Below are positions 1-64,000 of a stretch of 64,000 nt of DNA, in pieces. A program made the position numbers and the translations under genes. The notes under the pieces are model-generated. The model was not told the DNA's origin. It ran no database searches and worked only from the letters and a program-made list of their open reading frames with translations. This stretch comes from Rhodospirillales bacterium (GTDB lineage Bacteria; Pseudomonadota; Alphaproteobacteria; Rhodospirillales; WMHbin7), in NCBI GenBank assembly GCA_016214125.1, contig JACRPC010000018.1, forward strand, positions 62,001 to 126,000. Reading direction: 5' to 3'. Positions within the stretch are counted from its first letter, which is position 1. Each line of letters opens with the position of its first letter.

Positions 1-824
1 AGACAGGTGAGAAGCTGCTTGCGGTCGAGCTTCTTGCGCAGGATGGCGATGACGTAGGCGCCGCCCGCCCCCATGCCCGCAGCCTCGGTGGCGGTGAACA
101 GCCCGCCGTAAAGCCCGCCAATGACGAAGATGAAGAGCAGCGCCACCGCCCAGATTTCCCGCACCGCCGCCAGCCTTTCGCGCCAGGAGCTGCGCGGCCC
201 GGCGGGCAGGAAGCCGGGCTTCGCCCAGCCGATCAGGCTGATGGTCGCCATGTACATGCCGACCGCCACCAGCCCCGGCACGATGCCGGCCACGAACAGC
301 TTGCCGATGTCCTGCTGGGTGATGATGCCGTAGACCGCCAGCACCACCGAGGGCGGAATCATGATGCCCAGCGTGCCGCCCGCCGCGATGACCCCGGTGG
401 CGAAGCTTTGCGGATAGTTGTAGCGCCGCATTTCGGGATAGGCGACCGCCGAGAAGGTGGCGGCGGTGGCGACCGACGAGCCGCAGATGGCGGCGAAGCC
501 GCCGCAAGCCGCGATGGTGGCGATGCCCAGGCCGCCGCGCAGATGGCCGAGGAAGGTGTTGGCGGCGCGGAACAGCTCGCGGCTCATGCCCGAGGTCGAG
601 GCCAGCGCGCCCATGAGCAGGAACATCGGAATGACGCCGAAGCCGGCGTCGGTGGCGGTGCGGATCGGCGATTGGGCGACGATCTTCAGGGCCGGCTGAA
701 AGCCCGCCAGATAGCCGAAGCCGCAGACGCCCACCAGCCCCATCGCCACCCCCACCGGCACCCGGAGCAGCATGAGGACGAACAGGGCGACGAAGCCGGT
801 GATGGCGACCGCATCAGAACTCAT
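1..824 (-). CDS. dctM: TRAP transporter large permease (DctM), partial
   Basis: The product is the large membrane subunit of a tripartite ATP-independent periplasmic importer, which forms the ion-driven translocation channel. The gene begins at an ATG at 824 and runs off the left edge, so only the N-terminal 274 residues are present. They show alternating hydrophobic helices and family-typical stretches such as PMFLLMG, FAAICGSSVATAA and GTLGIMIPPS. It lies 10 bases after dctQ and is the last visible gene of dctPQM. Family assignment is secure. The substrate cannot be read from this subunit; context suggests a substrate or precursor for the molybdenum hydroxylase encoded further right. Confidence 0.93.
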   Translation of the reverse strand, partial: MSSDAVAITGFVALFVLMLLRVPVGVAMGLVGVCGFGYLAGFQPALKIVAQSPIRTATDAGFGVIPMFLLMGALASTSGMSRELFRAANTFLGHLRGGLGIATIAACGGFAAICGSSVATAATFSAVAYPEMRRYNYPQSFATGVIAAGGTLGIMIPPSVVLAVYGIITQQDIGKLFVAGIVPGLVAVGMYMATISLIGWAKPGFLPAGPRSSWRERLAAVREIWAVALLFIFVIGGLYGGLFTATEAAGMGAGGAYVIAILRKKLDRKQLLTC

Positions 825-834
825 CGGCGCCGCC

Positions 835-1347
835 TCATTCGAGCGGCGTGACGTGGACGCGGGTGTCGACCAGGTCCGGCCGGAAGACCAGCCGAAGCGT
901 GCGCACGGTGAGCAGCACCATCGATGCGGCCAGCCCGGCCCAGGCCACCAGGTAGAACATCCAAACCGGCAGGCGCAGATCGTAGGTGAGCACGTTGTCG
1001 GCCCGTACGCTCACCACCTTGGTGCCGACCATCCAGGTGAAGGTCAGCATGACCACCAGGGTGACCAGGGCGGCCAGGATGTCGAGCGCCCGTTTGCCCC
1101 GCCGGCCGGCGACGCTCCACACCAGATCGACCGTGATGTGATCGCCGCGGTAGTTGGCCACCGCAATGCCCCAGAAGACCAGGATGCCGAGCAGAAGGGC
1201 GCTGAAATCGTAGGTGTCGGGAATCGTCCAGTTGAAGAAATAGCGCAGGAAGACGGAGACGAAGGTGAGCGCAGTGACGACGGCGAGGAAGCAAGCCGCC
1301 GTCACCTCGATGCCGTCGATGAAGCGGTCGACCCGGCCGCGATTCAT
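835..1347 (-). CDS. dctQ: TRAP transporter small permease (DctQ)
   Basis: This is the small four-helix membrane subunit of the TRAP importer, which stabilises DctM and the binding protein. I chose the ATG at 1347 (start MNRGRVDRFIDG), which gives 170 residues, the usual length. A longer frame upstream would overlap dctP and has no DctQ-like sequence. Four hydrophobic segments are visible, with a polar stretch (NYRGDHITVDL) typical of the family. It sits between dctP (25 bases upstream) and dctM (10 bases downstream), clearly co-transcribed. No unusual feature is seen. Confidence 0.9.
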   Translation of the reverse strand: MNRGRVDRFIDGIEVTAACFLAVVTALTFVSVFLRYFFNWTIPDTYDFSALLLGILVFWGIAVANYRGDHITVDLVWSVAGRRGKRALDILAALVTLVVMLTFTWMVGTKVVSVRADNVLTYDLRLPVWMFYLVAWAGLAASMVLLTVRTLRLVFRPDLVDTRVHVTPLE

Positions 1348-1372
1348 TCCCCGTCTCCCGCCCCCCGGCCGC

Positions 1373-2407
1373 CTAATAGGCGGCCCGGTGCTTGGCCAGC
1401 GCGGCCCGGAACTCGGCCATCGTCGCCTCGGGATCCAAGCCGGCCTTGCGCACATTGGCCGCCCAGGTGGCCTGCAGAGGCTCGGTCACCTTGCGCCATT
1501 GGGCAACCTGATCGGGGGTGAGCGGATAGACTTCGTGATTGGGATCGTTCTTCAGCTTCTGGATGCCGTCATGCTCGAAGTCGGACCAGGGACCGGCGAT
1601 CCGCCCCGCCCATTCCGAGGTGCAGTGGTCGTCGATCACCTTCTTTTGCGCCGCCGACATCTGGTCGTAGCGCGTCTTGTTGAAGACGAAGGTGAAGGTG
1701 GTGGCATAAAGCGGCACGTCGATATGGTACTTGGTGACCTTGTCAATGCCGAACAGCAGGATCGAGCCCCAGGGGAAGCTCACCGCGTCGGCGACACCCT
1801 TTTCCAGGATGTCGCGCACCTCGGGCGCGCTCGACTGCACGTTGGTGCCGCCGAGTTGCGTGACCAGTTCCGCCATGGTGGCGTGGGCCGGCCTGATCTT
1901 CATGCCGCGCACGTCGGCAGGCACCACCACCTTCTTGCGCGAATGCAACGACCCCGGATCGTGGACGAAGGCCAGGCAGAATTTGACGTCCTTCATCTCC
2001 TTGGCGGCGTATTTGCGGTACCACTCGTCGATGGCCACCGAGCCGCCCTTGGCGTTGCTCATCAGGAAAGGAAGTTCGCCCGCCGCAATCACCGGGAAGC
2101 GGCCGGGCTGGTAGCCGGGATTGATGTAGGTGAGGTCGGCGATGCCGTCGCGCGCCATGTCGTAATGGTCGAAGGCCTTGCCCAATTGCTGCGAGGGAAA
2201 GATGGTCGAGGTGATGGTGCCGTTCGAGGCCTTCTTCACCGAGTCCGCCCAATCCTCCATCGCCTTCTGCAGCGGATGGGTGGGCGGCACCCAATGCGAC
2301 AGCTTGAGCTGCACCGGCTTGTCCTGCGCCTGGGCCGGCCATCCGGCCAGCGTTACGGCGGCACCAAGCCCGAGGACCGCCAGAAGCGCGGCCTTACGAA
2401 TGGTCAT
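1373..2407 (-). CDS. dctP: TRAP transporter substrate-binding protein (DctP)
   Basis: This is the periplasmic solute receptor of the TRAP importer, 344 residues. The first 27 residues form a signal peptide ending near AQAQ. The mature start (PVQLKLSHWVPPTHPL) and the central region with KIRPAHATM and DAVSFPWGS are typical of the DctP fold; an arginine in that central region usually salt-bridges a carboxylate ligand in this family, so the ligand is probably an organic acid. It follows marR by 78 bases and heads dctPQM. Its location behind xdhC and marR suggests that it feeds the molybdenum hydroxylase, which is inference. No specific ligand can be named. Confidence 0.92.
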   Translation of the reverse strand: MTIRKAALLAVLGLGAAVTLAGWPAQAQDKPVQLKLSHWVPPTHPLQKAMEDWADSVKKASNGTITSTIFPSQQLGKAFDHYDMARDGIADLTYINPGYQPGRFPVIAAGELPFLMSNAKGGSVAIDEWYRKYAAKEMKDVKFCLAFVHDPGSLHSRKKVVVPADVRGMKIRPAHATMAELVTQLGGTNVQSSAPEVRDILEKGVADAVSFPWGSILLFGIDKVTKYHIDVPLYATTFTFVFNKTRYDQMSAAQKKVIDDHCTSEWAGRIAGPWSDFEHDGIQKLKNDPNHEVYPLTPDQVAQWRKVTEPLQATWAANVRKAGLDPEATMAEFRAALAKHRAAY

Positions 2408-2485
2408 GTCGTCCTCCCTTTGATCTTGGTTTCTCGAAAAGCGCGAGCGGTTGTTTTCTCGTTTAGCAGCCGCCGCTTGCCGCCG

Positions 2486-2953
2486 TCAAGCAAAGGCGCC
2501 CGCGATGCGGCGCAGCATGTCGAGCAGGCGTTCGCGCTCGCCCGGCGCCAAGGCGGCATTCATGATCTCTTCCTGCTCCTCGACCCTTTTGGTCGCTCGC
2601 GCCAGGAGCTGGCGACCGGCGGGGGTGAGCCAAAGGCCGGAAAAGCGGCGGTCGCTCGCATCCTGGGCGCGCCGCACCAGGCCCCGTTTCAGCATCCGCT
2701 TCACCGACAGGGAAATCGTCGATTTGTCGAGCTGATAGACTTTCGACAGCCGCACAGAATTGATGCCGGGATTGGCCTCGACGATGGTAAGCAGGCTGAA
2801 CTCGCCCGGCGTCACCCCAAGTTCCGTGGTGATGCGGCCGAAATCGCGAAACATTGCCGATTGCGCCTGGCGGATCTGATAGCCCAGGTAATCGGGCAGC
2901 TTTCCGAAGCGGACCGCTGGCTCCAAGGGCGCTTCGCGGCTCTTGCGGGGCAT
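2486..2953 (-). CDS. MarR family transcriptional regulator
   Basis: A 155-residue winged-helix regulator. MarR proteins usually repress divergent or adjacent catabolic and transport genes and release DNA on binding small, often aromatic, ligands. The recognition region LSKVYQLDKSTISLSVKRM (about 69-87) and the wing with DASDRR (98-103) are visible. The ATG at 2953 lies 5 bases after the xdhC stop, so the two are co-transcribed; reading further upstream only continues into xdhC in another frame. It is the best local candidate to control the TRAP and ABC importers and the hydroxylase operon, whose promoter contains a MarR-sized palindrome at 16729-16747. The regulatory assignment is inferred from context. 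Confidence 0.92.
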   Translation of the reverse strand: MPRKSREAPLEPAVRFGKLPDYLGYQIRQAQSAMFRDFGRITTELGVTPGEFSLLTIVEANPGINSVRLSKVYQLDKSTISLSVKRMLKRGLVRRAQDASDRRFSGLWLTPAGRQLLARATKRVEEQEEIMNAALAPGERERLLDMLRRIAGAFA

Positions 2954-2958
2954 CCCGG

Positions 2959-3813
2959 TCAGCCGTTCTTCGGGCCGCCGGCGCGCACCCGCAGAAGCTG
3001 GGCGACGATGCCGATGGCGATTTCGCCCGGCGTGTTGTTGCCCAGCTTGTCGCCCACCGGACAGACAATCCGTTTGAGGAAGGCTTGGCCGACGCCCCGC
3101 TCGCGCAACTCCTTCTTCAGGATCTTGGCCTTGGCGTCGGAGCCGATCACCCCCAAGAAGGCGAGCGGCGGATCGGCCTTTTCCAGGGCTTCGAGAACCG
3201 GGCGATCGGAATGATGGCCCATGGTCATCAGAAGCACCGCCGCGCCGGGCGGCAGGCTGGCCAGGCCCTCGACATAATCCTTGACCAAAAGCGGCACGAT
3301 CTTGTCGCTTTTCGGCAGGCGGGCGATCCACTCCGGGCGGGTGTCGATGCACAGCACTCGGCATTCCAGTTCGGCCAGGACGCGCACCAGTTTCTGGGCG
3401 ACATGGCCGGCGCCGAAGATCGCCACCGTCCAGGCCAATTCGGGCCGCCAGATCTCGAAGAACAGCGTCATATCGCCCGAGCAGGTCATGCCGACATCGC
3501 GGGCCAGATTCCAGCGGAAAAAGGCGGTGGCCGGACCCTTGGGCCGCTCCAGAAGTTCCTTGGCGATGTCGCGGCACTTGGTTTCCACCCGACCGCCGCC
3601 CACCGTGCCCTGGGCCAGGCCCTCGCGGGTGAACACCGCCCGCGCGCCGACGATCTGCGGAATGCTGCCCTTGCCGTCCACCACCGTGGCGACGCAAAAG
3701 GGCGTCCCGCCCTCCTGCAACCGTTCGATTTCGCTGAGAAACACTTTCGAATACACGCCCGATCCCTCGCCCGCCCCGCCCATGACGGTTTGCTCATAAA
3801 ACCAATCGGTCAT
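2959..3813 (-). CDS. xdhC: XdhC-family molybdenum hydroxylase maturation factor
   Basis: XdhC binds molybdenum cofactor, promotes its sulfuration and inserts it into xanthine-oxidase-family enzymes. The 284-residue protein has the N-terminal XdhC/CoxI domain (CVATVVDGKGSIPQ near 39-52, GTVGGGRVE near 88-96) and a C-terminal Rossmann domain (AIFGAGHVAQKLV near 150-162, then CIDTRPEW). It is the first gene of a minus-strand run xdhC-marR-dctPQM and is divergent from the ABC-selD run. The only molybdenum hydroxylase in the window is the HBCR-type enzyme at 16822-20777, so that is its likely client. In selenium-dependent hydroxylases, XdhC-like proteins are thought to act in the selenation step; that role is inferred. 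Confidence 0.92.
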   Translation of the reverse strand: MTDWFYEQTVMGGAGEGSGVYSKVFLSEIERLQEGGTPFCVATVVDGKGSIPQIVGARAVFTREGLAQGTVGGGRVETKCRDIAKELLERPKGPATAFFRWNLARDVGMTCSGDMTLFFEIWRPELAWTVAIFGAGHVAQKLVRVLAELECRVLCIDTRPEWIARLPKSDKIVPLLVKDYVEGLASLPPGAAVLLMTMGHHSDRPVLEALEKADPPLAFLGVIGSDAKAKILKKELRERGVGQAFLKRIVCPVGDKLGNNTPGEIAIGIVAQLLRVRAGGPKNG

Positions 3814-4065
3814 TAGAAGGGCAAGCCGGCTTGGCTGTCAATCAAGGCCCCAGGGCCGACGATCCCTTGACGCTGGGAAGCTGGGATGGCACCCTGAGGA
3901 AAATTAGGTGAATGATAAAACTATTTGCGGGCGACCGGGAGGTCCGATCGCCGGCCGGGGGGATAGCCGGGGTCTCACATTCGGCGCCTTCCTCGTTATC
4001 TTGGTCAACCGCCGCGCCCGGCCCTGTTGGGGCCATGGGATGCGCAGAAGGGAGGACGTGCGACG
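3814..4065. promoter_or_regulatory. divergent regulatory region between xdhC-marR-dctPQM and ABC-selD
   Basis: These 252 bases separate the two divergent transport runs and must hold promoters for both. An AT-rich patch lies near 3898-3927. It contains TAGGTGAATGATAAAACTA (3905-3923), which has the same 7-5-7 geometry as the palindrome in front of the hydroxylase operon, but only its right half matches well. A strong Shine-Dalgarno GGAGG at 4051-4055 serves the binding-protein gene. No convincing -35/-10 pair could be fixed. Confidence 0.5.
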
Positions 4066-5238
4066 ATGTTGAAACGGACACTGTTGTCGGCTGCGGCGCT
4101 GTTGGTGCTGGCCCTGCCGGCCCAAGCCCAGCAAAAGGTTAAGATTGGCTACGTCAACACCTTCAGCGGCCCCACCGCCATGATCGGCGAGGACGAGCGC
4201 TGGGGCTTCGAACTGGCGCTCGATCATATCGGCCGCAAGATGGGTGGGCTCGACGTCGAGGTGGTCTTCGCCGACGACCAGATGAAGCCCGATGTCGGCA
4301 AGCAGGTGACCGAGAAGCTGATCCAAAGCGACAAGGTCCATTTCCTCACCGGCTACAACTGGTCGAACGTGCTCTTGGCCTCGCTCAAGCCCGCGGTCGA
4401 TTCCCAGACCTTCCTCATCAGCGGCAACGCCGGCCCGTCGCCGATCGCCGGCGAGCTCTGCTCGCCCTGGTTCTTCTCGGCCTCGTGGCAGAACGATCAG
4501 ACCGCGATGGCGATGGGCGAAGCCATGAACAAGAAGGGCATCAAAAAGCTCTTCGTGCTGGCACCCAACTACGCGGCCGGCAAGGACATGGCGTCGGGCG
4601 TCAAGCGCACCTTCAAGGGCGAGATCGTCGGCGAGGAATACACCCGCTGGCCCGATCACGTCGATTTCTCGGCCGAGTTCAGCAAGGTACGCGCCGCCAA
4701 TCCCGACGCGGTGTGGATGTTCTATCCCGGCGCGCCCGGCATCCAGTTCTTCTTGCAGTACAACCAGTCGGGCCTGAAGGGCAAGGTGCCGCTCTACTCG
4801 ATCTACGCCCTCGAGGCGCTGACTCTGCCGCACATCGGCGAAGCGGCGATCGGCTTCCAGAGCCCGCAGACCTGGGTGCCCGATCTCGACAACGCCATGA
4901 ACAAGAAGTTCGTGGCCGATTTCCGCAAGCGCCACAACCGCTACCCGACCTACTACTCGGCCCAGGCCTACGACTCGGTCTTCCTGATCAAGAGCGCGGT
5001 CGACGCCGTCAAGGGCGATTTGACCAAGAAGGACGCCATGCGCGACGCCATGCGCAAGGCCGATTTCGACACCACGCGCGGCCGCCTGAAATACGGCAAC
5101 AATCACTTCTTCATCCAGAATTTCTATCTGCAGGAAGTGATCAAGGATGGCGAAGGCAACATCCGCATGAAGCTCTTGGAAACCATCTACAAGGACCATC
5201 AGGATCCGCATCACGACAAATGCCCGATGAAGTGGTAA
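4066..5238 (+). CDS. ABC transporter substrate-binding protein, branched-chain/aromatic type
   Basis: The 390-residue periplasmic receptor of a high-affinity ABC importer (LivJ-like, type I fold). The ATG at 4066 follows GGAGG by 10 bases and starts a signal peptide (MLKRTLLSAAALLVLALP...AQA). A frame opening at 4027 would add residues before the signal peptide and is rejected. The mature N-terminus KVKIGYVNTFSGPTAMIGED is typical of the family. Close relatives known in Rhodopseudomonas bind aromatic acids, which fits the HBCR-like enzyme nearby; actual ligand unknown. It heads the run SBP-livH-livM-livG-livF-selD. Confidence 0.92.
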   Translation: MLKRTLLSAAALLVLALPAQAQQKVKIGYVNTFSGPTAMIGEDERWGFELALDHIGRKMGGLDVEVVFADDQMKPDVGKQVTEKLIQSDKVHFLTGYNWSNVLLASLKPAVDSQTFLISGNAGPSPIAGELCSPWFFSASWQNDQTAMAMGEAMNKKGIKKLFVLAPNYAAGKDMASGVKRTFKGEIVGEEYTRWPDHVDFSAEFSKVRAANPDAVWMFYPGAPGIQFFLQYNQSGLKGKVPLYSIYALEALTLPHIGEAAIGFQSPQTWVPDLDNAMNKKFVADFRKRHNRYPTYYSAQAYDSVFLIKSAVDAVKGDLTKKDAMRDAMRKADFDTTRGRLKYGNNHFFIQNFYLQEVIKDGEGNIRMKLLETIYKDHQDPHHDKCPMKW

Positions 5239-5253
5239 GGGCCTGAACGGCTC

Positions 5254-5281
5254 GGGGCGCCGCGCCCGCGCGCGGCGCCCC
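5254..5281 (+). promoter_or_regulatory. strong intercistronic hairpin after the binding-protein gene
   Basis: A perfect 12-bp stem (GGGGCGCCGCGC, 5254-5265, pairing with 5270-5281) closes a 4-base loop. No T-run follows, so it is unlikely to be a complete intrinsic terminator. Hairpins in this place, between binding-protein and permease genes of ABC operons, commonly protect the upstream mRNA or cause partial termination so that the binding protein is made in excess. Confidence 0.65.
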
Positions 5282-5301
5282 CTTCGTTCCCGAACCTGAT
5301 T

Positions 5302-6225
5302 ATGACCTTCTTTCTCGAACAGCTTCTAAATGGCGTGCAGCTTGGCCTGCTGCTCTTTCTGTTGGCGGCGGGCCTGACGCTCGTGTTCGGCATTATGGAT
5401 CTGGTCAATCTGGCGCACGGCTCGCTTTACATGGTGGGCGCCTATCTCGCCGCCTCGCTGACCGTGATGCTGAAAAGCTTCGTTCTGGGCGTCATCGCCG
5501 CCCTGGCCGGCACCGCGCTTCTGGGCATCGCGCTCGAGATGCTGGCGCTTAGGCGCCTTTATCCGCGCGACCATCTCGATCACGTGCTGGGCACCTTCGG
5601 CCTCATCCTCTTCTTCAACGAGGCGGTGCGCCTGATCTGGGGCGCCGCCGGCATGACCCTGGCGGTTCCCCCCTATCTCAATGGCCTGGTCGAGGTGCTG
5701 CCCGGCGTCGCCTATCCCATCTACCGGCTGGCGATCATCATCGCCGGCGTGTTGGTGGCGCTGTTCCTTTATGTCTTGGTCCAGCACACGCGAGTCGGCA
5801 TGCTGATCCGCGCCGGCGCCTCGAACCGCGAGATGATCGGCGCCTTGGGCGTCAACATCAACCGGCTCTACACCATCGTCTTCAGCGTCGGCGCCGCCCT
5901 GGCCGCCTTGGCCGGCATCATGGCCGCGCCCATCCTTACCGTGCAGATCGGCATGGGCGAAAACATCCTCATCCTGGCCTTCGTGGTGATCGTTATCGGC
6001 GGCATCGGCTCGGTACGCGGCGCCCTGGTCGCCGCCCTTCTCATCGGCCTCATCGACACCATGGGCCGCGCCTATCTGCCCGATCTGCTGCGCCTGATCT
6101 TCACCGCGCGCGCCGCCTCGGTCACCGGGCCGGCGCTCTCCTCGATGATGATCTATCTGGTGATGGCGGCCTTCCTGATCGTCAGGCCGGAAGGCCTGTT
6201 CCCCGTGCCCAGCGCCCGCCGATGA
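5302..6225 (+). CDS. livH: ABC transporter permease, LivH type
   Basis: This is one of the two inner-membrane permeases of the branched-chain/aromatic-type ABC importer. The 307 residues form about eight hydrophobic helices. Family signatures are GLTLVFGIMDLVNLAHG near the N-terminus and GENILILAFVVIVIGGIGSVRGAL near residue 214, which includes the cytoplasmic coupling loop. The ATG at 5302 begins just after the intercistronic hairpin, and the stop overlaps the next start (ATGA). It works with livM, livG, livF and the upstream receptor. Nothing odd is seen. Confidence 0.92.
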   Translation: MTFFLEQLLNGVQLGLLLFLLAAGLTLVFGIMDLVNLAHGSLYMVGAYLAASLTVMLKSFVLGVIAALAGTALLGIALEMLALRRLYPRDHLDHVLGTFGLILFFNEAVRLIWGAAGMTLAVPPYLNGLVEVLPGVAYPIYRLAIIIAGVLVALFLYVLVQHTRVGMLIRAGASNREMIGALGVNINRLYTIVFSVGAALAALAGIMAAPILTVQIGMGENILILAFVVIVIGGIGSVRGALVAALLIGLIDTMGRAYLPDLLRLIFTARAASVTGPALSSMMIYLVMAAFLIVRPEGLFPVPSARR

Positions 6226-7160
6226 CCTTGAACCGTCGCCTGATCGCCACCGCGCTGCTGCTGGTCGGCTTGGGGCTGATCCCCATCATCGCCAAGTCGA
6301 TCGGCTATCTCTTCCTGCTCACCTTGTTCACCCGCATCGTCATCCTGGCAATCGCCGCCGTCAGCCTCGACCTGATTCTCGGCTTTGGCGGCATGATCAG
6401 CTTCGGCCACGCGGTCTTCCTTGGCATTGGCGGCTACGCGGTCGGCATCGCCGCCCATCACGGCTATTACTCGGCCCTGGTGCAGTGGCCGATCGGCCTG
6501 GCGGCCTCGGCCCTGTTCGGCCTGATCACCGGCGCCCTTTGCCTGCGCACCCGGGGCGTCTATTTCATCATGATCACGCTGGCCTTCTCGCAACTCGTCT
6601 ATTTCCTGTCGGTCGGCATCGACAGCTACGGCAGCGACGACGGCCTTACCATCTACAAACGCAGCACGATGGGCGGGCTGATCGATCTCGGTAACAAGAC
6701 CACCTTCTACTATGTCTGCTACGCAAGCCTGCTGCTTTGCCTGTTCCTGGCCTGGCGGATCGTGCGCTCGCCCTTCGGCCGGGTGATCCAGGCGGCGCGC
6801 TCGAACGAAAACCGACTGCAGGTCCTGGGCATCGCCACCGACCGCTATCGGTTGGTCGCCTACGTCATCGCCTCGACCATGTGCGGCCTGGCGGGCATCC
6901 TGCTCGCCAACCACACCGATTTCATCAGCCCGGCCCTCATCCACTGGACCCGCTCGGGCGATCTGATGATCATGGTCGTGCTGGGCGGCATGGGCACGCT
7001 GTTCGGCCCGGTGGCCGGCACCATCGCGCTGCTGGTGTTGGAAGAGGTGCTGTCCACCATCACCGAGCACTGGATGATCGTCTTGGGGCCGCTGCTTCTT
7101 CTGATGGCGCTGTTCAAGCGCGGCGGGCTGTCGGCGCTTCTGGGCGGGAGGAAGGCGTGA
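6222..7160 (+). CDS. livM: ABC transporter permease, LivM type
   Basis: The second permease of the importer, 312 residues. Characteristic stretches are LDLILGFGGMISFGHAVFLGIGGY (helices 2-3) and VVLGGMGTLFGPVAG near residue 254, the LivM coupling region. Its start overlaps the livH stop by four bases, and its stop TGA overlaps the GTG start of the ATPase gene, so the set is translationally coupled. Partner and substrate are as for the other importer genes. Confidence 0.92.
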   Translation: MTLNRRLIATALLLVGLGLIPIIAKSIGYLFLLTLFTRIVILAIAAVSLDLILGFGGMISFGHAVFLGIGGYAVGIAAHHGYYSALVQWPIGLAASALFGLITGALCLRTRGVYFIMITLAFSQLVYFLSVGIDSYGSDDGLTIYKRSTMGGLIDLGNKTTFYYVCYASLLLCLFLAWRIVRSPFGRVIQAARSNENRLQVLGIATDRYRLVAYVIASTMCGLAGILLANHTDFISPALIHWTRSGDLMIMVVLGGMGTLFGPVAGTIALLVLEEVLSTITEHWMIVLGPLLLLMALFKRGGLSALLGGRKA

Positions 7161-7927
7161 GAGAGGCCCTGGTCGAAGTCGTCGATCTGGTCAAGACCTT
7201 CGGCGGCCTGGTGGCCACCGACGAGGTTTCGCTTACCCTGCATCAGGGCGAGATTCACGCCGTCATCGGCCCCAACGGGGCGGGCAAGACGACGCTCATT
7301 TCGCAGCTTTCCGGGCGGCTCAAGCCCTCGGGCGGCAAGATCCTGATTTCCGGGCGCGACGTCACCCATCTGCCGGTGGCGGCCCGCTCGCGGATGGGCC
7401 TGGCGCGCTCGTTCCAGATCACCTCCCTGTTCTTCGACTTCACCGCGCTCGACAACGTCGCCATCGCCGTTCAGGCCAGCCGGGGCCATTCCTTCCGCTT
7501 CTGGCAGGACGTGACCACCGACGAGGCCATTTACGGTCCCGCCCGCCAATTCCTGTCCCGCTTGGGTCTGGAGGCGCGCGCCCAGGTGCCGGCCGGTGAT
7601 CTCTCCTATGGCGAACAACGCCAGCTCGAGCTGGCGATGGCGCTGGCCACCAAGCCGCGCGTCCTGTTGCTCGACGAACCGATGGCCGGCATGGGCCATG
7701 ACGAATCGGCCAAGATCATCGCCCTGTTGCGCGAGATCAAGAACGACTACGCGATTCTGCTGGTCGAGCACGACATGAAGGCGGTGTTCGCGCTCGCCGA
7801 CCGCATCACCGTGCTGGTCAACGGTGCGGTGCTGGCCAGCGGCCCGCCGGAATCGATTCGCGGCAATCCGGAAGTGCGTCGCGCCTATCTGGGCGAGACG
7901 ACCCCCAAGGAGGGTGGCGTCCGATGA
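7157..7927 (+). CDS. livG: ABC transporter ATP-binding protein, LivG type
   Basis: One of the two cytoplasmic ATPases of the importer, 256 residues. I place the start at the GTG at 7157, which overlaps the livM stop and follows a GGGAGGAAG ribosome site at 7146-7154. The protein then begins VREALVEVVDLVKTFGG. Walker A is GPNGAGKT, the signature is LSYGEQRQLELA (a LivG-type variant of LSGGQ), and Walker B is VLLLDEPMAGM. Upstream frame extension lies inside livM and is not real. It ends overlapping livF. Confidence 0.92.
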   Translation: MREALVEVVDLVKTFGGLVATDEVSLTLHQGEIHAVIGPNGAGKTTLISQLSGRLKPSGGKILISGRDVTHLPVAARSRMGLARSFQITSLFFDFTALDNVAIAVQASRGHSFRFWQDVTTDEAIYGPARQFLSRLGLEARAQVPAGDLSYGEQRQLELAMALATKPRVLLLDEPMAGMGHDESAKIIALLREIKNDYAILLVEHDMKAVFALADRITVLVNGAVLASGPPESIRGNPEVRRAYLGETTPKEGGVR

Positions 7928-8637
7928 GCGCCGACCTGCTGATCGTCGAGGACATCCAGACCTTCTACGGCCACAGCCAAGCGCTGTTCGGCGTCAGCCT
8001 TACCGTGCGTTCCGGCGAGGTGACGACCCTTCTCGGGCGCAACGGCATGGGCAAGACCACCACCGTGCGCTCGATCATGGGCCTGACCAAGGCCGCTCAA
8101 GGCACCATTCGCTTCGAGGGCAAGGACATTCGCAGCCTGCCAGCCTACCGGGTGGCGCAGTTGGGGATGGGGCTGGTGCCCGAGGGCCGCCAGATCTTCC
8201 CCAACCTGACGCTCGAGGAGAATCTGCTGGCCGCCGCCGCCAACCGGCGCGGCCGCGCCCAGCCCTGGACGCTCGAGCGCGTCTACGAGCTTTTTCCCCG
8301 CCTGGCCGAGCGCCGGCGCAACATGGGCGCCAACTTGTCGGGCGGCGAGCAGCAGATGCTGGCGGTGGGCCGCGCCCTGATGACCAATCCGGAACTGCTG
8401 ATCCTCGACGAAGCGACCGAGGGGCTGGCGCCCTTGATCCGCGAGGAAATCTGGTCCTGCCTGACCCACATCAAGGGCATGGGCCAGTCGATCTTGTTGA
8501 TCGACAAGAATCTCGACGCCCTGTTGGCGATCGGCGATCGCCACACCATCTTGGAAAAGGGTAGGGTGGTCTGGCAGGGCAGTTCCGCCCAGCTTGCCGC
8601 CGACGCCCAGACCCAGGAACAATATCTGAGCATCTGA
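7924..8637 (+). CDS. livF: ABC transporter ATP-binding protein, LivF type
   Basis: The second ATPase of the importer, 237 residues. Walker A is GRNGMGKT, the signature is LSGGEQQMLAVGRAL and Walker B is LLILDEATEGL, all typical of LivF. The ATG overlaps the livG stop by four bases. selD begins four bases after its stop, which links selenium metabolism to this transport operon. The product pairs with LivG on the cytoplasmic face of LivH/LivM. Confidence 0.93.
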   Translation: MSADLLIVEDIQTFYGHSQALFGVSLTVRSGEVTTLLGRNGMGKTTTVRSIMGLTKAAQGTIRFEGKDIRSLPAYRVAQLGMGLVPEGRQIFPNLTLEENLLAAAANRRGRAQPWTLERVYELFPRLAERRRNMGANLSGGEQQMLAVGRALMTNPELLILDEATEGLAPLIREEIWSCLTHIKGMGQSILLIDKNLDALLAIGDRHTILEKGRVVWQGSSAQLAADAQTQEQYLSI

Positions 8638-8641
8638 TCCG

Positions 8642-9688
8642 ATGTCCGCCGATTCCGTTCGATTGACCAGCCTGGCCCATGGCGGCGGCTGCGGCTGCAA
8701 GATCGCCCCGGCCCTCTTGGCCGAGCTTCTGGCGGAATTGCCCGAGGGACTGCGCCCGCCCGAGCTTCTGGTCGGCACCGAGAATGGCGACGACGCCGCG
8801 GTCTGGCAACTCAACGACCGCCAAGCCCTGGTCGCCACCACCGATTTCTTCATGCCGATCGTCGACGATCCTTTCGATTTCGGCCGCATCGCCGCCACCA
8901 ACGCGCTCTCCGACGTTTACGCCATGGGCGCCCGCCCGATCTTCGCCTTGGCGCTGGTCGGCATGCCGATTGACAAGCTGGCGCCCGCCGTGATCCGCCA
9001 GATTCTGGCCGGCGGCCAGGAGGCCTGCCGCCAGGCCGGCATTCTGGTGGCGGGCGGCCATTCGATCGATTCGGTCGAGCCGATCTACGGGCTGGTGGCG
9101 CTGGGGCTGGTCGATCCGACAAAAATTCTGCGCAACGACCGCGCCCGGGCCGGCGATGTGCTTATTCTGGGCAAGCCGATCGGCATCGGCATCCTGAGCG
9201 CCGCCCTGAAGAAAGAGGCGCTGGCGCCCGAGGCCTACCGGCGAATGGTGGAACTCACCACCCGGCTCAACACCGCCGGCCCCGATCTGGCGACCCTGGC
9301 CGGGGTGCATGCCGCGACCGACGTCACCGGCTTTGGCCTGTTGGGCCATCTGTGGGAAGTCTGCCGGGGCTCCAGGCTGCGCGCCCGGCTCGATTACGAC
9401 CGGGTGCCGATCCTGCCCGAGGCACAGGCGCTGGTCGGCCAAGGCTTCGCCACCGGCGCCTCGAAGCGCAATTGGGCCAGCTATGGCGCCAACGTCGCCA
9501 TCCCCGAGAGCTGGGCGGAAACCCGGCGCACGCTCTTATGCGATCCGCAGACCTCGGGCGGGTTGCTGGTCGCTTGCGCACCCGAAGCGGCGGCCGATGT
9601 CTTGGCCCTCTTCGTCCGCCACGGCTCGCCGGAAGCAGCGATCATCGGATCGCTTGGTCCCGGCCAACCCGGCATCGACGCAGCCTAG
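8642..9688 (+). CDS. selD: selenide, water dikinase (SelD)
   Basis: SelD makes monoselenophosphate from selenide and ATP, the selenium donor for selenocysteine, 2-selenouridine in tRNA and the labile selenium of some molybdenum hydroxylases. The 348-residue protein has the diagnostic N-terminus LTSLAHGGGCGCKIAP (about 9-24) with the catalytic Cys-Lys pair. The first active-site position is cysteine, not selenocysteine. The AIR-synthase fold is clear (NALSDVYAMGARP, AGGHSI, DVTGFGLLGHL, CDPQTSGGLL). It is the last gene of the ABC operon; no selA, selB or selU gene lies in the window. With yqeB, yqeC and xdhC nearby, a role in hydroxylase selenation is the simplest reading. Confidence 0.95.
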   Translation: MSADSVRLTSLAHGGGCGCKIAPALLAELLAELPEGLRPPELLVGTENGDDAAVWQLNDRQALVATTDFFMPIVDDPFDFGRIAATNALSDVYAMGARPIFALALVGMPIDKLAPAVIRQILAGGQEACRQAGILVAGGHSIDSVEPIYGLVALGLVDPTKILRNDRARAGDVLILGKPIGIGILSAALKKEALAPEAYRRMVELTTRLNTAGPDLATLAGVHAATDVTGFGLLGHLWEVCRGSRLRARLDYDRVPILPEAQALVGQGFATGASKRNWASYGANVAIPESWAETRRTLLCDPQTSGGLLVACAPEAAADVLALFVRHGSPEAAIIGSLGPGQPGIDAA

Positions 9689-9704
9689 GCCAGATCTCGG
9701 TCGC

Positions 9705-10112
9705 TTACAGGCTCTTCAGATACTCGGCATAGGCGCGGTCGCGATCGAGGATGTGATCGACCAGCCAGCGGCGCAGGAATTCCGAGACGTCGGCGCTCAT
9801 GCCTTCTTGGCGTTCATCGATCGCGCGACGGCTGATCTGCGCCAGTTCGGCCACCAGCCGGTCATGCTCGGCCTTGTGGGCGGGAAGATCGGGATAGAAG
9901 CGCTGGGCCAGATGCGCCTCTTCGCGGGTGAAATGGTCCTTGGTGTAGGCGGCCAGCTCGGCCAGGACCCCGGCCAGAACCTCTTCCTCGACCCCGGCAT
10001 AAGCGGCGACGAACACCCGGTTGAGCAATTCGACCAGCTTCTTGTGATCGGCATCGAGATTGGGAACGCCGACGCTGAGATCGGGTGTCCAATCGACCAC
10101 GCCACCATTCAT
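9705..10112 (-). CDS. bacteriohemerythrin
   Basis: A 135-residue single-domain hemerythrin. All expected di-iron ligands are visible: His23 (DADHKK), His60 and Glu64 (HFTREE), His79 and His83 (HKAEH), His120 and Asp125 (HILDRD). Such proteins bind oxygen or NO at a non-haem di-iron site in microaerobic bacteria and serve as carriers, sensors or NO scavengers. It is a lone gene convergent with selD (16 bases apart) and 61 bases downstream of the pyruvate kinase gene, so it could also be read from that operon. Confidence 0.92.
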   Translation of the reverse strand: MNGGVVDWTPDLSVGVPNLDADHKKLVELLNRVFVAAYAGVEEEVLAGVLAELAAYTKDHFTREEAHLAQRFYPDLPAHKAEHDRLVAELAQISRRAIDERQEGMSADVSEFLRRWLVDHILDRDRAYAEYLKSL

Positions 10113-10173
10113 GATACTCCTCCCTCTCCCTCAATCGGCCCTAGCGCTCTTGATCGGGCGCCCTGGGCGGCAA

Positions 10174-11592
10174 TCAGATCTTGGCCACGCGCAACATGTT
10201 GGTGGTGCCCGCCGTGCCGAACGGCATCCCGGCCAGGATCACCAGATGATCGCCCGGCTTGGCGAAATCGACCGAGGCCGCCTTGACCGCCAAGGCCACC
10301 ATTTCCGAGGTGTCATGGATGTCGTCCGGGGTGTGCACGGCATGCACCCCCCAGGCCAGCGTGAGGCGCCTGGCGGTGGCCGGCTTGGGCGTGAGGCCCA
10401 GGATCGGCACATCGGGGCGCTCGCGCGCCGCGCGGAAGGCCGAGGAGCCCGACGAGGTGTAGGTGACGATGGCCGCCGCCGCGATGGTGTGGGCGACATG
10501 GCGCGCCGCGGTGGCGATGGCGTCCTGGGTGGTGTGTTCGGGCGCCGGATGATCGGCCTCGCGGATGCGGGCAAACAAAGGATCGCGTTCGACCCGGCGG
10601 ATGATGCGGTCCATCATGGTCACCGCCTCGACCGGATAGTCGCCCGCCGCCGTTTCCGCCGACAGCATCACCGTGTCGGCGCCGTCATAGATCGCCGTCG
10701 CCACGTCGGAGGCTTCGGCCCGGGTCGGCGTGGGGGCGTGGATCATGGTCTCCAGCATCTGGGTCGCCACCACCACCGGCTTGCCGGCCAGGCGGCAGGC
10801 GGCGATGATCTGCTTTTGCAGGACCGGCACATCCTCGGGAGGGCATTCGACGCCCAGATCGCCCCGGGCCACCATGATCGCGTCGGCCTCGGCGATGATA
10901 CCGGCCAAGGTGTCCGGCGCCACCGCCGAAGGCTTTTCCAGTTTGGCCAGCACGCCGGCGCGGCCGGCGACCCGGCGCTTCAATTCGATCACGTCCTCGG
11001 GCCGCTGGACGAACGACAGCGCCACCCAATCGACGCCCAAGGCGAGGCCGAATTCGAGATCATCCTTGTCCTTGGGAGTGAGCGCCGAAAGCGGCAGCAC
11101 CAAATTGGGCAGGTTGACGCCCTTGTGATCGGAGATCTCGCCCCCGGTGATCACCTGGGTTTCGGCGAAATCGGCGCCATGGCGCAAGACGCGCAGGCGG
11201 AAACGCCCGTCATTGATCAAGATGTCGGCGCCCTCTTTCAGCGCCTGGAAGATTTCCGGATGCGGCATGCCGACCCGCGTGGCGTCGCCTGGCGTCGGAT
11301 CGAGATCGAGGCGGAAAGGGGCGCCAGCCACCAGTTCGGCCTTGCCGCCGGCGAATTCGCCGATCCGCAGCTTGGGGCCCTGAAGGTCCATCAAGACGCC
11401 GATCGGCCGGTCGATGCGTTCTTCCAGGGCGCGGATCGCCGCCACACGCTTCTTGTGATCCTCGCGCCCGCCATGGCTGAAATTGAGCCGAAAGACATCG
11501 GCGCCGGCGCGGAACAGCTCCTCGATGCGCTCGGGGCTGCCGCTGGCCGGTCCCAGCGTGGCGAGAATCTTGGCGGTGCGTTGGCGTCTCAT
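10174..11592 (-). CDS. pyk: pyruvate kinase
   Basis: Converts phosphoenolpyruvate and ADP to pyruvate and ATP. The 472-residue protein starts at the ATG at 11592 (MRRQRTAKILATLGPAS), as most pyruvate kinases do; an in-frame TTG at 11610 would add six residues. The barrel motifs MDLQGPKLRIG, SFVQRPEDV, MVARGDLGVE and ATQMLETM are intact. It directly follows a glycerate 2-kinase gene on the same strand, the arrangement known for ttuD-ttuE in tartrate loci, where this enzyme carries 2-phosphoglycerate-derived carbon to pyruvate. It may be a pathway-specific second pyruvate kinase; whether another copy exists is not visible here. Confidence 0.94.
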   Translation of the reverse strand: MRRQRTAKILATLGPASGSPERIEELFRAGADVFRLNFSHGGREDHKKRVAAIRALEERIDRPIGVLMDLQGPKLRIGEFAGGKAELVAGAPFRLDLDPTPGDATRVGMPHPEIFQALKEGADILINDGRFRLRVLRHGADFAETQVITGGEISDHKGVNLPNLVLPLSALTPKDKDDLEFGLALGVDWVALSFVQRPEDVIELKRRVAGRAGVLAKLEKPSAVAPDTLAGIIAEADAIMVARGDLGVECPPEDVPVLQKQIIAACRLAGKPVVVATQMLETMIHAPTPTRAEASDVATAIYDGADTVMLSAETAAGDYPVEAVTMMDRIIRRVERDPLFARIREADHPAPEHTTQDAIATAARHVAHTIAAAAIVTYTSSGSSAFRAARERPDVPILGLTPKPATARRLTLAWGVHAVHTPDDIHDTSEMVALAVKAASVDFAKPGDHLVILAGMPFGTAGTTNMLRVAKI

Positions 11593-11610
11593 GCCGCCAC
11601 GATAACCCAA

Positions 11611-12822
11611 TTAGGAAGGGCTTACCAGAATGGCGCGAAAGTCGGTGACGTTGGTGCCGGTGGGGCCGGTGACGACCAGATCACCCAGAGTTGAAAAGAA
11701 AGTGTAGGAATCGTTGGTCGCCAGAAAAGCGGTGGGATCAAGACCCAAAGCGCGGGCGCGCGCCAGCGTGTCGGGAGTGACGATCGCACCGGCATTATCG
11801 CCGAAGCCGTCGATGCCGTCGGTGTCGACGGCCAGGGCCCAAATGCCGGCCCGACCCTCAAGCGCGATCGCCAGGGCAAGCAGGAACTCGCCGTTGCGCC
11901 CACCTTTGCCCGACCCCCGCACCGTCACCGTGGTCTCGCCGCCCGACAGCAGCACGGTGCCCGGTGGGGCCGCCAGGGCCAGCTTGGCCTGATCGGCGGC
12001 CACCATCCTTGCCTCGCCCTGGATGGCGTCGCCCAGGATCTGCGGCTTGAAGCCCATGCCTTTCGCCGCCACGGCGGCGGCGGCCAGCGCATCGGCCGGG
12101 CGGGCGATCAGGGTATAGACGGCCTTGGCCAGCCGGGGATCGCCGGGCTTCACCGATTCGCTCCAGGCGGGCGGCGGATCGATCGCGTAGCGCGCCAGCA
12201 CCGCCTGGGCGTCGGCGATGGTGGTGGGATCGGCGACCGTGGGCCCCGAGCCGATCACCGCCGGATCGTCGCCCGGCACATCGGAAATCGCCAAGGTGCG
12301 CACCTGCGCCGGAAAGGCGGCGGCGGCCAGACGGCCGCCCTTGATCGCCGAGAGATGCTTGCGCACGCAATTGATCTCGGCGATCGTCGCGCCCGAGCGC
12401 AGCAAGGCCTGGGTGATGCGCCGCTTGTCGTCGAGCGTCCCCCCCTCCGCCGGCAGCGCCAACAGCGCCGAGGCGCCGCCCGACAAGAGGACCAGCACGA
12501 GATCGTTGAGGGTGAGGCCCCGCACCGAAGCGAGAAGGCGGGCGGCCGCCTGACGCCCGGCCGCATCGGGAACCGGATGCGCCGCCTCGACGATCTCGAT
12601 GCCGCGCGTCGGCTGGGCGTGGCCGTAGCGGGTGACGGCAAGGCCGGTGAGCTTGCTCTTCCAGAATTTCTCCACCGCCACCGCCATCGAGGCAGCGGCC
12701 TTGCCGGCCGCCACCACCACGGTGCGGCCAAGGGGCGGCGGCGGCAAAAAGGCCGGGATCACCCGCAGCGGATCGGCGGCCTTCAAGGCCGCCGTCATCA
12801 GCGCCTGAAGCTGGTTTCTCAT
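11611..12822 (-). CDS. glycerate 2-kinase (GckA/TtuD, MOFRL family)
   Basis: The 403-residue protein belongs to the MOFRL family, whose members phosphorylate D-glycerate to 2-phosphoglycerate (older annotation: hydroxypyruvate reductase TtuD). The N-terminal domain has VVVAAGKAAASMA and LVLLSGGASALL. The C-terminal MOFRL domain has LLSGGETTVTVRG and GKGGRNGEFLLAL, then AVDTDGIDGFGDNAGA. The ATG at 12822 overlaps the MFS stop by ATGA, so the genes are coupled. With the next gene (pyruvate kinase) it would turn glycerate into pyruvate in two operon-encoded steps plus enolase. Confidence 0.92.
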   Translation of the reverse strand: MRNQLQALMTAALKAADPLRVIPAFLPPPPLGRTVVVAAGKAAASMAVAVEKFWKSKLTGLAVTRYGHAQPTRGIEIVEAAHPVPDAAGRQAAARLLASVRGLTLNDLVLVLLSGGASALLALPAEGGTLDDKRRITQALLRSGATIAEINCVRKHLSAIKGGRLAAAAFPAQVRTLAISDVPGDDPAVIGSGPTVADPTTIADAQAVLARYAIDPPPAWSESVKPGDPRLAKAVYTLIARPADALAAAAVAAKGMGFKPQILGDAIQGEARMVAADQAKLALAAPPGTVLLSGGETTVTVRGSGKGGRNGEFLLALAIALEGRAGIWALAVDTDGIDGFGDNAGAIVTPDTLARARALGLDPTAFLATNDSYTFFSTLGDLVVTGPTGTNVTDFRAILVSPS

Positions 12823-14090
12823 GACTTTTGCGCCTTGCAGTGGGTTTCGCGCACGCCCAAGAGGAGCAGAAACGCGCCCAAATAGCAAAGGGGCAAGGCC
12901 AGAAGCGCTCGGTCCCAGATGGCCTGGGAATAGACCCGAACGCCGTTCGCCATCGTCCCGTCCCAGCCGAGATCGAGAAACCAGCCGATCAGCGACTGCC
13001 AGATGGCGCCGTTGCCGATCACCATCATGTTGGCCAGGCCCAAGGTCGCCCCAGCGGTCCAGGCCGGATTGTGCTCGCGCGCCGAGGCGAAGCACAGCAC
13101 CATGCCGCCGGCGCACATCCCGGTCAGGAAGAAGAAGGGATAGCAGGCGGCCAGCGGCAGACCGGGCCAGAACAGCCAGACGAGCGTCGAAGCCAGCGCC
13201 AGGCCGACGCAGAGCATCATGGGAATCCTTCGCAGGCCGATGCGATCGCTCAGCCAGCCGACCAGGGGCGAACCCACCCCCCAGCCGACCAGGAAGACCG
13301 AGGTCGCCGCCGCCGCCGCCGGCCGCTCGATGCCGTGGCGAAGCATCAAATAGGGCACGCCCCACAGTCCGGCGAAGGCCAGCATCGGCGCCGCCAGGAG
13401 CCCGCCATAAAGGCCGATGAAATGGGTCTGCGGATTCTTGAGCGCCACCACCAAGCCGCTCAAGAGCCGGCGGCCTTCCTCGGACGCCGGTTTGTCGTCG
13501 CGTTCCCCCGGCGGCCGGTCGCGCACCACCAACCAGATCGCCAGCGCCAGCGCCAATCCGGCCAGCCCGGCGCCAACCAAGGTCGCTCGCCAGCCAAAGG
13601 CGGCCACCGCCGCCGATAAGGGCGCCTGACCGCCCACCGCGCCCACCATGCCCGCCGCCATGGTCAGCCCGGTCACCAGGGCGAACCGGCGCGGCGGGAA
13701 CCAGACGGTCGCCACCTTGAGCGCGCCCACCCAGGTGACCGAGGCGCCGATGCCGATCAGCGCCCGCCCGAGATAGGCGGGCATCAAATCCTGGGCCTGG
13801 GAAAAGAACAGGCTGCCCAGGGCCGCCAGAAGCGCGGCGCCGGTCAAGAGCCGCCGCGCCCCCCAGCGATCGAGGATGACGCCGACCGGCACCTGCAGGC
13901 TGGCGTAGGCGTAAAAATAAAGCGCCGACAGAATGCCGGTGATGGCGGCGCCGACCGAGAAATCGCGCATCAGCTCGGCCACCATGACGCTGGGGGCGAC
14001 GCGCTGGAAGAAGCCGTAGCTATAGAAGATGGCGGCCAAGCCCCACATCGCCCAGGGCCAAATGCCCGCGGCTGGCGGCGCACCGGTCAT
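12819..14090 (-). CDS. MFS transporter, probable organic-acid importer
   Basis: A 423-residue inner-membrane protein with about twelve hydrophobic helices. The loop between helices 2 and 3 (GVILDRWGARRLL) carries the MFS signature, and a second copy (GWLSDRIGLRRI) follows helix 8. It lies between gntR (ATGA overlap) and the glycerate kinase gene (ATGA overlap), so it probably imports the compound that feeds glycerate kinase, such as glycerate, tartrate or tartronate. That substrate is inferred from the operon; the sequence alone shows only an MFS permease. Confidence 0.88.
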   Translation of the reverse strand: MTGAPPAAGIWPWAMWGLAAIFYSYGFFQRVAPSVMVAELMRDFSVGAAITGILSALYFYAYASLQVPVGVILDRWGARRLLTGAALLAALGSLFFSQAQDLMPAYLGRALIGIGASVTWVGALKVATVWFPPRRFALVTGLTMAAGMVGAVGGQAPLSAAVAAFGWRATLVGAGLAGLALALAIWLVVRDRPPGERDDKPASEEGRRLLSGLVVALKNPQTHFIGLYGGLLAAPMLAFAGLWGVPYLMLRHGIERPAAAAATSVFLVGWGVGSPLVGWLSDRIGLRRIPMMLCVGLALASTLVWLFWPGLPLAACYPFFFLTGMCAGGMVLCFASAREHNPAWTAGATLGLANMMVIGNGAIWQSLIGWFLDLGWDGTMANGVRVYSQAIWDRALLALPLCYLGAFLLLLGVRETHCKAQKS

Positions 14091-14803
14091 GGGTGCGGGG
14101 AGATGGGGGACAGAAAAAGGCTGGTGAGCAGATGGGCGGTCATCTGGGCGGTTGCCCGCTCGGGATTCTTGTCGTGGATCGCCTCGAAAATCGCCCGGTG
14201 TTGGTCGAGAATCTGGCGCTCGAGATCGGCCTGTTCGTGCAGTTCCCCATGCAGGTGGCTGACGATCTTGGCCAGGGTCTGGCGGATCACCGCCACGATG
14301 TGCTGATAGGCGATGCTGCCCGAGGCCTTGGCGACCGCCATATGGAAGGCAAGGTCGTTGTCGGTGGCGTGGCGGAAATAGCGGTCGCGCTCCATGACGC
14401 GGACGATCTTGCCGATCTCCTCGATGGCTTCGCGTGTGCCCTGGCGGGCAGCGCGGGCGGCGGCCCAGCCTTCCAGGAGGGCGCGCAATTCCAAGAGATC
14501 GGAAAAATTCTCCGGCCGTCCCTTCACCAGAGCCAGAAGCGGCGTCTCCAGCGTCTGCACGGTGGAGACCACCCGCGTGCCGCTGCCGCGCCGGGCATCA
14601 AGGAAGCCCTCGGCCTTCAGTTCCTGCAGGGCGGCGCGCACCGAAACCCGGCTCACCCCCATCCGCGCCGCCATCAGCCGCTCGCTGGGCAAGGGCGAAT
14701 CGGGACCCAGGCGGCCGTCGGCGATCATCGCCCGCAATTCGTCGGCGATGCGGTGCGATTTCAGTTGGCGCTTGGGAGCTTGGCTTAAGGTCATACCACT
14801 CAT
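14087..14803 (-). CDS. GntR family transcriptional regulator (FadR subfamily)
   Basis: A 238-residue regulator with an N-terminal winged helix (LPSERLMAARMGVSRVSVRAALQELKA split across about 40-66, then the wing with RRGSGTRV) and an all-helical C-terminal FCD-type ligand domain. The domain has the expected metal or acid-binding residues in its helices (DNDLAFHMAVAKASGS). It is the first gene of gntR-MFS-glycerate kinase-pyk and probably controls this operon in response to its hydroxyacid substrate. The ATG at 14803 is used; a second ATG lies three codons on. Confidence 0.92.
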   Translation of the reverse strand: MSGMTLSQAPKRQLKSHRIADELRAMIADGRLGPDSPLPSERLMAARMGVSRVSVRAALQELKAEGFLDARRGSGTRVVSTVQTLETPLLALVKGRPENFSDLLELRALLEGWAAARAARQGTREAIEEIGKIVRVMERDRYFRHATDNDLAFHMAVAKASGSIAYQHIVAVIRQTLAKIVSHLHGELHEQADLERQILDQHRAIFEAIHDKNPERATAQMTAHLLTSLFLSPISPHP

Positions 14804-14908
14804 ATCACCCTGGGCGCGCCATTCGTCAAGGGCTTAATGGCGAATCTCATAACGTGGAAATAATCAATATAATTAATTGAAATCAAATACATAACATCAG
14901 AATCGACC
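14804..14908 (-). promoter_or_regulatory. AT-rich leader of the gntR-MFS-glycerate kinase-pyk operon
   Basis: These 105 bases precede gntR. The stretch 14838-14900 is markedly AT-rich (for example ATAATCAATATAATTAATTG at 14861-14880) in an otherwise GC-rich region, as expected for a promoter and regulator-binding site. No clear FadR-type operator could be assigned. Confidence 0.45.
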
Positions 14909-15784
14909 TTATCGGCTGCCTTTGCGGGCCAGAAGGATACCGAGAAGAATAATCGCGCCGCCGCTCAGCGACTGGAAGGTGAGCGGTTCGCCCAGAAAGA
15001 CCCAAGCCAGCGCCCCGGCCAGGGCGGGCTGCAACAGGAGAGCAACGGCGCCGAAGGCCGCCGGCAGATGGGCGAAGGCGTAGGCGATCAGGCTTTGCCC
15101 ACCCAGTTGCGCCATCAGGGCCAACCCCATCAGGGCTGCCCAGCCGGCGGCCGTTTCCGGCAACAGCCGCTCGCCGCCCAGAAGCGCCAGCAGCAGCAGA
15201 CCGAGGCTGGAGACCGCTCCCGACCAGCTCATGATGGTGGCGGTGGAAAAACGGGCGCGCAGGCGGCTCAGCGTCATCATGTAGGCGGCGTAGAAGACGG
15301 CGGCCAAGACGGCCAGCCCATCGCCCAGGAGATGGGTGCCGCCGATCGTCACGCTGTCGCCCATCAGCAGCACCGCGCCCAGGATCGCCACAACCAGCCC
15401 AACCAGGAAAAGCGGCCGGAACCGCTGGCCAAACAGCAGGAAGCCGCCCAGCGTCACGAAAATCGGCGCCGCGTTGGCGAACAAGGTGGAGTTGGCGACC
15501 GAGGTCAGCGTGATCGACCAGTGCCAGATCGCCAGATCGATGGTGAAGAAGAGCCCGGCCAGGATCAGCGTCGCCTTCTCGCGGCCCGTCTTGGGCGGCT
15601 GGGATGGGCGGGCGCGGTCGTTCTCGAGCGAAAGCCAGATCAGCAGAAGGGGCAGCGACAGCGCCATGCGGTAGAAGGCCGACGTGGTGGGGCCGACCTC
15701 GGCCAGGCGGACGAAGAGAGGCCCGAAAGCGATGCCCACCGCGCCCAACAGCAGAGCGGGCAAGGCCCATTTGGCGGAGCCCAC
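14909..15784 (-). CDS. EamA/DMT family membrane transporter
   Basis: A 291-residue protein of ten hydrophobic helices made of two homologous EamA halves, ending in a basic tail (ILLARKGSR). Family members mostly export amino acids or other metabolites. I use the GTG at 15784, preceded by GAGG seven bases upstream; no ATG fits. It lies 10 bases after the degenerate receiver gene and is probably co-transcribed with it. Its substrate cannot be deduced. Confidence 0.85.
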   Translation of the reverse strand: MGSAKWALPALLLGAVGIAFGPLFVRLAEVGPTTSAFYRMALSLPLLLIWLSLENDRARPSQPPKTGREKATLILAGLFFTIDLAIWHWSITLTSVANSTLFANAAPIFVTLGGFLLFGQRFRPLFLVGLVVAILGAVLLMGDSVTIGGTHLLGDGLAVLAAVFYAAYMMTLSRLRARFSTATIMSWSGAVSSLGLLLLALLGGERLLPETAAGWAALMGLALMAQLGGQSLIAYAFAHLPAAFGAVALLLQPALAGALAWVFLGEPLTFQSLSGGAIILLGILLARKGSR

Positions 15785-15794
15785 GCGCGCCTCG

Positions 15795-16592
15795 TCAGAT
15801 GATGAAGAGCTGATCGAGGGCGCGGGCGAGATCGTCGCCGAAATCGGCCCCCTTGCGGATGATCGGCACCTTGGCGGGAACCAGCTTCAGGTAATCGTCC
15901 TCGGCCGGCAGGCTGGTCAAGAGCGCGGTCGGGATGTTGCGGGTGCCGGGCATGGTCGCCAGCCCGATCGCCAGATCGATGCCCGACAGTTCCGGCATCA
16001 CCGCCGAAATGATCACCAGATCGGGCTTGGTGCGCAAAATGGTGGGCAGCGCCTCGATGGTGCTGGCCACCCGATGCGTGCGGTAGCCGCATTGCTGCAA
16101 TTCCCGCTCGACGAAATGGGCCGCCGCGCCGTGCAGCATGACCAGCAGGATTTCGACGTTGCGGACCTGAAGATCGCCGATGCTAAAGCCGATCTTGGCC
16201 GGCAGGCGGCGGACGATCTCGGACGCCTCGGTGTCGGGCGGGATCCGCTCTTCCAGGATGTCGCCCATGATCTCGACATACTTCTCGATGTCGTCGAACA
16301 GGCGGGGCGGATAGGTCTTGGCCTCGGACAGAAAATCCTCCATCCGGTGCGCCACCTGGCCCACCAATTTCAATTCCAAGGCCCCCGATTGCGCGCGCAG
16401 CCCCAGCGCGACCCGCAGAAATTCGTGCACAAGCTCGTCGATCGGCAGCCGGGCATGGCGCGCCTCGCCCAGCCGCATTTGCAGGGCCTTCAACTGATCC
16501 AACCCCTCCTCGCGGAAGTTTTGGCGCATCTCATCGACGATGTCCTCGACGCCGCTGGCGAATACGCCATCGCCGGTCTTGGGCCCTGCCAT
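15795..16592 (-). CDS. helical protein with C-terminal pseudo-receiver domain
   Basis: A 265-residue cytoplasmic protein. Residues 1-145 are helical with no recognised catalytic motif. Residues 145-265 fit a CheY-like receiver (VEILLVMLHG..., DLVIISAVMPELSGIDLA, ALLTSLP, IIRKGAD). The phosphoacceptor aspartate position is Ser196 and the acidic pair at the start of the domain is missing, while the conserved lysine (Lys247) remains. It is therefore probably not phosphorylated in the usual way and may act as a protein-interaction module. It precedes an EamA transporter gene and is divergent from the hydroxylase operon. Its role is unknown. Confidence 0.7.
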   Translation of the reverse strand: MAGPKTGDGVFASGVEDIVDEMRQNFREEGLDQLKALQMRLGEARHARLPIDELVHEFLRVALGLRAQSGALELKLVGQVAHRMEDFLSEAKTYPPRLFDDIEKYVEIMGDILEERIPPDTEASEIVRRLPAKIGFSIGDLQVRNVEILLVMLHGAAAHFVERELQQCGYRTHRVASTIEALPTILRTKPDLVIISAVMPELSGIDLAIGLATMPGTRNIPTALLTSLPAEDDYLKLVPAKVPIIRKGADFGDDLARALDQLFII

Positions 16593-16702
16593 CGACCGTT
16601 CTCCTCAAGAGCTTGGTTGGGCCCATTGTGGCCGGAAGCTTGGGTGGGGGGCAAGCGCGGTCTTGTCGCGTCCGGACGCCCCCGTATTCCTCCTAAGGGC
16701 GA

Positions 16703-16732
16703 TTGACAGGCGGGGAGGCAGGGGGATATAGT
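16703..16732 (+). promoter_or_regulatory. candidate sigma-70 promoter of the hydroxylase operon
   Basis: TTGACA at 16703-16708 and TATAGT at 16727-16732 are separated by 18 bases, close to the sigma-70 consensus. They lie about 90 bases upstream of the first subunit gene, in the 229-base gap after the divergent pseudo-receiver gene. An alternative -10 (GATATA, 16-base spacing) overlaps it. Confidence 0.6.
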
Positions 16733-16747
16733 TTGATCTACAAACTA
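16729..16747 (+). promoter_or_regulatory. palindromic operator overlapping the -10 box (candidate MarR site)
   Basis: TAGTTTG-ATCTA-CAAACTA is a perfect 7-bp inverted repeat around a 5-base spacer. It begins inside the candidate -10 element and covers the expected transcription start, a position where a bound repressor would block initiation. Its size fits MarR-family operators, and a marR gene sits beside the xdhC and TRAP genes. Assignment to that regulator is inference. Confidence 0.55.
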
Positions 16748-16821
16748 CAAGGGACCAATCCCCGGAGGAACGCCGACCTGCGTCGCGTCGGAACAGGCTG
16801 TCACGAAAGCGGAAGCCGATC

Positions 16822-17829
16822 ATGATTCTGTTCGAGTTCGACCATGAACGCCCGAACACCCCCGACGAGGCGGTGGCCCTCTTGACCCATGCCGGCCCCG
16901 ATGCCCGCCTGCTGGCCGGCGGCACCGATCTTATCCCCAACATGCGCTACCGCACCGTGACGCCGGCGCTGTTGGTCAGCCTGGGCGCCATTCAGCCCGA
17001 GGCGCCGCGCGAGGAGAAGGACGGCAGCCTTAGGCTCGACGCGCTCGCCAAGCTGGTGACGATCGAGAACTCGGCCCTGGTGCGCAAGCGGGCGCCGATG
17101 CTGGCGGAAAGCGCCCACACGGTGGCCGGCAACCAAATCCGTCAGATGGGCACGCTGGGCGGCAATCTCTGCCAGGATACCCGCTGCCTCTATTTCAACC
17201 AGCAGCACGATTTCCAATTCGTGGCGCCTTGCTACAAGCGCGGCGGCGATTGCTGCTACCCCTTCCCGCGCAACGACAAGAGCACCTGCTGGTCGGTCTT
17301 CATGTCCGACATCGCGCCCGCCTTGATCGCGCTTAAGGCCGAGATCGAAATCCAGGGTGAGCAAGGCCTGCGCCGCCAGCCCTTGGAGGCGCTGTACGCC
17401 GGCGACGGCTTGAAGCCGCATAAGTTGGGCCAAGCCGAGCTGCTGCGCGCCGTCATCGTGCCGCCCGCCTCGCCGCGCCAAGGCTGGGGCTATCACAAGG
17501 AGAGCGTGCGCGGCGGGTTGGAATTCGGCATGGCGATCCTGGCCGCCACGGTAACCCTGGCCGCCGACAGCAAGGCCTGCGAAGGGGCGCGGCTGGCGCT
17601 GGGCGCGGTGCGCGAGGCGCCGGTGCGTCTGACCGAAACCGAAAAGGCGATGGCCGGCCAAGCGCTCGACGCCGAGCGGATCGCCGAGATCGCCGAGGCC
17701 GCCAGCCAGGAAGTCAATCCCCTTCCCCATCACGGTTTCACCAAGGCCCATCTGCGCGACGTCATCCGCATTCAGATGCGGCGCCTGCTGGCCCGGGCCG
17801 TCGAGCGGGCGGTCAATCCCAACGCCTAA
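16822..17829 (+). CDS. hcrB: HBCR-type molybdenum hydroxylase, FAD and [4Fe-4S] subunit (beta)
   Basis: The flavoprotein subunit of a heterotrimeric xanthine-oxidase-family enzyme, 335 residues. The FAD-binding motif LLAGGTDLIPNMR (30-42) and GGNLCQDTRC (113-122) are visible. Between them and the C-terminal domain is a roughly 40-residue insertion with Cys122, Cys137, Cys144/145 and Cys156. It matches the loop that holds an extra [4Fe-4S] cluster in 4-hydroxybenzoyl-CoA reductase, where the cluster is thought to invert electron flow so that the enzyme reduces its substrate. Ordinary xanthine dehydrogenases lack this loop. First gene of the operon; 24 bases precede the next subunit gene. Substrate not proven. 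Confidence 0.9.
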   Translation: MILFEFDHERPNTPDEAVALLTHAGPDARLLAGGTDLIPNMRYRTVTPALLVSLGAIQPEAPREEKDGSLRLDALAKLVTIENSALVRKRAPMLAESAHTVAGNQIRQMGTLGGNLCQDTRCLYFNQQHDFQFVAPCYKRGGDCCYPFPRNDKSTCWSVFMSDIAPALIALKAEIEIQGEQGLRRQPLEALYAGDGLKPHKLGQAELLRAVIVPPASPRQGWGYHKESVRGGLEFGMAILAATVTLAADSKACEGARLALGAVREAPVRLTETEKAMAGQALDAERIAEIAEAASQEVNPLPHHGFTKAHLRDVIRIQMRRLLARAVERAVNPNA

Positions 17830-17853
17830 GCCCCATTCTTTGCGAGGTGGAGC

Positions 17854-18384
17854 ATGTATGAACGTCCGGTAAGCGGCCTCGAGGCCAAGACGAAATCCCG
17901 CTCGCGGGTGATCGTGCTGTCGGTCAACGGCGAAACCCACGAGGTGATGGTGCGTCCGCGCCACCGCCTGATCGACGTCATCCGCGATCAGCTCAACCTC
18001 ACCGGCACTAAGGATGGCTGTCAATCGGGCACCTGCGGCGCCTGCACAGTGCTCCTGAACGGCCGCCCGGTGCTGGCCTGCCTGACGCTGGCCGTCGATT
18101 GCGACGGCAAGGAAGTGCGCACCATCGAGGGCCTGGCCGAGAACGGCCAGCTCAACAAGGTGCAGGAAGCCTTCCTCGACCAGGGCGCCATCCAGTGCGG
18201 CTTCTGCACGCCCGGCATGGTGATGTCGGCCACCGCGTTGCTCGACGACAATCCCAAGCCCAGCCGCCACCAGATCGACAAGGCGCTGGAAGGCAATCTC
18301 TGCCGCTGCACCGGCTACAACGCCATCGTCGACGCGGTGTTGCAGGCCTCGGGCCAGGGCGGCGTCAAGCCGGTGATGAAATAA
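17854..18384 (+). CDS. hcrC: molybdenum hydroxylase [2Fe-2S] subunit (gamma)
   Basis: The small electron-transfer subunit with two [2Fe-2S] clusters, 176 residues. The plant-ferredoxin-type cluster is bound by Cys56, Cys61, Cys64 and Cys76 (CQSGTCGAC...C). The second cluster uses Cys115, Cys118, Cys150 and Cys152 (CGFCTPG and CRCTGY). The N-terminus is about 15 residues longer than usual. The ribosome site GAGGTGGAG precedes the ATG. It carries electrons between the flavin/4Fe-4S subunit and the molybdenum subunit encoded on either side. Confidence 0.95.
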   Translation: MYERPVSGLEAKTKSRSRVIVLSVNGETHEVMVRPRHRLIDVIRDQLNLTGTKDGCQSGTCGACTVLLNGRPVLACLTLAVDCDGKEVRTIEGLAENGQLNKVQEAFLDQGAIQCGFCTPGMVMSATALLDDNPKPSRHQIDKALEGNLCRCTGYNAIVDAVLQASGQGGVKPVMK

Positions 18385-18416
18385 GCCGCCAAAGCGGGCG
18401 CGACAACGAGGGCGAC

Positions 18417-20777
18417 ATGGACCAGGGCCTCAACTTCATCGGCAAGAGCTTCAAGCGCAAGGACGGTCCCGACAAGGTGACCGGCCGGGCGGCCTACACC
18501 CAGGACATCCGCCTGCCCAACATGCTGGTGGGACGCGTACTGCGCAGCCCGCATCCGCACGCCCGCATCGTCAGGATCGACACCGCCAAGGCCAAGGCGC
18601 TCGCCGGCGTCAAGGCGGTGATCACCGCCGCAGACACCAAGGGCATCAAGCACGGCTTCGTCGAGACGCCGCGCTACCCGGCCGACCAGAGCGTGCTGGC
18701 CCAGGGCAAGGTCCGCCATGTCGGCGAGGCGATCGCCGCGGTGGCCGCCATCGACGAGATCACCGCCCAGCGGGCCTTGGAGGCGATCGAGATCGAATAC
18801 GAGATTCTGCCCGCCGTCTTCGAGCCCGAGGCCGCCATGCAGCCCGGCGCGCCCGAGATCCATCCCAGCCACCCCAAGGTGGCGATGAAGGAGAATTGGG
18901 CCAACATCGGCGGCAAGACCGAGACCGGCTGGGGCGATGTGGAGAAAGGCTTCGCCGAATCCGACTATGTGCGCGAAGACCGTTTCGATTGCCAGCTTCG
19001 CACCCATGGCTATCTCGAGCCGCATGTGACCCTGGCGCATTGGGAGGCCGAGAAGCTCAACGTCTGGACCTCGTCGATGGGCGCCTTCGTCAAGCGCGCC
19101 AAGCTGGCCAAGACCTTGGACCTGCCGTTTGCTGCCGTGCGCATCCACAAGAGCTATGTCGGCGGCACCTTCGGCGGCAAGATCGATCTTTATCCGCACG
19201 AATACGCCGCCGCCCGGCTGGCGATGATCACCGGTCGGCCGGTCAAGATCGTCATCACGCGCGAGGAAATCTTCCAGGCCTTCCGCCACGCCCAGCCCCT
19301 GATCATCGAGGTCAAGACCGGGGTCAAGAAGGACGGCACCATCCTGGCCCAGGAAATGAAGGTCATCAACAATTCCGGCGCCTATCGCGGCAGCGGCGTG
19401 GTGGTGATCTTCCTCGCCTGGGGCTTCACCATGACCGCCTACCGGATTCCCAATCTCAAATTCCAGGGCTATTCGGTCTACACCAACCTGACCGAACGGG
19501 CGCCGCAGCGCGGCCATGGCAATCCGAAGGTGCGCTTCGCCATCGAATCGCAGATGGACATGATCGCCGAGGCCCTGGGGCTCGACCCGATCCAGATTCG
19601 CCTGAAGAACGCCCGCGACGCCTGGGAGCAGTTGCCCAACGGCGACAACACCCATCAGGCCGGCCTGAAAGATTGCATCAAGATCGCCGCCGAGCGCTCG
19701 GGCCTGTTGGCGAAATACGGCCAGAGCCGCAAGAACCCGCCCGCCGACACGATCCGGCGCGGCGTCGGCATCGGCATCAGCTCCTACATGGGCGGCACGC
19801 TCATCTATCCGAACGGCTCGGGCGTCATCGTCAAGATGAATGATGACGGCTCGGCCACCGTGCTCACCGGCGCCATCGACATCGGCCAGGGCTCGGAGAC
19901 GGTGATCGCCCAGATCGTTGCCGAGGAATTGGGCATCGGCATGGAGGATGTGCGGCTGATCTCGTCGGACACCGACACCACGCCCCAGGACATCGGCGCC
20001 TGGATCAGCGGCATGACCTATGTCACCGGCAACGCGGCGCGGGTCGCCGCCGGCAACGCCCGCGAAAAGCTTCTGGCGCTGGGCGCCGATCGGCTGGGGC
20101 TGGAGGTTTCCGAACTGGGCTTCGGCAACAAGAGCGTGTTCGCCAAAGCCAATCCCGATCTGAAAATCACCTACCGCGAGCTGATTGCCGCCAGCATCGC
20201 CACAAAGCGCGGCGACACCGTGATCGGCGAAGGTTTCTGGCGCACCATGCGCGACGAGCCGGCGCATCCGAGCCTGGCCACCGCCAAGGGCCGCTGGACC
20301 GAGAATTACGCCTACTCGGCCCAGGTGGCCGAGGTCGAGGTCGATCTGGAAACCGGCAAGGCCCGCCTCGTCAAGGCGCTCACCGTGCATGATTGCGGCT
20401 TCCCGATCAATCCGGCCCTGGTCAAGGGTCAGGTCGATGGTCAGGTGTCGATGGCGCTGGGCCACGCCTTCATGGAAGAGATCCTGATCAAGGACGGCTA
20501 TGTGCTGAACCCGACTTGGCTCGATTACCGCATGCCCACCGTGCACGAGCTGGCGCTGTCGGAAGACGTCGACGTCATCACCGAAAAGTACCAGGTCGGC
20601 AAGGCCTACCGCACCAAGGAGGTGGGCGAGGGTCTGGTGTCGGGCATTCTGGCCGCCATCGGCAACGCCATCTACGACGCCACCGGCGTACGGCTGCATT
20701 CCACCCCCTTCAGCGCCGACAAGATCCTGGCCGGCCTGCGCAAGATCGAGCGCCAGAAGCGCCAGGCCGCCGAATAG
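18417..20777 (+). CDS. hcrA: molybdenum hydroxylase, molybdopterin-binding subunit (alpha)
   Basis: The catalytic subunit, 786 residues, starting at the ATG at 18417 (MDQGLNFIGKSFKRKDG); the frame continues upstream through the gamma gene but is not coding there. Cofactor-contact motifs are GGTFGGK (249-255), GAIDIGQGSET (485-495) and the C-terminal VGEG (736-739), whose Glu738 sits where the family's catalytic base is found. Subunit sizes (about 84, 35 and 19 kDa) match 4-hydroxybenzoyl-CoA reductase. Downstream mocA, yqeB and yqeC in the same operon indicate a selenium-containing cofactor. No in-frame TGA is present, so selenium would be cofactor-bound and not selenocysteine. Confidence 0.93.
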   Translation: MDQGLNFIGKSFKRKDGPDKVTGRAAYTQDIRLPNMLVGRVLRSPHPHARIVRIDTAKAKALAGVKAVITAADTKGIKHGFVETPRYPADQSVLAQGKVRHVGEAIAAVAAIDEITAQRALEAIEIEYEILPAVFEPEAAMQPGAPEIHPSHPKVAMKENWANIGGKTETGWGDVEKGFAESDYVREDRFDCQLRTHGYLEPHVTLAHWEAEKLNVWTSSMGAFVKRAKLAKTLDLPFAAVRIHKSYVGGTFGGKIDLYPHEYAAARLAMITGRPVKIVITREEIFQAFRHAQPLIIEVKTGVKKDGTILAQEMKVINNSGAYRGSGVVVIFLAWGFTMTAYRIPNLKFQGYSVYTNLTERAPQRGHGNPKVRFAIESQMDMIAEALGLDPIQIRLKNARDAWEQLPNGDNTHQAGLKDCIKIAAERSGLLAKYGQSRKNPPADTIRRGVGIGISSYMGGTLIYPNGSGVIVKMNDDGSATVLTGAIDIGQGSETVIAQIVAEELGIGMEDVRLISSDTDTTPQDIGAWISGMTYVTGNAARVAAGNAREKLLALGADRLGLEVSELGFGNKSVFAKANPDLKITYRELIAASIATKRGDTVIGEGFWRTMRDEPAHPSLATAKGRWTENYAYSAQVAEVEVDLETGKARLVKALTVHDCGFPINPALVKGQVDGQVSMALGHAFMEEILIKDGYVLNPTWLDYRMPTVHELALSEDVDVITEKYQVGKAYRTKEVGEGLVSGILAAIGNAIYDATGVRLHSTPFSADKILAGLRKIERQKRQAAE

Positions 20778-20779
20778 GG

Positions 20780-21373
20780 ATGATCGCCGGCATCGTTCTG
20801 GCGGCCGGCCTGTCCAGCCGGTTTGGCGGCGCCAACAAGCTCATGGCGCCCGTCGAGGGCGTGCCGCTGATCCGCCGGGTGGCGATGGCGGCCCTGGCCT
20901 CCAAGCTTGATCGCATCGTCGTGGTGCTCGGTCATCAGGCCGACAAGGTTCGCTCCGTGCTGGTCGACCTCGCTCGTGACGAACGGCTTGCCTTCATCGA
21001 AAACGCCGAGCCCGAGAAGGGGCAAAGCGGTTCGGTGCGGATCGGTTTGGGGATGGTCTCCGCCGACTGCGACGCCGCCTTGTTCCTGATGGGCGATCAG
21101 CCCTATCTTGAGCCGCGCATCATCGACGCCCTGATCGACTCCCACCAAGGCGGCATTACGCTGCCGGCGGTGGGCGGCCAGCGGCGCAATCCGGTGATCT
21201 TCGACCGCCAATTCTTTCCCGACATCCTGACCCTGGCCGGCGACACCGGGGCGCGCGCCATCATCGAGGCCAATCGCGCCCGGGTGACGGCGGTTCCTTT
21301 CGATGCCGAGCGCCCTTTCGCCGACATCGACAAGGCCGAGGATCTGGACCGACTCGCTCGGAGCCGCCCATGA
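20780..21373 (+). CDS. mocA: MocA/YgfJ-like molybdenum-cofactor nucleotidyltransferase
   Basis: A 197-residue NTP-transferase related to MobA. MocA-type enzymes attach CMP to molybdopterin to make the dinucleotide cofactor of xanthine-oxidase-family enzymes. The N-terminal nucleotide-binding motif is AGIVLAAGLSSRFGGANKL, and the metal-binding region is LFLMGDQPYLE. The ATG at 20780 lies two bases after the alpha-subunit stop. A YgfJ/MocA relative is a standard member of selenium-dependent hydroxylase clusters. The stop overlaps the yqeB start. Confidence 0.9.
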   Translation: MIAGIVLAAGLSSRFGGANKLMAPVEGVPLIRRVAMAALASKLDRIVVVLGHQADKVRSVLVDLARDERLAFIENAEPEKGQSGSVRIGLGMVSADCDAALFLMGDQPYLEPRIIDALIDSHQGGITLPAVGGQRRNPVIFDRQFFPDILTLAGDTGARAIIEANRARVTAVPFDAERPFADIDKAEDLDRLARSRP

Positions 21374-22179
21374 GGGCGCCGCTCGATCCCCTTATCCGCA
21401 TCAAGGGCGCCGGCGAAATGGCAAGCGCCGTCGCCTGGCGCCTTTACCGCGCCCATCTCGGCCGCATCGTCATGACCGATCTCGAACAGCCTTTATGCGT
21501 ACGGCGCACGGTTTCCTTTTGCGAGGCGCTGATCGACGGCATGGCAACGGTCGAAGGGGTGACCGCCCAGGCGGCCCGCGACGAAACCGACATCGAATCG
21601 ATCTGGCGGCAGGGCCGGATCGCGGTCATGCCGGCCAGCCTGGCCCATGAAGAAGCGCCGATGCCCGACATCCTGATCGACGCCATTCTGGCCAAGCGCA
21701 ATCTCGGCACCCATCTGGCCGACGCCGGCTTGGTGATCGGCCTGGGCCCCGGTTTCACCGCCGGCATCGATTGCCATATCGTGATCGAGACCAATCGCGG
21801 CCACGATCTGGGCCGGGTTCTCGAGCACGGATCGGCTCAGCTCAACACCGGCGTGCCGGGCGACATCGCCGGCCATACCCGGGCCCGGGTGCTGCGCGCC
21901 CCCCGGCTGGGCGTGTTTCGCTCGGAGCGTTCGATCGGCGATCGGGTCGCCAAGGGCGAGACGATCGGCACGGTCGAGGGCGTGCCGGTGCCGGCGGAGC
22001 TGGACGGCATCCTGCGCGGCCTGATAAGGCCGGGCACGCTGGTCGAAGCGGGCCTCAAGATCGGCGACATCGATCCGCGCGCCCAGGCCCATTTCTGCCG
22101 CACCATCTCGGACAAGGCGCGCGCCATCGCTGGTGCGGTGCTGGAAGCGGTGCTGCGCCACGCCAACCGGCCGCGATGA
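21370..22179 (+). CDS. yqeB: YqeB-family selenium-dependent molybdenum hydroxylase maturation protein
   Basis: A 269-residue protein of the YqeB family, whose phylogenetic distribution follows selD and selenium-dependent molybdenum hydroxylases in genomes lacking other selenium uses. The N-terminus IRIKGAGEMASAVAWRLYRA is a Rossmann-like nucleotide-binding start typical of the family. Later motifs are LVIGLGPGFTAGIDCHIVIE and HRGHDLGR-like residues (RGHDLGRV). The exact biochemical step is unknown; insertion or protection of selenium on the molybdenum centre is the working model. It overlaps mocA (ATGA) and yqeC (ATGA). Confidence 0.9.
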   Translation: MRAPLDPLIRIKGAGEMASAVAWRLYRAHLGRIVMTDLEQPLCVRRTVSFCEALIDGMATVEGVTAQAARDETDIESIWRQGRIAVMPASLAHEEAPMPDILIDAILAKRNLGTHLADAGLVIGLGPGFTAGIDCHIVIETNRGHDLGRVLEHGSAQLNTGVPGDIAGHTRARVLRAPRLGVFRSERSIGDRVAKGETIGTVEGVPVPAELDGILRGLIRPGTLVEAGLKIGDIDPRAQAHFCRTISDKARAIAGAVLEAVLRHANRPR

Positions 22180-22958
22180 CCGAACTCATCGATGCCTTGG
22201 GACTCGGCGAGGCGCGGCTGGTGGCGATCACCGGCGGCGGCGGCAAGACCAGCCTGATGAAAGGGCTGGCGGCCGAGTGGGGGGCAGCCGGCCAGCGGGT
22301 GCTCGTCACCACCACGACCAAGATCGCCGCCGACGAGGCGGAAGGCCCCTGGCCGTCCTTTGCCGCCAAAGATGCCGGCGCCATTGCCGCCAAGGCCCGG
22401 GCGGCGATGCCGGGCGCGGGCGCGGTGATCGCCTATTCGGACAGGAGCCGGGATGGTTTTCGGCTGGTCGGCTTCGCGCCCGAGATTCTCGATGCCCTTC
22501 TGGCCGAGCGCGTTTTCGATCGCATCGTCGCCGAGGCCGACGGCTCGGCCCGTTTGCCCTTGAAGGCGCCAGCCGCCCACGAACCGGTGATTCCCCCAAC
22601 CGCCGACGCGGTGGTGATGGTGGCCGGACTGATCGGGCTGGGCCGGCCGCTTGATCGCGACACCGTCTTTCGTCCGGAACTGTTCGGCGCACGCACCGGC
22701 CTGGCGCAAGGCGACGCCATCACCCCCTTGGCGCTGGCCCGCATCCTTCTTCATCGCCAGGGACTGGCGCAATACGCGCCGCCCGAGGCGGCGCTTTGTG
22801 CCTTCCTCAACCGCACCGACGATGCCGCACGACTGGCCTGGGCTGAGGAAACGGCGGCGGCCTTGCGGGCACTCAAGCCCGCGCGGGCCATCCGGTTGGC
22901 TTGGGGCTGCCTGAAACCGAACCCCATGATCGCCGGGTGGACGCGGATTGGCGGTTAG
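22176..22958 (+). CDS. yqeC: YqeC-family selenium cofactor biosynthesis protein
   Basis: A 260-residue putative nucleotide-binding protein of the YqeC family, the second marker of selenium-dependent molybdenum hydroxylases. A P-loop-like GGGGKTSLMKGLA (about 19-31) and TTTTKIA follow the N-terminus, and EADGSARLPLKAPAAHEPVIP is the family's central signature. The start ATG at 22176 overlaps the yqeB stop. The stop codon overlaps, tail to tail, the stop of the sensor kinase on the other strand (22955-22958), leaving no room for an intergenic terminator. Its biochemical activity has not been established. Confidence 0.9.
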   Translation: MTELIDALGLGEARLVAITGGGGKTSLMKGLAAEWGAAGQRVLVTTTTKIAADEAEGPWPSFAAKDAGAIAAKARAAMPGAGAVIAYSDRSRDGFRLVGFAPEILDALLAERVFDRIVAEADGSARLPLKAPAAHEPVIPPTADAVVMVAGLIGLGRPLDRDTVFRPELFGARTGLAQGDAITPLALARILLHRQGLAQYAPPEAALCAFLNRTDDAARLAWAEETAAALRALKPARAIRLAWGCLKPNPMIAGWTRIGG

Positions 22959-24913
22959 GGTTCTTCGGCCGGCAGGCAAAGAGTCATGGCGGTGCCCCGA
23001 CCGGGCAGGCTTTCGATGTCGAGTCGGCCGCCATGCGCCTTGACGGCCTTGTCGACGATGACCAGTCCCAGGCCGGTGCCCTTGGTTCCCTTGGCCGAGG
23101 CGGCCCGGTAATAAAGCTCGCCCAGATGCGCGATTTCGTCCGCCGACAGGCCATGACCCTTGTCGCGCACGGTGATTCGGAGTTCGCGGTCCTGACACTG
23201 CGCATGCACCGTGACCGGCGAATCGGCGGGCGAATAGCGCAGCGCGTTGTCGACCAAATTGCCGAGCGCCAAGCCGATCAATTCGGAATCAAGCGAAAAG
23301 GCCGCGTCGGCGGGCGCCAGGGTTACCCGCAGGCGCTTGAACGTGTTCTCGCTTTCCGCCCGCGCCGCAACCTCGTCCAGAAATCCGGCCAGCGCCACCG
23401 GCTGGCGATGGATCGCCACCCGCCCGTAGTCGAGCGCGTCGGCGGTCAGGAACAAATCGACCAGCTTGTAAAGCCGCATCGCATCGGCGCGAATGCGATC
23501 CAGCCGCTCGCGGGCTTTGTCGGGCAGATCGGCCAACGTCACCTGCAGAAGCTGTGCCGCCTTGTCGATCAGCGCCAGCGGCGTACGGAATTCGTGCGAC
23601 AAAATGCCCACAAAGCGGCGTTGTTCGGCCGCCCGTTCGTTCGACAGGCGGGCGGCTTCGTCGGCATGGATCTTCTCGATCTGCAGGCGCCGCATCCGAT
23701 AGGCCAGGCCGATGCCGAGAAAGACGACGTGAAAGGGCGAACCGATCTGATAGGCGTTGACGGTAAAGGCGGTGAGCGGCAAGAAGCCCATGACGGCCAG
23801 GATCTGGATCACCGCCGCCACCCCGGTCACGCAAAAGCCCAGGAAATACAATTTCAGGACGACGTCGTTGTGCTGTCGCCGGAGCAGATAGCCGACCAGG
23901 AAGGGCGAGAACGCCCCCAGCGACGCGCCGACCATGAAGATCGGGGTGGCGAACATCCCGTAATAGGGCGTGGCGACAAAAGGCAGGCCAAGGAGGCACA
24001 GAACCGCCGCCCCGAGATAAAGGCGATGGAGGCGGGGAAATCGGTGCTTGAAATCGAGCAGCGACACCCACATGGCCAGCACGACCGCCGTGCCGCCCAG
24101 ATTGCCGAAACCCACAAGGACATCGTTGAGCCAGACGGGTTCGGCTGGCAGCAGCAAGGATGAAAAGCCCGAAATGCCGAGATGGAGCACGACGAGGGTG
24201 ACGACGAAAAGGGCGTAAAGCAGGATGGTCGTATCGCGCAGCCAGATGCCGAACGGCAGGTGGATCAAGATGACGATGATCAGCCCGCCGAAATAGAGGC
24301 TGGACCAGAAATTGACGCGATATTCCTTGGCCAGGAAGGCCTTGGCGGTCCACAACTCGGCGGTGAGCGCCAGAACGCTGTTCGATTCCAACCGGATGTA
24401 AAGGGATTGCGGCGTGTCGGGCGGCAAGCGCAACTCGACCGCATGCTGGCGGGCCTGGAGCGGCCGCAAGGCAAGCGGCACATGATCGCCCAGCCGGTGC
24501 TCAAGAAAGCCGCCCCCTGTCTTCGGCACATAGACGCGCAGGTCGTTAAGGTAGGGGGGCCCCAGGTCGAGAACCCAGATGCCGGGGGCATCGGCTTTGC
24601 GAATGAGAGTGACGCGAAACCAATGGACATCCGAGGTGAACCCGGCGCTCACCGCCCGGGGCATGTGCTGAAATGAGGCCGCCATGGCGGGCGCCGCGAC
24701 GCGGTCGATGTCGAGAGTCCCTTGGGGATCGACCAGCCGATACTGCGCGCCGGCCAGATCGATGTTGGCCAAGCCGGGAGCCAATTCTACGGGATTGTCC
24801 TTAGCCGGTTGGCTATAGTCTTGGGCGGCCAAAAGCACAACAACAACCAGCACGGTCAAAATCCGCCCGAATCGGGACAGCGGGCCCTTTTCAGATGCGG
24901 CAATCTCAGTCAT
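22955..24913 (-). CDS. 7TM-DISM sensor histidine kinase
   Basis: A 652-residue membrane sensor. After an N-terminal membrane segment (about 18-31) comes a periplasmic 7TMR-DISM extracellular domain (about 45-195), then seven transmembrane helices (about 205-405). A HisKA domain follows with the phospho-accepting His440 in ILSHEFRTPLALID, and a C-terminal ATPase domain with NLVDNALRYSP, DKGHGLS and GTGLGL. 7TMR-DISM kinases are thought to sense small molecules, often carbohydrates. It is divergent from an OmpR-type regulator gene (41-base gap), its obvious partner. The signal is unknown. Confidence 0.9.
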   Translation of the reverse strand: MTEIAASEKGPLSRFGRILTVLVVVVLLAAQDYSQPAKDNPVELAPGLANIDLAGAQYRLVDPQGTLDIDRVAAPAMAASFQHMPRAVSAGFTSDVHWFRVTLIRKADAPGIWVLDLGPPYLNDLRVYVPKTGGGFLEHRLGDHVPLALRPLQARQHAVELRLPPDTPQSLYIRLESNSVLALTAELWTAKAFLAKEYRVNFWSSLYFGGLIIVILIHLPFGIWLRDTTILLYALFVVTLVVLHLGISGFSSLLLPAEPVWLNDVLVGFGNLGGTAVVLAMWVSLLDFKHRFPRLHRLYLGAAVLCLLGLPFVATPYYGMFATPIFMVGASLGAFSPFLVGYLLRRQHNDVVLKLYFLGFCVTGVAAVIQILAVMGFLPLTAFTVNAYQIGSPFHVVFLGIGLAYRMRRLQIEKIHADEAARLSNERAAEQRRFVGILSHEFRTPLALIDKAAQLLQVTLADLPDKARERLDRIRADAMRLYKLVDLFLTADALDYGRVAIHRQPVALAGFLDEVAARAESENTFKRLRVTLAPADAAFSLDSELIGLALGNLVDNALRYSPADSPVTVHAQCQDRELRITVRDKGHGLSADEIAHLGELYYRAASAKGTKGTGLGLVIVDKAVKAHGGRLDIESLPGRGTAMTLCLPAEEP

Positions 24914-24954
24914 GATTACGCGATCTTCGTTAACCGACTCATGGACTTTAAAAG

Positions 24955-25710
24955 ATGTCTAAGGCGTTGAACAGCGCCCCGTCGATCCCAAGCCGTACGC
25001 CCCGCATTGTCGTGGTCGACGACGAAAAGGGGTTCCGCGATGATTTCATCGATTTCCTCGCTCATCGGGGGTTCGAGGCCCATGGCGTTGCCTCAGGCCA
25101 GGCGCTTTTGGACGACCTCAAGCGACAGCCGGCCGATCTTATTATCCTCGATGTCATGCTCGATGGCGAGGATGGCCGCGACGTGGCGCGCAAGGTGCGC
25201 GCCCAATCGGATGCCGGCATCCTGATGCTCACCTGTCTCGACGAACCGATGGCCCAGGTCTCCGGCCTCGATGCCGGCGCCGACGCCTATCTGGCCAAGG
25301 GGGTCGATCTCGCCGTGGTGGAAGCCACCGTGCGAAGCCTGTTGCGCCGTTTGGCCGGCGCGGAAGGCCGCGCCGACGGGACCGAGGAGGGTGGGGTCTG
25401 GCATTTCGATTCCCTGGGCTGGGTGCTGACCGCCCCCAATGGCCGTTCGGTGCGGCTTACCTTTTCGGAAAAGTCGGTGCTGATGTGCCTTCTGGAATCC
25501 TCGGGCACGCCGGTCAAGCGCGCCCAGCTCACCGCCGCCTTGGGCAAGGCGGAATCGGAAAGCGCGTTGCGCAATCTCGACACCTATATCCGCCGGCTGC
25601 GCAAGAAGGTGCAGGACGGCACCGACATGACGCTGCCCATCCAGACCGCCTACAGTTTGGGCTATGTCTTCGCGGCCACCGCCACCGTCGAGCCGCCGGT
25701 GGCGGGCTAA
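24955..25710 (+). CDS. OmpR-family response regulator
   Basis: A 251-residue two-domain regulator. The receiver domain (about 17-132) has the acidic pair in VVVDDEKG, the phospho-acceptor Asp66 in LIILDVMLDG and the conserved lysine in YLAKG. The C-terminal winged helix (about 145-240) contains LTFSEKSVLMCLLESSG and LDTYIRRLRKKV. It faces the 7TM kinase gene across 41 bases, so both probably share control. An unusually AT-rich stretch precedes its ATG. Target genes cannot be identified from the sequence. Confidence 0.92.
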   Translation: MSKALNSAPSIPSRTPRIVVVDDEKGFRDDFIDFLAHRGFEAHGVASGQALLDDLKRQPADLIILDVMLDGEDGRDVARKVRAQSDAGILMLTCLDEPMAQVSGLDAGADAYLAKGVDLAVVEATVRSLLRRLAGAEGRADGTEEGGVWHFDSLGWVLTAPNGRSVRLTFSEKSVLMCLLESSGTPVKRAQLTAALGKAESESALRNLDTYIRRLRKKVQDGTDMTLPIQTAYSLGYVFAATATVEPPVAG

Positions 25711-25746
25711 TGCCGCGTCGACGATAAAGAGGTTGCGGCGACAGCC

Positions 25747-26295
25747 TTAGGGCTGGTGGTCCTGCTCGGCCAATTCGCTCATCAAGGTGAGCGGTTCGAC
25801 ATAATTGGCCTCGATGATCTCCGGCACCCGGTCGGCCTCGCTCTTCGGATAGATGAAGCCGTAAGTCGGGTAGGTCTTGGAGCCGAAATCCTTGACCGGG
25901 CCGTACCAGACCCGCACCTGGGTCCAATCGTTGCGGGGCGAAAGGTCGATGACGGCAACGCTGGTCGCCACCTGACCCTTGCCGCGGCCCGAGGGCTGCC
26001 AGTTGGAGTGTTCGATCAGTATCTTGCGCTCGTCGATCACCTGGGTGACGACGGCGACATGGCCGCGGCGCATCTTGCCGGATTTCTGGAAGACCAGGAT
26101 CGAACCGACTTCGGGCCTATGGCCCCGGGCGTAACGGCCCTCGGCCGCCTTCCACCACATCCAGGCGTCGCCCCTGAGGAAAATTTGCGAATTCTGGCGG
26201 GCAAAGGGAACGCATTGCTGGGCAAGGACCGGTTCGGCCAAGAGCGCGAACCCCAACGCGGCGAGAAGCATATAGGCGGTCTTGCGTCCCGTCAT
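25747..26295 (-). CDS. secreted CHAP-domain protein, probable peptidoglycan amidase/peptidase
   Basis: A 182-residue exported protein. A signal peptide covers about the first 25 residues (LLAALGFALLAEPVLA). The CHAP catalytic cysteine lies in QQCVPFARQ right after cleavage and the catalytic histidine in RRGHVAVVTQV; an asparagine or aspartate partner may be in HSNWQP. CHAP enzymes cut amide bonds in cell-wall peptides. It is convergent with the response regulator (36-base gap). Regulation by the neighbouring two-component pair is possible but not shown. Confidence 0.85.
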   Translation of the reverse strand: MTGRKTAYMLLAALGFALLAEPVLAQQCVPFARQNSQIFLRGDAWMWWKAAEGRYARGHRPEVGSILVFQKSGKMRRGHVAVVTQVIDERKILIEHSNWQPSGRGKGQVATSVAVIDLSPRNDWTQVRVWYGPVKDFGSKTYPTYGFIYPKSEADRVPEIIEANYVEPLTLMSELAEQDHQP

Positions 26296-26531
26296 CGTAA
26301 GCCCTTTCCCCTATTCCCCGGCCCCTTGGTTCGAGGCCATTTGCCTATTGTTTCAATTTATGACAAGCCCGTTTAGCCCGATTCTCTAGAGCCCGTCCAG
26401 CCCAAAAAGGCAATTTTCCACAAATTTTATCCATAGGGATTGCTCGCCATATCTAGCGGTAGCTTGTCAAATCATCCACTAAATACGGTAAACAAACCGT
26501 TAATTGGGCGGGAATGAGCAATGCTGAGATG
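26296..26531. other. AT-rich intergenic stretch between CHAP gene and polA
   Basis: No gene is seen in these 236 bases. The right half is AT-rich. TTTTCCACA (26414-26422) and TTATCCATA (26427-26435) each differ by one base from the DnaA-box consensus TTATCCACA. Two degenerate boxes alone are weak evidence for replication control. The stretch must hold the CHAP promoter (reading left) and the end of polA. Confidence 0.4.
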
Positions 26532-29258
26532 CTAATGTGCCTGGGCCCAATTGGGACCCAAACCGGTCTCGACGATCAACGGCACGGAAAGCTCGGCCGC
26601 CCCTTCCATGACCGATTTGACCAAACCAGCGGTTTCCTGGGCTTGGGCTTCGGGAACCTCAAGGACAAGCTCATCATGGACCTGAAGAAGAAGCTTGGCC
26701 TGAAGCCCAGCCTTTTTCAGGGCGCCGGGCAGGCGGATCATCGCCCGCTTGATGATGTCGGCGGCGCCGCCCTGAATGGGGGCGTTGATGGCGGCGCGCT
26801 CGGCCATGCCCTTGCCGCCCGGATTCTTGTCGTCGAGCCCCATGACCGCGCAGCGCCGGCCGAACAGGGTGGTGACATAGCCTTGGCGTTTGGCCTCCTC
26901 CTTGGTCCGCTCCATATAGGCGCGGATTTCCGGGTAGCGGGCGAAATAGGCCTCGATGAAGCGTGAGGCCTCGCCCACCGGGATGCCCAGTTGCGAGGCT
27001 AGGCCAAAGGCCCCCATGCCGTAGATGATGCCGAAATTGATCGCCTTGGCCTGGCGGCGCACCATCGGGTCCATGCCCTCGATCGGTACCCCGAAAACCT
27101 GGGCCGCCGTGATGGCGTGGATGTCGGCGCCTTCGTGGAAAGCCTGCTTAAGCGCGGCGATGTCGGCCACATGGGCGACCAACCGAAGCTCGATCTGCGA
27201 ATAGTCGGCCGACAACAGAAGCCAGCCCGGCGGCGCGATGAAGGCTTGGCGGATCTTGCGCCCTTCCTCGGAGCGGATGGGGATGTTCTGCAAGTTGGGG
27301 TCCGAGGAAGCCAGCCGCCCGGTCGAGGTGACGGTCTGGGCGAAACGGGTATGGACTCGCCCGGTCTTGGGATTGATCCGCTCCACCAAAGCGTCGGCAT
27401 AGGTGCTTTTCAGCTTCGCCAATTGCCGCCAATCGAGAACGCGGGCCGGCAGATCGTGGCCTTCGGCGGCCAAGGATTCGAGCACATCGGCGCCGGTGCC
27501 CCAGGCGCCGGTCTTGGCGCTTTTCTTGCCGCCCTTGAGGCTCATCTCCTCGAACAGCACTTCGCCCAACTGCTTGGGCGAGGCGACGTTGAAGGGACGT
27601 CCGGCCAGGCGGTGAATGGCCTCTTCCAGTTCCGCCATCCGTTTGGCGAAATCGACGCTCAAGGCCTTGAGATGCGCCGCATCGACCATGATGCCGTTTT
27701 TCTCCATCAAGGCCAGGACCGGAATGAGCGGCCGTTCCAGCGTTTCATGAACGGCCAAAAGGCCCTGTTCGCGCAGCCGGGGCTTGAGGAGTTGATAGAG
27801 CCTGAGCGTGATGTCGGCATCCTCGGCGGCGTAGGCCAAGGCCCGATCGAGCGCCACCCGCTCGAAGGTGATCTGGCTCTTGCCGCTGCCGCAGACATCC
27901 TCGTATTTGATGGTGTCGTGGTTCAAATGGCGCTTCGCCAGCTCGTCCATGCCGTGGCCGTGGCGGACCGAATCGAGCACGTAGGACACCACCATGCTGT
28001 CGTCGATCGGATCGACGGCCAGCCCCTGCTGGCCCAGCACCAGAAGATCGAACTTGATGTTCTGGCCGACCTTCAAGACCGAGCCGTCGGCCAGAAGCGG
28101 CCCGAGCAGCGCCAAGGCCCGATCTCTTGGAATTTGCTCGGGCGCCGGCTTGGCCCCGCCCAACAGATCGCCCTGGATGCCGGGATCGACATGGCCGAGA
28201 GGGATGTAACAGGCTTCGCCCGGCGCCACCGCAAGCGAAATCCCAACTAGGTCGCAGGTGAGCGCATCAAGCCCGGTGGTTTCGGTATCGACCGCCACGA
28301 TCCCTGCCTTCTCGGCCTTGGCGATCCAGGCCTTAAGGGCCGCTTCGTCCTGCACCATCTCGTAGCGCGCCGGCCCGGGCGCGCTGGAGGCGGGCGCGCC
28401 ATGCTTGGCCTTGAGGGAGCGGAATTCCATCTTGCCCAGGAAATCGCCTAAGGGGCCGGGATCGGGCGGGCGGCGGGCGAAATCGTCGAGCGGGCGCGGT
28501 AGCGCCGCATCCGATTTGAGTTGCACCAATCGGCGGGAAAGACGCGCCGCTTCGGCATGCTCCTGCAACGCTTGGCGCCGCTTGGGTTGCTTGATCGACT
28601 GGGCGGCGGCCAGCACGCCATCGAGATCGCCATAGGTTTGGATCAGCTCGGCCGCCGTCTTGGGCCCGATGCCGGGCACGCCGGGCACGTTGTCCGAGCT
28701 GTCGCCGATCAGCGCCATCACCTCGACCACCTTGTCGGGCGGCACGCCGAATTTTTCCATCACTTGATCGGGACCGATGATCTTGTTCTTCATCGGGTCC
28801 TGCATTTCGATCCCGTCGCCCACCAACTGCATCAAATCCTTGTCGGAAGAGACGATGGTGACCCGGGCGCCCTGGGCGCGCGCCGCCAAGGCGTAGCTGG
28901 CGATGAGATCGTCAGCTTCCAGCCCATCTTGCTCGACCGCCGCCACGTTCAAGGCCTGTGCCGCCTCGCGCACCAGGGCGAATTGCGGCACCAGTTCGGG
29001 CGGCGGCGGCGGACGATGCGCCTTGTAGTCGGGATAAAGATCGGTGCGGAAGCTCTTGCGGCTGGTGTCGAAGACCACCGCGATGTGATCGGCCTCGGTG
29101 TCCTCGACCAGCTTCATCAGCATGGTCGTGAAGCCATAGACCGCGTTGGTGGGGGTGCCGTCGGAGCGGATCATCGGCGGCAGAGCGTGGAAGGCGCGGA
29201 AGATGAAGCCCGAACCGTCGATGAGGAACAGATGCTTGAGGGGCTGGGCCAAGTTCAA
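26532..29258 (-). CDS. polA: DNA polymerase I
   Basis: The repair and Okazaki-fragment polymerase, 908 residues. The N-terminal 5'-nuclease has LFLIDGSGFIFRAFHALPP and SSDKDLMQLV. The 3'-5' exonuclease motifs look intact (VAVDTETTGLD, NIKFDLLVLG, YAAEDADIT). Polymerase motifs are DYSQIELRLVAHV, RRQAKAINFGIIYGMG and QVHDELVLEV. I start it at TTG 29258, which overlaps the stop of the upstream zinc-finger gene as TTGA and puts the conserved KHLFLIDGSG at the expected distance. No ATG fits, and an earlier start would lie inside the zinc-finger gene. Confidence 0.95.
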   Translation of the reverse strand: MNLAQPLKHLFLIDGSGFIFRAFHALPPMIRSDGTPTNAVYGFTTMLMKLVEDTEADHIAVVFDTSRKSFRTDLYPDYKAHRPPPPPELVPQFALVREAAQALNVAAVEQDGLEADDLIASYALAARAQGARVTIVSSDKDLMQLVGDGIEMQDPMKNKIIGPDQVMEKFGVPPDKVVEVMALIGDSSDNVPGVPGIGPKTAAELIQTYGDLDGVLAAAQSIKQPKRRQALQEHAEAARLSRRLVQLKSDAALPRPLDDFARRPPDPGPLGDFLGKMEFRSLKAKHGAPASSAPGPARYEMVQDEAALKAWIAKAEKAGIVAVDTETTGLDALTCDLVGISLAVAPGEACYIPLGHVDPGIQGDLLGGAKPAPEQIPRDRALALLGPLLADGSVLKVGQNIKFDLLVLGQQGLAVDPIDDSMVVSYVLDSVRHGHGMDELAKRHLNHDTIKYEDVCGSGKSQITFERVALDRALAYAAEDADITLRLYQLLKPRLREQGLLAVHETLERPLIPVLALMEKNGIMVDAAHLKALSVDFAKRMAELEEAIHRLAGRPFNVASPKQLGEVLFEEMSLKGGKKSAKTGAWGTGADVLESLAAEGHDLPARVLDWRQLAKLKSTYADALVERINPKTGRVHTRFAQTVTSTGRLASSDPNLQNIPIRSEEGRKIRQAFIAPPGWLLLSADYSQIELRLVAHVADIAALKQAFHEGADIHAITAAQVFGVPIEGMDPMVRRQAKAINFGIIYGMGAFGLASQLGIPVGEASRFIEAYFARYPEIRAYMERTKEEAKRQGYVTTLFGRRCAVMGLDDKNPGGKGMAERAAINAPIQGGAADIIKRAMIRLPGALKKAGLQAKLLLQVHDELVLEVPEAQAQETAGLVKSVMEGAAELSVPLIVETGLGPNWAQAH

Positions 29259-29443
29259 TGGCCGGCCGACGCGCTCGCCCCTTCCTTGAGGACAAAGAGC
29301 CGGCCGCAATAGGGGCATTCGACCTTGCGGCTTGCCTCGTCGATCTTGAGATAGACCAGGGGATGGCCGAGCGCGCCGCCGCCGCCATCGCAGCCGATCT
29401 TGGGCGTGTCGATCTCGATCCGCTCCGGCAGGGTGGGCATCAT
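29255..29443 (-). CDS. small zinc-finger domain protein (zf-CHCC type)
   Basis: A 62-residue protein with a C-terminal CxxC (VECPYCGRLFVL) and an upstream Cys and His (IGCDGGGGALGHPLVYL), the pattern of the zf-CHCC family. This family is related to the C-terminal domain of the mitochondrial complex I accessory subunit NDUFS6 and is widespread in alphaproteobacteria. I chose the ATG at 29443, with GAGG about 7 bases upstream; a second ATG follows directly. It overlaps polA by four bases. The molecular role in bacteria is not established. Confidence 0.85.
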   Translation of the reverse strand: MMPTLPERIEIDTPKIGCDGGGGALGHPLVYLKIDEASRKVECPYCGRLFVLKEGASASAGH

Positions 29444-29525
29444 GGCGGGCCTCGCTTGGTGGCGTGCGTTTCCTTGCGCCCCGGTTAGCATGCGGGGCCC
29501 AAGAGCGTCAAGCAACGGCCCGCCC

Positions 29526-31709
29526 CTACTGAGCAGCCGCCGGCCGGGTTTCCCGCCCGTCGCGCAGACGCGAGGCGCCCAACTGGCGGATGGCAGCCTC
29601 GAAATCGGCTGCCGCCAAAGGCAGCATCTTCTGGTAATCGGCCCGGCGCATCGCCGTCATGCGGGCGCTGGTGCAGACCGCGTGCAGATCGGCGCCCGAC
29701 CAGCCCTCGGTGCGGTGCGCCAGATCAAGGAACAGGCGGGCGGCGTCGCCCTCGATCTTCAGGCCCTTGGTCTCGATCTCGAGGATGCGCTGGCGCTCGA
29801 TGGCGTCGGGCAGCGGGATGTGCAGATGCAGCCCCAGCCGGCCCAGCCGCAGCACCGAGGGATCGACCAGATCGAGCCGGTTGGTGGCGGCCAAAACGAC
29901 GACGTTGCTGTGCGCGGCTTCCATGCCGTCCATCTCGGCCAGAAGCTGGTTGACCACGCGTTCGGTGGTGCGCGAGCCGGAATCGGCGCCGCGCAAGGGC
30001 GCCAAGGCGTCGAGCTGGTCGAAGAAGATGATCGAGGGCGCCAATTGACGCGCCACGCGGAAGATGTGGCGGATCGCCTCTTCCGATTCGCCCAGCCATT
30101 TGGTGAAGACCTCGGGTCCGTCCATGGCGAGGAAGTTGACGCCGCAGGCCTGGGCCAGCGCCTTGGCGATCAGGGTCTTGCCAGTGCCGGGCGGACCATA
30201 AAGCAGGATGCCGTTGGGCGGCGTCACCCCGGCGGCGCGGAAGATTTCCGGCTGCTTCAAGGGCCGCTCGACCATGTTGCGGAGCTGGTCCTTGACCTCG
30301 GCCAGGCCGCCCACCTCGTCCCAGGTGACGTTGGGGATGGTGACGAAGGCCTCGCGGATCGCCGAGGGTCGAACTTTGCCCAGCGCCTCGTCGAAATCGC
30401 GCGCCTCGACCGAGAGCATTTCCTCGGTGAAGCGGAAGGCGGCCAGGTGATCCAAGAGATCGGAGGACGAGCGCCGAAGCGCGTTCAAGCCCGCCTCGCG
30501 GCACAGCTCCATCAGATCGGCGCCGACGAAGCCATGGGTGACGGCGGCCACCTTGGGCAGGTGGCGGACGGCGGCTTCCGACAGCGGCATCTCGCGGGTG
30601 TGGATGTTCAAGATGTCTTGCCGCCCGGCCGACGAGGGCGGGCCGATGAAAATCTCGCGGTCGAAGCGGCCGGGTCGGCGCAGCGCGACGTCGATGGCGT
30701 CGACCCGGTTGGTGGTGCCGATCACCACCAGCCCGTCGACCTTCATCAGGCCGTCGAGGAGCGAGAGAAGCTGGGTGACCATGCGCACGTCGGACTGGGC
30801 GCCCGATTTCTCGCGGTGCGGCGCGATGGCGTCCAGCTCGTCGATCAGGACGATCGAGGGCGCGTGGTGCGCCGCCTCGGCGAAAATCTTGCGCAGATTG
30901 GCCTCGGTCTCGCCATACATGGTGCCGACGATGTCGGGGCCGTTGATGTAGTAGAAGCCGGCATGGACCTCGTTGGCGATGGCGCGGGCCAGGAAGGTTT
31001 TGCCCGAGCCGGGCGGCCCATAAAAGATGATGCCGCGCGGCGCCTGGATGCCCAATTGCCGGTAGACCTGGGGGAACTGGAGCGGCAGGTGCACCAGCTC
31101 GCGCACCAGCTTGATCTCCTTTTGCATACCGCCGACGTCTTCGAAGGTGACCTGCTCGTCGGCCTTCATGCCGCCCGAGGAAGGCACGTCGATGTGGATG
31201 CGGGTGGCGTCGGAGACTTCGCCCATCTCGGGCGTGCACTTCATCACGCGGTAGCTGGTGCCGGCCTGCGAGCCCGAGAAGGTGGCGTAGACCATCGAGC
31301 CGCGCCCCAGCGGGGTGCGGTTGCTCATCAGGCTTTCCTGGAGATGCTCGACCAGCCGGTGCGCGGTGGTGACGTCGATCGGCGGCATCAGGGTGACGGT
31401 TTCGAGAAGCGGCACCACCGGCACCGCCTTGATCTCGACCGCCTGGTTGATCTTCGCTTTCAGCGCCGTGCGCAGGAAGCGGTCGAGCCGGATCAGGCCC
31501 GAACCGCGATCCTCTTCGAAACACTCGCCGATCCGGGCCGGTATCGGATAGCGGCTCATGTCGGTGCTGATCGTGATCACGCCGCCCACTTCAAGCCCGA
31601 AGGCCTCGACCACCGCCGGATCGATATGCGCCAGGCTTTTGCTGGCAACGTTGGTGAGTTCGGACTTCAGGCGCTCGACCGAGAGCTTGATGTGCAGCGG
31701 ACCGGCCAT
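29526..31709 (-). CDS. Cdc48/VCP-like tandem AAA ATPase with degenerate D2 Walker B
   Basis: A 727-residue cytoplasmic AAA protein with Cdc48 layout: an N-terminal domain of about 185 residues, then D1 (Walker A GPPGSGKT 231-238, Walker B IVLIDE ending at Glu291, arginine fingers in RRPGRFDRE) and D2 (Walker A GPPGTGKT 505-512). In D2 the Walker B is IIFFDQLDAL: the catalytic glutamate is Gln565, so D2 may bind but not hydrolyse ATP. The arginine-finger region is also altered (VLRLGRLGLHL). Eukaryotic and archaeal homologues unfold or extract proteins. It is last in an operon with two cupins, suggesting that it remodels or activates their product; that is inference. Confidence 0.9.
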   Translation of the reverse strand: MAGPLHIKLSVERLKSELTNVASKSLAHIDPAVVEAFGLEVGGVITISTDMSRYPIPARIGECFEEDRGSGLIRLDRFLRTALKAKINQAVEIKAVPVVPLLETVTLMPPIDVTTAHRLVEHLQESLMSNRTPLGRGSMVYATFSGSQAGTSYRVMKCTPEMGEVSDATRIHIDVPSSGGMKADEQVTFEDVGGMQKEIKLVRELVHLPLQFPQVYRQLGIQAPRGIIFYGPPGSGKTFLARAIANEVHAGFYYINGPDIVGTMYGETEANLRKIFAEAAHHAPSIVLIDELDAIAPHREKSGAQSDVRMVTQLLSLLDGLMKVDGLVVIGTTNRVDAIDVALRRPGRFDREIFIGPPSSAGRQDILNIHTREMPLSEAAVRHLPKVAAVTHGFVGADLMELCREAGLNALRRSSSDLLDHLAAFRFTEEMLSVEARDFDEALGKVRPSAIREAFVTIPNVTWDEVGGLAEVKDQLRNMVERPLKQPEIFRAAGVTPPNGILLYGPPGTGKTLIAKALAQACGVNFLAMDGPEVFTKWLGESEEAIRHIFRVARQLAPSIIFFDQLDALAPLRGADSGSRTTERVVNQLLAEMDGMEAAHSNVVVLAATNRLDLVDPSVLRLGRLGLHLHIPLPDAIERQRILEIETKGLKIEGDAARLFLDLAHRTEGWSGADLHAVCTSARMTAMRRADYQKMLPLAAADFEAAIRQLGASRLRDGRETRPAAAQ

Positions 31710-31724
31710 GCTTCGATGCTCCGC

Positions 31725-32267
31725 CTAGGGTTGGTAGTCGGGCGAGGTTTCCAACTGTTCGAAGCCCGAACCGCGATCGACCCACATCGACAGGAAGGCG
31801 TTGGGTTCGCAGCAGATCAGCTTCACCTGCTGGTCGGGCGAGCTGTTGAAATGCTGGACCGTGGTGCCCTTGAGCCGAAGCGGGATCATCAGAACGTCGT
31901 TGGCCGACCAATGGTGCTTCTGGCCGTCGAAGACCGAATAGCCCTGGCCTTCCCAGATGAAGATCACCTGATTGCCCGGATGATGGATGCGCCCCGAACG
32001 GCTGCCCGGCGGAATGCGCTGGACGAAGATCTTGAGCGTGTTGATGCACGGCCCCTTCAGGAGCGGGTGCATGTACCAGCTCATCAGGCCCTGCTTGTTG
32101 TTCTCTTCGGGCAGCATCTTGCCCTTGATCAGCCAGACCGATTTCTTCAGATCGTCACGCTGCTCGTCGCGCAGCTTGAAGATTTCGTCCCACAGATTGC
32201 GGCCCTTCATGTTCTCGAGCATCCAATCCATCCGCTCGAGGCCCTGGTGGTTGTCCTTCGCGCTCAT
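31725..32267 (-). CDS. cupin-domain protein 2
   Basis: A 180-residue single-cupin protein. The barrel motif GSRSGRIHHPGNQVIFIWEGQGY (about 88-110, quoted residues split as GSRSGRIHHPG and NQVIFIWEGQGY) carries the metal-type histidines; the second motif ends PLRLKGTTVQHFN with another His. I prefer the ATG at 32267, because AGGGGG lies seven bases upstream; the ATG at 32273 is too close to it. It lies between another cupin gene (11-base gap) and the Cdc48-like gene (15-base gap). Cupins of this kind occur in ring-cleaving dioxygenases and isomerases. The activity is not identifiable. Confidence 0.8.
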   Translation of the reverse strand: MSAKDNHQGLERMDWMLENMKGRNLWDEIFKLRDEQRDDLKKSVWLIKGKMLPEENNKQGLMSWYMHPLLKGPCINTLKIFVQRIPPGSRSGRIHHPGNQVIFIWEGQGYSVFDGQKHHWSANDVLMIPLRLKGTTVQHFNSSPDQQVKLICCEPNAFLSMWVDRGSGFEQLETSPDYQP

Positions 32268-32278
32268 CGTCATGCCCC

Positions 32279-32800
32279 CTACTTCGCCATCTTCTGCTGG
32301 AAGTCCTGGCTGATCTCGATCTGGACCAGTTCGCTCGCCACATGGTCCCAGGTGGGAATGTGGATGAAGGCCAGCCATTTCGCGGGCTCGGTGCCGTAAT
32401 TGTAGTGCTTGTGCTCGATGCCGTTGGGGTCCATGGGCAGCAGCACGCAATCGCCCTTCTCCCACTCGATCAGCTCGCCGTTGACTTCGGTGGCGCCGTG
32501 GCCCTCGATGATGAAGAGCACCAACCCGCCCTGGTGACGATGCTTGCCCGACACTTTCTTGATGTCGTGGACGAAGACCCACCAGTCGTTCAGCGCCGTC
32601 TCGGGATATTCATGCTCCAGGATGTACCATTTGATGTGGCCCTGGCGGCAGAGCTCCCATTCGCGGTCGGTGTCGCGCACCAAGACCTTGCTGGTCTCGC
32701 CATGCTCGATGAAATCGCCGCGCTTCTGGTAGGCCATGTCGTATTTGAGGGCCGGAGGCGCCTCTTGCTCGCGGCTGCGGGTGCGGGTGAGATCGGCCAT
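32279..32800 (-). CDS. cupin-domain protein 1
   Basis: A 173-residue single-cupin protein, the first gene of the cupin-cupin-Cdc48 operon. The motif SGKHRHQGGLVLFIIEGHG gives the HxH metal pair, followed by EVNGELIEWEKGD and a later histidine-rich GIEHKHYNYG. The ATG at 32800 is preceded by GGGAGG, so the longer TTG start at 32812 is rejected. Together with cupin 2 it could form a heteromeric two-cupin enzyme resembling a split bicupin dioxygenase. An IclR regulator is encoded divergently, which in proteobacteria often controls aromatic catabolism. Substrate unknown. Confidence 0.8.
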   Translation of the reverse strand: MADLTRTRSREQEAPPALKYDMAYQKRGDFIEHGETSKVLVRDTDREWELCRQGHIKWYILEHEYPETALNDWWVFVHDIKKVSGKHRHQGGLVLFIIEGHGATEVNGELIEWEKGDCVLLPMDPNGIEHKHYNYGTEPAKWLAFIHIPTWDHVASELVQIEISQDFQQKMAK

Positions 32801-32810
32801 GCGTCCTCCC

Positions 32811-32940
32811 AAATGTCCACATTATGAAAACAGCCCTTATCGGGCGTGCTTGATGCTAGCGTGCGGCTCGAAGATTTGGCAAGATCGCCCGGACGATTTT
32901 CGTCCACATGGTGGACGGGTTGAGGGAAAGGAACGTCGCG
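32811..32940. promoter_or_regulatory. divergent cupin/IclR control region with candidate IclR operators
   Basis: The 140-base gap between the cupin operon and the IclR gene holds CGTCCAC-ATG-GTGGACG at 32901-32917, a perfect 7-bp inverted repeat with a 3-base spacer. Its left half GTCCACAT recurs at 32815-32822, right behind the cupin start. Both lie where an autoregulating IclR protein would bind. The ATG inside the palindrome at 32908 would give a longer IclR protein and is not preferred. Confidence 0.55.
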
Positions 32941-33714
32941 ATGGCCCGCATGGTGGCCGGGGCGCAAAGCGTGCATCGGGTGATCCGCCTGCTTCGGGCC
33001 CTGGCCGCTCAAGGCAAGGGCGGCGCAAGGCTGGTCGATCTGGCCGAGGAGACCGGGCTCGAGCGCCCGACCGTGCACCGGCTGCTGGCCGGGCTGGTCG
33101 CCGAGGGTATGGCGGCGCGCGAAACGGTGAGCCGGCGCTACCGCCTGGGCCCCTTGGCTTACGAGCTGGGCCTGGCGGCGACGCCGCCGCTTGATCTTCG
33201 CCGCCTGTGCGAGCCGACCCTGTTGCGCATCGCCGAACGTTCGAGCGACACGGTGTTCCTCACCGTGCCCTCGGGGCTCGACACCATCTGCCTCGACCGC
33301 AAGGAAGGCTCGTTTCCGATCAAGACGCTCACCGTCGACATCGGCACCCGCCGCCCGATGGGCGTGGGGGCCGGCGGCCTGGCGCTTCTGATGACCCTGC
33401 CCCTTGAGGAAGCCGAGCGCACCATCGCTCTCTTGGCGCCCCGCATCGCCCAATACGCAAGGCTCGACGCCAAGACGGCCATCGCCATGCTGAAACGCGC
33501 CCACAAGCTGGGCTATGCGCTCAACGACCGGCAGCTTACGCCGGGCGCGATGTCGATCAGCCTGGCGGTCAAGAACGGCCAGGGCCAAGCGGTGGCGGCG
33601 GTCAGCGTCGGCGCCATTCAGGCCCGTATGGCACCGGATCGCCAGAAGATGCTGGCCGCCATCCTTAAGGAAGAGGTGGCGCAAATCGAGGCTCGGCTGA
33701 AATCCCTGGCATAG
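32941..33714 (+). CDS. IclR family transcriptional regulator
   Basis: A 257-residue regulator. The N-terminal winged helix (VHRVIRLLRALAA, LVDLAEETGLERPTVHRLLAGL) is followed by the C-terminal effector domain (ICLDRKEGSFPIKT, RPMGVGAGGLALL, GAMSISLAVKNGQG). The start at 32941 has AAAGGA 8 bases upstream. The earlier ATG at 32908 sits inside a palindrome that is probably an operator. It is divergent from the cupin-cupin-Cdc48 operon and very likely controls it together with its own gene. The effector is unknown. Confidence 0.92.
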   Translation: MARMVAGAQSVHRVIRLLRALAAQGKGGARLVDLAEETGLERPTVHRLLAGLVAEGMAARETVSRRYRLGPLAYELGLAATPPLDLRRLCEPTLLRIAERSSDTVFLTVPSGLDTICLDRKEGSFPIKTLTVDIGTRRPMGVGAGGLALLMTLPLEEAERTIALLAPRIAQYARLDAKTAIAMLKRAHKLGYALNDRQLTPGAMSISLAVKNGQGQAVAAVSVGAIQARMAPDRQKMLAAILKEEVAQIEARLKSLA

Positions 33715-33783
33715 GGCGGTTGTCGGCGCCGGCTGGGGCTGCTATGTCTCCGCATCGCCCCTGCCGCAAGGACCCCGAATCGC

Positions 33784-34383
33784 ATGTCGCTACGCCGCCT
33801 TTACGACTGGACCATGAATCTGGCCCAGCATCGCCATGCGCTGTGGTGGCTGGCGGCGGTGTCCTTCATCGAAAGCTCGTTCTTTCCCATCCCGCCCGAC
33901 GTGATGCTGATCCCCATGGTGCTGGCGATGCGCGAGCGCGCCTGGTTCCTGGCCGGTCTGTGCACGGCGGCCTCGGTGGCCGGCGGCTGGTTCGGCTACG
34001 CCATCGGCCATTACCTCTATGAATCGGTGGGCGTCTGGATCATCGAGCTTTACCATCTGCAAAAGGAATTCGAGGTCGCCCGCCAGGCCTTCATCGACAA
34101 CGCCATCAAGATCATGATGGTGAAGGGGATGATCCCGGTCATTCCCTACAAGCTGATCACCATCACCGCCGGCGTCGCCGGCATGGATCTGGCGACCTTC
34201 AGCGTCACCTCGCTGATCGTGCGCGCCATGCGCTTCTTCCTAGTCGCCGGACTCTTGTGGAAGTTCGGCCAGCCGATCCGCGATTTCATCGAGCGCCGGC
34301 TGGGCCTGGTCACCACCTTGTTCGCCATCGGGCTGGTGGGCGGCTTCATCATCGTCAAAGTCCTGTTGCAGCCCGCCTCATGA
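33784..34383 (+). CDS. YqaA/DedA-type inner-membrane protein
   Basis: A 199-residue membrane protein of the VTT/SNARE-associated family. Family signatures are FIESSFFPIPPDVMLIPMVL, with the re-entrant loop prolines, and the conserved glycine-rich AGGWFGYAIGHY. Later KGMIPVIPYKLITITAGVAGM fits the second half of the fold. DedA-type proteins act in lipid flipping or membrane homeostasis. It overlaps dsbB by ATGA, so the two are co-transcribed. Confidence 0.85.
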   Translation: MSLRRLYDWTMNLAQHRHALWWLAAVSFIESSFFPIPPDVMLIPMVLAMRERAWFLAGLCTAASVAGGWFGYAIGHYLYESVGVWIIELYHLQKEFEVARQAFIDNAIKIMMVKGMIPVIPYKLITITAGVAGMDLATFSVTSLIVRAMRFFLVAGLLWKFGQPIRDFIERRLGLVTTLFAIGLVGGFIIVKVLLQPAS

Positions 34384-34892
34384 CCCAGCCCGCCCGCCTC
34401 GTTCCGGCCCTGATCATGGCGATCGGCCTGGGCGCCATCGCCGCCGCGCTCGTCGCCCAGTATGTCTTTAACCTGCAGCCCTGCATCCTTTGCTATTACC
34501 AGCGGGTTCCCTATGTGGCGGCGCTGCTCTTGGGCGCCCATGCTTTGCCGCCCTGGACGCCCGCCAACCGCCGCGTTCTTTGCGTGGCGCTGGCCGGCCT
34601 GGCCTTTCTCGCCAATGGCGGCATCGCACTCTTCCATGTGGGGGTCGAGAATCATTGGTGGGCGGGCACCGATTCCTGCGGCTCGCCGATTGCCGCCACG
34701 ACGATCGAGGATTTGCGCCGCCAGCTTATGGCGGCGCCGGTGGTGCGCTGCGACGAGGTCACCTGGTCGCTGTTCGGCATCTCGATGGCCGGCTACAACG
34801 CCTTGGCGGCGCCCTTCCTGGCCGCCTTCGCCTTCTGGGGGGCGCGGGCGATCGCCAAGACTCAGACCGGATCGAGTTCGGTATCCCAGTAA
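34380..34892 (+). CDS. dsbB: disulfide bond formation protein B
   Basis: A 170-residue inner-membrane protein that reoxidises periplasmic DsbA with quinones. Four helices and the two expected cysteine pairs are visible: QPCILCYYQR in the first periplasmic loop, and DSCGSP with VVRCDE in the second. The ATG overlaps the stop of the YqaA-type gene. Its last 31 bases overlap the 3' end of the HNH gene on the opposite strand. Confidence 0.9.
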   Translation: MTQPARLVPALIMAIGLGAIAAALVAQYVFNLQPCILCYYQRVPYVAALLLGAHALPPWTPANRRVLCVALAGLAFLANGGIALFHVGVENHWWAGTDSCGSPIAATTIEDLRRQLMAAPVVRCDEVTWSLFGISMAGYNALAAPFLAAFAFWGARAIAKTQTGSSSVSQ

Positions 34893-35416
34893 AGGAAGTC
34901 GCGCCAGCTTTGATGCAGGTAGTTGGGCGGAAAGGCGCGACCATGCTCCTGCAGTTCGGCCGAATTGGGCCGATAGGGCCGGATGCGCGGATACATGCCC
35001 GATTCCACCGGCAGGCGGCAGCCCTTGGTCAGATTGCAGCGCGCGCAGGCGGTGACCACATTCTCCCAGGTGGTGCGGCCGCCGCGGGCGCGCGGCACGA
35101 TATGGTCGAAGGTGAGTTCGTCGGTGGGAAAGCCCTGGCCGCAATATTGGCAGGCGAAACGGTCGCGCAGGAAGACGTTAAAGCGGGTGAAGGCCGGCTT
35201 GCGCGACAGCGGCACGTAATCCTTGAGGGCGATGACGCTGGGCAGCTTGAGGCGCAGACGGGGCGAATGAACGACCTGGTCATATTCCGAAACCACATTC
35301 ACCCGCCCGAGCACCACCGCCTTGATCGCTTCCTGCCAAGGCCAAAGCGACAGCGGAAAGTAACTGAGCGGCCGGAAATCGGCGTTCAAGACCAAGGCGG
35401 GACTGGATTCGAACAT
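34862..35416 (-). CDS. HNH endonuclease-fold protein
   Basis: A 184-residue protein of an HNH family that is common and conserved in alphaproteobacteria. The HNH core reads CQYCG, FDHIVPRARGGRTTWENVVTACARCN (quoted here split as FDHIVPRARGG and TTWENVVTACARCN), including the two CxxC zinc pairs. The N-terminus MFESSPALVLNADFRPLS marks the start at the ATG at 35416; a GTG directly upstream is less likely. Its cellular function is not known despite wide conservation. It is convergent with dsbB, overlapping by 31 bases. Confidence 0.88.
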   Translation of the reverse strand: MFESSPALVLNADFRPLSYFPLSLWPWQEAIKAVVLGRVNVVSEYDQVVHSPRLRLKLPSVIALKDYVPLSRKPAFTRFNVFLRDRFACQYCGQGFPTDELTFDHIVPRARGGRTTWENVVTACARCNLTKGCRLPVESGMYPRIRPYRPNSAELQEHGRAFPPNYLHQSWRDFLYWDTELDPV

Positions 35417-35494
35417 CACACCCGTCGTTCTTCATCCTTTCCCAAGATAGTGTAATGATCTTTTCGTTCGACACCAGGAATTTCGTGGGCCGCG

Positions 35495-36358
35495 ATGATT
35501 GTCACCCGTTTTGCTCCCAGCCCGACCGGTCATCTCCATTTGGGCCACGCCTATTCGGCCCTGTTCGCCTTCGAGGCGGCGAAAGAGGCGGACGGCCGTT
35601 TTTTGTTGCGCATCGAGGATATCGATCTTGGCCGCTGCCGCCCGGAGTTCGTCGCGGCGATCTTTGACGATCTGGCCTGGCTGGGTCTGGTTTGGGAAAA
35701 GCCGGTGCGCCGGCAATCCGAGCACTTCGCGGAATACCGGGCGGCGCTTGAGCGGCTGGAAGCCGAGGGCTTGCTCTATCCCTGCTTCTGCACCCGCCAG
35801 GCGATTGCCCGCGAAATCGCCGTGGCCGGCCAGGCCCCGCATGGTCCCGACGGGCCCGCCTATCCCGGCATCTGCCGCCGGCTGTCGGCCGACGAACGGC
35901 GGGCGCGACGCGATGCCGGCCTGCCTTATGCGCTGCGTCTCGATGTCGGTTTGGCCCTTGCCCGCACCGGCACGCTTTCCTGGCATGACCGCCGCCTGGG
36001 TCGGATGACGGCCGATCCCACGCCCTTTGGCGATGTGGTGCTGGGCCGCAAGGATATCCCCGCCAGCTATCATCTGGCGGTGACGCTCGATGATCACCTT
36101 CAAGGGGTGACCCTCGTCACCCGGGGCGAGGATCTGGCGCCGGCCACCCCCATTCATCGCCTTCTGCAAGCCCTTCTCGGCTTGAACACACCCGAATACC
36201 ACCATCATCCGCTGCTTGCCGGACCCAACGGCAAGCGCTTGGCCAAGCGCGACCGCGCGCAAACCCTGGCCAGCCTGCGCCAGGCCGGCGAAAGCCCGGC
36301 AAGCCTGCGCGGGCGGATTGAATCCGCCTTGGACGGAATTGTTCAAAGCACAGACTGA
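35495..36358 (+). CDS. gluQ: glutamyl-Q tRNA(Asp) synthetase
   Basis: A 287-residue truncated glutamyl-tRNA-synthetase paralogue that loads glutamate onto queuosine in tRNA-Asp. The class I HIGH signature is FAPSPTGHLHLGHAYSA (6-22) and the KMSKS-like loop is GKRLAKRDRA. The anticodon-binding domain of a full GltX is absent, as expected. The zinc site is formed by YPCFCTRQ with a later YPGICRR. It stands alone, 75 bases after the divergent HNH gene region. Confidence 0.93.
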   Translation: MIVTRFAPSPTGHLHLGHAYSALFAFEAAKEADGRFLLRIEDIDLGRCRPEFVAAIFDDLAWLGLVWEKPVRRQSEHFAEYRAALERLEAEGLLYPCFCTRQAIAREIAVAGQAPHGPDGPAYPGICRRLSADERRARRDAGLPYALRLDVGLALARTGTLSWHDRRLGRMTADPTPFGDVVLGRKDIPASYHLAVTLDDHLQGVTLVTRGEDLAPATPIHRLLQALLGLNTPEYHHHPLLAGPNGKRLAKRDRAQTLASLRQAGESPASLRGRIESALDGIVQSTD

Positions 36359-36456
36359 TTATGTATTTCCCCTAATTTACAGACCCTTCCCGCCAAGCTA
36401 GCTTCCGCTCAACAACGAACGAGTTGCTGCCGTCACTTTTCCCTGAGGAGGGAACG

Positions 36457-36723
36457 ATGCACATCATCCGCAGGCCCATCGTCGGGCGGACCATGGTTGG
36501 TTTTTCCAAACCGGACCTCGATTTTCGCCGAAGCCGGAGCACCGACCCGGACGTTTATGTCGGAAACCGGGAGCCAAGCTTGGCCGATCTCATCGGCGAT
36601 CCGCTGACCAGGAGCCTGATGGCAAGCGACGGGGTCGAGCCCGAAACGTTGGCCTCCTTGCTTGAGGCAATCCGGGCCAGTCTGTTGGGCGGCCTCGCTG
36701 CGCCGGCCGGCCAAATTTCATAA
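36457..36723 (+). CDS. small conserved-looking protein A (tandem paralogue pair)
   Basis: An 88-residue protein I do not recognise. The ATG at 36457 has a strong GAGGAGGGA ribosome site. The C-terminal half contains YVGNREPSLADLIGDPLTRS and MASDGVEPETLASLLEAIRA. This half is clearly related to the next gene (shared pattern Y-V/I-GN-x-EP-x-L-x-DL-x2-DPL-x-R-x2-M-x-SDG). The N-terminal half is basic and variable. No signal peptide or membrane segment is seen. It is probably soluble; function unknown. Confidence 0.65.
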   Translation: MHIIRRPIVGRTMVGFSKPDLDFRRSRSTDPDVYVGNREPSLADLIGDPLTRSLMASDGVEPETLASLLEAIRASLLGGLAAPAGQIS

Positions 36724-36822
36724 AATTGCAAATAAAGCGAAAACTTCGCGTCTCGATTTACGAGCTACCCTGGTTGGAGTAGAATGGACGCCAACAAGAC
36801 CTCGAAGGCAAGGAGGAGCCCC

Positions 36823-37062
36823 ATGCATACGATCAAAAAATCATCCGCACCGCGGATGGGATCGCGGATGGGGGGTGGAAGGGCGCATTGGTCGGTCGGG
36901 GCCGATCACGCACCCAGAGCGGCCTATATCGGCAATGAAGAGCCGGCCTTGATCGATCTCGTCAACGATCCGCTGATCAGGCGGATCATGAAGAGCGACG
37001 GGCTGGAGCAGCTCGATCTGGTGCGCGCCATCGAAACGGCGCGCGACCGCATCGGCGGTTAG
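36823..37062 (+). CDS. small conserved-looking protein B (tandem paralogue pair)
   Basis: A 79-residue protein, paralogue of the preceding gene. Its C-terminal half has YIGNEEPALIDLVNDPLIRR and MKSDGLEQLDLVRAIETA. I chose the ATG at 36823, which follows AGGAGGAG; an in-frame ATG at 36784 would add 13 residues with a weaker ribosome site. The N-terminal part is rich in basic residues and glycine. The pair arose by local duplication and both halves stayed intact, which suggests selection. Function unknown. Confidence 0.65.
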   Translation: MHTIKKSSAPRMGSRMGGGRAHWSVGADHAPRAAYIGNEEPALIDLVNDPLIRRIMKSDGLEQLDLVRAIETARDRIGG

Positions 37063-37092
37063 CCGAGGTTGGACCGACGCGGGGCGGTGTTC

Positions 37093-37596
37093 CTACGCCC
37101 CGGCGAAGATCATCGACAGCTTGGCGTCGGTGTCGGCGTCGATCAGCGCGTTGACGGCGGCCAAGAGGCCCATTTCCTCTTTCTGGATGTGGAAGACCTC
37201 GCGCTCGATCATCTCCATGCCGATGGTGTGATACTCGGCCCAGCTTTCCGGCGTGAAGCCCTTTTCCAGCGCCTCGCGCGAGCGGCGCCCGATATCCTGA
37301 GCGATCGGGCGGATGGTGGCGTGCTCGCTCATCAGGAAATCGGTCATCCCCGATTCGCCCGCTTCGGCCAAGGCCGGAAACAGATGGCCTTCTTCGAAGC
37401 CGAAATGGCGGGTGATCTCGTCATCGATGCCGGTGGCGAGATCCTTGATCAGCCGGCGCAAGGCCTCGTCGGCCAGGTCGGGCGGACGCTTCGAAGTTTG
37501 CTTGACCAGGAATTCCTCCATCTTCTGGAGCGTGGCGATGGTGTTGAGATGGTCCTGGTGAAGGAGTTGGCCGGTTTTCGAGGTGATGCCGAACAT
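37093..37596 (-). CDS. hemerythrin HHE-domain protein
   Basis: A 167-residue helical protein. Candidate di-iron ligands are His16 (HQDHLN), His64 and Glu68 (RHFGFEE), His92 (SEHATIRP) and His136 (FHIQKEE). HHE proteins store or sense oxygen or NO, and some repair nitrosated iron centres. The ATG at 37596 gives a start MFGITSKTG; a longer frame has no domain support. It is downstream of the NnrS-like gene (38-base gap) in a run of genes that looks devoted to nitric oxide or low oxygen. Confidence 0.88.
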   Translation of the reverse strand: MFGITSKTGQLLHQDHLNTIATLQKMEEFLVKQTSKRPPDLADEALRRLIKDLATGIDDEITRHFGFEEGHLFPALAEAGESGMTDFLMSEHATIRPIAQDIGRRSREALEKGFTPESWAEYHTIGMEMIEREVFHIQKEEMGLLAAVNALIDADTDAKLSMIFAGA

Positions 37597-37634
37597 CGAT
37601 GATCCTTGTTTGGTGGAGGAAGAATAAGGGCGTC

Positions 37635-38903
37635 TCAGGCGGAACGGATATGGGCAAGGCAGCGCCGCCACAATTCGATGCCGTAGCCGGCGAGCGCAAC
37701 CGCCCCGCCGATTCCCAAAAGTGCGCCCAGCCGGATCACGTCCGCCCAGCCGCCCGCCAGGCCGCCCAGCACCAGCAGAAGCGCGCCCAGATGAAGGCCG
37801 AACTGAATCCGCAAGGGCCGCTCGGCCATCAAGGCGGACAAGAGCGGCGTGCGACCGCTTTGCGACACCGTATGCATCGAGGCCAGGAAAGGCATGATGC
37901 GCGAGAGGGTGCCGGTGAGGAAGGTCAACAGCCAGCCGAACACCAGCAGGAAACCGAAGATGAGCGGCCCGCGCTCGCCCAACAGGCCGGCCAGCGCCAA
38001 GAGGCCCGCCGCCAGGCTTGCCGGCAACAGAATCCAGGCCAGCCGAAGGTGCGTAAAGAAAAACCCCAACTGCTTGCGCATGCGCTTCTTCACGATGCCC
38101 ACCATGGCGCGTCCGTAAATCGCCGCCACCGCCAGCCCGAGCAGGGCGGCCAGCGCCACCAGGGCATCCAGGTGCAGCACCGACCCCAGCCCGGCCAGCA
38201 GCAGCGCCGCCATCGCCAAACCCGCCCCGATCAGATTGGGGCGGGTCTCCGCCGCCGGCGCCAGCGCGAACATCGGGATCAGGACGTGGCTCAAACCCAT
38301 ACTCATCATGCCCATGAAGCCATAGGTGGCGAGAAGCGCGTGCGCCTGCAAGAGGCCGGCACGATCGGGCAGGTAACCCAGTCCCAGATTGAGCGCCAGG
38401 GCGATCCCTAGGCCGATCGTCGCCAGCAAGGCTGCCGCCGCCCCCCAGATATGAACGATGACGACCGGCATCTCCTTGACGTTAAGCAAGTTGTCGACCA
38501 AAAGAATCAGGTATAGCGAAAGGGCGGCGCCAGCAAGCGCGCCACCTAAGGCCGCCACCATGCCCTGGCCGCCCAGAAGCCCGCCGATCAGCAGCAAAAC
38601 ACCAGGCGTCAGCAGCCAATAGGTTAGGGTACACAGCAAAGGCGAGCGGACCGGCCGCTTGGTCGCCACCGGGAGCAACTGGTAGGTGGCGCCGATGGCG
38701 GTCATCGCCAAGACGCCCAGGGTAATCAGGTGGAGCGCCGCCAGGACGCCCCAGGAGATGCCGCCCACCGTATCCCCGGCATAGACCGCCAGCACCGCCC
38801 AAGCGACGATCTGAAAAACCATCGCCGTTGCGAAAAAGCGAAAAGGCACCGAGGGCGGCAACAGCCGCCCGCGGGCGTTCTGGCTGGGATCGACGGGGAA
38901 CAT
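37635..38903 (-). CDS. 12-helix membrane protein, NnrS/heme-copper-oxidase-like
   Basis: A 422-residue integral membrane protein with about twelve hydrophobic helices. The second helix region (LHLITLGVLAMTAIGATYQLLP) and the histidines in AHALLATYGFMGMMSMGLSHVLIP resemble NnrS and subunit I of heme-copper enzymes, but I see no full copper-site set. Proteins of this type occur next to DNR/Crp regulators and help relieve NO stress. The ATG at 38903 has an AGGG site and touches the stop of the DUF2249 gene. Function by analogy only. Confidence 0.65.
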   Translation of the reverse strand: MFPVDPSQNARGRLLPPSVPFRFFATAMVFQIVAWAVLAVYAGDTVGGISWGVLAALHLITLGVLAMTAIGATYQLLPVATKRPVRSPLLCTLTYWLLTPGVLLLIGGLLGGQGMVAALGGALAGAALSLYLILLVDNLLNVKEMPVVIVHIWGAAAALLATIGLGIALALNLGLGYLPDRAGLLQAHALLATYGFMGMMSMGLSHVLIPMFALAPAAETRPNLIGAGLAMAALLLAGLGSVLHLDALVALAALLGLAVAAIYGRAMVGIVKKRMRKQLGFFFTHLRLAWILLPASLAAGLLALAGLLGERGPLIFGFLLVFGWLLTFLTGTLSRIMPFLASMHTVSQSGRTPLLSALMAERPLRIQFGLHLGALLLVLGGLAGGWADVIRLGALLGIGGAVALAGYGIELWRRCLAHIRSA

Positions 38904-39718
38904 CAAGGACCCTGGGTGATTTCCAGGCGAAACTCGCCGGGCTCTGCCGGCAGGGCGCGCCAGCGCCAGCCGCGCTCGGCCAATTCCGGAAAGAGATGCA
39001 CCGGCTCGCGGTCGAGCCTTACCACCACCGTCTGAGTGGGCCCTGGCGCATCGAGCGCCCGAAGCACCGCCAGCATCGGCTCGGGCGGCGTCAGACCGCG
39101 GACATCGAGTTGCAGCGCCGCGCCTTGCGGGGCCGAAGACGCCGCCTGGGCGGGCGCGCAGGCGCCGGGATGAGCCGCCGTCGCCTCATCGGCCTGCTCG
39201 CTTTCCCGGCGAAACAACACCCGCCAGGACCCCGACGCCTCGCGCCGGGCGTGAGAGGCGAAACCGCGATTGCCCAGGACCCGGCGCAGCGGCACCGGAT
39301 CGAAGGGGGCGGTGATCTCCAGGACCTGGCCAACGGCGATCGACTTGGTCGCCTCCATGATCTCGTGGAACGGATCGCCGCCCTGGCCGATGATCGGACG
39401 GACGTCGAGCCGCAGGCTGGGTTCGCGGGTCGGCCAGTCGGGGCCTTGGTCGGGCTCCGGCAAAGCGACGGTCTTGGGCATCGAGGCGCGCTCGCCCTTG
39501 GCATGGGCCAGAAGCTCTTTGGCGTCGAGACCGGCCATGCGCGCCGCATCCTTAAGGGTGATCAGGCCGGCCAACACCCGGCCCAAGCCCGGCGCCTTCA
39601 GGCGTTCAAGCGCCGGATGGCACGATGCCAAACGATCGATCAGGCCCGGATCACCGGCGGCCGCCTCGGCGATCACCGAATCGAGAACAATCTCGGCCTT
39701 GCGTGGATCGGTCGTCAT
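38903..39718 (-). CDS. DUF2249-domain protein
   Basis: A 271-residue cytoplasmic protein. Residues 1-75 form a small helical domain resembling DUF1858 (LASCHPALERL..., TLKDAARMAGLD). Two TusA-like DUF2249 domains follow (LRLDVRPIIGQGGDPF near 103, and LQLDVRGLTPPEPM near 202), separated by an alanine-rich linker. DUF2249 proteins are linked to denitrification and NO-responsive regulons. It is preceded at 39782-39795 by a DNR-like box and followed directly by the membrane protein gene. Confidence 0.8.
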   Translation of the reverse strand: MTTDPRKAEIVLDSVIAEAAAGDPGLIDRLASCHPALERLKAPGLGRVLAGLITLKDAARMAGLDAKELLAHAKGERASMPKTVALPEPDQGPDWPTREPSLRLDVRPIIGQGGDPFHEIMEATKSIAVGQVLEITAPFDPVPLRRVLGNRGFASHARREASGSWRVLFRRESEQADEATAAHPGACAPAQAASSAPQGAALQLDVRGLTPPEPMLAVLRALDAPGPTQTVVVRLDREPVHLFPELAERGWRWRALPAEPGEFRLEITQGP

Positions 39719-39781
39719 GCGTCTTGGGGTCCCGCTCGTCCGCTTGCCCCTTCAGCATCCAAGGTGATGGGAAGCGCCGCC

Positions 39782-39795
39782 TTATCCGAGGTCAA
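39782..39795 (-). promoter_or_regulatory. DNR/NnrR-like box upstream of the DUF2249 gene
   Basis: On the plus strand it reads TTATCCGAGGTCAA; on the coding strand TTGAC-N4-GATAA. It sits 64 bases before the DUF2249 start and overlaps the end of the upstream regulator gene. The wider pattern GCCTTATCNNNGGTCAAG recurs exactly at 47234-47251 ahead of the heme-copper enzyme operon, which supports a shared regulator. Confidence 0.5.
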
Positions 39796-40520
39796 GCGGT
39801 TTCGCCTCCGCCGTCGCCCGTCGTGAGGCAGAAGGCCTTCAAGCGCGCCACGTCGGCAATGCGAATCACCGAGCCGGTGCCGGTTACGCCCTCGGCCTTC
39901 AGGCGGCTCATGGCGCGCGACAGGCTTTCCGGCGTGATGCCGATGCGGCTGGCGATCAGGGTCTTGCGGAAGGGCAGGCGGAATTCGGCCGGGCCGCTTT
40001 CCACCACGGTCTGGGTGAGCAGGAAGGCCGCCAAGCGTTGGCCGGGCGTGCGAACCTTGAGGTTGGAGATTTCCCGAAGCAGCCGGTTCTGCCAGCGCGA
40101 CAGGGCCGCCAGCATCTTGAAGGCGGCGGTCTTGTCGCGCGCCAGATTCTTCAAAAACGAGGCCGCCGGAACATGGACGAGCCGCGAGCCTTCGACGACT
40201 TCGGCGCTTAAAGGGAAGCGGCGCGAGGCGAACATCGCCGCCTCGGCGAAGGTGGTGACCGGCTCGAAGACCTCGACCACGCTTTGGGCGCCATCCTCGG
40301 TCAGGGCGAGCAAACGCACCTGGCCGTCGAGAACCACGAAGAAGCGGTCGGCGCCGTCGCCCTGGCTGAACAGCAGCGTCGGCGCGTCATAGGCCACCAC
40401 TTGGGCGTCGCTCAGGAGCATCTCGACCGTGGCGCGGTCGATCTCGGAAAACAGCGGGGCCTCGCCGATCGCGCGCACATCCGCCGCCGTCAGGCTCCGC
40501 ACCGTGGTCGTGTTGGTCAT
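39792..40520 (-). CDS. Crp/Fnr-family regulator, DNR-like (copy 1)
   Basis: A 242-residue regulator with a cyclic-nucleotide-type sensor domain (FSQGDGADRFFVVLDGQVRLL, residues about 52-72) and a C-terminal helix-turn-helix (TLIASRIGITPESLSRAMSRLKAEG). The N-terminal cysteines that hold the FNR 4Fe-4S cluster are missing, so it is of DNR/NNR type, which senses NO through haem or an unknown cofactor. It lies between a second such gene and the DUF2249 gene. A GC-rich hairpin (40543-40564) stands in its leader. Confidence 0.9.
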   Translation of the reverse strand: MTNTTTVRSLTAADVRAIGEAPLFSEIDRATVEMLLSDAQVVAYDAPTLLFSQGDGADRFFVVLDGQVRLLALTEDGAQSVVEVFEPVTTFAEAAMFASRRFPLSAEVVEGSRLVHVPAASFLKNLARDKTAAFKMLAALSRWQNRLLREISNLKVRTPGQRLAAFLLTQTVVESGPAEFRLPFRKTLIASRIGITPESLSRAMSRLKAEGVTGTGSVIRIADVARLKAFCLTTGDGGGETA

Positions 40521-40674
40521 GCCGAATCCGAACGCTCCTCAAGGGGCCGAACCCAATCGGCCCCCCTTCCGCGGCGGAATTTAAACCAGTTCCGGCCCGA
40601 AAGGAACCGCCTCGGTCGGTTCTTCTTGGCCGGAGGAACCGCCGACGCCATCGGCAGGGTCTTGCGGAACAGCT

Positions 40675-41400
40675 CTATTCGCCGTCGTCTTCGAGGCAGA
40701 AGCGACGCAGGCGGGCGATGTCGGCAATCTGGGCCACGTTGTCGGCCTCGCTGGAAACGCCGAAACGGCGCAGCTTGGCCAAGGCGCGCGACAGGCTTTC
40801 CGGCTTCATGCCCAGCTTTTCCGCCACCAGCTTCTTGTCGTAGGGGAATTGGACGGTCGCCCGACCCTGCTCGGCGGAGGTCAGGCCCAAAAGAAAGCCG
40901 CCCAGCCGCTGGGCGGTGCTTTTCAGTTTGAGTTCGGTGATCTGGTGAATCAACTGGCGCAGCCGAAGCGACATGCCGCCCAACATCATCAGCACCAGAT
41001 CGAAGCGCTTTTCCAGATAAGCCAGGAAGGGCGCCGCCGGCACGACCAGCAGCGTGGCGCGATCGAAAGTGCGGGCCGCCACCGGATAGGGTCCGGCGTC
41101 GAAAATCGCCGCCTCGGCGAACACTTCGCCCGGCTTCATGATCTCGACGATGCCATGCCGGCCATCGGCCGTTTCGACATAGAGTTCGACATGGCCGGCC
41201 AGCACCAGATAGAAGCGGTCGGCCGCCTCGCCTTGGCGAAACAGCACCGTGTTGTCGGCGCAATGCTCGACCTTAGCCGCGCCCAGGAGCTTTTCGACGT
41301 CCTCGGGCGGCAGATTGGCAAAAAGGGGCACGTTCATCAGATCGTCAAAGACGTCCGACCGCACCCCCGATGGATTCGGGTTGTTGGAAGGAAGCACCAT
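40675..41400 (-). CDS. Crp/Fnr-family regulator (copy 2)
   Basis: A 241-residue regulator related to copy 1. The sensor barrel (LFRQGEAADRFYLVLAGHVELY) and the recognition region (KLVAEKLGMKPESLSRALAKLRRFG) are present, with no FNR-type cysteine cluster at the N-terminus. I start it at the ATG at 41400; a frame running up to 41478 would read through a promoter-like AT-rich stretch and end beside the FNR box at 41478-41491, 78 bases upstream. That box implies autoregulation or cross-regulation by an FNR/DNR protein. Confidence 0.88.
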   Translation of the reverse strand: MVLPSNNPNPSGVRSDVFDDLMNVPLFANLPPEDVEKLLGAAKVEHCADNTVLFRQGEAADRFYLVLAGHVELYVETADGRHGIVEIMKPGEVFAEAAIFDAGPYPVAARTFDRATLLVVPAAPFLAYLEKRFDLVLMMLGGMSLRLRQLIHQITELKLKSTAQRLGGFLLGLTSAEQGRATVQFPYDKKLVAEKLGMKPESLSRALAKLRRFGVSSEADNVAQIADIARLRRFCLEDDGE

Positions 41401-41477
41401 GTTCAACCGTTTCGCCGTCGCTTTGTATTTACTTTTTGTAGAACCGTCAGACTGCCCCGCCTTGATGGTGGCCATCA

Positions 41478-41491
41478 TTGATCTTGATCAA
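41478..41491. promoter_or_regulatory. perfect FNR/DNR box
   Basis: TTGAT-CTTG-ATCAA matches the FNR/DNR consensus TTGAT-N4-ATCAA at every fixed base. It lies 78-91 bases upstream of the copy-2 regulator start, in the 116-base gap behind the membrane-anchored periplasmic protein gene. A neighbouring TTGATC-GTCG-GATCAA (41505-41520) has two extra spacer bases by the consensus and is less likely to be bound the same way. Confidence 0.8.
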
Positions 41492-41516
41492 ATGATGGCA
41501 CGAATTGATCGTCGGA

Positions 41517-42047
41517 TCAAACGCCTAGGAAGATGAATTGACCTTTATCGTTGATGAAATCGATAACCATGATTTTTCCGGGTTGAACGATGACGTCGCG
41601 TTCGGCGGTGTAATCGAAGGCCGGTCCGCGGCCGTCGCGCAGGCGCACCGCCAGCCGGTGGGCACCCGCCGGCAGGACGTAGCGATGGTAGAAGCGCGAA
41701 TTGCCGTCCTTGGACAGGCCGGCCGGCGCCGCCGTTTCACGAAAGATCGTCTTGCCGTTCAAATCCATCTCGAGGGTAACGGGCAGACGGGCGCGCGAGC
41801 AACTCATCTTGGCGCGCATGTTGGGCGGCAGCTTGGCCAATTCCTCGGGCGTGCGTTCGTGGCAGGGTTCGGCGCGCTGGCCGGCATGGGTGAGGCTCAG
41901 TTTCAGCACGCCTTGGTCGGGGGCCAAGCGGGTGTAGGTCGGATGGGCCGACAACCAGGCGATGAAAGCCGCCGTGCCCAGATAAATCAGCGCCTGGCCC
42001 AGGAAGTGGCGCGGCCGGACGGTCTTGAGGAAGCCGAAATCAAGCAT
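41517..42047 (-). CDS. membrane-anchored periplasmic protein of unknown function
   Basis: A 176-residue protein. One transmembrane helix (about residues 17-33, LGQALIYLGTAAFIAWL) is followed by a periplasmic beta-rich domain with two cysteines in EPCHERTPEELAKLPPNMRAKMSC-like context (Cys79 and Cys98 region). I do not recognise the family. Its ATG overlaps the end of the cytochrome b fusion gene by 8 bases, so the two are translationally coupled; it is likely an accessory of that redox protein. Confidence 0.7.
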   Translation of the reverse strand: MLDFGFLKTVRPRHFLGQALIYLGTAAFIAWLSAHPTYTRLAPDQGVLKLSLTHAGQRAEPCHERTPEELAKLPPNMRAKMSCSRARLPVTLEMDLNGKTIFRETAAPAGLSKDGNSRFYHRYVLPAGAHRLAVRLRDGRGPAFDYTAERDVIVQPGKIMVIDFINDKGQFIFLGV

Positions 42048-43605
42048 GGGCCGCCTCCTTCTTGGGCGGCGCGACCGCCGACGCCTCCAGCGCGGCAAGA
42101 TCGGCGCGGAAGGCCGCCATTTCGGCCTTGAGCTTGTTGGGCTGGTCGGGCGAGGCCCAGGCGGTGCGCACCCGTTCGCGCGGCACCCGGTCGCGCAAGG
42201 CCGGCTCGCGGGCGCCGGTCATGCGGGCGTCGGTCCAGCGCGGCCCCAGGCGGTGGAAGCAGTCGCCCGGACGGCAGCCGGTGAGCAAGACGCCATCGGC
42301 GCCGCCGTCGGAGAGAATGAAATCGACGAAGGGCGGCGGGATCATGCCGGTGCAAGGCACGGTGACGGAGGCCACGCCCTCGCCTTCCAGGCTGGCGGCG
42401 TCGACGCCATGCTCGCAGCCGAAGACGATCACCGTGGCCGGGCCGCCATTCAACCGGTCCATCGCCGCCACCACCTTTTCCTTGAGCGCCACCAGCGGCA
42501 AGCCGGGCAGATCGATGCCAGTCGCCAGTTGGGCGGCGCTGCGGAACGGCGTCGAGGTCGGGCAGGAGCCGACGCAGATGCCGCAGGCGGTGCAGATGTC
42601 GGGGTCGACTTTGGCCTCGCGGGCAAAGGGGCGGCCGTCGGTGCGGTTGATCATCACCACCGCGCCGAACGGACAATCGAGCGTGCAGCGCGTGCAGCCA
42701 TTGCATTGATCGAGATGGACCTCGGCCGCCGCCGGCCGCTTCTTGAATTGCAGCCAGGGCATGACGAACAGCGCCACCGCCACCACCGCCACCAGGGCCC
42801 ACAGCTTCGCCGGCCCCCAGTTATCGAACACCGGGTAGAGGAACATGTAGAACCAATCGAGGTTGAGGACCGCCGGCTCGACGCCAAGATCGGCCGGGCC
42901 GTGGCTGGTGGCCGGAAAAACGAAGGACAGCGCCAACAGCATCAGGAAGGTACCCCAAGCCAAGAGCTTGGGCGGATTCACGCCCGGCCGGCTGATGCGG
43001 ATGATGTGGACGAACATCACGATGAGCAGGAACAGCGGCACGAAGATGTGGATGAAGATCAGAAGCGTGAAAAAGCGGTCGGTGAGGAAGCCTCGGAACA
43101 GGAAGTTGCGCGCGGTCGATTCGCCGAAGATGCCGAACCAATCCACCCATTCGAGCGAGCCCACCGCCAGATACTGGGCCAGCATGTCCCAAACCAGCCA
43201 ATAGCCGGTGATGCCCGAGGTGAACAGGAAGGCCAAGAGCGGCACGCCGGTGATCCAGGCGAACCAGCGCGCGCCCGAGAATCGGTCGAAGGCGAATTCA
43301 CGGGTGAGATGGACCATCGTAGTGACCACCATGGCGTCCGAGCCGTAGCGGTGCAGGCTGCGCATCACACCCGAGAAGTACCATTGCTCATGGGTGATCT
43401 TCTCGACCGATTGATAGACGGTGGCGACGCTGGTCTCGTAGGGGATGAACAGGTAAAGGCCGGTGGCGGCGACGATCCAGAAGAAGAAGAAGGTGAGCGC
43501 GCCCAGGTGATAGAGCGGGTTGGCGCCCGGCCCGACCAGCCAATCGACCCCGCTTTCCAAGCGCAAGAAGATGGGGCGCAGCAGGCTTTGCAAGGGCTTG
43601 AACAA
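42040..43605 (-). CDS. cytochrome b - 2x[4Fe-4S] ferredoxin - MvhD-like fusion protein
   Basis: A 521-residue fusion. Residues 1-285 are a cytochrome b/b6-type membrane domain with two bis-histidine haem pairs (His85/His186 and His99/His200, each pair of helices spaced 14). Residues 300-350 are a two-cluster ferredoxin (Cys301, 304, 307, 311 and Cys338, 341, 344, 348). Residues 390-455 resemble the MvhD/FrhD hydrogenase-delta domain (FGCEHG, VPCTGM, GCRPGDC). It would pass electrons between quinol and a soluble iron-sulfur partner. An FNR/DNR box precedes it, and it lies beside a heme-copper enzyme operon, so it may feed that enzyme. No exact equivalent comes to mind. Confidence 0.85.
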   Translation of the reverse strand: MFKPLQSLLRPIFLRLESGVDWLVGPGANPLYHLGALTFFFFWIVAATGLYLFIPYETSVATVYQSVEKITHEQWYFSGVMRSLHRYGSDAMVVTTMVHLTREFAFDRFSGARWFAWITGVPLLAFLFTSGITGYWLVWDMLAQYLAVGSLEWVDWFGIFGESTARNFLFRGFLTDRFFTLLIFIHIFVPLFLLIVMFVHIIRISRPGVNPPKLLAWGTFLMLLALSFVFPATSHGPADLGVEPAVLNLDWFYMFLYPVFDNWGPAKLWALVAVVAVALFVMPWLQFKKRPAAAEVHLDQCNGCTRCTLDCPFGAVVMINRTDGRPFAREAKVDPDICTACGICVGSCPTSTPFRSAAQLATGIDLPGLPLVALKEKVVAAMDRLNGGPATVIVFGCEHGVDAASLEGEGVASVTVPCTGMIPPPFVDFILSDGGADGVLLTGCRPGDCFHRLGPRWTDARMTGAREPALRDRVPRERVRTAWASPDQPNKLKAEMAAFRADLAALEASAVAPPKKEAAHA

Positions 43606-43683
43606 CGGGCTCTCCTTCGGTCGATCGCTTGCGCCCTGGGGCGGATCGCGCCTGTATATTCGATTTCTCTAACCTAAAGCGCT

Positions 43684-43697
43684 TTGACTGTCATCAA
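43684..43697. promoter_or_regulatory. FNR/DNR-like box upstream of the cytochrome b fusion gene
   Basis: TTGAC-TGTC-ATCAA, one base off the perfect FNR/DNR consensus. It lies 79 bases upstream of the start of the cytochrome b-ferredoxin-MvhD gene on the minus strand, in the 173-base gap behind the SCO gene. The distance allows a class II-like promoter with its start about 40 bases closer to the gene. Confidence 0.7.
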
Positions 43698-43778
43698 GTT
43701 ATCGATGCGTAGTTTGCAAAGCTGGCCTGCTATTCGTCCTTGATCCTGAGCAAGACAGTCGGCTTTTTCTGGAAAGCC

Positions 43779-44591
43779 TTAAGCCGAGCGCTTGCGCCTG
43801 TTGATCCGCCATAGAAAGATACCGGCCAAAATAACCGAGCTGGCCGCCATGAAAATCTCGATGAAGATGGCGAAGCTGAAGCGGTAGCCGTCGGTGGCCG
43901 GATCGTAGATGGTGCAGAACAGCCGCACCCGATCGACCAGGCTTTCGACGCTGGAAAAGGCCGCCACCGCGCGGCCCAGCACCAGATCCTTCAAGGGTTC
44001 GACCAGAAGCGGCGTCTCGAAGGTGTCGCCATAGATTTGCACATGCACCCGGCCTTCCTTATCCAGGATGGTGGTCTGGGTGAGATGGTCGAAGCCCCGA
44101 GGCGAGGCCCAGAAGATGAAGCCCAACTCTTCGGCCAGGACCGAGAGCGTCACCGGATCGGTGGAAAGGAATTCCCAGCCCTCCATCGAAACGCCCTGGC
44201 TCTTGGCGAAGAGGCGCATGGCCTCGGGCGTGTCCTTGGCAGTGTCGAAGCCGATGCTGACCACCCGAAAGCCCTCGGGCCCCAGGGCGGCGCGGGCTTT
44301 GCCTATCGCCTTGGCCAGCGTCTGGGTGATGGTGGGGCAGGTCTGGTAGCAACTGGAATAGACCAGGCTGATCACCAAAGGCTTGCCGCGATAATCGCCG
44401 AGCGTGACGGCGCGGCCGCCGGCTTCGACCAGTCGGTGCGCGGGCGAGGGAAGACGGCCGATCGCCGCCTGGCTTACCCGCAGCGCCTCCTTGGGATCGA
44501 GCGGACCCTGGCTCGCCGCGAACGCGCCGGCGCCCGGCAAGCCGAGAAGGATAAGAAAGAGGATGAGAAGAAAAGAAGGGGCCCGCCGCAT
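43779..44591 (-). CDS. SCO1/SenC copper chaperone
   Basis: A 270-residue membrane-anchored thioredoxin-fold protein that loads copper into the CuA centre of oxidase subunit II. The copper-binding CxxxC is SSCYQTCP and the distal histidine is in GFDHLTQTT. There is an N-terminal signal-anchor (MRRAPSFLLILFLILL) and a second, C-terminal transmembrane helix (FIEIFMAASSVILAGIFLW), which is unusual for the family. I use the ATG at 44591; one at 44603 is possible. It follows the heme-copper enzyme genes, whose subunit II has a complete CuA site. Confidence 0.9.
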   Translation of the reverse strand: MRRAPSFLLILFLILLGLPGAGAFAASQGPLDPKEALRVSQAAIGRLPSPAHRLVEAGGRAVTLGDYRGKPLVISLVYSSCYQTCPTITQTLAKAIGKARAALGPEGFRVVSIGFDTAKDTPEAMRLFAKSQGVSMEGWEFLSTDPVTLSVLAEELGFIFWASPRGFDHLTQTTILDKEGRVHVQIYGDTFETPLLVEPLKDLVLGRAVAAFSSVESLVDRVRLFCTIYDPATDGYRFSFAIFIEIFMAASSVILAGIFLWRINRRKRSA

Positions 44592-44671
44592 GATGGCCGC
44601 CATCCTGACAAGAGGGCGATCCAAACGCAAGGCGGGCCACAAAGTCGATCGGTAAGAGTAGGCGTTACGCA

Positions 44672-44720
44672 AACAAAAATGGGGGACGGACAGTGAGGAG
44701 GGGAAGTCCGTCCGTCCCCC
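44672..44720 (-). terminator. intrinsic terminator of the heme-copper enzyme operon
   Basis: GGGGGACGGAC (44681-44691) pairs perfectly with GTCCGTCCCCC (44710-44720) around an 18-base loop. On the minus strand the stem is followed by ATTTTTGTTT. It lies 10 bases after the subunit I stop and before the SCO gene, which would therefore depend on read-through or its own promoter. Confidence 0.8.
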
Positions 44721-44729
44721 TGAATTTCG

Positions 44730-46412
44730 TCAGCTGAGACCCCACGTGGAGGCCAAGTATTTCCAGTTGACGAAATAGTACAGAACGAAGGCGATGAGGA
44801 AGACCATCGCCAACGTGAAGGTTCCGGGCACCGTGAAGGTGCCGGCATCGCCATGGCTGGCCACCGCCGGCTTGGCGGCCCCAGCCGCCGGCGCCGGAGC
44901 GGGTTCCATGCTGAGCTTCTCGCCCCAAAGCAGCGAACCCACCGCCACCAGGCAGAACATGGCGCCGCCGATCACCGCCATGACGCCGAAGATGCCGGCC
45001 AAGCCCATCATCAGCCAGGCCGCTTGCGGGTGGTTGAACTTCAACGCCGCGTCGGTGAAGGCGATGTCCCAGTGACGGCGCGACACGCCCAGCGTGCCGG
45101 CCCCCATCATGAACAGGGCCGCCATGCCCATGCCGATGCCGAACACGTAAGGCTGCCACTTCGCCATGGTCGGGAAGGCGAGCGAGCGGCGGAACAGCGT
45201 CGGAATGAGGAAGTAGGTGAGCGCCATGAAGGCCAGCGTGGTGCCGGTCGCCACGGTGGCGTGGAAGTGACCGGGCACGTAGATGGTGTTGTGGATGATG
45301 ATGTTGATCTGCTCCACGCCCATGGTGACGCCCGAGATGCCGCCCAGGAAGCCGAACAAGATCAGCGACAGGAACATGCCGGAGAAGACCGGATTGCCCC
45401 AAGGCGCCTTACGCAGCCACTCGAACAAGCCCTTGTTGAAGCCCTTCTGGCGCTGGGCGGCTTCGATGCAGCCCGGAACCGTGAGGCCATGGATCATCGA
45501 CCCCAGCACGGCGAGGTACATCGCGTAGCTGGTGTTGAAGATCTTGTACTCGGACGACAGACCCGGCTCGACCAGAAGGTGGTGGGCCGAGGCGATCTGG
45601 AGGAAGAAGATGTAGAGCAGGAAGGCCATGCGGCTCACCTTCTCGGAGAGCGGCTTGGCGCCGAACAGGATGGCGGCGATCGCGTACCAGACCGCGATGT
45701 GCGCCGAGACGTTGATCTGCTGCGAGGAGTGGCCGAAGCCCCACCAGATGACCTTGTACATCAAGGGATCGATGTGGCTGATGTAGCCCACCGACCACAG
45801 GAAGGTCGGGATGAGGATGATGGCGCCCGACGCGATCGTGTAGATGGCGATGATGCAGGCCACCAGGGCCCCGAACACCACCAGCGGCAACGACCCCTCG
45901 TAGGTCTTCTCATCCTTGGCGATGACCAGCGTGCCCATGAAGATGAAGCAGGCGATCAGCGCCCCCACGGCGAAGAGGATGAGCCCCAGATAGAAGTGGG
46001 GCGCCGCCTGCATCGGAACGTAGGAGGTGAACATCACGCTCGAATTGCCCTGCAGCACCGCCACGGTGGTGATGAGGGTGCCGATCAGCATCAGCCAATA
46101 GCCCACCCAACCCCATTTGGGCGTCGCCAAGCGCGATTGAAGAAGCACGGTGCAGCAGAAATAGAGGACCGCCACTTCGAAGAAGACGATCCAGACCACC
46201 AAGATGAGCGCGCCGTGGGCGGTGAGCGCCATGTAGAACAGGTCGGCGGGCAGGAGGTGAACCTCCGGCCAGCGGGTGAGCACAACCAAGAGGCCGAACA
46301 GGCCGCCGATCAAGAGGAAGACGATCGCGGTGACCGCGTTCCACTTGATGAGTTTCTCGCCCTCGAGATGGACCTTGAGGCCCGTCACGGGGCAGGTGCG
46401 AAAGTCTGCCAT
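44730..46412 (-). CDS. heme-copper enzyme subunit I lacking the active-site tyrosine (NO-reductase-like)
   Basis: A 560-residue membrane protein with at least twelve helices. All six histidine ligands are visible: His66 and His384 (low-spin haem), His382 (high-spin haem), His228 and His277-278 (CuB). The oxygen-reductase HPEVY motif is GHSSQQ here, so Gln232 stands where the His-crosslinked tyrosine should be. That tyrosine is needed for oxygen reduction in A- and B-type oxidases, and NO reductases lack it. With a CuA subunit II this best fits the newer CuA-type NO reductases (for example eNOR-like). Neighbouring DNR regulators, DUF2249, NnrS-like and hemerythrin genes agree. An atypical oxidase is the alternative. 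Confidence 0.85.
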   Translation of the reverse strand: MADFRTCPVTGLKVHLEGEKLIKWNAVTAIVFLLIGGLFGLLVVLTRWPEVHLLPADLFYMALTAHGALILVVWIVFFEVAVLYFCCTVLLQSRLATPKWGWVGYWLMLIGTLITTVAVLQGNSSVMFTSYVPMQAAPHFYLGLILFAVGALIACFIFMGTLVIAKDEKTYEGSLPLVVFGALVACIIAIYTIASGAIILIPTFLWSVGYISHIDPLMYKVIWWGFGHSSQQINVSAHIAVWYAIAAILFGAKPLSEKVSRMAFLLYIFFLQIASAHHLLVEPGLSSEYKIFNTSYAMYLAVLGSMIHGLTVPGCIEAAQRQKGFNKGLFEWLRKAPWGNPVFSGMFLSLILFGFLGGISGVTMGVEQINIIIHNTIYVPGHFHATVATGTTLAFMALTYFLIPTLFRRSLAFPTMAKWQPYVFGIGMGMAALFMMGAGTLGVSRRHWDIAFTDAALKFNHPQAAWLMMGLAGIFGVMAVIGGAMFCLVAVGSLLWGEKLSMEPAPAPAAGAAKPAVASHGDAGTFTVPGTFTLAMVFLIAFVLYYFVNWKYLASTWGLS

Positions 46413-46426
46413 GATCCGATCCCCCC

Positions 46427-46966
46427 TTACTTCGTCACGTAGAGCTTGCCGAGCATCGTGTGATGGCCGATGCCGCAGAACTCGTTGCAGATGATGCCGT
46501 ATTCACCCGCCGCGTTCGGCGTCACCGTCACCACCATCTCGATGCCGGGATGGACCTGCAGGTTGATGTTGGCCGGCTGGAGCGAGAAGCCGTGCTGCCA
46601 ATCGAGCGAGGAGAGGTGCAGACGGTAGCTCTTGCCGTTCTCAAGCTCGAGGATCGGGTACCATTCCCAGAGCCGGGCCAGCAGATAGACGTCGGAGCCC
46701 GCCGGCGGATGGACGACCGGCTGGTTGTTGCCCTTCTCCTGGCGCACGGTGTACTTAGCCACCATCGCCTCGACCTTCTTGGCGTAGGCGTCGGGCTGGA
46801 TGCGGTAGGCCTCGTTCGACACGTTCTGCTTTCCGTAAACGTGCCAGACCGGCATCATGAAGAACATGATCAGCGCCCAGATGAGCGCCAGGGTGACCCA
46901 GAGAATCTCGGCCTTTTCGACCGGCTCGTTCCACCAGATCTTGTTGGCGGGAGGTGTGAGCGACAT
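46427..46966 (-). CDS. heme-copper enzyme subunit II with CuA site
   Basis: A 179-residue subunit with a single N-terminal transmembrane helix (about 20-40) and a periplasmic cupredoxin domain. The CuA ligands are complete: His125 (DWQHGF), Cys160, Glu162, Cys164, His168 and Met171 (CNEFCGIGHHTM). It receives electrons from a cytochrome c or cupredoxin and passes them to subunit I. It lacks the second N-terminal helix of A-type subunit II, a B-type-like trait. It lies between the 50-residue subunit and subunit I genes, 14 bases from the latter. Confidence 0.92.
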   Translation of the reverse strand: MSLTPPANKIWWNEPVEKAEILWVTLALIWALIMFFMMPVWHVYGKQNVSNEAYRIQPDAYAKKVEAMVAKYTVRQEKGNNQPVVHPPAGSDVYLLARLWEWYPILELENGKSYRLHLSSLDWQHGFSLQPANINLQVHPGIEMVVTVTPNAAGEYGIICNEFCGIGHHTMLGKLYVTK

Positions 46967-46978
46967 GGTGATTCCCCC

Positions 46979-47131
46979 CTACTTCGCCACCGGGAGCTGG
47001 GCGACTTCCATAATCCCCCAGATCGTGTAGGACACAGTCGGCACGGTGACACCGATGAACAGCAGCAGGAACGGGTTGTCCAGAATCCGCTGCATGACCG
47101 GGATGCGCTCGCCTTGAGATGAACTGCTCAT
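46979..47131 (-). CDS. 50-residue single-helix membrane subunit of the heme-copper enzyme
   Basis: A short gene easily missed: 50 residues, ATG at 47131, stop 12 bases before the subunit II start. After a polar N-terminus and DNPF comes one transmembrane helix (FLLLFIGVTVPTVSYTIWGI), then a short tail. Single-helix small subunits of this kind accompany B-type and related heme-copper enzymes (subunit IIa). Being first in the operon directly before subunits II and I, it is almost certainly translated. Its function would be structural. Confidence 0.8.
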   Translation of the reverse strand: MSSSSQGERIPVMQRILDNPFLLLFIGVTVPTVSYTIWGIMEVAQLPVAK

Positions 47132-47370
47132 GTTTCTTCACTCCCCACGTTGTCGCCGCCAATAAGTCACGGGTCGCGCCCGCCCCCTGGTGGCGAGCCA
47201 GGGGCGTAGAAGAACATTCCCACACTGGGTTCAGCCTTATCTTTGGTCAAGTTTCTTTTTAAGTTAGGTTTTTAGAATATTTGTTCTGTTATAAGTCGTT
47301 AACGCAGGGCTCTGGCCGTTTTGGCGATCATCCTGTAAGAGAAATCCTCAACCGATCTCGGAAAATAAGA
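47132..47370. promoter_or_regulatory. divergent leader of the heme-copper enzyme operon with DNR-like box
   Basis: These 239 bases separate the operon from the ChbG-type gene. TTATCTTTGGTCAA at 47237-47250 (minus strand TTGAC-N4-GATAA) lies within GCCTTATCNNNGGTCAAG, the pattern shared with the site at 39779-39796. It is about 107 bases ahead of the 50-residue subunit start. The stretch 47251-47300 is AT-rich. No -35/-10 pair is assigned with confidence. Confidence 0.5.
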
Positions 47371-48228
47371 ATGCCCGCCAATCCCTTGCGCCCGATTCGG
47401 CTGATCGCCGACGATTACGCCCTGGCCCCCGGAGTAAGCCTCGCCATCATCGAATTGGCGGAAATGGGTCGGCTTTCCGGCACCGGAGCAATGACGATTT
47501 CCCCCTTCTGGGTTGAGCATGCGGATTGGATTCGCTCCTTGGCGGATCGAGTCGCCATCGGACTGCATTTCACCTTGACCGACCGGCCACCCTTGGGGCC
47601 GATGCCCCGTCTGGCACCGCTAGGGCGTCTGCCGAGTCTCGCCTCCCTTCTTCTCAAGGCGCATGTGGGTCGGATCGAGCCGGGCGAAATCGGCGCCGAA
47701 CTCGATCGCCAGATCGATGCCTTCGAGCGGGCGTTGGGCCGGAGCCCCGCTTTTCTCGACGGCCATCAGCATGTGCATGTGTTGCCGGGTGTGCGCGAGC
47801 CGGTGCTGGCGGCGCTACGCGGTCGGCTCAAGGGGGCTTGGCTGCGCGACGTCACCTTGGACCCCCGCGCCCTTCTTCAAGGTCCGGCGCCGGCCAAGGC
47901 GGCCTTGATCGCCGCGCTGGGGTTGGGCCTGGCCTGGGCGGCGCACGCCCACAACATTCCGATGAACCGGGGCTTTCGCGGCATCCATGATTTTTCCGGC
48001 CGGGTGCCTTATCCGGTCCTGTTCCGCCGCTTCCTGGCCGGCCTGCCGGCCGGCGGCCTGGTGATGTGCCATCCCGGCCGGGTGGACGACGCGCTCCGGC
48101 AGGCCGATCCGCTCACCCACGGGCGCGAGGCGGAACTGGCCTTCTTTCTTTCCCAGGATTTTCCGAAGGCCCTGGCCGAAATGGGTGTCGCCATCGAATC
48201 CCTTTCCAGCCCGCCGCCGATTGGTTAA
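47371..48228 (+). CDS. ChbG/HpnK-family (YdjC-like) carbohydrate deacetylase
   Basis: A 285-residue protein of the YdjC-like fold, whose members remove acetyl groups from N-acetylated sugars, including hopanoid and chito-oligosaccharide substrates. The metal-binding signatures are LIADDYALAPG near the N-terminus, GLHFTLTD, and DGHQHVHVLPG in the middle. I chose the ATG at 47371 so that the fold starts immediately; a frame from 47281 adds residues without support. The GNAT gene follows 12 bases later. The exact substrate is unknown. Confidence 0.85.
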   Translation: MPANPLRPIRLIADDYALAPGVSLAIIELAEMGRLSGTGAMTISPFWVEHADWIRSLADRVAIGLHFTLTDRPPLGPMPRLAPLGRLPSLASLLLKAHVGRIEPGEIGAELDRQIDAFERALGRSPAFLDGHQHVHVLPGVREPVLAALRGRLKGAWLRDVTLDPRALLQGPAPAKAALIAALGLGLAWAAHAHNIPMNRGFRGIHDFSGRVPYPVLFRRFLAGLPAGGLVMCHPGRVDDALRQADPLTHGREAELAFFLSQDFPKALAEMGVAIESLSSPPPIG

Positions 48229-48240
48229 CCTCGCCGCCCC

Positions 48241-48774
48241 ATGAGCCAGGCCAACCTTCTCATCCGCCCCGCCGCCGAAGGCGATCTCGACGCCGTGCGG
48301 GCGATCTACGCCCACCATGTCGCCACCTCGACCGGCACGTTTGAAATCACGCCCCCCGATCGGGCCGAGATGGCCAGGCGCAAGGCCGAGGTGGCGGCGC
48401 GCGGTCTGCCTTTCCTGATCGCGGTGGCCGACGGCGCCATCGCCGGCTACGCCTACGCCAACCTCTACCGCACCCGCGAGGCCTACCGCTTCACCGTCGA
48501 GGATTCGGTCTATGTGGCGCCCGACCGGCTGCGCCAGGGTGTCGGCAACCGCCTGCTCGCAAGGCTGATCGAGGACAGCGCCAAGGCCGGCGCCCGCCAG
48601 ATGGTGGCGGTGATCGGCGGCTCCGACAATGCGGGTTCGATTCGCCTGCACGAGCGGCAGGGCTTCGTCCGGGTGGGGCTTCTGGCGGCGGCCGGCTTCA
48701 AGTTCGGCCGCTGGTGCGACAGCGTGCTCATGCAACGCCCGCTGGGCGAGGGCGATTCCACCCTTCCGGACTAA
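48241..48774 (+). CDS. GNAT N-acetyltransferase, phosphinothricin-acetyltransferase-like
   Basis: A 177-residue acetyl-CoA-dependent acetyltransferase. The N-terminus (LIRPAAEGDLDAVRAIYAHH, TSTGTFEI) and VEDSVYVAPDRLRQGVGNRLLARLIE with the acetyl-CoA loop RQGVGN are typical of the Pat/YncA group that modifies phosphinothricin, methionine sulfone and similar amino-acid analogues. It is probably co-transcribed with the deacetylase gene. Its stop codon is immediately followed by the stop of the 42-residue gene on the other strand. Confidence 0.9.
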   Translation: MSQANLLIRPAAEGDLDAVRAIYAHHVATSTGTFEITPPDRAEMARRKAEVAARGLPFLIAVADGAIAGYAYANLYRTREAYRFTVEDSVYVAPDRLRQGVGNRLLARLIEDSAKAGARQMVAVIGGSDNAGSIRLHERQGFVRVGLLAAAGFKFGRWCDSVLMQRPLGEGDSTLPD

Positions 48775-48903
48775 TCAGAAACAGCCCACCCAGGTCAAAT
48801 CGAGCAGGATCGCCGGGCCGCGCTTGGCCCACAGCACCAGCGCGCCCACCAGCACCAGGCCGAAGCCGCCCGTCCAAAGCAGATGCGCGCCCGCCCGGTT
48901 CAT
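48775..48903 (-). CDS. 42-residue single-helix membrane protein
   Basis: A short gene coupled to the MFS gene by an ATGA overlap (start ATG 48903, MFS stop 48900-48902). It encodes 42 residues: a polar start (MNRAGAHLLW), one transmembrane helix (GGFGLVLVGALVLW), then a tail rich in hydrophobic residues ending in Cys-Phe. The overlap, length and hydrophobic pattern suggest a real small protein, possibly an accessory of the transporter. No family is recognised. Confidence 0.6.
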   Translation of the reverse strand: MNRAGAHLLWTGGFGLVLVGALVLWAKRGPAILLDLTWVGCF

Positions 48904-50105
48904 GCCGAGGCCGTCGCCGGCTTGGCGGCCAGCCGCGCCATCGGCTGGTCGGCGATCGGCAGATGCACCAGGCCCGAGAACAGGCCCAGCGCCACCGAGA
49001 ACCACCACATCGCCTGGTAGGAGCCGGTGAGATCGAAGAGATAGCCGCCCATCCAGGCGCCGAAGAAGCTGCCCACCTGATGCGACAGGAAGACGACGCC
49101 ATAGAGGGTCGACATGTAGGTCAGGCCAAAGATCTGCGCCACCAGCCCGCTGGTGAGCGGCACGGTGCCCAGCCACAGGAAGCCCAGCGCCCCGCCGAAG
49201 ATCAGCACCGAAGCGTTGGAAAGCGGCGCCAGGATGAAGCACAGGAACACCACCGCCCGCAGCGTGTAGAGAATCGAGAGCAGCCATTTCTTCCGATAGC
49301 GGCCGCCCAGCCAGCCCCAGACATAGGAGCCGGCGATGTTGAAGAGGCCGATGGTGGCCAGCGTCCAGGCGCCCAGCCAGGATGGCATCGCCTTGTCGGC
49401 CAGGTAGGCGGGCAGATGGGTGGCGACGAAGGCAACGTGGAAGCCGCAGACGAAGAAGCCGGCCACCATGAGCTGGTAGCCGCGGTGGGTGAAGGCCTCG
49501 CCCAACGCGCCTTTCATCGACTGGCCGGTGGTGTTTTGGACGCCAATGAATCCGGCAATGCCGCGCGACAGCGGTACCATCAGGAAGGCGGTGCCGGCCA
49601 GAACGAACAGGGCGATCTGCCAGCCCCAACTGTCGAGCAGCAGATGGCCGTAGGGCACCACCGCGAACTGGCCGAAGGAGCCGCCGGCAGTAACGATGCC
49701 CAAGGCGACGCTGCGCTTTTCCGGAGGCGTGACGCGGCCGACCGCGCCCAGCACCGCCGAAAAGCCGGTAAAGCCCAGCCCGATGCCGATGAAGAAATTG
49801 GCGAAGGTGAGCGTGCCACCGCCCGTGCTCAGGCCCATCACCGCCAGGCCGATCATGTAGAGCAGGCCGCCGATCACCCCCACCCGGCCGGTGCCGTAGC
49901 GATCCGCCATCGCACCCGCGAAAGGCGCCGCGAGGCCCCACAGCAGATTCTGGATGGCGATGCCGAACCCGAAGACCTCGCGCCCGATCTCGAGATCAAG
50001 GCTGATCGGCTTCAAGAACAGGCCCATGGTCTGGCGCAGGCCGGTGGCCAGGGTCAGAATCAAGGCGCCGCAGATGATGACGGTCCACATCGAGGGCTTT
50101 TTCAT
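48900..50105 (-). CDS. MFS transporter, oxalate/formate antiporter-like
   Basis: A 401-residue inner-membrane protein with about twelve helices. The loop after helix 2 (GAMADRYGTGRVGVIG) carries the MFS signature; LRQTMGLFLKPISLDL and SVALGIVTAGGSFGQFAVVP resemble the monocarboxylate/OFA branch of the superfamily. The ATG at 50105 starts MKKPSMWTVII; a longer frame lacks support. It is followed by an overlapping 42-residue gene. Substrate not determined. Confidence 0.85.
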   Translation of the reverse strand: MKKPSMWTVIICGALILTLATGLRQTMGLFLKPISLDLEIGREVFGFGIAIQNLLWGLAAPFAGAMADRYGTGRVGVIGGLLYMIGLAVMGLSTGGGTLTFANFFIGIGLGFTGFSAVLGAVGRVTPPEKRSVALGIVTAGGSFGQFAVVPYGHLLLDSWGWQIALFVLAGTAFLMVPLSRGIAGFIGVQNTTGQSMKGALGEAFTHRGYQLMVAGFFVCGFHVAFVATHLPAYLADKAMPSWLGAWTLATIGLFNIAGSYVWGWLGGRYRKKWLLSILYTLRAVVFLCFILAPLSNASVLIFGGALGFLWLGTVPLTSGLVAQIFGLTYMSTLYGVVFLSHQVGSFFGAWMGGYLFDLTGSYQAMWWFSVALGLFSGLVHLPIADQPMARLAAKPATASA

Positions 50106-50202
50106 GGGCGGCCTTGCAATCGTTCGGGTGGCAACAAGTATGAACCGGGATGCTTGCGTCCGCAAGCGACGGCACGGTCGGGCGGCAGTCTCGCGCCAGC
50201 CC

Positions 50203-51852
50203 TCAATTCATACGAAGATGAGCGATGAAACGGCCGACATCATCCCTGAGATGCTCGGATTTTTCGGACAGACCCTTGGCCGCGTTCAACAACTGACCAG
50301 AGGCCCGACCGGTTTCGGCCGAAGCCTGGGTCATCCCGGCGATGTTGGTGGACACCTCGGCGGTACCCGCCGCCGCCTGCTGAACGTTGCGGCTGATCTC
50401 GCCGGTGGCGGCACCCTGCTTTTCGACCGCCGAGGCAATTGCCGCCGAGATCTCGCTGATCTGGGTGATGGTGCCGGTGATGCCCTTGATGGCGTCCACC
50501 GCCTCCCGGGTGGCTTTCTGCACTCCGGAAATCTGGCCGGAAATTTCGTCGGTAGCTTTGGCGGTCTGGTTGGCGAGGTTCTTGACTTCGTTGGCAACCA
50601 CCGCAAAGCCCTTGCCGGCGTCGCCCGCCCGGGCCGCCTCGATGGTGGCGTTGAGCGCGAGAAGGTTGGTTTGCGAAGCGATGTCGTTGATCAGGCCCAC
50701 CACCTCGCCGATCTTGCTCGCCGCCTCGGCCAAGCCGCGTACCATGGTGTTGACCTTCTCGGCTTCGGCAACCGCATCGCCGGACACCTCCGAGGCTTGC
50801 TCGACCTGACGGGCGATGGCCTGGATCGAGGTGGTCAGTTCCTCGGTCGCCGCCGCCACGGCCTGCACGTTGGTCGAGGCTTGCTCCGACGCCGCAGCCA
50901 CGGCAATTGATTGGCGCTGTGTTTCCTCGGCAACCGATGAGAGCGCCTGGGCCGAGGTTTGAAGCTCGGTGGCGGAATCGGACACCGAATTGACGATGCC
51001 CATAACGCTCTTCTCAAAACTGTCGGCCATGTCGGTGATCACTCGCTTCTTCTCGATCTCGGCTTGGTGCTTCATCGCATCCTGCTCGGCGGTCAGGCGC
51101 GCGGCCTCGACCATATTCTCCTTGAAGACTTGAACGGCGCGCGCCATGTCGCCGATTTCGTCACGACGCGCCGTGCCGGCGACTTCGACGCGGGTGTCAT
51201 TGGCCGCCAGGCGCATCATCGTGCCTTCGAGCCGCCCCAGCGGACTGAGAATCCCGCGCGCCAGAATCACCACCAGCCCGATTTGGACGAGCGCCACGAT
51301 GATCCCGATAATCACGGGACGGATGGAGGCGGCCGATAGGCTATCTTCTTTTTCGGTCTGCGCGGTCTTGTATTCCGCATTAAGGACGCGTTCGATCCGC
51401 AACAGCTTCTCGCCCGCAAGTTTGGTCGCTTGGATGAATTTCGTTTCGTCGTCGGCCGAGGGTGCGGTCTGCACTTTTCGCACCACCGTTTCGATCTGTC
51501 CAAACTCCGTTTTCAGCGCCTGAACCGTTTCCCGGCTGGCATGCCCGGCCATGCGCGCCTCCAGTTCCGCGATGCGCTTCCGCAACGACTGCAAATTCTG
51601 ATCGCTGAGCGCGCGGAAGCGGGCCGGAAAGAGCTCATAATTCAGTCTTCGGCTGACATCGATGGAAAGGTTCGCCAAGTCCAATTCAATGTTGCTGACC
51701 AGGATCGTGTCGCTCAGGCGGGCATCGGCGGACTGCGCCGCCCGGCCGCCGATTCCGACGCTCACGACCCCACTGCCGATGACGAGGGCCAAGGCGATCA
51801 CAGCGACGACACCGTTCACGATCAGATTGCCGCGAATGCTTAACGTCGGCAT
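50203..51852 (-). CDS. methyl-accepting chemotaxis protein
   Basis: A 549-residue chemoreceptor. An N-terminal transmembrane helix (about 8-33), a helical periplasmic sensor of about 150 residues, a second helix (about 180-200) and a HAMP domain (about 200-255, [19 protein letters not shown]) lead to a signalling domain with the conserved tip containing [19 protein letters not shown]. The start at 51852 follows AGGAG; upstream reading runs into the binding-protein gene. It lies 28 bases after a phosphate-type binding-protein gene, which may be its periplasmic ligand adaptor. Confidence 0.93.
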
Positions 51853-51880
51853 GGCGAAGGGCTCCTGTTGAAGGGAAGGT

Positions 51881-52660
51881 CTAGCGGAACTTGGCGCGCG
51901 CCGCATCGGAGCGCAAAAAGGACAGGAGTTTGGCGATCTCGGGCGAGGGGTCGCCCTTGGTGACCAGGGCAAGCGGTCGACTGATCTTCGGGCTTTTCAC
52001 CATGCGAATCTCGATCGGATCGCCCAGGCTTTGCGCCTCGGTGACGTAGGAATCGAAAAAGCCCTGGGACACCGCGCCGATCGCCCCCTCGTGTTCCGCC
52101 GTCAGCACCATTTCCTTCTTCGTGGCGTAAACGATGCGGGCGTCGCGGGCGTAATCGACTTTCTTGCCCATCACAAGATCCCAAACCACTTCGCGGGTCG
52201 CCGAGGCGGGATGGCTGGTCACCACCACGACCTTAAGGTCCGGGCCGCCCACTTCTTTCCAATTTCGGATGGTGCCGGAATAGAGCCCGGTCAACTGCTC
52301 CCAGGAAAGCTCCGAGACCGGGTTCTTCGCGTTGACCACCGGCACAATGGCGTCTTCGGCGATTTCGTGCAGCTTGAAGGTGCCATCGTTTGGAAGGCCG
52401 GCCGCCTTCAAGATTCCCTCCAGATGGCTGGAAATGATGGCCGCTTCGACCTCCCCCCCCGCCAGACGCTTGATCCCGTTTCCGCTACCGACGCCTTCGA
52501 CCTTGATCTCGATGCCGACGGTTGTCTTGATGTCCTTGGCCAACGGATCGAGGATCCGGCTTTGAACGGTCGTCGAACCGGAAAGAACCATATCGGCGGC
52601 AATGGTGGGGGGGGAAGGGGCGAGGACGGCAAGAAATACGAGAAATTGGAGTCTTCGCAT
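51881..52660 (-). CDS. PstS-like periplasmic substrate-binding protein
   Basis: A 259-residue exported protein with a signal peptide ([17 protein letters not shown]) and the PstS-like fold: [37 protein letters not shown], the oxyanion-type loop [13 protein letters not shown], and [10 protein letters not shown]. Phosphate binding is suggested by the STTV and S-x-T-R pattern but is not proven. The ATG at 52660 has an AAGGAGG site. No ABC permease genes accompany it; it is paired with a chemoreceptor gene, so a sensory role is likely. Confidence 0.85.
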
Positions 52661-52727
52661 CGTTCCTCCTTTTTGGATGCTCGTACACACCCAATCAACC
52701 CGCTTGAAGAGGGATCCCTTGCGTATC

Positions 52728-53000
52728 TTAGTGTCTGTCCGGGAGGTTTTCATGAGATTTCACGGCCTTCGAATGATGCGCATGGTAGGAGAGGGGTGCG
52801 CCGCGATTCTGGACGCATCGCCAGCGACCCTCGACGCCCAGGCGCCCATTCCAAGGCCGCCCGAAGGGTTGGCCTGAAACGGCCCCCTGGGTTCGTTGCG
52901 GGACCTCGCCGATGGCCGGCATCGCCTTCGGTCCCGCGCCTGCCCATCGGGCTATTTGAGGCCAATGAAATTCCATGAAAACCTCCCGGATAGGCACTTA
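52728..53000. repeat. MITE-like element with about 45-bp imperfect terminal inverted repeats
   Basis: The left arm (from 52728) and the reverse complement of the right arm (ending 53000) share TCCGGGAGGTTTTCATG exactly, with further matches on both sides (TTAGTGTCTG versus TAAGTGCCTA, then GATTTCA versus AATTTCA and GGCCT). The 270-base element lies in a gene-free stretch. Each arm holds a GGGAGG ribosome site and an ATG, giving short inward-facing frames with no known product. No clear target-site duplication is seen. It may be a non-autonomous transposon or a relic of one. Confidence 0.6.
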
Positions 53001-53318
53001 GCCATTACCAGATCTTCGATGCCCAGCCTTGACTGACCAACGTCAAGAGTAATGTTTTTTTTATGGTATTTTATGACAAGAATCGACGCTTATCACTTAA
53101 CGAATTATGAAGAAATTGTGGGAAGCGTAAAAAAATTATTTGAATGGAATCAGATTGTTGGATTTTTCCCGCCACACCCTTGCCGCGTTACCGGCCAAGG
53201 GCTTTGATGCCTGAGATTGAGCCGTCCATTCCTTTGCAAAGCATATATACGATCGCCAATGCGACTTCGGCCAGACGGTCCCAACAGTGATCTTGTTGTA
53301 TTTTCGATAGGTGCGGGA
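53001..53318. other. gene-free, low-GC stretch
   Basis: No gene is supported in these 318 bases. Bases about 53040-53170 are strikingly AT-rich compared with the rest of the window, with runs such as TTTTTTTTATGG. TTGAC (53029-53033) and GTCAA (53042-53046) form an inverted repeat with an 8-base spacer. With the adjacent inverted-repeat element this makes a 658-base gap, the largest in the window, and may mark an insertion site of foreign DNA. Confidence 0.5.
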
Positions 53319-53762
53319 TCAGATTCCCCCCACCGAGGCCAGGGGAAAGCGCTTGCGGATCTTGCTCATCAGCTCGTCGCGCACCTGGCGGTAGGCCTCG
53401 AGCCGCTGCTCGCGGTCGCCCTCGACCATCGAGGGGTCGAAGGTGTTCCAGAATTCGAGCTGGACGGCGGCGTGGCGGGTGAGTTCCACCGCCTTGTGCT
53501 GAGCCTGGGGCGACAGCGCAATCACCAGATCGAAACTGGTGTCTTCCAGCATCTCGAAGGTCTTGGCGCGGTGCTTGCGCAGATCGAGCCCGATCTCCTC
53601 CATCACCGCCACCATGAAGCCGTCAAGCTCGCCCGCCTTGGTGCCCACCGAATCGACATAGACCGTGCGGCCATGCAGCATCTTCAACATCGCCTCGGCC
53701 ATCGGCGAGCGGATGGCGTTCATCGTGCAGCAAAAGAGCACCGCCGAAGGCAACCCGTTCAT
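53319..53762 (-). CDS. low-molecular-weight protein-tyrosine-phosphatase-like protein
   Basis: A 147-residue protein with the family P-loop CTMNAIRS (Cys12-x5-Arg18-Ser), which binds phosphate or arsenate, and a C-terminal aspartate region (WNTFDPSM) that could supply the general acid. It resembles ArsC-type arsenate reductases and LMW phosphatases; without further catalytic cysteines a phosphatase is more likely. It is the last gene of the hisG-hisD-UPF0262 run, 26 bases after UPF0262, an arrangement common in alphaproteobacteria. Confidence 0.88.
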   Translation of the reverse strand: MNGLPSAVLFCCTMNAIRSPMAEAMLKMLHGRTVYVDSVGTKAGELDGFMVAVMEEIGLDLRKHRAKTFEMLEDTSFDLVIALSPQAQHKAVELTRHAAVQLEFWNTFDPSMVEGDREQRLEAYRQVRDELMSKIRKRFPLASVGGI

Positions 53763-53788
53763 GCCATGGCCCCCGCCCCCCGATCCGC

Positions 53789-54268
53789 CTAGCCGCGCAC
53801 GTGGAGGACGCAGAGCAGGGTGAACAGGCGGCGCGCCGTATCGAAATCGAGCGCCACCTTGCCGTCGAGCGCGGCCCGCAGCAGTTCGGAGCCCTCGTTG
53901 TGCAGCCCGCGCCGCCCCATGTCGAGGGCCTCGATCTTCGAGGGCGGCTGATTCTTGATCGCCGCGAAATAGTGCTCGCAGACCATGAAATAATCCTTCA
54001 CCAGCCGCTGGAAGGGCTTGACCGACATCGGCACCTTGACCAGCGGCATTCCGTCCTCGCTGCGAATGTCGAACAGCAGGCGGTCGTCCTCGATGCCGAG
54101 ATGGAGGGTGAAGGGCCCCTCGAAATCGCCCACCGGCGCGAAGGCGTTCTCCTCGATCAGATCGTAGATCGCCACCGCGCGTTCGTGTTCCACCTCGGGG
54201 CGCCGGCGCACCAGCGTCTTCTCGTCGAGCTGGATGTGCACCAGGCGCTGGCGGTTTTCCCGGCTCAT
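53789..54268 (-). CDS. UPF0262 family protein
   Basis: A 159-residue cytoplasmic protein of the UPF0262 family, found mainly in alphaproteobacteria next to hisD. Recognisable stretches are [20 protein letters not shown] near the N-terminus, [11 protein letters not shown] and [16 protein letters not shown]. Its start overlaps the hisD stop by ATGA. Its function is unknown; steady linkage to histidine biosynthesis genes is the only clue. Confidence 0.93.
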
Positions 54269-55554
54269 TCCAGGCGAAGCGCCACGGACAGCGCGTGCGC
54301 GTCCAGCCCCTCGGCCTTGGCCAGGGTCACCGCCGCCGGGCCGATGGCGCGGATCGCCGCCGCGTCACAGCCCAGAAGCGTGGTCCGCTTCAAGAAATCG
54401 ACGACCCCCAGCCCCGAGGAGAAGCGGGCGCTTCGGGCCGTCGGCAGAACGTGGTTGGGGCCACCAACATAATCGCCCACCGCCTCGGGCGTGTGGCGGC
54501 CAAGGAAGATTGCGCCGGCATGGCGCACCCGGCTGGCCAAGCGATCGGGATCGGCCAGGGCCAATTCCAGATGCTCGGGCGCCACCCGATCGATCAGCGC
54601 CAAGGCCTGATCGAGATGGTCGACCACGATCAGCGCCCCATGCGCCTGCCAGCTCGCCCGAGCGATTTCCGCCCTAGGCAGGCGACCAAGCAGCGATTCG
54701 ACCGCCTGGCCCACCTTGGCCGCGAAGGCCCGATCATCGGTGATCAGAATCGCCTGCGCCGCCGTGTCGTGCTCGGCCTGCGACATGAGATCGGCGGCGA
54801 TCCAATCGGGGTTGTTGGCTGCATCGGCCACCACCAGGATTTCCGACGGCCCGGCGATCATGTCGATGCCGACCTGGCCGAAGACCAGGCGCTTGGCCGC
54901 CGCCACATAGGCGTTGCCGGGCCCGACGATCTTGTCGACCGGGCGGATGGTCTGGGTGCCGTAGGCGAGCGCCGCCACCGCCTGGGCGCCGCCGATGGTG
55001 AAAATCTCGTCCACCCCGGCCAGACGCGCCGCCGCCAACACCAAGGGATTGAGCTGGCCGTCGGGCGCCGGCACCACCATCGCCAGCCTTTCCACCCCGG
55101 CCACTTTGGCTGGAATGGCGTTCATCAGCACCGACGACGGATAGGCGGCCGTGCCGCCCGGCACATAAAGCCCGACCGATTCAAGCGGTCGCCAGCGCAG
55201 GCCCAGCCGCACGCCCTGGGCGTCGGTGTAGGCGAGATCGGTGGGCTTTTGCGCCTCGTGGAAGGCGCGGATGCGTTGGGCGGCCAGATCGAGCGCCGCC
55301 AGCGTGTCGTTGCCGCATTGCCCGACTGCCGCTTCGATCCGGGCGGTCGAGACCCTTAGCGTGGCCGGCGTGAGTTCGAGGCGGTCAAAGCGCTTGGTCA
55401 AGGCGATCAGGGCCGCATCACCCTTGGCGCGGACCTCGTCGATGATCGCTTGGGCGGCGGCCGAGACATCGGCGTCGGTTTCGCGCTTGGCGGCCAAGAG
55501 CGCCTGGAACGCGGCCTCGAAATCGGCCGAACCGGCCTGCAGCTCACGCGGCAC
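54265..55554 (-). CDS. hisD: histidinol dehydrogenase
   Basis: Oxidises L-histidinol to histidine in two NAD-dependent steps, the end of histidine biosynthesis. The 429-residue protein shows [61 protein letters not shown], and the zinc-site region PEHLELA and GPNHVLPT. I start it at GTG 55554, which overlaps hisG by 11 bases and gives the usual length. It is followed by UPF0262 in an overlapping arrangement. Confidence 0.95.
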
Positions 55555-56236
55555 GGGCGACCTCGCGGAAACGCTCGATCCAGCCGGCCAGTTCGGCGGG
55601 GCGGGTTTTCAGGGCGGCGCGGTTGACGATCAGACGCGAGGTGATCTGGGCGATCTCTTCCACCTCGACCAGCCCGTTGGCCTTCAGCGTGGCGCCCGAA
55701 CTGACCAGATCGACGATGCGCCGCGACAAACCGAGCGCCGGCGCCAGTTCCATGGCGCCGTTCAGCTTGATGCATTCGGCCTGCACGCCGCGCCTGGCAA
55801 AATGGCGCTGGGTGATGGTGGGGTATTTGGTCGCCACCGTAACATGGCTCCAGCGCCTGGGATCGTCGGTCGCCACCATCTCGGCCGGTTCGGCCACCGC
55901 CAGGCGGCATTGGCCGATGCCGAGATCAAGCGGCGCGTAAAGCTCGGGATAATCGAATTCCATCAGCACGTCGTTGCCGGCAACGCCCAGTTGGGCGGCA
56001 CCAAAGGCAACGAAGGTCGCCACGTCGAACGAGCGCACCCGGATGATGGAAATGTGGGCGTGGTTGGTGGCGAAGCGCAGCTTGCGCGAATCGGGATCGT
56101 CGAATTCGGCCTCGGGAAGGATGCCGGCGGCGCGCACCAAGGGCATCGCCTCCTCAAGGATGCGGCCTTTGGGCAGCGCCAGCACCAAGGGCTCGTTGGC
56201 GTTGGCGGGCATGGGGGTATCGGCGGACTGGGACAC
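55544..56236 (-). CDS. hisG: ATP phosphoribosyltransferase catalytic subunit, short form
   Basis: Catalyses the first step of histidine synthesis. The 230-residue protein is the short form, which lacks the C-terminal regulatory domain and needs a HisZ partner encoded elsewhere. Motifs include [14 protein letters not shown] near the start and [16 protein letters not shown] (the PRPP-binding loop). I prefer the GTG at 56236 because CGAGG stands at a proper distance; the ATG at 56212 has no ribosome site. Confidence 0.94.
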
Positions 56237-56357
56237 GGCAAACCTCGAAAGCGGCGCAAAAGCCCCCCGAACAGGCCGGCTGGGCGGGGGGATGTGTACA
56301 CCTTTTCCGCCGGGCCCTCAATGATGTGAGGATCGGCGGGGTGGTTTGCCAGGGGGA

Positions 56358-56687
56358 TCAGGCGGCCCTTGGCCGCACGGCACGGGCAATGGCGGCGCCC
56401 TGGTCGCGCTCGACCACCGCCAGGTCGTAGTTCTGCTGCAAATTAAGCCAGAATTTGGCCGAGATGCCGAAATAATGGGCCAGACGCAAGGCGGTGTCGG
56501 CGGTGATGGCCCGCCGACCGTTGAGAATTTCGGTGATGCGATTGGCCGGCACGTCCATGGCCCGCGCCAGGGCGTTGGCGGACATCCCCAGTTCGACCAG
56601 CTCGTCGGCCAGGATGCGGCCGGGATGGATGGGGGGCAGAGCCAGCGCCTGTCCTTCCGGTCTAATGATAATCGACGATTTCGACAT
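56358..56687 (-). CDS. higA: HigA-family antitoxin
   Basis: A 109-residue XRE-type helix-turn-helix protein of the HigA (VapI) family: PIHPGRILADELVELGMSANALARAM and VPANRITEILNGRRAITADTALRL, then FGISAKFWLNLQQNYDL. It should neutralise the upstream toxin and repress the operon. I start it at the ATG at 56687, inside the end of higB (26-base overlap). Together they form a type II toxin-antitoxin module in the usual toxin-first order of this family. Confidence 0.92.
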   Translation of the reverse strand: MSKSSIIIRPEGQALALPPIHPGRILADELVELGMSANALARAMDVPANRITEILNGRRAITADTALRLAHYFGISAKFWLNLQQNYDLAVVERDQGAAIARAVRPRAA

Positions 56688-56940
56688 CCTGCGCGTCTCC
56701 CTCGGCAAAGCGGAAGCAAAGCCGCCAACGTTCGTTGATCCGGATGCTGAACTGCCCCTTTCGGTCCCCCCTGAGGGCCTCGATCCGATTGGACGGCAAC
56801 CGCATCAGATCCTCGATCCGCTCCGCCGATTCCAAGATGAGCAGCCGCTTGCGGGCCTGCGCGGCAAAGGCGGCGAATTCCCGAACCTCGTGGCCGGCGG
56901 CGAAACGGGCGGTCCTTTTGTCCCGGAAGGAACGGATCAT
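56662..56940 (-). CDS. higB: HigB-family toxin (RelE-like)
   Basis: A 92-residue ribosome-dependent mRNA interferase of the HigB/PMK family. It begins MIRSFRDKRTARF, then RKRLLILESAERIEDL and the family signature LRGDRKGQFSIRINERWRLCF, which includes the basic catalytic residues. The start is the ATG at 56940; upstream ATGs fall inside the promoter. Only 8 bases separate the -10 box from this ATG, so the message may be leaderless. Confidence 0.92.
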   Translation of the reverse strand: MIRSFRDKRTARFAAGHEVREFAAFAAQARKRLLILESAERIEDLMRLPSNRIEALRGDRKGQFSIRINERWRLCFRFAEGDAQDVEIVDYH

Positions 56941-56947
56941 GCCCCAC

Positions 56948-56975
56948 ATTTTATATGCGTTACGTATTAGGTCAA
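56948..56975 (-). promoter_or_regulatory. promoter of the higBA operon
   Basis: On the minus strand TTGACC (56975-56970) and TAAAAT (56953-56948) are separated by 16 bases, a good sigma-70 promoter. The spacer contains the partly symmetrical TACGTAACGCATA, a possible HigA operator. Transcription should begin about at the toxin start codon. Confidence 0.6.
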
Positions 56976-57083
56976 GCGTCGGATCGGGCGCGCCGCCTCC
57001 CCAATTCCGCCACGATCCTGCCCCAACGCCGCCACGCTGGGATGCCAAGCTTTTTTGGTCGCGCACGGACCGGGGAGGGTGGC

Positions 57084-57542
57084 ATGCAAGGCGGATGGCG
57101 AGTTGCCCTGTGGATTCTGATCTTTTGGCTGGCCGCCTTTGGCGCGGCTTTGGCCCAAGAGCCGCCTCCGCCCCGCGCCGCGCCCCCCATTCCCGTCGAG
57201 AAGGGCTTGATCGTCGATCCCTTGGTGGGGCTGTGGCTCGATTCCAAGAACGGCCTCATGATGGCGATCGAGAAGGCCGCCGAAAAGGGCCGCTATGTGG
57301 TGAAGCAGGTCTTTACCGACGATCGGCTGAGTTTCGCGGGCGACGTCATCGCCGAGTTCGAGCGCCGGAACGAGGCCCCCAGCATGACCGGGCGGCACAT
57401 CTGGGGCGGAAGACGGACCGGCAACGTCCGCTGGGGCGAGGAGGAGGGCATGGCGCTGCGCCTGGTCGGGGCCAACACCTTGTTCGTCCAATATCTCGAT
57501 TCGAAATATCAGGACGGCTGGACCTATCGCAAGGTGCGGTAA
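57084..57542 (+). CDS. exported protein of unknown function
   Basis: A 152-residue protein with a signal peptide (WILIFWLAAFGAALAQ). The mature part begins with a proline-rich linker, then VEKGLIVDPLVGLWLDSKNG and a beta-rich domain ending DGWTYRKVR. No family is recognised with confidence; it could be a small beta-barrel binding domain. GGGAGG precedes the ATG at 57084. Its last 119 bases are duplicated, without gaps, 177 bases downstream. Confidence 0.65.
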   Translation: MQGGWRVALWILIFWLAAFGAALAQEPPPPRAAPPIPVEKGLIVDPLVGLWLDSKNGLMMAIEKAAEKGRYVVKQVFTDDRLSFAGDVIAEFERRNEAPSMTGRHIWGGRRTGNVRWGEEEGMALRLVGANTLFVQYLDSKYQDGWTYRKVR

Positions 57543-57551
57543 TCGTCCCCT

Positions 57552-57598
57552 AGGCGGCCTTCTTCGAACCCGAGCTGGGGGGGCTGGGCTGGGGCCGG
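57552..57598 (-). pseudogene. duplicated 3' tail of the alpha/beta hydrolase gene
   Basis: These bases match the 3' end of the hydrolase gene at 58556-58603 in the same orientation, and still encode SSGSKKAA followed by a stop codon (TAG here, TGA in the parent). No upstream part of the gene is present. It is the left copy of a direct repeat that flanks the methyltransferase gene. Confidence 0.7.
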
Positions 57599-57713
57599 CA
57601 ACGCAACCTGGGGCGAGGAGGCGGGCATGGCGCACGCCCCGGTCGACATCAACACCCTGTTCCTTCAAGATCTCGATCCAAATGTTAGGACGGCTGGACC
57701 CATCGCCGGGTTC
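57595..57713 (+). pseudogene. duplicated fragment of the exported-protein gene
   Basis: An ungapped but diverged copy of 57418-57536, displaced by exactly 177 bases. Shared words include TGGGGCGAGGAG, GGGCATGGCGC and GGACGGCTGGACC. The reading frame is still open (NTLFLQDLD versus NTLFVQYLD) but there is no start or signal peptide, so it is a relic. Confidence 0.75.
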
Positions 57714-57771
57714 GTTTGTACCCAGCCGGCGCCCTGTTGCAAGGGCGCGGACGACCATGCAGGATAGGCCA

Positions 57772-58545
57772 ATGGCTATCACCGCGCCCGCCTACAAACT
57801 CTACCACGACGCCGCCGATGCCGGCCTGATTCCGCGAGGCGGCGACCTCTTGGAATTTGGCGAGGCCAATTGGTATGGCGATCTTTCACCCGACATCCTC
57901 AAGCAAGACATCGCCGCCCGAATCCAAGACCCCGAGCGCCGCTTGGCGCTGGAATCCGAGCTTGCCGCCGCCTTGGCTGCACCGGTGGGTGGTGATTTCA
58001 AGATCGCCAAGGTCTTTTACCGCCTATATTTCGACCCCAAACGGCACGACGCCATTGATTATCAGGGAACCGAAATCGCCATCCGGCACGATCTCAACAC
58101 CCCGTTTCGACCCGAGCGGCCTTACGACGTCTGCATCAACAACGGCACCGCCGAACACATCTTCAACATCGCCAATTTCTTCGCCTCGGTTCACGCCGCG
58201 ACCAAGCCGGGGGGGCTCATGTTTCATGAAAGCCCGCTGCTGGGCTGGATCGATCACGGCTTCTACACGTTGCAACCAACCCTGTATTTCGATTTGGCCG
58301 AGGCCAACGGCTATTTCTTGATGGGGCTTTACCTGTGCAGCCTGTCGCCCATAGGGTACACACCGCTGCTGGACCGTAAGGCGGTGGTCGGCTTGATGCG
58401 CGAGCTGTATTTGCCTCGCAACGCTACCTTGTTTGCCCTGTTGCGCAAGGGCGCGGTGGAGAGCGCGTTCCGTTGGCCAACGCAGGGCTTTTATGCCGGC
58501 CGCCTCGACGACGATGCCGTCCTCGCCTGGCGGCAGACCCGATGA
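57772..58545 (+). CDS. methyltransferase-like protein
   Basis: A 257-residue protein with a class I methyltransferase-like core: LLEFGEANWYGDL may be the glycine-poor motif I, and YDVCINNGTAEHIFN with TKPGGLMFHESP fits motifs IV-V. The match is moderate; the SAM-binding glycine loop is atypical. I prefer the ATG at 57772, which has an AGGATAGG site. The gene is flanked by copies of the hydrolase 3' end, so it seems to have been inserted between the exported-protein gene and the hydrolase gene. Its role is unknown. Confidence 0.55.
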   Translation: MAITAPAYKLYHDAADAGLIPRGGDLLEFGEANWYGDLSPDILKQDIAARIQDPERRLALESELAAALAAPVGGDFKIAKVFYRLYFDPKRHDAIDYQGTEIAIRHDLNTPFRPERPYDVCINNGTAEHIFNIANFFASVHAATKPGGLMFHESPLLGWIDHGFYTLQPTLYFDLAEANGYFLMGLYLCSLSPIGYTPLLDRKAVVGLMRELYLPRNATLFALLRKGAVESAFRWPTQGFYAGRLDDDAVLAWRQTR

Positions 58546-58555
58546 GGGGAAAGGA

Positions 58556-59224
58556 TCAGGCCGCCTTCTTCGAACCCGAACTGGGGGCGGGGCTGGGTCC
58601 GGCCAGATAGGAATCGACGATCTTGTTCAGATCGTCCAATTCCTTGGAGAAGAAGTGGCTGGCCCCCGCAATGGTCTTGTAGGCGACGCTGATGCCCTTC
58701 TGGCTGTCGAGCTTGTGGGCCAGCTTGGCCACCGAGGGTTCGGGCACCACCTCGTCGCCGGTGCCATGGACGATCAGCCCCGAGGACGGGCAAGGGGCCA
58801 AGAAGGTGAAGTCATAGACGTTGGCCGGCGGCGCCACCGAGATGAAGCCGTCGATTTCGGGCCGGCGCATCAGAAGCTGCATGCCGATCCAGGCGCCGAA
58901 GGAGAAGCCGGCGATCCAGCAGGCGCCGGCGTTGGCGTTGTAGGCCTGGAGCCAGTCGAGCGCGGCGGCGGCATCGGCCAATTCGCCCTGGCCGTTGTCG
59001 AAGCGCCCCTGCGAGCGTCCGACGCCTCGGAAATTGAAGCGCAGCACCGAAAAGCCCCGGCGGACGAAGGCATGGAACAAGGTGTAGACTACCTTGTTGT
59101 TCATGTTGCCGCCATGCTGGGAATGCGGATGCAGGATGAGCGCCAAGGGCGCATTCTGGGTCTTCGAATGATTGTAGCGCCCTTCCAGGCGCCCCTCGGG
59201 ACCCGCGAAAATGACTTCCGGCAT
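58556..59224 (-). CDS. alpha/beta hydrolase, COG2945 type
   Basis: A 222-residue hydrolase. The core begins MPEVIFAGPEGRLEGRY; LALILHPHSQHGG is the oxyanion region, RFNFRGVGRSQG the second turn, and GFSFGAWIGM contains the nucleophile serine. The acid may be in VHGTGDEVVP and the histidine in AGASHFFSKE. The C-terminus is a proline-serine-lysine tail. It is divergent from cysE-iscR, an arrangement common in alphaproteobacteria. Substrate unknown. Confidence 0.88.
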   Translation of the reverse strand: MPEVIFAGPEGRLEGRYNHSKTQNAPLALILHPHSQHGGNMNNKVVYTLFHAFVRRGFSVLRFNFRGVGRSQGRFDNGQGELADAAAALDWLQAYNANAGACWIAGFSFGAWIGMQLLMRRPEIDGFISVAPPANVYDFTFLAPCPSSGLIVHGTGDEVVPEPSVAKLAHKLDSQKGISVAYKTIAGASHFFSKELDDLNKIVDSYLAGPSPAPSSGSKKAA

Positions 59225-59331
59225 GGTTCTCCCAACGCTTGCTTTTCCGCCCCGGAAACCCGCCCGGCTTGGATAAATAATATGGTTATTCAATGCCGTC
59301 CGGAAAAACCCGAAAAAACTCTCGGGAATAC

Positions 59332-59360
59332 TTGACCGGCCTTGTCAGGCAAACTATATT
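59332..59360 (+). promoter_or_regulatory. candidate promoter of the cysE-isc operon
   Basis: TTGACC (59332-59337) and TATATT (59355-59360) have the ideal 17-base spacing, about 78 bases before cysE. Within the spacer CTTGACCGGCCTTGTCAGG contains a TTGAC-N7-GTCAG dyad that could be an IscR or other regulator site, though it does not closely match a consensus I can quote. Confidence 0.6.
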
Positions 59361-59437
59361 CCGACCATGGGTCGCGCGCCGATCGGTTCCGGCGCCCCAC
59401 CCCGATCACGTCGCATCTTACCATACGGGACCGCCTG

Positions 59438-60148
59438 ATGTTCAAGAGTCTTCGAGAGGATATCGAATCGATTCAAAGGCGCGATCCGGCCGCTCGCTCG
59501 ACGCTGGAGGTTCTGCTCTGCTATCCCGGGCTGCACGCCCTGTTCTGGTATCGCATCGCCCATGCCCTATGGCAAAGCGGCTTCGTGGTCCTGGCCCGGT
59601 TCGTCTCCCATGTTGCCCGGTTGGTGACGGGGATCGAGATTCATCCCGGTGCCACCATCGGCCGGCGCCTGTTCATCGACCACGGCATGGGGGTGGTGAT
59701 CGGCGAGACCGCCGTCATCGGCGATGATGTTACGCTTTATCAAGGGGTTACTCTGGGCGGCACGGCGCTTCACAAAGGCAAGCGGCACCCCACCTTGGAA
59801 GACGGGGTGGTGGTCGGCTCGGGCGCCATGATTCTGGGACCCCACACCATCGGCCAGGGGGCGCGCATCGGCGCCAACGCGGTGGTGATCGGCGAGGTGC
59901 CCAAGGGCGTCACCATGGTGGGCATTCCGGCCCGCATCGTCATGCGCCGGCCCAAGGAAGGCGAAAAGGATTTCGTGGCCTACGGCCTGCCCGACGAGGA
60001 AATGCCCGACCCCCTGGCTCGAGCGGTCGAGGCTCTTCAGCGCCAGTTGGCCGACACGGCCAAGCGAATCGACGAGTTGGAAGGGAAGGCGGACCGCGCG
60101 GACGCGGCCGCCCCCTACGAGGATCGCGCCCGCGCCGGGCGCGGCTAA
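59438..60148 (+). CDS. cysE: serine O-acetyltransferase
   Basis: Makes O-acetylserine, the precursor of cysteine. The 236-residue protein has a short helical N-terminus and a left-handed beta-helix of hexapeptide repeats ([40 protein letters not shown]). It ends in a charged, heptad-like tail. It heads the isc operon, which makes sense because cysteine supplies sulfur for Fe-S cluster assembly. The ATG at 59438 is used; the longer frame has no support. Confidence 0.94.
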
Positions 60149-60191
60149 CGGCGGACGGACGACTCCGTCCACGACGACAAGGAGACAGTCC

Positions 60192-60665
60192 ATGAGACTG
60201 AGCACCAAGGGACGCTACGCGGTGATGGCGATGGCCGATCTGGCCACCAACGGACATGGACGGCCGGTGGCCTTGGCCGACATCGCCGAACGCCAGGAGA
60301 TCTCGCTGTCCTATCTCGAGCAGCTCTTCGGCAAATTGCGCAAGGGCGGCATCGTCAAGAGCGTGCGCGGCCCCGGCGGCGGCTATCTTCTGGCCCGCCC
60401 GCCGGCTCAGACCCGCGTCTCCGACATCGTGCTCTCGGTCGACGAGCCCCTGCAGACCACCCGCTGCACGCCCGGCACTCCGGCCGGCTGCCACAACAAC
60501 AAGGGCCGTTGCCTGACCCACGATCTGTGGGAGGAGCTGGGCAACCAGATCTATCTCTATCTCAGCTCGGTGACGCTGGAAGACATCTGCGAGCGCCGCA
60601 TTCTGGGCACGTCGGGCCTCTTCCCCGGCGAAGGCGCCCAGCCCGGCGTCGCCGCCGCCGAGTAA
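60192..60665 (+). CDS. iscR: Rrf2-family Fe-S regulator IscR
   Basis: A 157-residue regulator that senses Fe-S supply by binding a [2Fe-2S] cluster. The winged helix (MRLSTKGRYAVMAMADLA, ISLSYLEQLFGKLRKGGIV, SVRGPGGGYLLAR) and the three cluster cysteines (TTRCTPGTPAGCHNNKGRCLTH) are present. It usually represses its own isc operon when clusters are plentiful. It follows cysE by 43 bases. Confidence 0.94.
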   Translation: MRLSTKGRYAVMAMADLATNGHGRPVALADIAERQEISLSYLEQLFGKLRKGGIVKSVRGPGGGYLLARPPAQTRVSDIVLSVDEPLQTTRCTPGTPAGCHNNKGRCLTHDLWEELGNQIYLYLSSVTLEDICERRILGTSGLFPGEGAQPGVAAAE

Positions 60666-60686
60666 CCGAAACGATCGGAGCCGATC

Positions 60687-61823
60687 ATGACCGCCGTCTA
60701 TCTCGACCATAACGCCACCACGCCGGTTCGGCCCGAGGCCGTCCGCGCGGTGGCGGACGCTTTGGCCGAGACCGGCAATCCTTCGGCCACCCACGCCTAT
60801 GGCCGGCGCGCCCGCGCCCGGCTCGAGACGGCGCGCGAGGCGGTGGCCGAGCTGGTGGGCGCCCAGCCCAACCAGGTCGCGTTCACCGCCGGCGGCACCG
60901 AAGCCAACGCCCTGGCCCTGCTGGGCAGCGGGCGAGCCCGCCTGCTGGTGTCGGCGGTCGAGCATGAATCGGTCTTGAAGGCCCGCCCCGATGCCGAGAT
61001 CGTGCCGGTCGATGGCGACGGCGTGATCGATCTCGACGCCCTCAAGCGGATGCTGGCCACCGATCGGCGCCCCGCCCAAATCGCCCTCATGCTCGCCAAC
61101 AACATCACCGGGGTGATCCAGCCGCTGGCCGAGGCGGCCCATATCGCCAAGCAGGCGGGCGCGCTTCTGCATTGCGACGCCATCCAGGCGGCGGGCAAGA
61201 TCGCCCTCGACCTCAAGGCGCTGGGCGCCGATACGCTGGCGCTTTCGGCCCACAAGCTGGGCGGACCTCAGGGCGCCGGGGCGCTTATCGTCGCCGAAGG
61301 CGTTGCGCTCGCACCCCAGATCCGGGGCGGCGGCCAGGAAAGCAACTTGCGTTCCGGCACCGAGCCGGTGCCCGCCCTGGCCGGCTTCGGCGCCGCCGCC
61401 AAGGCGGCGCGCCAAGGGCTTGCCCGTTTTGCCGAAATCGAACCCCTGCGCGACCGTATGGAAGCCGATATCCAAGCGCTTTCGCCCCAAACGGTGATCT
61501 TCGCCCAATCCCGCCCCCGTCTGCCCAACACCAGCGCCATCGCCCTTAAGGGCGAGAGGAACGACCAACTGGCCATGCGGCTCGATCTGGCCGGCGTGAT
61601 GGTGAGCGCCGGCGCCGCCTGCGCCGCCGGCAAGATCGCCAAGGGCCATGTTCTGGCCGCCATGGGGGTCGAACCCGAGCTGGCTCAGGGCTCGCTCCGC
61701 CTCACTCTTGGCTGGACCACCACCTTGGCGGAAATAGAGTTTTTCCGAAACGCCTGGGCCGATCTGATTTCCGGGCTTGCAAATCGGCATTCGAGTACCA
61801 AAATAGACGCCGACGCCGCCTGA
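60687..61823 (+). CDS. cysteine desulfurase, second NifS/IscS-type copy
   Basis: A 378-residue PLP enzyme of the class V aminotransferase fold. [15 protein letters not shown] at the start, the PLP-lysine in [13 protein letters not shown], and the catalytic cysteine in [10 protein letters not shown] are visible. It is more diverged than the following iscS and has a shorter active-site loop. Such pairs at the head of isc/suf operons are common in alphaproteobacteria. It could also serve as a selenium source enzyme, but nothing in the sequence shows this. Confidence 0.92.
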
Positions 61824-61831
61824 GGAGGGGT

Positions 61832-63085
61832 ATGCCGATGCCGTCACCAGCCAAAAAGCCTGCCAGCAACGAAATCAAGCGGCCGATCTATTTGGATTAT
61901 CAGGCGACCACGCCCTGCGATCCGCGCGTCGTCGAGGCTATGCTGCCCTACTTCACCGAGAAATTCGGCAACCCCCATTCGCGCAGCCATTTCTATGGCT
62001 GGGAGGCCGAGGAGGCGACCGAGAACGCCCGCGAGCAGATCGCCCATCTGATCGGCGCCGACGCCAAGGATGTGATCTTCACCTCGGGCGCCACCGAATC
62101 GAACAATCTGGCGCTGAAGGGCGTTGCCTCCTTCTACAAGGACCGCAAGGACCACGTCATCACCCTGGCCACCGAGCACAAATGCGTGCTCGACACCTGC
62201 CGCCATCTGGAGATGGAGGGCTTCCGCGTCACCTATCTGCCGGTCGGCAAGAACGGGCTGGTCGATCTCGACACCCTCAAGGCGGCGATCGACGACAAGA
62301 CGGTGCTGGTCTCGATCATGGCCGTGCATAACGAGATCGGCGTCATCCAACCCCTGGCCGAGATCGGCAAGCTCTGCCGCGCCAAGGGCGTCTTCTTCCA
62401 CACCGACGCCGCCCAGGCGACCGGCAAGATCCCGCTCGATGTCGAGGCGATGAACATCGACCTATTGAGCATTTCCGGCCACAAGGTCTACGGCCCCAAG
62501 GGCATCGGCGCCCTTTATGTGCGCAAGAAGCCGCGGGTGCGCGTCAATCCGCTCATCAATGGCGGCGGCCAGGAGCGCGGCATGCGCTCGGGCACCTTGC
62601 CCACACCGCTCTGCGTCGGGCTGGGCGAGGCCTGCGCCATCGCCGCCAAAGAAATGCCCGCCGAGGCCAAGCGCATCTTGGCCTTGCGCAACAAGTTCCT
62701 GAAATCGGTGACCGGGCGCCTGCCCGAGGTCTATCTGAACGGCGATCTCGATCAGCGGGTGCCCGGCAATCTCAACCTCTCTTTCGCCTATGTCGAGGGC
62801 GAGGGGTTGATGATGGGCATCAAGGAGGTGGCGGTGTCGTCGGGTTCGGCCTGCACCTCGGCCTCGCTGGAACCGTCCTATGTGCTGCGCGCCCTGGGCG
62901 TCGGCGACGAGCTGGCGCACACCTCGCTGCGCATCGGCTTCGGCCGCCAGACCACCGAGGCCGAAGTCAATTTCGCCGCCGATCTTCTGGTCGAGCGGGT
63001 TTCGAAGCTGCGCGAAATGAGCCCGCTTTGGGAAATGGCGCAGCAGGGGATCGATATCAAATCCGTCCAGTGGGCGGAACACTGA
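61832..63085 (+). CDS. iscS: cysteine desulfurase IscS
   Basis: The main sulfur donor for Fe-S clusters, 417 residues. Motifs are [27 protein letters not shown], the PLP-lysine in [16 protein letters not shown], and the catalytic cysteine in [21 protein letters not shown] (split as [13 protein letters not shown] and SYVLRALG). It ends SVQWAEH, the typical IscS tail that contacts IscU. GAGGAGGGG precedes the ATG at 61832. It is followed 18 bases later by iscU. Confidence 0.95.
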
Positions 63086-63103
63086 GCGTTCGAGGAGAGT
63101 GTC

Positions 63104-63538
63104 ATGGCCTATAGCGACAAAGTCGTCGATCACTTCGAGAACCCGCGCAATGTCGGCTCGCTCGACAAGGGCGAGGCCTCGGTCGGCACCGGCCTGGTCG
63201 GCGCGCCCGCCTGCGGCGACGTCATGCGCCTGCAGATCAAGGTAAGCCCAGAGGGCATCATCGAGGACGCCAAGTTCAAGACTTTCGGCTGCGGCTCGGC
63301 GATTGCGTCCAGCTCGCTGGTCACCGAATGGGTCAAGGGCAAGACCCTGGATCAGGCCGAGACCATCAAGAACACCGACATCGCCCAGCACCTGGCGCTG
63401 CCGCCGGTCAAAATCCATTGTTCGGTGCTGGCCGAGGATGCTATCAAGGCCGCCGTCGCCGACTACCGCGCCAAGCATGGCGACCCGACCATCGCCCCGG
63501 CGGACAAGGCCGCCGCCAGCCAAGGATCGAAGCCGTGA
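63104..63538 (+). CDS. iscU: Fe-S cluster scaffold IscU
   Basis: The 144-residue scaffold on which new [2Fe-2S] clusters are built. The start MAYSDKVVDHFENPRNVGSL, the cluster cysteines in GAPACGDVM, FGCGSAIASSS and KIHCSVLAEDA, and the HscA-recognition motif (LPPVK) are all present. A C-terminal extension (about 15 residues beyond the usual end) is rich in Ala, Lys and Gln. It overlaps iscA by GTGA. Confidence 0.95.
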   Translation: MAYSDKVVDHFENPRNVGSLDKGEASVGTGLVGAPACGDVMRLQIKVSPEGIIEDAKFKTFGCGSAIASSSLVTEWVKGKTLDQAETIKNTDIAQHLALPPVKIHCSVLAEDAIKAAVADYRAKHGDPTIAPADKAAASQGSKP

Positions 63539-63873
63539 ACGCCGTCGCGCCCATCTCGATCACCGACGCCGCCGCCGAACGGGTCAAGGCCCTGTTGGCC
63601 AAGCGCGGCAAGCCCTCGGTCGGCATCCGCATCGGCGTGCGCTCGAAGGGCTGCTCGGGCATGTCCTACACTGTCGAATACGCCGACGAGCGCACCCCTT
63701 TCGACGAGATCGTCGAGGAGAAGGGCGTCACCATCCTGATCGATCCCAAGGCGACCATGTTCGTTCTGGGCACCGAGATGGATTTCGTCGAGGACAAGAT
63801 GAAAAGCGGCTTCGTTTTCCGTAATCCGAACGAGAAGGGCCGCTGCGGCTGCGGGGAATCCTTCCACGTTTGA
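63535..63873 (+). CDS. iscA: A-type Fe-S carrier IscA
   Basis: A 112-residue A-type carrier that passes clusters to apo-proteins. The three cysteines lie in SKGCSGMSY and in GRCGCGESFHV at the C-terminus. I start it at GTG 63535, overlapping the iscU stop; upstream reading lies inside iscU. It lies between iscU and hscB, as in the canonical isc operon. Confidence 0.95.
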   Translation: MNAVAPISITDAAAERVKALLAKRGKPSVGIRIGVRSKGCSGMSYTVEYADERTPFDEIVEEKGVTILIDPKATMFVLGTEMDFVEDKMKSGFVFRNPNEKGRCGCGESFHV

Positions 63874-63895
63874 CGCGGGCGGCAAAACGCGTCCG

Positions 63896-64000
63896 ATGAA
63901 CATCCAGGCGCAACCCGAGGGACTTGAGAGCTGCGTCGTCGCTTGCTGGTCGTGCAAGGGGCCGGCCAGCCCGCGCGCCCTGTTCTGCTCGGTCTGCAAC
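63896..64000 (+). CDS. hscB: Fe-S co-chaperone HscB, N-terminal part
   Basis: Only the first 35 residues are inside the window. After MNIQAQPEGLES comes CVVACWSCKGP, then ALFCSVCN: the CxxC pairs of the N-terminal zinc domain found in alphaproteobacterial and mitochondrial HscB. The J-domain that follows would stimulate the HscA chaperone. The position directly after iscA supports the call. Confidence 0.88.
   Translation, partial: MNIQAQPEGLESCVVACWSCKGPASPRALFCSVCN

Follow-up and report, generated by a model that had tools for sequence, protein, structure and literature searches.

A three-subunit molybdenum enzyme operon associated with selenium-maturation genes in a Rhodospirillales genome

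Organization of the operon and its neighbourhood

The window analysed here, a 64,000-nucleotide stretch of contig JACRPC010000018.1 from a Rhodospirillales bacterium, contains a run of six genes on the forward strand (positions 16822–22958). They encode the FAD, 2Fe-2S, and Mo subunits of an enzyme of the xanthine oxidase (XO) family, followed by MocA, YqeB, and YqeC (Table 1). The intergenic gaps are 24, 32, and 2 bases in operon order, and the last two junctions are 4-base overlaps. An alternative upstream ATG for the Mo subunit at position 18315 falls within the preceding gene, and the orthologous reading frame in the related genome G079 has the same length of 786 residues. The operon coordinates and gene identities given by an earlier sequence-only reading hold. 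The gene set is not a chance grouping, because YqeB is rare in the class, where it exceeds the cut-off in 4 of 385 genomes including the window genome, and because the same set recurs in G079 and other relatives.

Table 1 Features of the operon and of the related genes in the window
Feature	Position	Strand	Basis
Substrate-binding protein, Liv/Urt-type ABC importer	4066..5238	+	Similarity to relatives' importers
Importer permeases and ATPases	5302-6225, 6222-7160, about 7157-7927, 7924-8637	+	
XdhC-like Mo-cofactor chaperone	2959..3813	-	Both XdhC domains pass in Pfam
SelD, selenophosphate synthetase	8642..9688	+	TIGR00476 434.5 bits (cut-off 125)
FAD subunit, 335 aa, 4-HBCR beta-like	16822..17829	+	Pfam FAD_binding_5 and CO_deh_flav_C; best PDB match 1rm6_B
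Four-Cys loop in FAD subunit	17185..17289	+	Cys122, Cys137, Cys145, and Cys156 aligned to 4Fe-4S loop of 1rm6_B
2Fe-2S subunit, 176 aa	17854..18384	+	Pfam Fer2_2 and Fer2; every NCBIfam small-subunit model below cut-off
Mo (alpha) subunit, 786 aa	18417..20777	+	Pfam MoCoBD_1, MoCoBD_2, and Ald_Xan_dh_C; best PDB match 1rm6_A
Clade-specific loop TPQDIGAWISGM, residues 522-533 of Mo subunit	19980..20015	+	Alignment with outgroup rows
YRTKEVGE, residues 731-738 of Mo subunit	20607..20630	+	Alignment with outgroup rows and 4-HBCR
MocA-like Mo-cofactor cytidylyltransferase	20780..21373	+	TIGR03310 156.1 bits (cut-off 186.45); Pfam NTP_transf_3
YqeB, selenium-cofactor maturation marker	21370..22179	+	TIGR03309 328.2 bits (cut-off 220); model pLDDT 88.9
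YqeC, P-loop NTPase-like maturation marker	22176..22958	+	TIGR03172 171.6 bits (cut-off 73.05); Pfam YqeC; model pLDDT 95.2

Both YqeB and YqeC exceed the curated cut-offs of their NCBIfam families, which confirms the identities proposed for them earlier. YqeB is composed of a Rossmann-like part and a biotinyl-type barrel, and YqeC resembles a P-loop NTPase of the SIMIBI type. A Foldseek search returned 11 PDB matches to the YqeB model, with TM-scores of at most 0.26, and no PDB match to the YqeC model at E < 0.001. A role of YqeB as a biotin or lipoate carrier was rejected: the barrel is biotinyl-like, yet the hairpin region of the alignment contains no conserved lysine. The best model for MocA, that of the YgfJ family, scores below its cut-off. 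XdhC reaches 149.9 bits against the NCBIfam model TIGR02964 (cut-off 161.6) and is 55–58% identical to the XdhC proteins at three relatives' loci (L068, L071, and L080). SelD is present as one copy over the cut-off in the whole window genome.

The importer genes end 4 bases before selD. The substrate-binding protein is 49% identical to one encoded downstream of yqeC in locus L068, and 30–33% identical to those in L091 and L092; the importer resembles urea and branched-chain types and stays below the cut-offs of the substrate-specific models. A gene for a PaaK-like CoA ligase lies behind the Mo subunit gene in 15 of the 26 relatives' loci and in G079. Its orthologue is absent from the window, and the best match in the window genome has a score of 267 bits and 35% identity. 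Other aromatic-acid genes occur near single loci: phenylphosphate carboxylase beta 8 kb downstream in L085, and a member of the benzoate-CoA ligase family about 7 kb upstream in L092, both over their cut-offs.

The enzyme subunits and their clade

The clade in which the Mo subunit falls is bounded: its members in 26 metagenome genomes are 62–79% identical to the window protein, whereas the non-clade relatives compared share at most 41% identity with it among the best matches listed. In the searches of the class and phylum with the Mo protein, no more than two candidates were scored in any genome, so the listed homologues are best matches rather than a full inventory. The metagenome genomes that host the clade are alphaproteobacterial, betaproteobacterial, desulfobacterial, or from Calditrichota. 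The gene set had been called unusual for a Rhodospirillales-like genome, and the rarity of yqeB within the class stands, but the clade spans several groups rather than one. The Mo subunit tree was calculated in quick mode without bootstrap, with E. coli XdhD as the outgroup and without L091, the Mo match of which is broken between frames; several long branches meet in the tree, and its deeper order is unsure.

Pfam domains identify all three XO-family subunits. The best PDB matches of the Mo and FAD subunits are from 4-hydroxybenzoyl-CoA reductase (4-HBCR) of Thauera aromatica (PDB: 1RM6); the Mo subunit scores 412.1 bits to 1rm6_A versus 216.7 bits to 3hrd_A. The best NCBIfam models of both subunits are likewise those of 4-HBCR. 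Assignment as canonical 4-HBCR was rejected, with scores of 633.1 bits for TIGR03194 (cut-off 994.55), 218 for TIGR03195 (the FAD subunit; cut-off 404.55), and 186.8 for TIGR03193 (cut-off 257.8). Xanthine dehydrogenase was rejected as well, with 524.7, 520.5, and 443.4 bits for the XdhA and PucD models (cut-offs 780, 916, and 783.65), as was selenium-dependent xanthine dehydrogenase (TIGR03311), for which the Mo and FeS chains reach 323.9 and 164.3 bits against a cut-off of 830.45.

The four cysteines of the FAD subunit loop, which align with the loop that ligates the 4Fe-4S cluster in 4-HBCR beta, are complete in all 25 clade FAD subunits seen. They are also complete in one of four paralogous FAD subunits, and the loop is thus not exclusive to the clade. 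In the alignment, clade members differ from the outgroup at certain positions of Mo subunit loops that are otherwise nearly constant: Gly532 in the loop of residues 522–533 is replaced by arginine in 32 of 33 outgroup rows, and Arg732 and Thr733 of the YRTKEVGE segment by glycine and alanine, again in 32 of 33. The last glutamate of this segment aligns with that of the KEASEG motif in 4-HBCR, which is presumably catalytic. A glutamine-to-methionine change at Mo residue 221 was discarded as a mark of selenium; the clade member L085 keeps the glutamine.

By sequence comparison, the enzyme is closer to hydroxybenzoyl-CoA reductases than to the enzymes of purines and nicotinate that are known for labile selenium. 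The earlier reading of a selenium-dependent molybdenum hydroxylase (SDMH) is supported in its association with selenium genes, but the enzyme is not of a characterised SDMH type: its FAD subunit has the four-Cys loop of 4-HBCR, and CoA ligase genes follow the Mo gene in 15 of the 26 relatives' loci. Because the enzyme is 4-HBCR-like, carries the four-Cys loop, and falls outside the characterised selenium hydroxylase types, the term hydroxylase may indicate the wrong direction of the reaction.

Association of the clade with yqeB and selD

yqeB exceeds the cut-off in 25 of the 26 metagenome relatives, in the window genome, and in G079 (27 of the 28 genomes of the clade), and in none of the 70 same-class genomes that have only non-clade homologues among the best matches listed. 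The Fisher p of this association is about 3e-23, uncorrected for relatedness and for differences in how the two groups were sampled. The Calditrichota genome G762 contains the enzyme and selD, with no match to yqeB. Seven loci (L085–L090 and L093) have no yqeB in the surrounding stretch examined, and for six of them the gene is located elsewhere in the genome. selD is over the cut-off in 25 of the 26 metagenome relatives; in the remaining one, G759, the first 27 positions of the SelD model are matched (E 5.6e-6) about 200 bases past yqeB, where the contig ends.

SelD, which had been counted as part of the maturation set, has another use in the window genome: selB is present, and selD thus also serves selenocysteine, while mnmH/selU is not over the cut-off. 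selB exceeds the cut-off in 20 of 27 relatives. In G079, which is 96% complete, the enzyme, ligase, MocA, YqeB, YqeC, and SelD genes lie side by side, with selD next to yqeC, and neither selB nor mnmH is over the cut-off. The G079 operon is located on an 18-kb contig, and the assembly has about 5% contamination. G759, a 2.1-Mb assembly with selD seen only as a fragment, also has no selB or mnmH over the cut-off. The YqeB and YqeC matches, the rarity of yqeB, its link to the clade, and the G079 arrangement support, through gene association, the proposed selenium use by the enzyme. In C. difficile, deletion of yqeB resembles the loss of selD on xanthine and uric acid, deletion of yqeC has no obvious phenotype, and the double mutant is only partly complemented by yqeB (PMC11448449, in part).

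Proposed function and alternatives

We consider it probable that the operon encodes a three-subunit XO-family enzyme of 4-HBCR architecture, with a molybdenum-cytosine-dinucleotide centre in which labile selenium replaces sulfur, and with a likely aromatic substrate. SelD would make selenophosphate, MocA would add CMP to molybdopterin, XdhC would hold the cofactor, and YqeB and YqeC would swap the ligand for selenium and aid insertion. The FAD subunit with its additional four-Cys loop, the 2Fe-2S subunit, and the Mo subunit would be organized as in 4-HBCR. The substrate would most likely be an aromatic acid or its CoA thioester, taken up through the ABC importer encoded beside selD. Several observations weigh against this reading: selD is already explained by selB here, G762 has no yqeB match, MocA and XdhC are below the NCBIfam cut-offs, yqeC deletion has no obvious phenotype in C. 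difficile, E. coli has yqeB, the window has no CoA ligase, the four-Cys loop is not exclusive, the G079 contig is small and its assembly contaminated, and seven loci have no adjoining yqeB.

It is unlikely that the enzyme is selenium-dependent and acts on a nitrogen heterocycle such as a purine or nicotinate, with its likeness to 4-HBCR being architectural only and the importer carrying a nucleobase-like compound. SDMHs have been implicated in purine degradation (PMC11448449, in part), the importer, of urea or branched-chain resemblance, stays below every substrate-specific cut-off, and no CoA ligase adjoins the window operon; however, the constant four cysteines, the ligases and single aromatic-acid genes beside clade members, and the low scores for both kinds of xanthine dehydrogenase model argue against this alternative. 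An ordinary sulfur enzyme, the cofactor of which is matured by YqeB, YqeC, MocA, and XdhC without selenium and which is linked to selD only through the selenocysteine trait, is improbable. The distribution of selB is consistent with it, and YqeB or YqeC alone may have roles unrelated to selenium, according to a 2016 survey (PMC5029168, in part), but both markers co-occur here, yqeB is over the cut-off in none of the 70 genomes with only non-clade homologues, and selD adjoins the G079 operon without detected selB or mnmH, with which G759 agrees, though its assembly is partial in selD. A plain, selenium-free 4-HBCR of a divergent branch, suggested by the best PDB and NCBIfam matches, is very improbable given the scores far below all three cut-offs, the clade's own residues in near-constant loops, and the link to yqeB.

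Within the preferred reading of a selenium-containing, 4-HBCR-like enzyme, a more specific and tentative proposal, possible rather than probable, is that of a reductive aroyl-CoA or aromatic acid dehydroxylase, with uncultured proteobacteria and desulfobacteria as the hosts of its separate clade. As far as the literature search shows, such an enzyme would be the first case of the labile selenium cofactor serving anaerobic aromatic-acid catabolism and a low-potential reduction; the titles and abstracts of the open-licence papers listed contained no link of yqeB or labile selenium to 4-HBCR-type enzymes. Of all routes by which selenium is used, the one onto molybdenum is described as the least understood (PMC11448449, in part). 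The clade offers a compact gene set from Gram-negative bacteria, suited to expression as a single block for testing the roles of YqeB and YqeC, and G079 offers a genome in which selB and mnmH give no sign of another selenium use. Should the substrate be an aromatic acid, models of how aromatic compounds are degraded anaerobically in sediments and groundwater would have to include the supply of selenium.

The known SDMHs, nicotinate dehydrogenase of Eubacterium barkeri (PDB: 3HRD) and the selenium-dependent xanthine dehydrogenase EF2570 (TIGR03311), similarly combine an XO-family enzyme with YqeB, YqeC, MocA-like, XdhC, and SelD proteins encoded nearby; in contrast to them, the window FAD subunit is 4-HBCR-like, and CoA ligases adjoin the enzyme in relatives. 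With 4-HBCR of T. aromatica the enzyme shares the subunit make-up and four extra cysteines, but it is tied to yqeB, yqeC, and selD, and its loops are unlike those of the outgroup rows. The urolithin C dehydroxylase Ucdh of Enterocloster bolteae, likened here by its description, is an XO-family enzyme with 4-HBCR as the nearest characterised relative; it removes a phenolic hydroxyl, its activity is raised by XdhC co-expression, and the main text of its report mentions neither "selen" nor "YqeB" (PMC12771579, in part). Similar accessory genes surround an XO-family enzyme in the xdhD-yqeB-yqeC-mocA region of E. coli, in which a labile-selenium enzyme had not been observed by 2008 (PMC2276186, in part). 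E. coli XdhD is a fusion of FeS and Mo parts, unlike the separate subunits in the window, and the N-terminal part of E. coli YqeB is XdhC-like.

The operon and its rarity

The operon comprises six head-to-tail genes, separated by gaps of 24, 32, 2, -4, and -4 bases, and its enzyme carries the FAD, 2Fe-2S, and molybdopterin Pfam domains of the xanthine-oxidase family. YqeB and YqeC exceed their NCBIfam cut-offs (328.2 bits versus 220 and 171.6 bits versus 73.05, respectively), as the sequence-only reading had anticipated, and SelD does likewise (434.5 bits versus 125), which firmly places the three proteins in their families. MocA (156.1 bits) and XdhC (149.9 bits) are under their NCBIfam cut-offs of 186.45 and 161.6.

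Features of the window and of related loci
Location	Strand	Feature
835-2407	-	TRAP transporter DctQ and DctP genes, adjoining xdhC
8642-9688		selD
16822-22958	+	Operon (FAD, 2Fe-2S, and Mo subunits, MocA, YqeB, YqeC)
18417		Most likely start of the Mo gene, rather than 18315
60687-63085		Two class-V aminotransferases in tandem
L067 (G000:C4:33336-35618)		Mo-subunit paralogue in the window's own genome, 39% identical
L036 (G000:C40:160000-178000)		Long open reading frame near selB in the window's own genome
L075:247-5612		Second xanthine-oxidase-family operon in a clade locus
L091:9992-12360		Mo gene of a Burkholderiales clade genome, broken across two reading frames

The operon is real and rare. 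YqeB exceeds its cut-off in four of the 385 genomes of the same class (the window's own, G079, G073, and G285); a fifth, full-length match in G318 scores 182 bits, under the cut-off. In a 2016 survey covering more than 5200 bacteria, 312 (6.0%) had the SelD/YqeB/YqeC trait, and 79.8% of these were anaerobic (PMC5029168). In G285 and G073, which have genome sizes of 2.1-2.2 Mb, selD adjoins yqeB, with yqeC and XdhC nearby (L032 and L033), and YqeB outscores that of the window (367 versus 328 bits). Neither genome has a Mo-subunit match at E 1e-100, and their selenium gene set was possibly transferred. The tandem aminotransferases of the window are possibly cysteine-desulfurase-like and could in principle supply sulfur or selenium.

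A molybdenum-subunit clade linked to selenium genes

When up to two candidates were scored per genome, Mo-subunit matches at E 1e-100 or better were found in 72 of the 385 same-class genomes; the nearest, in G079, is 77% identical, and the other listed matches are 31-39% identical. Of 398 genomes from the phylum, none but the window's own passed E 1e-150. Scanning the genomes of named species yielded 26 loci at 62-79% identity, from Betaproteobacteria/Burkholderiales, Rhodospirillaceae, other alphaproteobacteria, Desulfobacula, other deltaproteobacterial genomes, and one Calditrichota; all 26 genomes are metagenome-assembled by title. The 27 clade rows of a 60-row tree (L091 was left out) form a single group with 100% SH-aLRT support. 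The broken Mo gene of L091 reflects either assembly error or decay. The L067 paralogue has Gln at the position of the clade's Glu738, and its closest tree row is the second Mo enzyme of L074.

The operon most likely encodes a selenium-dependent molybdenum enzyme, as the sequence-only reading proposed, on the strength of the link to yqeB and of an orphan selD in G079. yqeB exceeds the cut-off in 25 of the 26 named clade genomes, the window's genome, and G079 (27/28), and in 0 of the 70 same-class genomes that have only non-clade Mo homologues; in 14 of the 26 named loci, it lies within the examined stretch. selD exceeds the cut-off in 25 of the 26 named genomes; the exception, G759, has a match to model positions 1-27 about 200 bases after yqeB, at a contig end. 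In 12 of the 25 genomes, the top selD match continues across a single TGA (L135, L137, and L139-L148), and SelD itself may therefore contain selenocysteine.

Of the other uses of selD raised earlier, selenocysteine is borne out in the window's genome and selenouridine is not: selB is present alongside a single selD over the cut-off, and selU/mnmH is not over the cut-off. selD thus also serves selenocysteine, and its presence alone is no proof of a selenium-dependent enzyme. The open reading frame of L036 resembles a formate dehydrogenase alpha chain, beginning past the usual selenocysteine site. Among the 26 named clade genomes and G079, selB exceeds the cut-off in 20 of 27 and mnmH in 11 of 27; neither does so in G079, G759, and G760. 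G760 has two mnmH pieces under the cut-off (202.6 and 182.6 bits) and is therefore counted as mnmH-bearing, and G759 is a 2.1-Mb assembly with selD as a fragment only. G079 is 96% complete with about 5% contamination, and its selD (365.3 bits) adjoins yqeC and the operon. This orphan selD is the strongest single piece of evidence that the clade enzyme uses selenium; its weakness is that an 18-kb contig carries the operon. Haft and Self proposed selD without selenocysteine or selenouridine genes as a mark of the trait (PMC2276186).

Likeness to 4-hydroxybenzoyl-CoA reductase and substrate clues

The best PDB match of both the Mo subunit (412 bits versus 280 for the runner-up) and the FAD subunit (140 versus 97) is 4-hydroxybenzoyl-CoA reductase (4-HBCR). 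An insertion in the FAD subunit contains four cysteines aligned to Cys122, 138, 146, and 155 of 1rm6_B, which we take to be cluster ligands. All 25 clade FAD subunits available for comparison (L073, L083, and L090 begin at the Mo gene and include none) retain the four cysteines, which also occur in one of four paralogous FAD subunits (that of L077). However, the window's enzyme misses every 4-HBCR model by a wide margin, and the Mo model is also missed by all three relatives scored (L068, L085, and L093). Against 33 outgroup rows, 68 Mo-subunit positions are clade-specific, including near-constant residues swapped from Arg to Gly at 532 and from Gly to Arg at 732, the latter lying six positions ahead of the Glu that aligns with the 4-HBCR active-site Glu. 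Judging by structures of the family, both loops are presumably close to the molybdenum. We found no description of this 4-HBCR-like clade in the literature searched. The boldest reading, that its enzyme is a reductive selenium enzyme, is possible but less likely than not. The second operon of L075 stands, together with XdhC and YqeB, immediately upstream of the clade enzyme; its Mo subunit exceeds the 4-HBCR alpha cut-off (1211.3 versus 994.55), its FAD subunit is without the four-cysteine loop, and the two enzymes may share selenium maturation.

With moderate confidence, we infer that the substrate is an aromatic acid or its CoA ester. A PaaK-like CoA ligase lies 3' of the Mo gene in 15 of the 26 named loci and in G079 (L072, L082, and L086 end too early to reveal one); that of L068 scores 255.8 bits, under the PaaK cut-off of 646.3. 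L085 (Desulfobacula) encodes phenylphosphate carboxylase beta 8 kb downstream (589.1 versus a cut-off of 468.95), with intervening PEP-synthase-like genes. A UbiD-family decarboxylase exceeds its cut-off in L093, as does a benzoate-CoA ligase family member about 7 kb upstream in L092 (607.6 versus 375.25). The window has no PaaK-like ligase, and the best match in its genome is only 35% identical, which leaves a CoA-thioester substrate uncertain in this bacterium. In the Desulfobacula loci L088 and L090, TRAP binding proteins lie 3' of the ligase.

Immediately 3' of yqeC, L068 encodes an ABC importer related to that of the window (binding protein 49% identical, permease and ATPase 63-64%); the binding proteins of L091 and L092 are only 30-33% identical to the window's. 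The window's XdhC is 55-58% identical to those of L068, L071, and L080. These likenesses tie the genes at 3-9.7 kb to the operon beyond mere distance.

Putative maturation proteins YqeB and YqeC

In Clostridioides difficile, deletion of yqeB resembles loss of selD on xanthine and uric acid, and deletion of yqeC has no obvious phenotype (PMC11448449). The YqeC structure model (pLDDT 95.2) matches SIMIBI GTPases, including FtsY (Z 12.7, rmsd 3.1, 176 residues) and MeaB (Z 11.0, rmsd 3.3, 169 residues). MeaB is a metallochaperone, and the fold suggests that YqeC may drive cofactor loading by NTP; a shared fold by itself shows no function. The first part of the YqeB model (mean pLDDT 88.9) is Rossmann-like (e.g., 4jn6_B, Z 10.4, rmsd 4.0, 154 residues). 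From about residue 160 to 237, the model aligns with biotinyl domains (BCCP 5gu9, Z 10.4, rmsd 1.2, 65 residues), tied with a desuccinylase-type barrel (6twm, Z 10.8, rmsd 1.6, 72 residues), and the aligned hairpin stretch contains no conserved lysine. Cys243, which E. coli YqeB lacks, is constant in 15 of 15 sequences of the clade alignment.
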